Shown here piece by piece: positions 1 through 24,391 of a stretch of 24,391 nt of DNA. Position 1 is the stretch's first letter. Each line of letters opens with the position of its first letter. The DNA comes from a virus, in IMG/VR virus record IMGVR_UViG_3300039106_000015, positions 1 through 24,391 of that record; one strand, written 5' to 3'. The notes beneath the pieces were generated by a model. It saw nothing but the letters and a program-made list of their open reading frames with translations. It searched no databases and had not been told where the DNA came from. Made by a program: the position numbers and the translations under genes.

Positions 1-150
1 ATGTTTATAATTATAGCTTTTTATTTCAATATATGCTTTATCTTTAATTAAAAAATCTAATTCATAATCACCTAATTTAATAGCATCTTTACAAATTCTA
101 TCCATTATCCCTCTTTCTCTTTCTAAATCTTCTTTAGTTTCAAATCTCAT
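1..150 (-). CDS. PD-(D/E)XK-like nuclease, N-terminal part (cut by window edge)
   Basis: An open frame starts with ATG at 150 and stays open for 50 codons to the left edge, so only the N-terminus is visible. The start is one base beyond the stop of the primase-helicase gene, which makes it the next gene of the same transcript. The protein begins MRFETKEDLERE, rich in charged helix-forming residues, and then reads YELDFLIKDKAYIEIKS. The spacing of the Asp in LDF and the Glu-x-Lys in IEIKS resembles the D-x(n)-ExK core of PD-(D/E)XK nucleases. Short phage proteins of this general form are common beside replication genes. The nuclease reading is an inference from this one motif, because the rest of the fold lies outside the window. 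Confidence 0.55.
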   Translation of the reverse strand, partial: MRFETKEDLERERGIMDRICKDAIKLGDYELDFLIKDKAYIEIKSYNYKH

Positions 151-151
151 A

Positions 152-2512
152 TCAATTATAATTTACTGTATCCCAAATATCAGGCTCTCTCTGAGTCTTA
201 ATCTCAAACCATCTAGCTCCATTGCTAGATCCATCTACATACTCTTTACCATTGTACTCTGCATATTTTTTACACCATTTATTGAAAGTTCTGTTAGTAA
301 GGTATTTCTTTTGATCAGTGTACTCAGCTATAAAGTTCTCAAACATTGATACCTTATTCAATCTCTGATCAAATCCTAAATTCTTATTATCTACCCATTC
401 AATAAAGTCCTGGCTTGTCTCATTAATAAACTTTCTCAGTTCTAAATTCTTAGCCTCAGATTCTACTAGACCATTCTCTAGGTAATAATTCAAACAGTTA
501 ATCATGTAATGGTCAAACCTTGCCCATTCCTGCTGATCCCAATCTTCAAACAGCATATATCCAAATTCATCAAATGGAGTATGATGTGTACCAAAATAAC
601 TACTCAGCTCTACCTCAAACATTCTACGCTTGAAAGAGCCACCATCTGCTTTGATAGTGTAGTTAGTAGAGATAAGTACTTTAGGTGAGTCTTTTACCGG
701 TAGTTTAATTGCATCTCTACCTTTGTATTCAATAGTAAGTCCCTCAGTGATTATACTAAATAAGCTCTCAAAATTAAAGTTCTTTCTTACATCATCAAAT
801 GCCAGCACCTGACAATCAGAAGAGACAGTCTGATAGGGAAATGATTTATTTGAGTCAAAGGTCTTACCATCAATGGTGCTAACTTTTTTCATGTATCCAA
901 TAGCATTAATCAGAATCCCTTTACCACTCCCTCCATTAGGATTGTCTGAGATAGTTTCATCATTTAAAATGATTGCTTTATTATTAGCAGATGTCTTATA
1001 AGAATGTAGCATATAGCCTATCACACTCTTCATAGTATCATATCTCTCTACCTCCTGCCCTGATATAAACCAAATGAAGCTCCTGAACATTGACTCATGG
1101 TGATCAGCATCTATTAAATCTCTATCTATTATCTGATTATTCCATACATAACCTTTAAGCTCTGAGTATTCATATATCTCATGGTGCTTAGCAAATACTT
1201 TTACAGCTGCATTCTTATAGTAAATCATACCATAGTCTATCCCATCCCTCTCCATCTCTACATTAGCAGTATCTATCATGCTGAGGTATTGAGGAGTGAA
1301 GAGTTTAGACTTCTCAGCTACAGCATCAAATACAGGTATCCGATTTGATTGGACCAGGTACTCCATCACTCTATCCTTTATCTGAAATTCAGAGACATGA
1401 TTAATAAAATTCTCATTCTTAGTAATAAATACAAAGGTCTTAGTGTTAGCTACAGGATAGTACTTATAGTACTGTAGATTCTCTAAAAATAGCTTGAATC
1501 GGTATGGTATAATTAATACATCACCTTTAAAATCATATTTCCAAAACTCATCTACTTTAATTACCTCCTTAATAGTCTGAATCTCTGACTCTATATTCTC
1601 TTTATTGTACTCTTTAAACTCTTCTAGGATAACAGCATCAGACTTACCACTTAGCACAAAGTTAATCAGCTTATCTTTTTTATCTTTATCCTCAAATTGC
1701 TTAGTATTAAAATTAGCAGTCTTTTTATAGGCAGAATTTATCAGAGCTAGTATCTCTACAGATCCAAAATCTTTCTGCTCAAATCCTATCAGATAATTCT
1801 GACAAGTCATTCTATCCACTCCAAAGTCATTGAATGCAGCTGCTAATTTATACAGTGAGGAGTTTCTATTTTGTGAATTGTACTTCTTTTTAAACCAAGT
1901 CATCAGCTTATTAGCTATCTCATCAGTATCTAGGACCTTAATGTTAGTAATACTACCAACCTCACTACTCTCAAATGGGATAACATCATAGTCAATGATA
2001 TAATTCTCAGCATCTAAATTAACATAGATATCAGGATCATAAGATTCAAAGCAAGCTCTAGCAATATCTTTCCCTGATTCATCTACTCCATTGAATACTG
2101 CAGATATCTGCTTAAAATACTCTTTGTATTCTTTGTCATCCTGTACTATTGGTATTTTGACTAGAGCTTTCACTCCATTTCCTGATGGTGAGGTCCAACA
2201 GGCAAAGATAGATTTGTGAGCTTTCAGTTCTACAATCAGAGCAGGGATATCCTGCACCTCATCAAAGTCTAAAGTCAGTAATCCTGATGCCTTTCTTAGA
2301 GATGCATTATTTCTCTTACTGAAATCACCTCCAAAAGTCACTACAGGCAGTTGCATCTTAATAGATTTCCTTTCCTCTTTATCAGTAGAGAATCTAAGGT
2401 CCTTACATAACTGCTCAGACTTGCCATTCTTAATCCTATCTAAATAGAATCCTACATCTTTATTCTGATAAGGTGATACATCCTTAATTGATTTGTAAAA
2501 AGTTACTTTCAT
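152..2512 (-). CDS. Primase-helicase (BT4734/VirE-N-like N-terminus plus SF3-like helicase)
   Basis: A 786-residue protein that probably primes and unwinds DNA during phage replication. Residues about 50-175 resemble the BT4734/VirE N-terminal domain, with LLTLDFDE at 78-85 and SPSGNGVKALVKI at 108-120, as in primase-polymerase-related folds of Bacteroidota mobile elements. A linker and winged-helix-like section follow. The helicase part carries a Walker A motif GGSGKG at 527-532, a Walker B-like VLAFDD at 569-574, the sensor-type KVLISTNY at 611-618 and candidate arginine-finger residues Arg629-Arg630. This order fits superfamily 3 helicases and the DUF5906/NrS-1-type replicases. The ATG at 2512 follows a structured leader and lies about 100 bases after a possible promoter. 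The nuclease-like gene follows with no real gap. Function is confident; whether it has true primase activity cannot be told from sequence reading. Confidence 0.88.
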   Translation of the reverse strand: MKVTFYKSIKDVSPYQNKDVGFYLDRIKNGKSEQLCKDLRFSTDKEERKSIKMQLPVVTFGGDFSKRNNASLRKASGLLTLDFDEVQDIPALIVELKAHKSIFACWTSPSGNGVKALVKIPIVQDDKEYKEYFKQISAVFNGVDESGKDIARACFESYDPDIYVNLDAENYIIDYDVIPFESSEVGSITNIKVLDTDEIANKLMTWFKKKYNSQNRNSSLYKLAAAFNDFGVDRMTCQNYLIGFEQKDFGSVEILALINSAYKKTANFNTKQFEDKDKKDKLINFVLSGKSDAVILEEFKEYNKENIESEIQTIKEVIKVDEFWKYDFKGDVLIIPYRFKLFLENLQYYKYYPVANTKTFVFITKNENFINHVSEFQIKDRVMEYLVQSNRIPVFDAVAEKSKLFTPQYLSMIDTANVEMERDGIDYGMIYYKNAAVKVFAKHHEIYEYSELKGYVWNNQIIDRDLIDADHHESMFRSFIWFISGQEVERYDTMKSVIGYMLHSYKTSANNKAIILNDETISDNPNGGSGKGILINAIGYMKKVSTIDGKTFDSNKSFPYQTVSSDCQVLAFDDVRKNFNFESLFSIITEGLTIEYKGRDAIKLPVKDSPKVLISTNYTIKADGGSFKRRMFEVELSSYFGTHHTPFDEFGYMLFEDWDQQEWARFDHYMINCLNYYLENGLVESEAKNLELRKFINETSQDFIEWVDNKNLGFDQRLNKVSMFENFIAEYTDQKKYLTNRTFNKWCKKYAEYNGKEYVDGSSNGARWFEIKTQREPDIWDTVNYN

Positions 2513-2528
2513 AGTATAAATAAAAAGT

Positions 2529-2582
2529 GAGAGTCCCTGCTTAACACAACCGCCAGGAGGAATTGCAGGGATTTATACTCTC
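2529..2582 (-). promoter_or_regulatory. Structured leader hairpin upstream of the primase-helicase gene
   Basis: In the minus-strand leader of the primase gene, GAGAG (2582-2578) can pair with CTCTC (2533-2529), and TCCCTGC (2571-2565) pairs exactly with GCAGGGA (2540-2534). A small 5'-side bulge separates the two helices. The apical loop of about 24 bases contains CCTCCTGGCGG, which includes an anti-Shine-Dalgarno-like CCTCC. The element ends about 16 bases before the start codon, so it could control translation or transcript stability. There is no U tract after it, so it is not a plain terminator. I cannot assign it to a named RNA family. Confidence 0.6.
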
Positions 2583-2615
2583 TAATGTTTTTTATCATGG
2601 CGATTATGTTGTTTG

Positions 2616-2623
2616 CAAATGTA
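2616..2623 (-). promoter_or_regulatory. Possible -7 promoter box for the primase-helicase gene
   Basis: The minus strand reads TACATTTG here, matching the Bacteroidota -7 consensus TAnnTTTG. It would start a transcript about 95 bases upstream of the primase start and include the leader hairpin. No good TTG (-33) box lies at the usual distance; only a weak TTAG is found 22 bases upstream, so the assignment is tentative. A second, weaker match (TATTTTTG) lies at 2654-2661. Confidence 0.35.
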
Positions 2624-2666
2624 ATAATTTAATTTATAATTGATACTAAAGTGCAAAAATAAATTA

Positions 2667-2696
2667 TTTGTGCTGTTTTGTGCTATTATTTGTGCT
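2667..2696 (+). repeat. Three TTTGTGCT direct repeats (iteron-like)
   Basis: TTTGTGCT occurs at 2667-2674, 2677-2684 and 2689-2696, with start-to-start spacings of 10 and 12 bases, about one helical turn. A fourth copy lies in inverted orientation at 2908-2915, as part of ACAGCACAAA at 2906-2915. The helical phasing suggests binding by one protein. The DnaA domain IV-like product coded next door is a reasonable candidate, by inference only. Confidence 0.6.
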
Positions 2697-2915
2697 GTCT
2701 TAACTCCTATTGTTATTGGGCTGTAGAAGATTAGAACGAAAAAACACTTTTTTTTCCCAAAAACTGTTCACCCCCCAATATGAAAATAAATTTTTTTTTT
2801 ATTAAAAATATATTGTAAATAAAAATATATAATATATAGAGTATAGGGATGTGAATTGTACTTTCGTTCTAATTCTCTACAAGTCAATATCAGTAAGGGA
2901 ATTATACAGCACAAA
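2689..2915. repeat. Long imperfect inverted repeat around an AT-rich core (candidate replication origin)
   Basis: The left arm (2689-2741) and the reverse complement of the right arm (2862-2915) align over about 54 positions with roughly 41 identities and one gap. The inner 19 bases (2723-2741 and 2862-2880) fit GTAGARRATTAGAACGAAA with two differences, and the outer 10 bases are identical TTTGTGCTGT. The 120-base core (2742-2861) is mostly A and T with long homopolymer runs, as expected of an easily melted element. It sits between a DnaA domain IV-like gene and the primase-helicase gene, which suits an origin. No classical DnaA box was found, so the origin role is an inference. The 420-base gap 2513-2932 contains no convincing gene. 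Confidence 0.6.
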
Positions 2916-2934
2916 AAAAGCTCCGAAGAGCTTT
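2911..2934 (-). terminator. Rho-independent terminator after the DnaA-like gene
   Basis: On the minus strand AAAGCTC (2934-2928), a TTCG tetraloop and GAGCTTT (2923-2917) form a perfect 7-base-pair stem, followed by a T run continuing to 2913. The stem overlaps the stop codon of the DnaA domain IV-like gene. It closes the early transcript that starts near 6030. Confidence 0.88.
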
Positions 2935-3340
2935 AAATTATTTCTGCTAGTTCTTTAGCTGTCATATATTCTTTAAATTGATGGACCTTATCATACTCAT
3001 AAGGCATCTGAATCTTTACATTGATGTAATTAAACTGCTCTATTGCCGAAACTTTGTATTTATCCTCATAATCATTATTAAGAGCAGTCTGCACTAATGG
3101 CTCTATCTCATGAAGATATAATTTATCCTGCATCCTGGACCATCTCCTGTGCATTCTGATACCATGTATAACAGTAGCATGATGTCTATTCAGCATCTTA
3201 CCTATTTGAGTCAGGGATACCTTACATTTATTCAGCCTGTACATTACATAGTATCTCTTATATACATAGGATCTATTTCTGCTATTAGTATCTAGCTGAT
3301 ACTTTGTGATCTGTTCTTTTAAAAAATCTATTTCTTTCAT
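2933..3340 (-). CDS. DnaA domain IV-like DNA-binding protein
   Basis: A 135-residue protein whose residues about 20-70 resemble the DNA-binding domain IV of DnaA. The stretch contains VSLTQIGKMLNRHHATVIHG, which has the helix-turn-helix pattern and the DHxTV-like signature (here HHATVIHG) that contacts bases in DnaA. There is no AAA+ ATPase part, so it is not a full initiator; it could recognise origin or operator sites and recruit or compete with host DnaA. The C-terminal half is unassigned. The ATG overlaps the previous stop as ATGA, implying translational coupling. It is the last gene before the terminator and lies beside the inverted-repeat region. Confidence 0.8.
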   Translation of the reverse strand: MKEIDFLKEQITKYQLDTNSRNRSYVYKRYYVMYRLNKCKVSLTQIGKMLNRHHATVIHGIRMHRRWSRMQDKLYLHEIEPLVQTALNNDYEDKYKVSAIEQFNYINVKIQMPYEYDKVHQFKEYMTAKELAEII

Positions 3341-3579
3341 TGTTCTGATTTAAATTGTTCATACAACCATTCTTCATAAGTAGTTGCATCTGAAATTTCA
3401 TAACATCCACAGTTCATTGTTTTTTGTCCTGCTTTGTATGCATCTTTTGCTGAAGAATTATATACTAAAAATAGTTGTTTTTTTTCCATTTCTTTGGCTT
3501 TCTCAACCGCTTTCCAATAATCAAAATTCATCTCATTGCATAAGTGTTCTGCTAACCATTCTACTGCTGTTTGTTTCAT
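3337..3579 (-). CDS. Small phage protein, MKQTAVEWL family copy 1
   Basis: An 80-residue protein starting MKQTAVEWLAEHLC and ending EEWLYEQFKSEQ. It belongs with the next two upstream genes as tandem paralogues: all combine an N-terminal TAV/WL helix, a central lysine-glutamate-rich KAKEMEK-type segment and a closing motif before a final EQ or KQ. Short proteins with this opening are frequent in Bacteroidota phages and have no known function. Both ends overlap neighbours as ATGA. No signal peptide or membrane segment is seen. The ORF on the opposite strand within it is a shadow. Confidence 0.75.
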   Translation of the reverse strand: MKQTAVEWLAEHLCNEMNFDYWKAVEKAKEMEKKQLFLVYNSSAKDAYKAGQKTMNCGCYEISDATTYEEWLYEQFKSEQ

Positions 3580-3816
3580 TGTTCTGAGTTTTTAAAGGTT
3601 TCGTTATAGTATTCTTCTGCTGATAATTTGCATTCATATCCATCGGGCATATTTGCTTTCCAACATTCTACAAAAGCATCTTCTATCTGCTCTTTCTCCA
3701 TATCTTTTGCTTGTTCTAAACATTTGTTAATTGAACGTATATCTAGTGGTGTTAAAAGTATATGTTCATATAACCATTCTACTGCTGTTTGTTTCATTGT
3801 TTTGAGTTTTTAAAGG
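3554..3816. repeat. 45-base direct repeat from gene duplication
   Basis: Positions 3554-3598 and 3772-3816 are identical except for one base (C or T in GTTYTGAG). Each copy spans the end of one paralogue and the start of the next, including the ATGA junction. This is the footprint of a recent tandem duplication, or of sequence homogenisation between the copies. Confidence 0.85.
3576..3797 (-). CDS. Small phage protein, MKQTAVEWL family copy 2
   Basis: A 73-residue paralogue of the preceding and following small genes. It starts MKQTAVEWLYEHI, carries CLEQAKDMEKEQIEDAF in the middle and ends SAEEYYNETFKNSEQ. The YYNxxFKNSxQ ending is shared with copy 3, and the MKQTAVEWL opening with copy 1, so this copy links the other two. 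Both ends are ATGA overlaps, so expression is coupled along the cluster. Function unknown; its charge pattern suggests a soluble helical protein. Confidence 0.78.
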   Translation of the reverse strand: MKQTAVEWLYEHILLTPLDIRSINKCLEQAKDMEKEQIEDAFVECWKANMPDGYECKLSAEEYYNETFKNSEQ

Positions 3817-4018
3817 ATTTATTATAGTACTGTTGAAATTCATAAGGACATCCATTATAGATTTGACCTAGATTATAAAAATATTTCATTTGATTAGTCT
3901 CCTCCTCCAAATACTTATGAAAGTGATTGACAAACTCTCTACCCTCTACTGAATGCATATTGAAGAGATGAGGCTGTAACTTCTCTAAGTCACTAAACAC
4001 CTGCTGTACTGCTGTCAT
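3794..4018 (-). CDS. Small phage protein, diverged MKQTAVEWL family copy 3
   Basis: A 74-residue protein starting MTAVQQVFSDLEKL and ending QYYNKSFKNSKQ. The ending matches copy 2 almost exactly, while the N-terminus has lost the KQTAVEWL form and keeps only TAV. It is the most diverged of the three and the first in transcription order. ATGA overlaps join it to both neighbours. Role unknown. Confidence 0.72.
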   Translation of the reverse strand: MTAVQQVFSDLEKLQPHLFNMHSVEGREFVNHFHKYLEEETNQMKYFYNLGQIYNGCPYEFQQYYNKSFKNSKQ

Positions 4019-4257
4019 AATAATTTAGTTTGAGTTACTGACTTAAATAGATCCGACTGAGATTCTAATACACCTGTAGCATTAATGAAATCAATCTCTA
4101 CCTTTGCAGATTGGATTAGAGTTCCTGCGAGCTGAGATATTGCCTTAGCTTTATCCACCTCCACATTCACCTGGTCTGTTGTTAATGTCTCATCACTTAG
4201 TCTTTCAAGTGCCATGAAGATGTGATCTCTTAGATCACTTAATTTGTTTTGTGCCAT
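4015..4257 (-). CDS. Conserved small phage protein, helical
   Basis: An 80-residue protein with the pattern LSDLRDHIFMALERL, then VDKAKAISQLAGTLIQSAKVEIDF. This arrangement (DLRxHLF...LE...AKAIxxxAxxIxxxAKVE) recurs in small proteins of many tailed phages and prophages, usually near DNA-binding or HNH genes, with no established function. The ATG at 4257 lies inside the 3' end of the HNH-like gene (23-base overlap), so the two are probably coupled. It is predicted to be mostly helical and soluble. Confidence 0.75.
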   Translation of the reverse strand: MAQNKLSDLRDHIFMALERLSDETLTTDQVNVEVDKAKAISQLAGTLIQSAKVEIDFINATGVLESQSDLFKSVTQTKLL

Positions 4258-4897
4258 TGTTATTTATTTTTTTTATTAGTTTACATTTTAATCTCATTAC
4301 CTGCTGTAATTCTTTAGGTAATCTTTGTATGGTATTTCTAGCCATGTTCTCCTTTTTAGTTATCATTAGCAGATTAGTAATATCATTATTTAGATAATTA
4401 CCATCCTTATACACTACTACCATCCCCTTAGGAATTGGTCCATTGTGCTGTTCCCAAGTATATCTATTGAGCAGCTGCCAATTACTATCTGATAGCTTAA
4501 TATACTGATACATCTTACCTCCTGTATCTCTTCTCTGATGGATAGTACCTACAGGCTGAGTATTTACAGGCTTAGAGCCTTTCTTAAACATAGTCTTAGC
4601 CACTTTTTGATATACTTCTGTGGACATTTTTTGACCTTTGTTAGCAGGTACACTACCTTTCTTAAATTGAGTAGCTTTACCACCTAGATAACCTGGAGGA
4701 TATTGAGTAGACCTTAAGTATTTAGGATCTTTCTTAATACCCATACTCCATGCTCTATTATAAACTGATGACTCACTAAGTCCTAAGTCATCTGCTATCT
4801 TTTTAGTAGGCTCAAATGGATACCTTTCTTTTATGATGTCATTCAAAATCCTCTTTGACAGTATATCATTGCCTGTATTTTTTCTTTCTGTAGCCAT
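4235..4897 (-). CDS. HNH endonuclease-like protein with N-terminal helix-turn-helix
   Basis: A 220-residue basic protein. Near the N-terminus KKIADDLGLSESSVYNRAWSMGI is a helix-turn-helix of the kind found in homing-type HNH proteins. The middle contains lysine- and glycine-rich FKKGS repeats (FKKGSVPANKG, FKKGSKPVN). The C-terminal part reads YTWEQHNGPIPKGMVVVYKDGNYLNNDITNLLMIT, which matches the HNH_3 arrangement (W, G-IP-G, DGN, NN, NL). However, the usual first His before KDGN is Tyr, so the catalytic site may be degenerate. I chose the ATG at 4897; an in-frame TTG at 4933 would overlap the upstream gene. It could be a nicking enzyme or a DNA-binding relative that has lost cleavage. Confidence 0.75.
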   Translation of the reverse strand: MATERKNTGNDILSKRILNDIIKERYPFEPTKKIADDLGLSESSVYNRAWSMGIKKDPKYLRSTQYPPGYLGGKATQFKKGSVPANKGQKMSTEVYQKVAKTMFKKGSKPVNTQPVGTIHQRRDTGGKMYQYIKLSDSNWQLLNRYTWEQHNGPIPKGMVVVYKDGNYLNNDITNLLMITKKENMARNTIQRLPKELQQVMRLKCKLIKKINNNGTKQIK

Positions 4898-4919
4898 TGT
4901 AAATATTTGTATAGTTTTT

Positions 4920-5072
4920 TCATATCTCTTCAATTAATAGAATTAAGTCATCATTCTTTTGTATGAGCTGCTTAACATGATCAGCATCATAAGCCTCTAC
5001 TATCCTAGTCACTAACTTTACAGGACCATTCCAATAGTCAAAGGTCTTATACACTACTTTATATATCTTCAT
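4920..5072 (-). CDS. Small hypothetical protein (50 aa)
   Basis: A 50-codon frame from ATG at 5072 to TGA at 4920. It begins MKIYKVVYKTFDYWNG and ends IQKNDDLILLIEEI. It overlaps the end of the upstream 68-residue gene by 14 bases and fills an otherwise empty stretch, as expected in this tightly packed cluster. The pattern of a short strand-rich start and a helical acidic end is plausible for a folded microprotein. No family is recognised. Confidence 0.65.
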   Translation of the reverse strand: MKIYKVVYKTFDYWNGPVKLVTRIVEAYDADHVKQLIQKNDDLILLIEEI

Positions 5073-5265
5073 TATCATTATTTTTAATTGGCACATCTAA
5101 GCCATACATTAAATCAAACATTGCAAAATCTCTAGCAGCATTTCTCTTACTGCCCTCATAACTCTGAAAGTACCATTCTCTGAATCTCAGGTATTTTTGG
5201 TGAGTATAATCACCATTAGCTATAGCATCCTGTACCTCAATAGCTAGCTGTGTGAACTCAGTCAT
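5059..5265 (-). CDS. Small hypothetical protein (68 aa)
   Basis: A 68-residue soluble protein starting MTEFTQLAIEVQDAIANGDY, with an aromatic- and arginine-rich centre (RFREWYFQSYEGSKRNAARDFAMFDL) and an acidic C-terminus. The ATG at 5265 overlaps the stop of the upstream membrane microprotein as ATGA. The centre looks helical and could bind nucleic acid or protein. No family recognised. Confidence 0.7.
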   Translation of the reverse strand: MTEFTQLAIEVQDAIANGDYTHQKYLRFREWYFQSYEGSKRNAARDFAMFDLMYGLDVPIKNNDNEDI

Positions 5266-5396
5266 GGTGATTCTATTATCAGGTCCTTAATTATATCATT
5301 CTGCTCTTGACATTCTTTAAGCCTGTAGATTGATATTGACATTCCAATTATTAAGCCTATTACTAGACCTATAAATGCATCCTTATATTTTTTCAT
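5262..5396 (-). CDS. Small single-pass membrane protein (44 aa)
   Basis: A 44-codon frame from ATG at 5396 to TGA at 5262. It starts MKKYKDAFIGLVIGLIIGMS, a basic start followed by a glycine-zipper hydrophobic helix (about residues 8-24), and ends with a short charged tail. It probably inserts in the inner membrane. Ends overlap both neighbours (ATGA downstream, 14 bases upstream). No lipobox. Function unknown; an accessory or superinfection role is only a guess. Confidence 0.65.
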   Translation of the reverse strand: MKKYKDAFIGLVIGLIIGMSISIYRLKECQEQNDIIKDLIIESP

Positions 5397-5526
5397 TGCC
5401 TTTATTATTTATGATTTCTAAATATCTTAGGTATAGAGGCAGATTAAATCCACCTCTTACCTCATCTGCTGATCTTCTGCTAGTCCAAAATCTTAGAATA
5501 GCAGCGAATGTAGGTGACTTTCTCAT
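5383..5526 (-). CDS. Small basic hypothetical protein (47 aa)
   Basis: A 47-codon frame from ATG at 5526 to TAA at 5383. It starts MRKSPTFAAILRFWTSRRSADEVRGG and then has a leucine/tyrosine helix (LPLYLRYLEII). Several Arg residues suggest nucleic acid or membrane-surface contact. The start forms an ATGA with the upstream gene and the end overlaps the next by 14 bases, which supports a real gene. No family recognised. Confidence 0.6.
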   Translation of the reverse strand: MRKSPTFAAILRFWTSRRSADEVRGGFNLPLYLRYLEIINNKGNEKI

Positions 5527-5714
5527 AGCTTAGATTTAAGTAGCTTAAGATTTGCATTACTTAAAGGAAACAGGGATACCTCTTCATCATCAGTCTCCTC
5601 AGCATGATATGTAAATGGCTCAATGGTGCCAAATATATATACATCACTATCGTAGCTAGTTTTCCAATTAGACCAATACTTGTTGTCAAATTTAGTTAGT
5701 TTAATAAAGTTCAT
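5523..5714 (-). CDS. Small acidic hypothetical protein (63 aa)
   Basis: A 63-residue protein when started at the ATG at 5714, which overlaps the stop of the upstream membrane gene as ATGA. The frame is open further upstream to 5792, but that part is a Cys- and Phe-rich run antisense in character and overlaps a better gene. The product starts MNFIKLTKFDNKYWSNWKTS and has an acidic patch EETDDEEVS. It looks like a small beta-rich soluble domain. No family recognised. Confidence 0.65.
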   Translation of the reverse strand: MNFIKLTKFDNKYWSNWKTSYDSDVYIFGTIEPFTYHAEETDDEEVSLFPLSNANLKLLKSKL

Positions 5715-5842
5715 AATATAAGTTCTAAAAAAGTGAATAAAAAAAGTATTGATAGTATTACAGTTGTAACAATAAGCATAGCTATAGCACATGCTTTCTG
5801 TTCATCTCCTACAGGAGTAAAATAATTAATTAGTTTTTTCAT
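5711..5842 (-). CDS. Small single-pass membrane protein (43 aa)
   Basis: A 43-codon frame from ATG at 5842 to TGA at 5711. After MKKLINYFTPVGDEQKACA comes a strongly hydrophobic segment to the C-terminus (about residues 18-43), so it is a tail-anchored type membrane microprotein. It overlaps the gene upstream by 17 bases and the gene downstream by ATGA. With the 44-residue membrane protein two genes on, it forms a pair of early membrane proteins. Function unknown. Confidence 0.65.
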   Translation of the reverse strand: MKKLINYFTPVGDEQKACAIAMLIVTTVILSILFLFTFLELIL

Positions 5843-5999
5843 TGATTCTATCTATTAGGTTAGTAATTGCATACCATTGAGCATAAGCTCTTATAGTAGC
5901 TTCATCTTTTCTACCAAAAGCATCTGCACTTTCTTTAGCCTGGTCATACAGTGATGCCTCCTCAGCTAGAATGATTGTCATAATTTGTTCTTTGTCCAT
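5826..5999 (-). CDS. Small hypothetical protein, first gene of the early operon (57 aa)
   Basis: A 57-residue helical protein starting MDKEQIMTIILAEEASLYDQAK and ending WYAITNLIDRINEKTN. I chose the ATG at 5999; an in-frame TTG at 6035 would place the start on top of the -7 promoter box and is unlikely. It is the first gene after the promoter at 6033-6062, with a leader of roughly 30 bases, so it should be among the earliest products. Function unknown; the charge pattern suggests a helical hairpin. Confidence 0.7.
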   Translation of the reverse strand: MDKEQIMTIILAEEASLYDQAKESADAFGRKDEATIRAYAQWYAITNLIDRINEKTN

Positions 6000-6032
6000 G
6001 TGTAAAAGTTTTAATTGTTGATAACTATACGC

Positions 6033-6062
6033 CAAAGATAGTATAAAGTTTTATAACTGCAA
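6033..6062 (-). promoter_or_regulatory. Bacteroidota-type promoter of the early gene cluster
   Basis: On the minus strand TTG (6062-6060) is followed after exactly 19 bases by TATCTTTG (6040-6033), matching the known Bacteroidota -33/-7 pattern (TTTG, then TAnnTTTG). It ends 34 bases before the ATG at 5999 and heads the whole run of overlapping genes down to the terminator at 2911-2934. It is the best promoter match seen in the window. Confidence 0.75.
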
Positions 6063-6167
6063 TAAAAAAGTGTAATTTATATTCATTCTAAATAAGGTAA
6101 AACACTTAATCAAGGTGAATTTTACTTAATTATGTATAATAATCAAGGTAATTTGTACATGACTAAG

Positions 6168-6182
6168 GTCGCAATTTGCGAC
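6168..6182. repeat. Perfect 15-base palindrome
   Basis: GTCGCAATTTGCGAC is an exact inverted repeat (7-base arms around one base). It is unusually GC-rich for its surroundings. It has the size and symmetry of a dimeric repressor or activator operator, and lies about 110 bases upstream of the early promoter -33 box. Confidence 0.7.
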
Positions 6183-6300
6183 TGCAACCAACTTGGCGGA
6201 AATACCGACAGGTTAAAACCTTAAAACCTTTGCTATTATTAAGGTTATAGCCTTAAAAAGTCCAATTTATTTCGTAAAAAACGGGACATAATCTAAAGTT

Positions 6301-6345
6301 TTACTTTGGAATTACATGATAAGTTACTTTGGAATTACATGATAA
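6301..6345. repeat. 22-base tandem repeat, two copies
   Basis: TTACTTTGGAATTACATGAT followed by AA occurs at 6301-6322 and again at 6324-6345, period 23 bases (about two helical turns). A partial third GGAATTA follows at 6348-6354. Identical copies in phase suggest paired protein-binding sites. TTACTTTG is one base from a plus-strand TAnnTTTG -7 box, but no gene follows on that strand. Confidence 0.8.
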
Positions 6346-6423
6346 TCGGAATTATGCCTATTATGTAAAGCATATCTTACAAAAGTGTAGGTATTTGCAA
6401 AGTATATTTAGCATTATTCATGC

Positions 6424-6454
6424 AAAAAAAAAACAGCTACAAGGCTGGGTAGCT
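6424..6454 (-). terminator. Rho-independent terminator at the end of the late operon
   Basis: On the minus strand AGCTAC (6454-6449) pairs with GTAGCT (6440-6435) around an 8-base loop. After GTT a run of ten T follows (6433-6424). It lies about 40 bases after the stop of the exonuclease gene and separates late transcription from the control region and early operon. Confidence 0.88.
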
Positions 6455-6492
6455 TATAACTGTCTTTCTTTAACATGGAAACAAGTGTAAAT

Positions 6493-7257
6493 TTAGTGTT
6501 TATATTTGAATTTCAAAAAATCTAAGTAACTTTTATTATTTATTTTATAATATTTTTTGCAATCATCACATCTCATCCAATGATGGATAGTACCTCCTGC
6601 AGTCACTACCTGTTTATTATATCTCACATTATAGTTAGTGCATTCAGGACAGCAGAACTTCTCATCTCCCTCCATTACAGCATAATGAGTAGATGGAACT
6701 GCATAAGAATTGAGCTTATTGAATACAGCTTCTAGTACAGTAACATCCATTTTGCAATACTCTACCATCTTATCCATTGCCTTCTGATCTTTCTTAAATA
6801 CTATATCTTTCCATAGGTCAAGTCCTCCTGTATCCATCTTTTGACCTACTCCTAAATACTTAGCTATATAGTCTAGTTTATTTGAGTTAAAATTAAAGTA
6901 TCTTTTAGCCCATTTAAGAGTATCTATTGTCTTAGGTGAGGGCATAACATCAATACCATGTAATAAAGCTCTTGTACGCAACCATTTTAAGTCAAATCTA
7001 TCCCCATTATGAGCCACAATTTCTGTAGCTTGAGCCATAACTTTGAGGAATGCTTTAATCATTGCCTTATCTGACTGCTTTTTATCCCATGTTAGGAATT
7101 GTACATCATCCTCTGACTCCCATTTGTAGCAGATGCAGATAATAGCTCTCTCATGAATGATGTCACCTGGATTGATAGTTAGGTTATAGCCTGCCCTCCA
7201 GCAGACAGAAACATTGAATGATGTCTCAATGTCAAAAAACAGTCTTTTTCTTACCAT
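6493..7257 (-). CDS. DnaQ-like 3'-5' exonuclease with C-terminal zinc ribbon
   Basis: A 254-residue protein of the RNase H-like DEDD exonuclease group. Exo I is LFFDIETS (Asp9, Glu11), Exo II is VAHNGDRFDLKWL (Asn84, Asp86, Asp89) and Exo III is EYCKMDVTVL with the Tyr-x3-Asp spacing (Tyr167, Asp171), so the catalytic set looks intact. This is closest to the YprB/RNase_H_2-type family. After residue 200 there is a zinc ribbon with CPEC (203-206) and CDDC (230-233). I chose the ATG at 7257, 13 bases after the previous stop, over a TTG at 7296 that would overlap the spanin-like gene. Its place at the end of the late operon, after lysis genes, is unusual for a replication or repair enzyme. Confidence 0.85.
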   Translation of the reverse strand: MVRKRLFFDIETSFNVSVCWRAGYNLTINPGDIIHERAIICICYKWESEDDVQFLTWDKKQSDKAMIKAFLKVMAQATEIVAHNGDRFDLKWLRTRALLHGIDVMPSPKTIDTLKWAKRYFNFNSNKLDYIAKYLGVGQKMDTGGLDLWKDIVFKKDQKAMDKMVEYCKMDVTVLEAVFNKLNSYAVPSTHYAVMEGDEKFCCPECTNYNVRYNKQVVTAGGTIHHWMRCDDCKKYYKINNKSYLDFLKFKYKH

Positions 7258-7270
7258 AAGTGGTGTAAAC

Positions 7271-7735
7271 TTAGAACAAATATCTCTCTCTAGCAAATTT
7301 AAAGAGATATGATAATAGTAGACCTATGCCTACTCCTACAAATAATAGACTAAGATTTCCATTAGGTCTAGGTCTTTCTGCTTTAACTTTTTTTACCTCA
7401 GACTTTGCCTTTTGTCCCTCAGCTCTATACTTATATTTATATACTAATCTATCTTTATAGATAGTTTTTACTTGTATTTTATATTCTATTCTTTTATCCT
7501 GTCTAGTCTTAGGTACATATACTGTCTTATACTTAATGATAGTATCCTTAGTATTAATAATTTTCTGCCATACTATAGTATCATTAATTATAACAGGTAT
7601 AGAATCTAGTGTAGTGATCCTAATAGTATCACCTGTCTGCTCACATTTATATCCTTTCTTAATTGCTTTATTAAGATGGTATTGTGCAGAGCATGAGCTA
7701 AGCAGTAAGATAATTACACTAAGTCTAAATATCAT
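7271..7735 (-). CDS. Phage lipoprotein, probable unimolecular spanin (u-spanin)
   Basis: A 154-residue protein with a lipoprotein signal peptide at the N-terminus (MIFRLSVIILLLSSC, lipobox LSSC, acylated Cys15) and one hydrophobic helix near the C-terminus (about residues 127-146, LSLLFVGVGIGLLLSYLF) followed by basic residues. An outer-membrane lipid anchor and an inner-membrane anchor in one chain is the defining topology of u-spanins, which fuse the two membranes at lysis. The middle is strand-rich with TIR/TTLD and YKYKYR stretches and ends in a basic linker. It follows the holin and lysis enzyme genes directly (11-base overlap), which is the expected position. I chose the ATG at 7735 over a TTG at 7744. 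Confidence 0.72.
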   Translation of the reverse strand: MIFRLSVIILLLSSCSAQYHLNKAIKKGYKCEQTGDTIRITTLDSIPVIINDTIVWQKIINTKDTIIKYKTVYVPKTRQDKRIEYKIQVKTIYKDRLVYKYKYRAEGQKAKSEVKKVKAERPRPNGNLSLLFVGVGIGLLLSYLFKFARERYLF

Positions 7736-8315
7736 TTGATTCAATTAAGGTATAAGTAAAGTGATTACCATGTATATCTTTAGCTCTATTAACTATCACC
7801 ATAAACTCATTAAAATCTTTTACTCTTTTAAATACCTGACAGCCCTCTGACCAATTTTCTACAAAGCTAGATACTGTACCTGCTTTATGGATATTGATTC
7901 CGAGCATACCTGTATCAGTCTTACCCTGTGCAAAGGTCATATCTCTATCACCATCTCTCCATACAGTCACATCTCCTAATCTTTGGCATAATGCCTGATA
8001 TTTTCCCTGATGCATAGATACAGCATAGACTCCTTTATATTGATTAGGTACTAATCTAGCTACTCCCTTAGCATTATGGAATTGCATTACTCCTTTTTTA
8101 CCTGGCTCAGTAGTAGCATCCCACTCATGGTAGTGCCATTTCCCATCTACTCTATAAGAGATAGTTAATTTGTCATCAAAGAGATTAGTAACTTTTTGAC
8201 CTGGTGCTGAGTTACGAACTCCTACAATATTTACATCATAGTCTTTAGCACCTGCAAAGTAAAGATATCCTTTAGCTTTTACAGCTGCTGCTATTTGCTC
8301 TCTAGTGTATATCAT
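7725..8315 (-). CDS. Probable peptidoglycan lysis enzyme with an L,D-transpeptidase-like signature
   Basis: A 196-residue protein between the holin and the spanin-like gene, where an endolysin is expected. It contains GINIHKAG (His143) followed by WSEGCQVF (Ser156, Cys159). This His...S-x-G-C order resembles the YkuD L,D-transpeptidase catalytic motif rather than a lysozyme or NlpC/P60 amidase. No signal peptide is seen, so export would depend on the holin. It may act as an endopeptidase or carboxypeptidase on the cell wall. The ATG at 8315 overlaps the holin stop as ATGA. Role by position is fairly secure; the exact chemistry is uncertain. Confidence 0.65.
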   Translation of the reverse strand: MIYTREQIAAAVKAKGYLYFAGAKDYDVNIVGVRNSAPGQKVTNLFDDKLTISYRVDGKWHYHEWDATTEPGKKGVMQFHNAKGVARLVPNQYKGVYAVSMHQGKYQALCQRLGDVTVWRDGDRDMTFAQGKTDTGMLGINIHKAGTVSSFVENWSEGCQVFKRVKDFNEFMVIVNRAKDIHGNHFTYTLIESNDI

Positions 8316-8776
8316 TTCTTTATCTTTTTAATGTCATCATTAATATCCTTAGCTCTAGCTAGTAGATTCTTTAATGATGACCATAGGTCCAAATGATAGA
8401 CTTGCTTGTATGACTCATTAATAGACATCACCTCAATACTAGCTAGGACCAATGCCACTACTTTAGTGAGCATGAATGGTACACTAAAAAAAGTTAGTAT
8501 GATATCATTTAGTATGAATTGGTCTATTAAAAAGAACATAATCACAGTAACTTCATAAAGTGCTAACTTGCTTATAATAGATGAGAGCTTTCTGCTAGTT
8601 ATTTTCTCCTTTAATTTATTAGCTTTCCAAATACCTGTGATAGTATCAATGCATATTAGTACTCCTATCATTAGCAGTATCCCACTTATTGGTAAAAAGA
8701 ATGCAAAGCAAATAGATATAAGTGTCAATAGTTCTGATTGAATTGATATTAGTAATAGTGTTAGTTGTGCTTTCAT
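8312..8776 (-). CDS. Phage holin, family 4-type
   Basis: A 154-residue membrane protein with about four hydrophobic segments (roughly residues 5-22, 25-45, 70-90 and 93-115). It contains IDTITGIWKANKLKEKITSRKLSSII, which matches the conserved D-x-TG-x(n)-K-x(n)-S(S/R) core of the toxin-secretion/phage lysis holin family (Phage_holin_4). A later IEVMSINES recalls the family's E/N-rich segment. The C-terminus is a charged helix. It should form the inner-membrane lesion that releases the lysis enzyme. ATGA overlaps tie it to both neighbours. Confidence 0.85.
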   Translation of the reverse strand: MKAQLTLLLISIQSELLTLISICFAFFLPISGILLMIGVLICIDTITGIWKANKLKEKITSRKLSSIISKLALYEVTVIMFFLIDQFILNDIILTFFSVPFMLTKVVALVLASIEVMSINESYKQVYHLDLWSSLKNLLARAKDINDDIKKIKK

Positions 8777-8934
8777 TCTTTAGATTCAATTTCAGATGCT
8801 AGTAAAAAAGTAAAGTAAGATATTAACAGGCATCCTAATAATTTGAAATGTAACTGATCAGCAAATACTAAAGAGATACCTGAAAGATATCCAAAGCCAA
8901 AAGTTAAGAATGATAAAATGCCTGAGTGCTTCAT
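8773..8934 (-). CDS. Small membrane protein in the lysis cassette (53 aa)
   Basis: A 53-codon frame from ATG at 8934 to TGA at 8773. The product starts MKHSGILSFLTFGFGYLSGI and has two hydrophobic segments (about 6-25 and 32-47) with a charged C-terminus (SEIESKE type). It overlaps both the connector gene and the holin gene as ATGA, which strongly supports it as a real coupled gene. A second holin, an antiholin or a lysis regulator are possibilities from its position; none can be chosen from sequence. Confidence 0.72.
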   Translation of the reverse strand: MKHSGILSFLTFGFGYLSGISLVFADQLHFKLLGCLLISYFTFLLASEIESKE

Positions 8935-9497
8935 AATATTAAGATTGAATTGTTATAACCATTATTTCCTGCACCTCCACATAGACCATTGCACTCTAGC
9001 ATTCCATTAGATAGACAATTACATCCATCTATCATAGGCCTAAGGTCAGTATCTCTGTTAGTAGTACCTGTGAAGATAGGATACAAAGCTCTGTTCTTAA
9101 GTAAGTATCTAATCAATCTCTGCTCAAAGAATGCAGCCTTTTGTGCATAGTGTTCCATACTGAATGCTATAGTACCTCTATCTACTGATGAGCTATTATC
9201 TCCAAATTGAGTCTGTAGACCTTTATTCTTTAGCTGTAGACTAAGACCAAATACAGCATCCTCTGCTGCTCTCCATGCTATAATAGGCTGTATAAATGTA
9301 ACTAGCACCTCCTCATCAGGATCTAATGTCTGATCATTGTACTTAGTTAGCAAGTCATTATAAAATGTAGTACCTAAGATAGGCATGATTCTTAGCTGAG
9401 CTTGAGTAGCTAAGTATGGAGTGACATTATTTACATCTACATTAGCTGTGATGGGTGTGTTATTCTTTAAGTAAGTTTCTGTTATAAAGTATAGCAT
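8931..9497 (-). CDS. Head-tail connector-type protein, DUF6712-like
   Basis: A 188-residue protein coded directly after the portal (stop and start share one base, TAATG). It reads ETYLKNNTPITANVDVNNV, LPILGTTFYNDLL, FIQPIIAWRAAEDAV and LKNKGLQTQFGDNSSSVD. This set is typical of the DUF6712 proteins of Bacteroidota phages, which by position act as head completion or adaptor proteins. The C-terminal 35 residues contain a Cys/Gly cluster (CNCLSN, ECNGLCGG) that could bind a metal. Mostly helical otherwise. The adaptor role is inferred from gene order. Confidence 0.75.
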   Translation of the reverse strand: MLYFITETYLKNNTPITANVDVNNVTPYLATQAQLRIMPILGTTFYNDLLTKYNDQTLDPDEEVLVTFIQPIIAWRAAEDAVFGLSLQLKNKGLQTQFGDNSSSVDRGTIAFSMEHYAQKAAFFEQRLIRYLLKNRALYPIFTGTTNRDTDLRPMIDGCNCLSNGMLECNGLCGGAGNNGYNNSILIL

Positions 9498-10807
9498 TAT
9501 AGTATAGGTGTTTGTGCAATTTGTGATTTGCTTTTATCTCCACCCGGTACAGGAGGTAAAGATGCTAAGGCTCTAATCTCATTCTCAGTCATAGTCTCAA
9601 GTACTTTAGTAGCTACCAATGGTGATAAACTATTAAGTGCATCATTAGTCTTAGAGGTATCTCCCTCAAGCTCTACAATAGCCTCGTTAATTATCTGATA
9701 GTTATTGATAGTAAAATCTGCATCAATCTTCGCTATGAATAACAGCTCATTAAAGATGTCAGATACCATATCTCTCAATGGCATTACTACATTTTTCTCA
9801 AATATGATATAAGCCTGCTTTATATCTGAGCCATTACCTAATGAGCCTGTAGTACGGATTCCCATAAGTATAGGATCAATGGTATGACTAAAGCATATCT
9901 GCTCAGTGTTTAGCTGTGATGCCTCTTGAAATAGACTATCATTACCATTGGTAGGTAGTGACTCTATCTTAGGCAGTTGGTCCTGTGAGTTAGCAAAGAA
10001 TGCCACAGCTTTACCTGCATTAGCAGCACCTTTCAATCTATCAATGGTATTTCTTATCATGTTTTTCTCCTCCTCAGACTGAGGTCTTTTAGGGAACATC
10101 ATAGCAAAGCTAGGAAATACTGAATTTTGTATATTACTTTTAGCAAAGTAGCTAAGTTCACCTGATAGGAATGCAAAGTTAAGTGCTGAGGTGTATTGAG
10201 GTAATGGATAGTAATCCTGTCCAATACATTCTACCTCATATACAAATAACTGCTCGTAATCTCTAGAGGTAGGTGAGTATCTCCTTATCTCCTGTACTCC
10301 AATCCTACTAGACCAATCGTCACAGATATAGTATCTCTTTCTATCTAAGTTTACTCTAAGTTTCTCAGGGGATAGATTGACTATCTTTGTGAGCTTCATT
10401 TTCTCATCAAAGCATAGCTTGAAATATACTCTATTATGTAGGATTAGTTGCTGAGTTACTGCAGGTACTACTTTTTTTATGTTTAGTTTTCTCTCAAGTG
10501 TGTATAGCTCTAGCTTATCCTGTGGAGTAAGTCTATCAGCCACAATATTAAATCCACCACCTACAGCTGCATTCACTTTATACCCCACTATTGAGCCATG
10601 TAATGGACTGCTGTAGAATATTTGATTGAGTAGCTCAGGGAATAGGTTATCCTGCCCGAATGGGATGTATCCATTAGTCTGATTCCTACCATTAACATAA
10701 GGTAGAGTTAAGTTAGCACCTCCTACTTTAAGGAATGGAGTAGAGAATGATTGATATCCCTCTACTATTTCATGCTTTACTGTTTTAAAAAAATCTTTTA
10801 ATGCCAT
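9497..10807 (-). CDS. Portal protein
   Basis: A 436-residue protein that forms the dodecameric DNA gate of the capsid. N-terminal PYVNGRNQTNGYIPFGQDN and LFPELLNQIFYSSPLHGSIV, the central DDWSSR/VYEVECIGQDYYPLPQY region and TGSLGNGSDIKQAYIIFEKNVVMPLRDMV near residues 310-340 are the usual hallmarks of portals in this phage group. The last 40 residues (EIRALASLPPVPGG) resemble the C-terminal clip or barrel-adjacent tail with the ASLPP pattern. Its length is normal for siphovirus portals. It is separated by two bases from the gene upstream. It lies late in the operon, far from the terminase, which is an unusual order. Confidence 0.88.
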   Translation of the reverse strand: MALKDFFKTVKHEIVEGYQSFSTPFLKVGGANLTLPYVNGRNQTNGYIPFGQDNLFPELLNQIFYSSPLHGSIVGYKVNAAVGGGFNIVADRLTPQDKLELYTLERKLNIKKVVPAVTQQLILHNRVYFKLCFDEKMKLTKIVNLSPEKLRVNLDRKRYYICDDWSSRIGVQEIRRYSPTSRDYEQLFVYEVECIGQDYYPLPQYTSALNFAFLSGELSYFAKSNIQNSVFPSFAMMFPKRPQSEEEKNMIRNTIDRLKGAANAGKAVAFFANSQDQLPKIESLPTNGNDSLFQEASQLNTEQICFSHTIDPILMGIRTTGSLGNGSDIKQAYIIFEKNVVMPLRDMVSDIFNELLFIAKIDADFTINNYQIINEAIVELEGDTSKTNDALNSLSPLVATKVLETMTENEIRALASLPPVPGGDKSKSQIAQTPIL

Positions 10808-10809
10808 AA

Positions 10810-11151
10810 TTACTCATAAATTGATGATACTATCGGTCCACTTACTACCATCCTGCCCTCTTCAATCACTACTCCTGTAGAGTTTTCAATAGTTGGAGGT
10901 GTGGTACTTGACTCATAGATGCTATATGTATACTGTCCTTTGACTAACTCCAAATCTACAGGCTCGTCTAACTCAAACTGATTAAATCTTTCAGGATAAG
11001 CTGATAGATCAGCAGTGTAGAATGTAATAGGTGCAGACAGCTTGTCCATTTCATTCTGAAAAACAAATAAATAATAAGGATTAGGCAGTGTACTTACCTC
11101 AGTGAGTGTAAGGATTATCTGATTAACCTCATCTTTTTTAATGTATATCAT
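10810..11151 (-). CDS. Small structural protein, beta-rich
   Basis: A 113-residue protein with alternating short strands and loops: IYIKKDEVNQIILTLTEVS, YYLFVFQNEMDKLSAPITFY, FELDEPVDLELVKGQYTYSIYES and a closing EEGRMVVSG. The pattern suggests an immunoglobulin-like or similar beta-sandwich domain. It sits between the tail tube-type gene and the portal and carries one of the four conserved leader elements just before its ATG. It lies after a terminator, so its own expression probably depends on readthrough or on a local promoter that I could not find. Proteins of this kind recur in Bacteroidota phages without assigned function. Confidence 0.7.
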   Translation of the reverse strand: MIYIKKDEVNQIILTLTEVSTLPNPYYLFVFQNEMDKLSAPITFYTADLSAYPERFNQFELDEPVDLELVKGQYTYSIYESSTTPPTIENSTGVVIEEGRMVVSGPIVSSIYE

Positions 11152-11170
11152 ATAACTATATTATATTAAG
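11152..11170 (-). promoter_or_regulatory. Conserved leader element, copy 1
   Basis: The minus strand reads CTTAATATAATATAGTTAT directly before the start codon of the 113-residue protein. The same leader, ending TATAATATAGTTATG, precedes genes starting at 13718 and 15449, with one base changed at 23575. In this copy two extra bases (AT) separate it from the start. It probably acts as an A/T-rich translation start signal in a host without Shine-Dalgarno use. Confidence 0.6.
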
Positions 11171-11184
11171 GTCAAAAAATGTTT

Positions 11185-11215
11185 AAAAAAAAAGCTCTAC
11201 AATATGCAGAGCTTT
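11185..11215 (-). terminator. Rho-independent terminator after the tail tube-type gene
   Basis: On the minus strand AAAGCTCT (11215-11208) pairs with AGAGCTTT (11198-11191) around a 9-base loop, followed by a T run to 11185. It lies about 20 bases beyond the stop of the 168-residue gene, so the abundant capsid and tail tube messages are partly ended here before the portal. Confidence 0.87.
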
Positions 11216-11234
11216 AATTATTAAGGTGTTAGTA

Positions 11235-11741
11235 TTATGGAGTAACTCCTGCTACTTGACCTGATGTAGCCTCATATGCCAAGTGCTCAGCTTCCGCCAA
11301 AAGTGTAACGGAATATTTACTGCCATCTGCACGAGCTGTACCTGATCCCTCACCTGTTGCAGTAAGTTGTAGATTCTCAAAGTACCAATACTTGTCATTA
11401 GCATCTTGAATCAATGCAGATAAAAATTGCTGACCTGCACCAAGTACATGGATAGCTTCTGACTTCTCTTTATCTCTACGATTAAACATTAGAGTAATAG
11501 TCTGAGTAACAAAGCTAGAGCCATTGATTAGGTCTACTGCAGTCTCTTCTGTATAATTACCTGTATTTCTGTTAATCTCAAATACAGTATAATCAGATGT
11601 AGCAGATAATGCAGATAATATCCATGTATTAGGAGCTACTGTAGCAGTAACATTGTCTTGCTCATTAATCCATATTTTTTTAATACCTCCGATATTATTA
11701 TCGCAGGGCTTAGTTATTGTTTGTAACGCTTCACAGCTCAT
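11235..11741 (-). CDS. Probable major tail (tube) protein
   Basis: A 168-residue protein directly after the major capsid gene and followed by a strong terminator, both fitting an abundant structural product. It starts MSCEALQTITKPCDNNIGGIKKIWINEQDNV and contains FEINRNTGNYTEE, VTQTITLMFNRRDKEKSEAIHVLGAGQQ and SGTARADGSKYSVTLLAEAEHLAYE. The strand-helix-strand plan with a final (A/V)TLxAEAxHxAxE segment is typical of tail tube folds in this phage group. A capsid decoration protein is the main alternative. Two Cys residues near the N-terminus are notable. The start ATG at 11741 lies after the hairpin downstream of the capsid gene. Confidence 0.55.
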   Translation of the reverse strand: MSCEALQTITKPCDNNIGGIKKIWINEQDNVTATVAPNTWILSALSATSDYTVFEINRNTGNYTEETAVDLINGSSFVTQTITLMFNRRDKEKSEAIHVLGAGQQFLSALIQDANDKYWYFENLQLTATGEGSGTARADGSKYSVTLLAEAEHLAYEATSGQVAGVTP

Positions 11742-11758
11742 TGTATATGTTTTAAGTA

Positions 11759-11778
11759 AAGGGAGCTTTCACTCCCTT
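11759..11778 (-). terminator. Stem-loop after the major capsid gene (weak terminator or stabiliser)
   Basis: AAGGGAG and CTCCCTT form a perfect 7-base-pair stem around a 6-base loop between the stop of the capsid gene and the start of the tail tube-type gene. The tract after it on the minus strand is only TACTTAAAA, so termination would be weak. It may instead shield the capsid message from 3' exonucleases. Confidence 0.6.
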
Positions 11779-11797
11779 AGATTTATAAATTAGTTAA

Positions 11798-12739
11798 TTA
11801 AGATGCAGAGTTGTAGAATACAATCTCATTACCATTAACATGAGTAAATCCTACTTTCATATTTGCACGAGTTCTGATTACAGGCTCAGCAACAGTATCA
11901 GCTAAATTGATAGCTCGTAATGCTTTACCATCTCCCTCAGCATCAAATGCATAAATGAAATTTAAGCGAGGTGATGCAACAATCTTAGAAAGACTTAACA
12001 TACCTGGACACAATACCATCTTAATTCCTAAGTAAGTAAAGTCTAGAGCTTGTGTTAAGTTAGCCTGAGTATTTGATGCAGCAACAGCAGCACGATAAGC
12101 AGTAGCTACAGGAGAAGATACATAGAATCTTAGCTCCTCTTGATTAGCAATTACAGCAGGAGGGATAGCAGCATATACTAAAGCTAATTTCTCAAGTACA
12201 TTTGCAGGAGTAATAGCTGGAGGTGTAGCTCCACCTACTTCAATTACATTAGCTGAATCAGCTACCAATCCTTTGATGTATCCATCACATAAAGCTAAAG
12301 CAGCAGTACCTGATGCAGTATCACCTGACCATCGTAATTTCTCAATGTTCTCAGCGATTGTCTTAGACATCTCATTCCAATAGTAATCCATGAAAGAAGC
12401 TACAGAAAAATCACCGTTAGATCCTTTAGTCATTTGTAAAGATACAAAAGACTGCTCTAATTGGAATTGACATATCTCAGCCATTGCTGATAATCCACAT
12501 ACATCAATCTCTACAGATGCAAGTTCATCAGTTGAAGAGTTCCATCCACAGTTCTCAGCTTGTAAAACTTGACCAAATACTACATTAGATATTTTAGTCT
12601 TATACTTTACTCCTGGTAGTGTACGATAGTTATCTACTACTTCCTCATTCAAATAAGCTCGGCTATAGAATGCCTCACTGTTAGCTTGTAATAATGCAGA
12701 TGCATCAATGTCCAAGTCAAATTTTAATTTTCTACTCAT
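11798..12739 (-). CDS. Major capsid protein (probable HK97 fold)
   Basis: A 313-residue protein that follows the prohead protease gene, the usual place for the capsid subunit. It starts MSRKLKFDLDIDASALLQANSEAFYSRAY and contains LPGVKYKTKISNVVFGQVLQAENCGW, SFMDYYWNEMSKTIAENIEKLRWSG and a late stretch LSLSKIVASPRLNFIYAFDAEGDGKALRAINL. These elements match the long-helix (spine), P-domain and capsid strand layout of HK97-like subunits. The closing VIRTRANMKVGFTHVNGNEIVFY is the typical final strand pair. There is no clear delta domain here; scaffolding appears to be supplied by the C-terminus of the protease gene. The leader is purely A-rich before ATG 12739. Confidence 0.83.
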   Translation of the reverse strand: MSRKLKFDLDIDASALLQANSEAFYSRAYLNEEVVDNYRTLPGVKYKTKISNVVFGQVLQAENCGWNSSTDELASVEIDVCGLSAMAEICQFQLEQSFVSLQMTKGSNGDFSVASFMDYYWNEMSKTIAENIEKLRWSGDTASGTAALALCDGYIKGLVADSANVIEVGGATPPAITPANVLEKLALVYAAIPPAVIANQEELRFYVSSPVATAYRAAVAASNTQANLTQALDFTYLGIKMVLCPGMLSLSKIVASPRLNFIYAFDAEGDGKALRAINLADTVAEPVIRTRANMKVGFTHVNGNEIVFYNSAS

Positions 12740-12755
12740 TTTTTTTGTTTTTTAT

Positions 12756-13718
12756 TTAGTTATTATTGTTTAAAAATTTACTTACCATGCTGAATTTATC
12801 ATGCTGTGATAATTTAGTAGCTTCTACTTCTACCACTTCCTCACCTTCAGACATTACTTCCTCCATATGATTTCTTAGATCAGCTATCATTGCAATGATT
12901 GCATTGATTTGCTCATCAATTACAGGTTGAACTATAGCTAAAATAGCTTCAGCATCAGCAGCAGGATCAATAGCCATCTCTTCTGTGGCAGGTGTCTCCT
13001 CTATTACTTCCTCTTCTACTACTGTCTCTTCTAGTGCAATCTCTTCTGTCATTGATTCCTCCTCAACAACAGGTGCATCTTTTATCTCAGTAACTTCTCC
13101 ATCAACAACGATGTAGATCTTACCCTCGATTAGATGTTCTCCATCAGGTAACTTCATACTATATTTATTATTTAATTGATTACTTAGTTTTAAGCCTAGA
13201 AATCCCTCTATTGAGAAACCTATCTGCTCATTCTTTACTAGCTCATTATAGTAATCTTTATCAGTTACCTGAGCTGTTACCATTAATGTGCCTTTAGGTA
13301 CTTCAATACCATAGCTTGAGTAGGCTTTATCTTTCTTAGGATCTTCTACTATCCATGCCTCAAGTACATAAGCAGGTACAGTCTTATCAGTATCATGCTC
13401 TAGGTTAAATACATTCCTATTAGATAAATCTTTCATGAATTTAGAATGTATGTTTTCTATGGTCTCAACTGAGAACTGTACATAGTACTCCTCATCATTC
13501 TCATCATTCCTATATATCTCCATAGGAATCATGGCAGGAGCTACTACTCTATACTTCAAGTCATCTGAGAAAAACAATTTTTTGTTCTCACTAAATGCTA
13601 GCCCTTTGGTAATAATGGCAGGAGTTGAGGTGAAAGCTATTTGCTCAATCCCTAACTCTTCACCATCTGAATACTCAGGCTCTATAGTAATTTTATAGAT
13701 TGGTATGTCTTTTGTCAT
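12756..13718 (-). CDS. Prohead protease (XkdF/S78_2-like) fused to a scaffold-like tail
   Basis: A 320-residue protein that probably cleaves scaffold and capsid proteins during head maturation. Residues about 25-180 fit the XkdF-like serine protease domain: AFTSTPAI, LKYRVVAPAMIPMEIYR, then NLEHD with His108 and GFSIEGFLG with Ser169 as the probable catalytic pair. Residues about 210-260 are extremely acidic (EEE and EETVVEEEV runs), and residues 260-310 are a predicted coiled coil (LAIVQPVIDEQINAIIAMIADLRNHMEEV), as in scaffolding domains. It therefore looks like a natural protease-scaffold fusion. The ATG at 13718 follows a leader element, and 44 bases separate it from the divergent plus-strand gene. 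Confidence 0.85.
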   Translation of the reverse strand: MTKDIPIYKITIEPEYSDGEELGIEQIAFTSTPAIITKGLAFSENKKLFFSDDLKYRVVAPAMIPMEIYRNDENDEEYYVQFSVETIENIHSKFMKDLSNRNVFNLEHDTDKTVPAYVLEAWIVEDPKKDKAYSSYGIEVPKGTLMVTAQVTDKDYYNELVKNEQIGFSIEGFLGLKLSNQLNNKYSMKLPDGEHLIEGKIYIVVDGEVTEIKDAPVVEEESMTEEIALEETVVEEEVIEETPATEEMAIDPAADAEAILAIVQPVIDEQINAIIAMIADLRNHMEEVMSEGEEVVEVEATKLSQHDKFSMVSKFLNNNN

Positions 13719-13745
13719 AACTATATTATATTTTTTTTATATTTG
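13711..13745 (+). promoter_or_regulatory. Candidate promoter for the plus-strand tail chaperone genes
   Basis: TTTG at 13711-13714 is followed after 23 bases by TATATTTG at 13738-13745, a match to the Bacteroidota TAnnTTTG box at the long end of the accepted spacing. The box ends 17 bases before the ATG at 13763, so the leader would be very short. No other promoter for these two isolated genes is visible, and the gap is only 44 bases. Confidence 0.5.
13719..13731 (-). promoter_or_regulatory. Conserved leader element, copy 2
   Basis: The minus strand reads AATATAATATAGTT directly before ATG 13718 of the protease gene, after a run of eight A. It shares TATAATATAGTTATG with the leaders at 11152 and 15450. 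Confidence 0.6.
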
Positions 13746-13762
13746 TTCAAAAATTAGAAACT

Positions 13763-14341
13763 ATGATAAAATTATTCGGCAAAGAAATCCCATCTAAGAT
13801 GGATGAATTAACATTAGAGCAGTTCCAAAAGATATCTGCTATCCATAACAGTGATGAGTATGATACTCTAGAAAAACATTGTAAAGTCTTTGAGTATCTA
13901 GGTATAACTGAGGATGAGATGGATGTAGATTTTGACCTGTTCTTAGCTAATGTTAAAGAGTTTAATAATAATAACTATACTCATAAAGATACAGTAGAAG
14001 AGATAGAGATAGAGGGATATACTTATAAGGCTGAGATGAAGCTCTCAGTAAAAGATAGTAGGATTGTTGAAAAGATTGTTAAGAAAGATAATAAAGAATA
14101 TATATCAGACATTATGGCTCTCATGTTTAAACGAACTGACTTGACTAATACTGAGCATTATGATCCTGCACATCTTAAACACAAAAGTAAACTATTTAGT
14201 AAACTCAAAGCAGATATCTCTATCCCTTACCTTACCTTTGTAACTAACAAAATCACTACCCATGCACAATCACAAACTACCCAAGCAGTGGAATCAGATA
14301 TCAGTATCTCAGTTCCTGGAGCTGAGGAGTCTGAGCAGTGA
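13763..14341 (+). CDS. Tail assembly chaperone-like protein, first of a pair
   Basis: A 192-residue protein on the plus strand. The N-terminal pattern SKMDELTLEQFQKISAIHN recalls the (L-E-x(n)-W-x-E-(I/L)-T-x-x-Q-(F/Y)) start of proteins found beside tape measure genes in Bacteroidota phages. A central acidic region is followed by YISDIMALMFKRTDLTNTEHYD and PYLTFVTNKI, similar to the second plus-strand protein. The two are thus distant paralogues, and by analogy with lambda G/GT-type pairs may be tail assembly chaperones for the tape measure. The C-terminal 27 codons overlap the next gene in another frame. It runs against nearly all other genes here and has its own promoter-like site. Confidence 0.6.
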   Translation: MIKLFGKEIPSKMDELTLEQFQKISAIHNSDEYDTLEKHCKVFEYLGITEDEMDVDFDLFLANVKEFNNNNYTHKDTVEEIEIEGYTYKAEMKLSVKDSRIVEKIVKKDNKEYISDIMALMFKRTDLTNTEHYDPAHLKHKSKLFSKLKADISIPYLTFVTNKITTHAQSQTTQAVESDISISVPGAEESEQ

Positions 14342-14990
14342 GGATGGAATGTTTAACTATCAGATTGATGTACTTTCTGCTTTAACAGATAGCGATATCT
14401 CTGATTTTGAGGACCTAGATATAGATGAGCTAGGGGAATTAGCTAAGGAGATTAAATGGATACAGTCAGAGCCATCTAGGAGGTATAAGAATAAGATAGA
14501 TAACTATGTGCTTAAGCCTTATTCTAAACTATCACTAGGTGAGTTCATAGACCTAGAGCATTACTTCTCTAATAACTACCTAGATCACTTCTGTCATATC
14601 TTAGCCTTACTCTACAGGAGGACATCTAAGAATATTTATGGTGATGACATTATAGAGCCTTATGAGTATAGTCCTAGAGATAGATTAGATTGGTATTTAG
14701 ACTATCCTATTACTGATGTTTATGGATTGATACCTGAGTATATAAAATTTAGGGAGAACTTTACTAATACTTATACTAATCTACTAGCAGATGTAGTGAC
14801 TGATGACGAGGTGCTTGAAGATGCTGATGAGATTAAAGAGCAGAAGAGAGAACAGCAGAGACAAAAGTTCGCATGGGAATCTACTATCATGGCTCTATGC
14901 AATGATGACTTAAGTAAGTTCAATAGTATCTTAGAGATGCCTGTAGTATTAGTGTTTAATATCTTAGGAATGAAAAAGACTTTAGACTAG
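14262..14990 (+). CDS. Tail assembly chaperone-like protein, second of a pair
   Basis: A 242-residue paralogue of the preceding gene, starting at ATG 14262 inside it in the +1 frame (80-base overlap). It begins LPKQWNQISVSQFLELRSLSS, a complete N-terminal domain of its own, and continues with an acidic linker, KLSLGEFIDLEHYFSNNYLDHFCHILALLYRRTS and a helical C-terminus rich in charged residues (EIKEQKREQQRQKFAWE). The HILALLYRRT and PITDVYGLIPEYI stretches align with DIMALMFKRT and SIPYLTFV of the first protein. The 3' end overlaps the end of the convergent minus-strand gene by nine bases. Role by analogy: partner chaperone for the tape measure. Confidence 0.62.
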   Translation: MHNHKLPKQWNQISVSQFLELRSLSSEDGMFNYQIDVLSALTDSDISDFEDLDIDELGELAKEIKWIQSEPSRRYKNKIDNYVLKPYSKLSLGEFIDLEHYFSNNYLDHFCHILALLYRRTSKNIYGDDIIEPYEYSPRDRLDWYLDYPITDVYGLIPEYIKFRENFTNTYTNLLADVVTDDEVLEDADEIKEQKREQQRQKFAWESTIMALCNDDLSKFNSILEMPVVLVFNILGMKKTLD

Positions 14991-15449
14991 TAGAGGGAAT
15001 CCTTGACTAAATCCTGCAGGAGGATCTAGTGCATAGAATGTATATGTAAGTCTTTGGTCTTTCTCTAAGAAATCAGCTACTGCTAAGATAGGATAGTTCT
15101 TAGTAATCCATTCTACATACTGACTATATATCTCATTAGTGATACCTGCATTAGCTAACTCTCTAGTAAAAGTATTCACCCAATCTCTAGGAGCTATAGC
15201 TCCATCATTAGGACCGTATGCATTAGCAGTCTGAGGTACTCCATTATTCAAAAAGATAAAGTAATACATGGCTATTATCTCAATCTCTAAGCTACCGAAT
15301 CCTGTAACTTTAGCATTGATTCTTATAGACTCTACTAGTGTACCATTGTTTTGTACAATATCATTCCTTACAATCCTCTTTAATAGAGCAGCCATTCTCC
15401 TACGAGTAGGATACAATATATTAAATTCACCTGTATTCTTATATGCCAT
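14982..15449 (-). CDS. Head-tail joining or neck-type protein
   Basis: A 155-residue protein preceded by a conserved leader element. It starts MAYKNTGEFNILYPTRRRMAALLKRIVRND and contains FGSLEIEIIAMYYFIFLNNGVPQTANAYG, followed by WVNTFTRELANAG. The basic N-terminal helix and the middle strand with a YFxFLNNG turn recall the HK97 gp10-like head-tail joining family, where a similar strand ends in W-x-E-x-G. It is followed tail-to-tail by the plus-strand island. The assignment rests on position (between tail completion and protease genes) and this weak pattern. Confidence 0.5.
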   Translation of the reverse strand: MAYKNTGEFNILYPTRRRMAALLKRIVRNDIVQNNGTLVESIRINAKVTGFGSLEIEIIAMYYFIFLNNGVPQTANAYGPNDGAIAPRDWVNTFTRELANAGITNEIYSQYVEWITKNYPILAVADFLEKDQRLTYTFYALDPPAGFSQGFPLLV

Positions 15450-15470
15450 AACTATATTATATTAATTAAG
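15450..15470 (-). promoter_or_regulatory. Conserved leader element, copy 3
   Basis: The minus strand reads TTAATATAATATAGTTATG up to and including the start codon at 15449-15447, the fullest match to copy 1. Confidence 0.6.
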
Positions 15471-15909
15471 CATTTTGTTCAGGAATTTGACAGTTGGTCC
15501 ATGACTTAATCACTACTGAAAGATTCATCTGCCACCCTGCAGCATAGTCTAGTAGATCATTATTCAATGGTATAAAGATAGGCTGTCCATCTATATCAAA
15601 GTCATAGTCATCACTAAATGTAAACTCTAGATATAGGTCCTGTAGTATCTGCTGAGTATCCGATAAGATAGTAGTGATGTTAGCTCTATCCATCTGTATG
15701 ATATCAAAGCAATATACTTCTATATTAAAGATAGAGACATTCTGATAGGGAGTAACTCCACTAGGTACTACATATACTAGAGGATACTTCTCATCTTTAG
15801 TAGCAAAGTTCACCATCTGCTCTTTAAAGTCTGAGCCTACCTTTTTAACTTGTGCATGATTGTCATAGAAAGCAGTAATTTTATCTACTATGGATTGATA
15901 GCTTATCAT
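15466..15909 (-). CDS. Tail terminator or tail completion-type protein
   Basis: A 147-residue protein between the tape measure and the neck-type gene. It contains YPLVYVVPSGVTPYQNVSIFNIEVYCFDII, then TTILSDTQQILQDLYLEF and DYDFDIDGQPIFIPLNNDLLDYAAGWQMNLSVVIKSWTNCQIPEQ. The FNIEVYxxD strand, the SDTxQILxD helix and the last DYAAGW strand make a compact alpha/beta fold like tail terminator (gpU-like) proteins, which cap the tail tube. This motif set recurs in Bacteroidota phages. The ATG overlaps the tape measure stop as ATGA, so it is translated together with it. Confidence 0.6.
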   Translation of the reverse strand: MISYQSIVDKITAFYDNHAQVKKVGSDFKEQMVNFATKDEKYPLVYVVPSGVTPYQNVSIFNIEVYCFDIIQMDRANITTILSDTQQILQDLYLEFTFSDDYDFDIDGQPIFIPLNNDLLDYAAGWQMNLSVVIKSWTNCQIPEQNA

Positions 15910-17990
15910 AATACTGAATTATTTTGGATGTTATTAATATGATTCTGTGATGCTGTTATCTCAGTCTCAGATACTACTGCTGTTACTGTTATGTTATTAG
16001 AGCCACCTCCTGCATTCACTTGACTACCTGTATTAGCTTGCCCAAATAGACTAGGTCCTGATGGTGCTACTGCTGTAGTAGATGGTGTAGGAGTATCAGT
16101 GCTAGGAGCTGTACCTGATGTAAATGTAGTAGATGCTATCTTAGCTATATTAGTAGCTGAGGTAACTGCAGCAAATGCTAGTGATGCTATACCTGCAGGA
16201 TTAGGGACAGGACCTATAGCTATAGGTGAGGATGCTAGGGATGCTGTAATAGCTTTACCTGCATCTACTATTGCACCTGCTAACTGCATAGACTTATTTA
16301 ATTGGAATTGTTTTTTTAGCAGTGCCTCCTCTTCTTTACTACCTTTCTTAACTTTCTTAAGTTTATTATCCATAGCCAGGTTAGTGATACCCTCAATAGC
16401 TGAGACAGTATTAGCTGCATAATCTAGAGCTGCATCTGCAGTCTTTAACTGCTCAGCTCTTTTTTTCTCTTCTGCCTCTTTGACAATAGCTACTTCTTTA
16501 TCTTTAGCATCTTTAGTGATATCAGCTAGACTAGTCTCTAGCTCAGTCTTAAGTTGTTTTAGTAATGGATCTCCCTCTTTTAATAAAGCTACTTTCTCAT
16601 CAAATGCTGCTAATAAAACTGCTTTCTCATAATCTGCAGTAAGTATTAACTGCTTAACTTTATCCTGCTCATTAGCTGCAGTAAGTCTCTGAATCTCTAA
16701 GTACTTTTCATCTTCTAATTTAATAGCAGCTGCTATATCTTCTTTATCCTTTTTATCCTTAGCTTCTTTTTCTAATCTAATTCTTTCAGCTTCTTTGTTA
16801 TTAATATTATTAAGCTCATTCAATCTCAATGTCTCAAGCTCACCTGTATCTTTCTTATACTTTATAGCCTTAGCTATTAGATCAGCATACTTTGCCTCTA
16901 CAGCATTTTTCTCTACAGTGATAGCATCTAGAGTAGCATCTATATTAGCCTGTCTAGCTTTGTCAATTTCTTTCTGTATCTCATCTCCTCCTGTATCTTT
17001 TTGCTTAGGTGCTTTAGGTGCTTTAGGCTCTCTAGGTGCTTTAGGCTCTTTAACAGGCTTATTCTCGTCAGTCAGTTTAGTATTAATTAATACCTGTCTA
17101 CCTGATTTGCTATCTAATATTAATTTATTCTCTGCTGCTATCTGAGCTCTCAAAGCAGCTAATTTCTTTTGATCTGCCTCATCACCTAATGCTAGCTCTC
17201 TATAATATGCTGCTCTTGCTAGTTTTAGTCTTTCATTAGCAGCCCATTGTACTATGTATGTTCTCTTAACTTCTAAGTCATAAGTGTTCTTACCTAGTGC
17301 TTTCTGTTCTGCTATCTGCCTATCTATTGCAGAGGTAGCTAAGTCAGTAGACTCATTAATACTAGCAGCTCCATCTTCATAAGCCTTAGCAGTTTTTTCT
17401 GCAGATTCCTCAGCAGCATATTGTGTAAGTCCTAACCAATCTGTAAGGTTTTTAAAGCCTTGAATTAATGCATTGATAGGCATCATTAGTGCATTTAGTA
17501 CATCATCTAATACTCCAAATGATTTTAGTACTAAAGCCACTACAGCTATAATAGCTACTACTGCAGCTACTATTAAAAATATAGGATTCATTAAGATAGT
17601 TACTCCTAGTTTTATAAATGCTTTTGATAGTGTGCCTATCATACTAGTAATACCACCTATTGACTTAGCTATGTCAGCCTTACCTATACTACCTAATGCT
17701 GTAGCAAATACCTTAGACTTCTCTGCTGCCTCTTCAAAGTCCAGGCTCATCAATGAGCTTTGTATACCTCCTAGTCCATTGCTTACCTGTTCAAACTTAG
17801 AGCCTGATGCAAATACTTTAACTGCCTCATTAGTATCCTTAATCTTATCAGTGAGTACACCTGCCTGTTGAGCAAGTGCAGCCATTTGTGCAGGATCAGT
17901 AGCATTAGCTAACTCACCTTTCAATTCTCTTAACTCAGCTTTCATCTGAGCTATGCCCTGTATCTTAAGGGGGATTACTACTTCATTCAT
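15906..17990 (-). CDS. Tape measure protein
   Basis: A 694-residue protein that sets tail length. N-terminal helices (IAQMKAELRELKGELANATDP, then QQAGVLTDKIKD) match the start of tape measures. Residues about 127-156 form a hydrophobic block (LGVTILMNPIFLIVAAVVAII and following) that would cross the host membrane during DNA injection. A proline-alanine-lysine linker (KEPKAPREPKAPKAPKQK type, about 310-335) precedes a long coiled coil with many Lys/Glu repeats, and a Ser/Thr/Pro-rich tail ends the protein. At about 1.5 angstrom per residue the tail would be near 100 nm. The start overlaps the upstream baseplate gene by 8 bases and the end is an ATGA. Long open frames on the other strand here are composition shadows. 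Confidence 0.87.
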   Translation of the reverse strand: MNEVVIPLKIQGIAQMKAELRELKGELANATDPAQMAALAQQAGVLTDKIKDTNEAVKVFASGSKFEQVSNGLGGIQSSLMSLDFEEAAEKSKVFATALGSIGKADIAKSIGGITSMIGTLSKAFIKLGVTILMNPIFLIVAAVVAIIAVVALVLKSFGVLDDVLNALMMPINALIQGFKNLTDWLGLTQYAAEESAEKTAKAYEDGAASINESTDLATSAIDRQIAEQKALGKNTYDLEVKRTYIVQWAANERLKLARAAYYRELALGDEADQKKLAALRAQIAAENKLILDSKSGRQVLINTKLTDENKPVKEPKAPREPKAPKAPKQKDTGGDEIQKEIDKARQANIDATLDAITVEKNAVEAKYADLIAKAIKYKKDTGELETLRLNELNNINNKEAERIRLEKEAKDKKDKEDIAAAIKLEDEKYLEIQRLTAANEQDKVKQLILTADYEKAVLLAAFDEKVALLKEGDPLLKQLKTELETSLADITKDAKDKEVAIVKEAEEKKRAEQLKTADAALDYAANTVSAIEGITNLAMDNKLKKVKKGSKEEEALLKKQFQLNKSMQLAGAIVDAGKAITASLASSPIAIGPVPNPAGIASLAFAAVTSATNIAKIASTTFTSGTAPSTDTPTPSTTAVAPSGPSLFGQANTGSQVNAGGGSNNITVTAVVSETEITASQNHINNIQNNSVL

Positions 17991-20784
17991 ATACTCTGAT
18001 TTCTAGGGTGTTGTTATTAAGGTGTGAATCGTGATACGATGCAGTTGGATTTTGTAGGTTGGTAGTACTTATCTGAATAGTATTATCATCTCTTCTATTT
18101 GACAATACCATGCTATTAAGCACTACATTGCTAAGCATTACATAAGTCTTATTAGCAGTAAATGCACCTGTAAGTGTACCAAAATATATACCTACTGCTG
18201 TGCGAGTCCAAACTATAGGTCCTATTGTATTTTCTAGCTCTATGACTGTAGGATCTGCAGTACTACTCTGACTAATCAAAGCTATGTACTTAGTGTAGGT
18301 AGGTAGGATGTCACTAACAGCTCTACCATTTAATGTATTAGTCACTGTAAGATTAGTAGTAGCTATACCATCACTAGTCAAAGACTGATAATCTCCTACT
18401 ACTATCCCTCTCACTCCATCAGTCACTATGTTACCTGAGCCAAAGATTAGAGCATCAGTGTTATTAGTAGTGACATTAGTAGTAGATCTGTAGGCATTCA
18501 TGATACTATTAATCTGAGTACCATTACCTGGTCCTACAGGAGTATCAGGTCCACCTGCAAAGTTAGGTAGGTCTATCTCAGTCTCTAAACTAATCAGCTC
18601 TACTTTGGTAGGTGATGAATCATTAGCATTATAATCTATAATCTTATTAATACTCCACCATGAATTGTCTATCCTTATCTTATCATTCAGCTCCATGTAT
18701 TGGATGTCAGTCTCTCTAAGATAAAAGTAGGCAGTCAATAGCTTACCTCCATTTATCTGTGCTACTGTTCTCCTCCAATATGAATTGTAAAGATTGTTAT
18801 TAGTGTTCTGAGTTACCTGATAGTAGTAGTATTGACAGGGTGCAAAGTTAATATCAAAGGTAGGATTAAAGGGATCAGCTCCTCCAAAGTGTGAGAGGTA
18901 GGGATAGACTCCACCTGTAGATAAATTGTTATCATAGCTTGAAAGTATAAAAGCCTCCTGAGCAGTTACCTGTCCATTATCAAATAAGATTCTTATATTA
19001 GTCTTAGGTGCTGCACCATTGAGTAATGGTAGGAATGCACCAAACTCTGTACGCTGTACAGGAGTAGGTGAGAAGATAAGCTCTTTGACATCTATCTCCT
19101 TTACATACTCATTGTCAAAAGTTACCTCTACCTGTCCATAGATTTCTCTAGTCACATCAGTATATACTGTATTAGGTGAGTCAGTATCTGCCTTGTAGCT
19201 GAGTCTTAGTTTCTTATTGTTAAGCTCAGGGATAAAGATTATAGACTGCTCTTTGTCTTTCATTAGTAGGTTAGTCCAATCTACTGCCTTACCTGAATCA
19301 TAGTACTCATCTCTAGCGATTAGTATTAGGTTATTCTCATTCTCAATATCAGGAGTAGCATATAGATTATACATCATAAAGATGCTCTTAATGAAATCTG
19401 ATTGCTTAATCTTCTCAGGAATAAATGTATTCATAAACACATCACCACTATTCAATGGGATGTTATCAGATGGTCTGATAGTAAGCTCTAAAGTTGTTAC
19501 ATCTACTTGAATTTCAGGAGGAGTAAATGGTCCTACTAATGGTGATGCTACTATCTGCCAATAAGGTTGACCATTACCATAAGGACCAGGTATATCCTCA
19601 CCATTTACATCAGCAGCTACAGCCTCTACTCCTAATACTAATAGCTGTATATCTGCATAGTCTATACCTAATTGATCTACATCATTGAATGCACCTTGAA
19701 ATGTTAGTATATTGTCAAAAGTTCCTATCTGTGTAGTAGTAGATATTGGGCTTGTACCATCAAAAAATATAGGTGTACACCTTACACTAAAATTACCATT
19801 AGTTGCAATCCTAGCTCCTAACTTTACATAGTAGTTTACATAATTTGCAGTAGAGTTACTGCTAGGTATAAGAGTAACAGTACCTGTAATCCTAGCTGAG
19901 TATTCATAGAATTGACCTGATGCATTATTAGTCCATTGAGGAGTAGTGTACTCTCCATTGCTAGCATCATATATACCTGCAGGATCTGATATCTCAGTCC
20001 ATCCTGTAGTGACATTCATAGTAGCTCCTACTTGAAATGCTTGAAAGTAAGGGCTAGTAGTCTGAGTAGCAGTTAAGGTCTGACCTGAGTTCTCTACCTC
20101 TACCTTATAATCATTCCAATCCACTATATTCTGATCACCATTGTATGGAATCAATAGCTTATCAAAGTTAGCAGCTGCTAGTCCATCCCAAGTATATGAG
20201 TATCCTGAGCTAGCAAAGATTCTATCAAAGTAAGTCTGAGCATAGATGCCAGGTTTAAACCAATTTAATTGATACTGATTGTCTATATTAAATGGCATCA
20301 CATACTTATAGCCATCTGTCACTGTATTATTAAAGCTAGCAATTACAGCAGGTGCATCTACTACATGATCTAAGTCTGAGAAATCTAAATCACTCAAATA
20401 CTTATTAGAGATGTCAGTAAAGAATGTGCCTCTATCCTCTTTAATCAATACCTCATACTCCACCATCTGCTCATAGGCTGAGGTGAGCTGTGACTTTCTA
20501 ATGTTAATGAGCTGAAGAGTTGCGTTTGTCATAACAGGGATACCATCCTGAATAACATCACAGCTAGTGAGCTGATTAATATTAAAAGTGCCAGCTTGAA
20601 TGTTTACATCATAGTAGTGATTGAGCAGAGTATTGTTATTGTTATTACCTACTAGAGTAATGGTCTTACTAAAGTTACCTGTCCTTTTAGATATATCTCT
20701 GATATCACCTACACTAAAGTTCAGAGGGAATGATGTACCCTCTTTTACATCTAGGTATCCTGTGCTAAGTTGTATCCTAACCAT
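17983..20784 (-). CDS. Large tail tip or baseplate protein
   Basis: A 933-residue protein translated just before the tape measure. The N-terminus MVRIQLSTGYLDVKEGTSFPLNFSVGDIRDISKRTGNFSKTITL is a common opening of tail tip proteins in Bacteroidota phages, with the SVGDIRD(I/L)xKRTGxxSKTIxLxG segment as its core. Beta-rich central domains follow (many Tyr, Asn and Thr). A section LLMKDKEQSIIFIPELNNKKLRLSYKAD lies near residue 510. The C-terminal 200 residues (SIMNAYRSTTNVTTNNTDAL onward) look like a beta-stranded appendage possibly used for fibre attachment. Distal tail or tail-associated protein is the best call by position; no peptidase motif was seen. Confidence 0.72.
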   Translation of the reverse strand: MVRIQLSTGYLDVKEGTSFPLNFSVGDIRDISKRTGNFSKTITLVGNNNNNTLLNHYYDVNIQAGTFNINQLTSCDVIQDGIPVMTNATLQLINIRKSQLTSAYEQMVEYEVLIKEDRGTFFTDISNKYLSDLDFSDLDHVVDAPAVIASFNNTVTDGYKYVMPFNIDNQYQLNWFKPGIYAQTYFDRIFASSGYSYTWDGLAAANFDKLLIPYNGDQNIVDWNDYKVEVENSGQTLTATQTTSPYFQAFQVGATMNVTTGWTEISDPAGIYDASNGEYTTPQWTNNASGQFYEYSARITGTVTLIPSSNSTANYVNYYVKLGARIATNGNFSVRCTPIFFDGTSPISTTTQIGTFDNILTFQGAFNDVDQLGIDYADIQLLVLGVEAVAADVNGEDIPGPYGNGQPYWQIVASPLVGPFTPPEIQVDVTTLELTIRPSDNIPLNSGDVFMNTFIPEKIKQSDFIKSIFMMYNLYATPDIENENNLILIARDEYYDSGKAVDWTNLLMKDKEQSIIFIPELNNKKLRLSYKADTDSPNTVYTDVTREIYGQVEVTFDNEYVKEIDVKELIFSPTPVQRTEFGAFLPLLNGAAPKTNIRILFDNGQVTAQEAFILSSYDNNLSTGGVYPYLSHFGGADPFNPTFDINFAPCQYYYYQVTQNTNNNLYNSYWRRTVAQINGGKLLTAYFYLRETDIQYMELNDKIRIDNSWWSINKIIDYNANDSSPTKVELISLETEIDLPNFAGGPDTPVGPGNGTQINSIMNAYRSTTNVTTNNTDALIFGSGNIVTDGVRGIVVGDYQSLTSDGIATTNLTVTNTLNGRAVSDILPTYTKYIALISQSSTADPTVIELENTIGPIVWTRTAVGIYFGTLTGAFTANKTYVMLSNVVLNSMVLSNRRDDNTIQISTTNLQNPTASYHDSHLNNNTLEIRVYE

Positions 20785-22156
20785 TGATAGGAGTATTAAG
20801 AGCTAGCTTAATAGTTACTGATTGCTTAATTAGATTCTTATTTCGCTGTCTAAAGTTCTCAAAGGATGAAGAGTCTATAGTGCAAGCTCTATAGTCAGTG
20901 CCATTGTAGTAGAATACTTGAGGAGATGTTAGTAGCTCTTGAAATCTATTAGCATTGTATTGGTCCATCCAATTAGTATTTAAGTCTAAGGTGTTAGATA
21001 CATTGATATTATAAGTTCTGCTACCCATAGCCTCTGAGTTGTACACCCATTCATTACTTACTACCTGTCCATCTATATGCTGATTATACATCTCTCTAGT
21101 TATCTGCCCTTTCTCATAGGTCTTAAGCTGAAAGTTAAAAGATTGCCATGATCCCATTCTATCTAAGTAGTATAGTATATCTTCATTGATAGCACATCTA
21201 TTGTCATAGCTAAAATAGTAGTAAAATTTAGCAGCAGAGTTAGCAATCTCTATATAGAAATCCTCAGTAATAGAATAAGCAGATGTATCTACAGGGAAAT
21301 TATATAAACCATCTGCAGGATTATAAGTACCATCTACTCCTAATGGATTGCCATTCATATCATAATAGGTAAGAGTATAAGGATCTCCACTATATACCCT
21401 GCACATCAGATAGAAGATATTATCTGTGATAGATGCTGCAGTAGATGAGGTGTTAGGATTAGTAAGTGATGTTAGTGCATAGGCAGGTATAGCAGTAGCT
21501 AGATATTCTGCAGATGGGAATGATCCTTGAGCATAGATACCTAAGCTATAAGCTCCATTGAATACCTCCTGGTCCTCTATCACCTCATCGTCTATTACTT
21601 GAGTCTTTCTCTGATCTGCATAGCTTACATTACCATTAATATCAGGATCACCAATAGTAGTCCAAAGTACATTGACAGTAAAGTCATTAGCAGCAGCATA
21701 TATTACAGTATGCAATCCCTCAAGTGCAGGATTAGCTACTCCACCATCTGCTTGTACAATAAGTACCTGATCTCCTACTTGAAAGCCATGAGCTGTATAA
21801 GCGATGTTAGTATTTAATCCATCTATTGTCAGAGCTGAGGTATAGTCTATATTATCTATAAACTCATACCCTAGTCTAATTCTATACTGATACCATGACT
21901 CATTGACTTGCCCTGATGTAAAATTCCATGTCACTAATGACTGCATCAGTCTACTTATATCCTGCTCACCATACCCTGTACTATATGCAGGTAGCACTCT
22001 ATACTGAGCTATCAGAGTATTAGATCCTGCAGGATAGATACTAAAGATATATCTAAAGCCAGGCTCATTCTTATTAGTATTATCTATGATATACTTAATA
22101 GGATTATAAGCAGGCATCAGTACCTGAGGCTGTGCTATGATTGTAGTGCTAGGCAT
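20777..22156 (-). CDS. Tail or baseplate protein with FCCH-like domain
   Basis: A 459-residue protein upstream of the tail tip gene (8-base overlap). N-terminal QPQVLMPAYNPIKYIIDNTNKNEPGFRYIFSIYPAGS is a strand-rich module seen in tail proteins of this phage group. Residues about 105-166 (LTIDGLNTNIAYTAHGFQVGDQVLI through DFTVNVLW) resemble the E1-FCCH-type beta-barrel inserted in many phage structural proteins, with the HGFxxGDxVxI core. The C-terminal third (YFSYDNRCAINEDILYYLDRMGSWQSFNF) recalls modules that build the baseplate wall. It starts immediately after the small coiled-coil gene (TAGATG). Exact structural role is unknown. Confidence 0.68.
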   Translation of the reverse strand: MPSTTIIAQPQVLMPAYNPIKYIIDNTNKNEPGFRYIFSIYPAGSNTLIAQYRVLPAYSTGYGEQDISRLMQSLVTWNFTSGQVNESWYQYRIRLGYEFIDNIDYTSALTIDGLNTNIAYTAHGFQVGDQVLIVQADGGVANPALEGLHTVIYAAANDFTVNVLWTTIGDPDINGNVSYADQRKTQVIDDEVIEDQEVFNGAYSLGIYAQGSFPSAEYLATAIPAYALTSLTNPNTSSTAASITDNIFYLMCRVYSGDPYTLTYYDMNGNPLGVDGTYNPADGLYNFPVDTSAYSITEDFYIEIANSAAKFYYYFSYDNRCAINEDILYYLDRMGSWQSFNFQLKTYEKGQITREMYNQHIDGQVVSNEWVYNSEAMGSRTYNINVSNTLDLNTNWMDQYNANRFQELLTSPQVFYYNGTDYRACTIDSSSFENFRQRNKNLIKQSVTIKLALNTPING

Positions 22157-22312
22157 CTATTCTCCTTTAAGAGACTTTAACTCTTCATACAAAGCTAAGA
22201 GCTGAGCCTCTTTTTGAGCAATCAGTTCCTCTTGAGTAGGTCCTTCTACTTCAATAAAAACAACTTCAACAAGTCCATTCTTGTCATAAATTTCATTTCT
22301 TATTTGTGTCAT
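22157..22312 (-). CDS. Small coiled-coil protein after the tail fibre gene (51 aa)
   Basis: A 51-codon frame from ATG at 22312 to TAG at 22157, directly adjoining the next ATG (TAGATG) and two bases after the fibre gene stop. It has a short strand part (IRNEIYDKNGLVEVVFIEVEG) and a C-terminal helix (TQEELIAQKEAQLLALYEELKSL) with heptad-like Leu spacing. Similar small proteins follow fibre genes in Bacteroidota phages. A fibre chaperone or trimerisation partner is plausible from position, but not proven. Confidence 0.7.
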   Translation of the reverse strand: MTQIRNEIYDKNGLVEVVFIEVEGPTQEELIAQKEAQLLALYEELKSLKGE

Positions 22313-22314
22313 AA

Positions 22315-23220
22315 TTATGCTGCTGTTAAATTTATTGCATACATAGCTCCTGTAATTGGAGTAGCTGTTCCAAGTGTAGATGGTGCAGTGGGAAAAGTTG
22401 CAGCTGCAGTAACTATACCATAAGCAGATGCAAAAGAATTAGTAACTAGTGGTATATTATTGCCTAAAGCTAACAAAGACAATTGAAAAGCTACATTATT
22501 TATATAAAAACCTAACCAATAAGTAGTGCCTGCTGTAAATGTAAAAGATGCAGTATATGTTTTAGCTCCTGTTGTACTACAATCAAGGCTAGTGCTTTCT
22601 AATAACTTAGTAGTAGGCACACCATTTGAATCAGAATATACAAGTATTCTTGCAAGTCCTCCTACACCAAGTGATACTACATTAATTTGCAAATTTGAAA
22701 CTGTTAATGTATTTGCAGGGATAAAGGGAGATAAATAAATAGTATTTACAAGTGGAATTCCACTACTAGAAGTTGCACTAGAATCTGTACGAACACTATA
22801 TGTCCTACCTGATACAGGCTTTGTTAATATATGAGGTCCACCACCTACCACTAAATCACCACTACCTAAAATAGTATTGCTATTAATAGTCTTTATGTTA
22901 GTGCCACTTACTAGGGTAGCTTGTACTGCTACATTACCACTACCTAATAAACTAGTACTATTAACTGTCTTGATGTCTGTACCACTTACTAATGGAGTTT
23001 GTAAGTTTACATTACCACTAGTTAATAATGATGCACTATTAATAGTAACTATATCTGTACCACTTACTAGAGTAGGTTGTAAACCACTCACTATGTCAGC
23101 ACCTGTCACTGACTTTGTTACATAGCCACCTACTCCATTATCTTCAGCAATTTCTACTAAGTCAGTAGCTGCTAATGCTGTACCCTTTGCTGTTAATTGA
23201 CTAATCTTTTTATTTGCCAT
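22315..23220 (-). CDS. Tail fibre-type protein, possible receptor-binding protein
   Basis: A 301-residue protein beginning ANKKISQLTAKGTALAATDLVEIAED, the usual anchor of tail fibre proteins in this group (KISQLxxxxxxxxxDLVEIAE). Residues 47-124 are three 26-residue repeats with the pattern TLVSGTxIKTINSxSLLGSGN, a likely trimeric beta-stalk. The C-terminal 170 residues (GGPHILTKPVSGRTYSVRTD onward) form a Ser/Thr/Ala-rich beta domain ending in AINLTAA, which could be the host-binding head. It follows a 113-residue structural gene and precedes the small coiled-coil gene. Receptor binding is an inference. Confidence 0.68.
   Translation of the reverse strand: MANKKISQLTAKGTALAATDLVEIAEDNGVGGYVTKSVTGADIVSGLQPTLVSGTDIVTINSASLLTSGNVNLQTPLVSGTDIKTVNSTSLLGSGNVAVQATLVSGTNIKTINSNTILGSGDLVVGGGPHILTKPVSGRTYSVRTDSSATSSSGIPLVNTIYLSPFIPANTLTVSNLQINVVSLGVGGLARILVYSDSNGVPTTKLLESTSLDCSTTGAKTYTASFTFTAGTTYWLGFYINNVAFQLSLLALGNNIPLVTNSFASAYGIVTAAATFPTAPSTLGTATPITGAMYAINLTAA
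22849..23082 (-). repeat. Three 78-base in-frame repeats in the tail fibre gene
   Basis: CCACTTACT recurs on the plus strand at 22904, 22982 and 23060, exactly 78 bases (26 codons) apart. The coded units differ by a few residues each (for example ASLLTSGNVN, TSLLGSGNVA, NTILGSGDLV). Copy number could vary by recombination and change stalk length. Confidence 0.85.
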
Positions 23221-23233
23221 TATTTATATTTAA

Positions 23234-23575
23234 TTATTCTGTTACCCTTTCATTCAAGCTATCCTCAGTGAATCTGCTATCTCCATTCTCAGTGATTCTG
23301 TCATCACTAAAGCTAGGACCTGTAGTAGTTAGTACCCATCCATCTATCCAATTTGCATTGACTGTAGTATCTTGACCTAACTCTATCACTACATCCTCTA
23401 GATAGTCAGTAGATGTAGCAGGATCACCTCCTACTGCAGTTAATAAATCTTTCATTATATCAGTAGAGGTAGCTAGGTCCACTCCATAGTATTGAGCTAT
23501 GCCATTAAGATAGCTACCATTAATGGTGCTTACTCCTAGATTATCTGCTATTTCTTTTAGTGCATCATTACTCAT
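23234..23575 (-). CDS. Small structural protein next to the terminase gene
   Basis: A 113-residue acidic protein starting MSNDALKEIADNLGVSTINGSYLNGIAQYYGV. It has two helical copies of a similar unit (IADNLGVSTINGSYLNGIA and VIELGQDTTVNANWIDGWV) and a polar C-terminus with DDRITENGDSRFTEDSLNERVTE, in which ITENG/FTED/VTE form a short beta-like triple repeat. The conserved leader element precedes its ATG. Its place between the terminase and fibre genes suggests a virion or fibre-associated protein. No firm family. Confidence 0.65.
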   Translation of the reverse strand: MSNDALKEIADNLGVSTINGSYLNGIAQYYGVDLATSTDIMKDLLTAVGGDPATSTDYLEDVVIELGQDTTVNANWIDGWVLTTTGPSFSDDRITENGDSRFTEDSLNERVTE

Positions 23576-23592
23576 AACTATATTACATTAAG
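23576..23592 (-). promoter_or_regulatory. Conserved leader element, copy 4
   Basis: The minus strand reads CCTTAATGTAATATAGTTATG up to and including the start codon of the 113-residue protein (ATG 23575-23573). Compared with copy 1, which also has CCTTAAT, only one base differs (G for A). Confidence 0.58.
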
Positions 23593-23604
23593 GTTGCTTT
23601 TTGT

Positions 23605-24391
23605 TTAGAACGCATAGTAGGAGTCATCAGTGTAATACTCCTGCCTTATGTAAGTGGTAGCATATCGGATAGCATCCATAGCATCATCATATAATTTGAC
23701 AGGCTCATCCATAATCTGATCACCAATTTTCTTCCACTTATAATTCTCATACTCTTTCATTATCTGCTTATCCTCCTGACAGAATACTCCAAAGGTCTTT
23801 ATATTATCTATGCCTTTCTTAACTACCTTGTTAGCATTATGCACATCATACCCTGCAGTATTCATCTCTGCTATTATCTCAGGTCTTGAGTAGTCAGCCA
23901 TGATCTCTATATGCTTATCCACATTCAAGCTATCCATCTTCTCTATGAGCTGAGTAGTGGTGAGGTAGCTCTCATAGATAATCTTCTCAATGAAGATATC
24001 ATTGTCACAGTAGTAGACTCTGACTAGAGCTGTAGGGTGATTATATCCAAAGTCTAAGCCATAGACATACTTAACGAACTTAGTAGGCCTGTGAGCCATG
24101 AATGTCCAATTAGAATAGATGTTACTCTTACTGATAGCTTTCTCACCTAGAGCATATATCTGATACATTGCCTCATCAGTTCTCTTTAAGTCCTCTATCT
24201 GCTTCTTGATGCTATCAGGTAGGAATGGATTATCTCGGTAGGTAGACTTAATCAGTATGCTCTCCTCAGTTGGTAGGTCATAGAGCCAGGAGGATGACTC
24301 AGATGGATTGTAGTCAAAGATTAACTTGTCTTCTGTTCTCATGTTCAGCTGAGTAAAGTCATCATAGAACAATTCATTGGCTTCATTACAC
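23605..24391 (-). CDS. Terminase large subunit, C-terminal part (cut by window edge)
   Basis: The frame is open to the right edge, so only the last 262 codons or so are seen. Near the edge CNEANELFYDD and IFDYNPSESSSWLYD represent the end of the ATPase domain region of the large terminase. The nuclease domain follows, with YGLDFGYNHPTALV (Asp of motif I), EIMADYSRPEIIAEM (motif II Asp) and LYDDAMDAIRYATTYI (motif III Asp), all of the RNase H-like fold that cuts packaged DNA. The C-terminus is complete at 23605. The Walker A and small terminase would lie outside the window. The internal TTG at 24372 is not a start. It heads the late operon as seen here. Confidence 0.9.
   Translation of the reverse strand, partial: CNEANELFYDDFTQLNMRTEDKLIFDYNPSESSSWLYDLPTEESILIKSTYRDNPFLPDSIKKQIEDLKRTDEAMYQIYALGEKAISKSNIYSNWTFMAHRPTKFVKYVYGLDFGYNHPTALVRVYYCDNDIFIEKIIYESYLTTTQLIEKMDSLNVDKHIEIMADYSRPEIIAEMNTAGYDVHNANKVVKKGIDNIKTFGVFCQEDKQIMKEYENYKWKKIGDQIMDEPVKLYDDAMDAIRYATTYIRQEYYTDDSYYAF

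Follow-up and report, generated by a model that had tools for sequence, protein, structure and literature searches.

Two adjacent genes that run against the virion genes around them raise the questions of whether such an arrangement is a lasting property of a phage group, what may control the two genes, and what they do. The analyzed window (the whole stretch of 24,391 bases, positions 1 to 24,391 of the IMG/VR virus record IMGVR_UViG_3300039106_000015) contains one such pair, denoted here ORFa and ORFb, which the first-pass annotation, made from the sequence alone, described as chaperone-like genes of tail assembly. In many phages the tail chaperones are made as a frameshift pair from the strand of the virion block, and few features of long-tailed phages are as constant as the chaperones with their frameshift.

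Anatomy of the inverted gene pair

ORFa and ORFb are the only credible plus-strand genes of the window, all other credible genes being on the minus strand, and their coordinates and strands are those given in the first-pass annotation. The remaining plus-strand ORFs were judged not credible, being short and lying nearly all over longer minus-strand ORFs. The features are as follows.

12756..13718, minus strand: XkdF-like head protease, divergent neighbour (Pfam PF14550, E 2e-9)
13738..13745, plus strand: TATATTTG, predicted -7 element for ORFa and ORFb, Bacteroidota housekeeping (sigma-A) type
13763..14341, plus strand: ORFa, 192 aa, short paralogue by profile comparison (codon-position signature, paralogy with ORFb, conservation)
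14262..14990, plus strand: ORFb, 242 aa, long paralogue by profile comparison (region shared with ORFa and a C-terminal domain)
14262..14341, plus strand: overlap of the ORFa 3' end with the ORFb 5' end, 80 nt, +1 phase
14982..14990, no strand assigned: tail-to-tail overlap of ORFb and the neck-type gene, 9 nt
14982..15449, minus strand: neck-type gene, convergent neighbour (assigned in the first-pass annotation; conserved position)
15906..17990, minus strand: tape-measure-like gene (named from length and position alone)

The start of ORFa is separated by 44 bp from the start of the divergent protease gene (13718), and ORFb converges on the neck-type gene, as had been described initially; the mutual overlap of ORFa and ORFb was absent from that description.

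Profiles matched only the portal, protease, DUF6712 and capsid-like genes of the window. There was no confident match for the neck-type gene (best PHROGs E 0.16; none in Pfam), for the tape-measure-like gene (PHROGs and Pfam), or for the window's ORFa and ORFb (PHROGs and Pfam), and tblastn of ORFa and ORFb against phage records gave no match. As read from the translations, the genes at 7725-24372 are ordered along transcription as terminase-like, tail, tape measure, neck, protease, capsid, portal and lysis, the head genes coming after the tail genes. The tube protein is guessed to be encoded at 11235-11741.

Conservation of the inverted layout

Loci came from IMG/VR viral contigs, scanned seven times, and from a single portal-based scan of genome contigs. 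After duplicates and incomplete pairs had been dropped, there were at least 215 unique complete ORFa/ORFb pairs (two with a broken ORFb), and the phage group with the inverted pair is larger than the loci listed. Among the listed relatives, identity to the window's ORFb ranges from about 98% down to 39%.

The comparison of gene order in related phages, which the first-pass annotation had proposed as a check, revealed the inverted layout in all 215 listed pairs. In particular, wherever the respective neighbour was found, it is on the strand opposite to the pair, which holds for the protease (214/214 listed pairs), the neck gene (211/211), the capsid-like gene (205/205), the tape-measure-like gene (157/157) and the portal (130/130). 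The g147 gene is opposite in 172 of 173 listed pairs, and the contig that deviates, L202, where ORFb is also frame-broken, accounts for the single exception in the 11 neighbour genes scored. Moreover, the 3' overlap of ORFb with the neck gene (4, 9, 11 or 12 nt) is kept in 205 of 210 listed pairs, although two types of neck gene, about 40% alike, occur.

Almost every locus was reached via ORFa or ORFb, and therefore loss of the pair could not show up. The portal scan is the sole exception among the locus-yielding scans, and its single locus, L215 (JAIXRY010000011.1), carries the pair. This locus sits in a metagenome-assembled genome suggestive of Patescibacteria, and we take it to be, most likely, a mis-binned Bacteroidota phage. 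When 96 genomes of the phylum of L215 were searched, only its own genome matched; tblastn with its ORFb gave staphylococcal matches only (E 0.4 or worse), and the ORFb scan of genome contigs yielded no relative. The inverted pair is shared by all relatives found and is not an oddity of one contig. The group apparently consists of uncultured tailed phages, and its host phylum is most likely Bacteroidota.

Coding signal and the overlap of the two genes

Outside the overlap, third codon positions are the most variable ones in both ORFs (55 pairs of the window's clade), and the second clade (36 pairs) shows the same pattern in both. ORFa and ORFb are plus-strand genes, both evolving as proteins. 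The probability that the pair is a mechanical or assembly artefact, such as a chimera or spurious ORFs, is negligible, this reading being excluded by the variability of codon positions together with a layout that is the same in 215 unique listed pairs from many metagenomes.

ORFa and ORFb overlap by 23-80 nt, in the +1 phase in 215/215 listed pairs. The identical phase speaks for a programmed +1 (or -2) frameshift fusing ORFa to ORFb in the manner of gpG/gpGT of phage lambda, with ORFb alone not being the functional form, but several observations make such a fusion very improbable. In 5 pairs only 26 nt are open in both frames (other pairs reach up to 131 nt), which leaves little room for a conserved frameshift site. 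ORFb has its own start codon (by the nearest-start rule, ATG in 196, GTG in 18 and TTG in one of the listed pairs), which in 191 of 215 lies 2-7 residues ahead of the first ORFb motif. Within the overlap, variability tracks the ORFb frame (0.080, 0.057 and 0.145 at positions 1-3, window clade), and therefore the ORFa tail looks passively encoded by the start of ORFb. Finally, the fusion product would hold two copies of the shared domain, since ORFb contains a copy of its own.

Promoter element and other signals

The promoter-like site that the first-pass annotation had assigned to the pair is represented by a conserved motif, TAnnTTTG, which is of the Bacteroidota type. Of the 215 listed pairs, 214 have it beginning 15-30 nt ahead of the ORFa ATG, and the sole miss is L356, a locus beginning too close to ORFa. 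For 192 of the 215 listed pairs the limits of the spacer between ORFa and the protease could be set, which gave 84 unique spacers. The motif is present in 81 of these, in 77 of the 84 at 22-25 nt before ORFa, while 2.8% of shuffled spacers contain it anywhere and the opposite strand of the unique spacers contains it in 0/84.

Among the 33 window genes listed, only ORFa has TAnnTTTG in non-coding DNA within 60 nt upstream; for ORFb and the gene at 20777-22156 the motif lies inside the preceding gene, and for the gene at 23605-24372 just 19 nt of upstream sequence are inside the window. TATATTTGT has a single occurrence in the window. Over the whole window TAnnTTTG is not significantly enriched (35 occurrences vs 25.9 expected, with as many in 8 of 100 shuffles), so that only its place and conservation matter.

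In the passages of PMC6847099 that concern it, the housekeeping promoter of Flavobacterium johnsoniae has the -7 element TAHHTTTG and a weak -33 element, and the corresponding passages of PMC9723704 give TAnnTTTG as the -7 element of F. psychrophilum; the ORFa motif agrees with both. A -33 element is not conserved upstream of ORFa. By the numbering of PMC6847099, as given in those passages, the predicted transcription start would be at about 13750. Candidate sigma-70 promoters were uninformative (16 found vs 18.2 expected in 12500-16000). The sole terminator-like site is at 13789-13803 on the minus strand, and none was found at the end of ORFb.

The protease start carries a different conserved motif, TAATATAG. 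On the minus strand of the window it occurs at 11163, 13728, 15459 and 23585, in each case 2-4 nt before the ATG of a gene (g113, the protease, the neck gene and the 113-aa gene at 23234-23575), while no occurrence before starts is expected from 20 random sequences with the same dinucleotide make-up. In six of eight relatives, the exceptions being L234 and L387, it precedes two or three genes, the protease included. TAATATAG is possibly a phage late promoter or initiation signal.

The presence of a conserved promoter element of its own makes independent control of the pair likely, and the difference between this element and the motif at the protease start makes it likely that the pair and the late genes are controlled separately, as judged from these sequence signals. 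The first-pass annotation had expected antisense overlap and independent control of tail assembly. The antisense overlap is present at the 3' end, with the neck gene; independent control is likely, given the promoter element, and a role in tail assembly is plausible.

Paralogy and predicted structure

Comparison of the ORFb and ORFa profiles (hhalign) gave 92.9% over 144 columns, colinear from the N-terminus, the score having climbed from 1.3% to 69.4% and then to 92.9% as more distant relatives joined. In a rerun with controls the real comparison reached 87.5%, compared with 0.9% or less for 12 column shuffles and 0.2% for the reversed profile. By these profile comparisons, ORFa and ORFb are paralogues.

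The AlphaFold2 model of ORFb has a pLDDT of 80.8 and a pTM of 0.74 (a first model, made from 10 alignment rows, had a pLDDT of 44) and shows a C-terminal helical domain at about residues 203-241 after a low-confidence linker. In a Foldseek search of viral models with it, 38 models matched at E 0.001 or better, and all of them lacked a functional name. Against the PDB there was no match at E 0.001, and in a second look at 37 solved chains the best Z was 2.2. In a sequence search of solved structures the best matches, at E 0.058 with ORFa and at E 0.96 with ORFb, were both implausible.

Co-directional relatives in other phages

One of the Foldseek matches of ORFb is the model I6R9M9 from Nonlabens phage P12024S (E 8.7e-7); a model from Flavobacterium phage 6H matches at E 7.6e-3, outside the E 0.001 limit. 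The ORFb profile (hmmsearch) has its best match in P12024S (JQ823122.1) in gene 38 (E 0.012), and in 6H in gp10 (E 0.0077). I6R9M9 is probably gene 38, judging by the length of 175 aa, and the length of 6H gp10 agrees with that of its Foldseek entry. A direct search of the P12024S genome with deep profiles found nothing. 6H gp10 (191 aa) is a shortened version of gp12 of Flavobacterium phage 2A (293 aa). What separates the two is a minor local difference that includes two gapped bases (L397, 10352-10927) and may be real or a sequencing error.

An alignment of three Duneviridae members gave 7.6% with ORFb and 0.3% with ORFa. When five proteins were aligned (from Ingeline, laban6-1, 2A, a Microcystis phage and Leef), the comparison with ORFb reached 95.8% (E 6.6e-9) over 215 columns, extending into the C-terminal domain, and addition of P12024S gene 38 gave 96.6% over 213 columns. 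Eight shuffles gave at most 1.0%, ORFa against the larger family alignments gave 1.2%, and single family members and P12024S gene 38 against ORFb gave 0.7-15.7%; the match of ORFb to this family depends on the alignment used. Three of the five aligned proteins were scanned, and all three match PHROG 25418, a family not reported in the PHROGs scan of ORFb members.

With the five-member alignment, the PHROG 25418 family and its relatives show profile homology to ORFb over nearly the full length. They comprise 2A gp12, 6H gp10, Ingeline_1 gene 5, laban6-1 gp017, Leef_1 gene 2 and QXN68085, all annotated as 'hypothetical protein'; 2A and 6H are Flavobacterium phages, Ingeline_1 is a Cellulophaga phage, and QXN68085 is from the Microcystis phage. 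Unlike the pair, each is a single gene, co-directional with its virion-gene neighbours, and encodes 259-301 aa (191 aa in 6H). The few neighbours of these genes that were compared with ORFa did not match it. P12024S gene 38 also differs from the pair in being single and co-directional. It directly follows TerL, lies near gene 41, which is g147-like (46%), and is too short for a C-terminal domain of the ORFb type.

The gene order in Ingeline is portal, adaptor, one gene, the ORFb relative, two genes, tape measure. In laban6-1 and 2A the relative is on the strand of the tape measure gene, in Leef three genes separate it from the portal gene, which lies downstream, and in the Microcystis phage it is the second gene after TerL. 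The gene that follows the relative in Ingeline, 2A, laban, Leef and the Microcystis phage had been guessed by eye to be g147-like, a guess that found no support (0.4%). Since the ORFb relatives elsewhere are co-directional, the inversion and the duplication in the studied group are probably derived. By these comparisons, the simplest history would be that a co-directional single gene was duplicated and inverted in this group.

Possible functions of the pair

In the passages of PMC5009743 on lambda gpG/gpGT, these proteins are a short form and a frameshifted long form with one domain in common, and the extra domain of the long form binds the major tail protein. ORFa and ORFb resemble them in several respects: there are two proteins with a common domain, the longer one having an extra C-terminal domain (helices 205-241 of ORFb, beyond the region shared with ORFa), the two reading frames overlap, and both are encoded in the virion module. 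Unlike gpG/gpGT, they are two separate paralogous genes with a host-type promoter element of their own, opposite to the tape-measure-like gene in all listed pairs where it was found, and have no shown frameshift, sequence match or solved-structure match.

With about even confidence, we read ORFa and ORFb as tail assembly chaperones, a short and a long form made from two genes and not from one frameshift. For the chaperone assignment of the first-pass annotation, the short/long paralogues and the relatives of ORFb in virion modules of flavobacterial phages are favourable; two of these phages, Ingeline and Leef, are siphovirus-like according to the statements of PMC8776804 on their morphology, and the Ingeline relative is separated from the tape measure gene by two genes. 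As read from the ORF list, the strand of the tape-measure-like gene in the window shows no conspicuous chaperone-type gene next to it. On the other side, the pair does not have the chaperone position, before the tape measure gene and on the same strand, and the relatives are not consistently beside the tape measure (in P12024S the neighbour is TerL, in Leef the portal is three genes away). Scans of 21 members each of ORFa and ORFb against PHROGs and Pfam matched no known chaperone family. The best PHROGs E values were 0.0039 (ORFb) and 0.00079 (ORFa, two members), both for function-unassigned families, and the best Pfam ones, 0.0077 and 0.008, were not chaperones. PHROG 18582, 'tail assembly chaperone', was hit by one of the 21 ORFa members, at E 0.19 only, and an annotated chaperone model stands at rank 46 (E 0.58) in the Foldseek list of ORFb. 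No inverted chaperone pair is reported in the titles and abstracts found, where coverage is thin for subscription journals.

The main rival to the chaperone reading, which we consider rather unlikely, is that the pair acts as a core factor of head-to-tail joining or head assembly (for example a connector or a scaffold-type helper), the meaning of the inversion and the promoter being unchanged. It gains from the same absence of chaperone profile matches and from the locus L396, where the tape-measure-like gene has moved and the pair has kept its place between protease and neck, an observation that also counts against chaperones. Moreover, the P12024S relative directly follows TerL, and gene 42 in its vicinity has a weak match to a 'tail completion or Neck1' family (E 4e-4). 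However, two paralogues, one with an extra domain, form the short/long pattern of tail chaperones, and the Ingeline relative is downstream of portal and adaptor, two genes from the tape measure gene. The alternative that the first-pass annotation had itself raised, a transferred moron, would make the pair cargo with its own promoter and a non-assembly function (host takeover, counter-defence or regulation). The predicted promoter element, the opposite strand and the lack of a confident match to known families agree with it, but every relative found has the pair in place (with an ORFb about 39-98% identical to that of the window), nearly all of them having been found via the pair; the G+C content of the pair, 0.343, is that of the genome (0.347) and not foreign, and its distant relatives are co-directional virion-module genes in other phages. 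A moron function is therefore improbable, and the pair does not look like a recent moron.

On the reading preferred here, an ancestral single morphogenesis gene would have been duplicated into ORFa and ORFb, and the resulting two-gene transcription unit would be inverted inside the virion-structure operon. Host RNA polymerase with the housekeeping sigma factor would initiate at about 13750 and read through both genes, ORFb translation would start inside ORFa, and the transcript would run antisense into the end of the neck gene. ORFa, as the short form, would coat the tape measure protein, and ORFb, as the long form, would recruit tail tube subunits by its extra C-terminal domain, their ratio being set by two start sites and not by a programmed frameshift. 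More tentatively, duplication may have replaced the stoichiometry of frameshifting, with the flipped pair driven by the host sigma factor, expressed early or constantly, and its mRNA opposed by late antisense transcription. If the chaperone reading is true, a short/long pair encoded as two opposite-strand genes with a separate host-type promoter would show how the ratio of the two forms stays fixed in the absence of recoding, and the order and timing of tail assembly could be tested in isolation from the late transcripts. In addition, the pair serves as a marker of a large group of uncultured phages, and it places an unannotated protein family of flavobacterial phages in a context for the first time.

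Variation of neighbouring genes

In L396 (1-11043) the tape-measure-like and g147 genes are on the far side, next to g188 and the portal, with protease, pair and neck gene together. The two forms of the neck-type gene (window 14982-15449; L010, L014) alternate among otherwise close relatives, and the distance between the neck and g147 genes differs by up to about 2 kb or more, suggestive of gene gain and loss there. Elsewhere in the window, at 3337-4018, there are three small adjacent ORFs, two of which begin with MKQTAVEWL and two end with a YYNxxFKNSxQ-type sequence; this looks like a tandem duplication.
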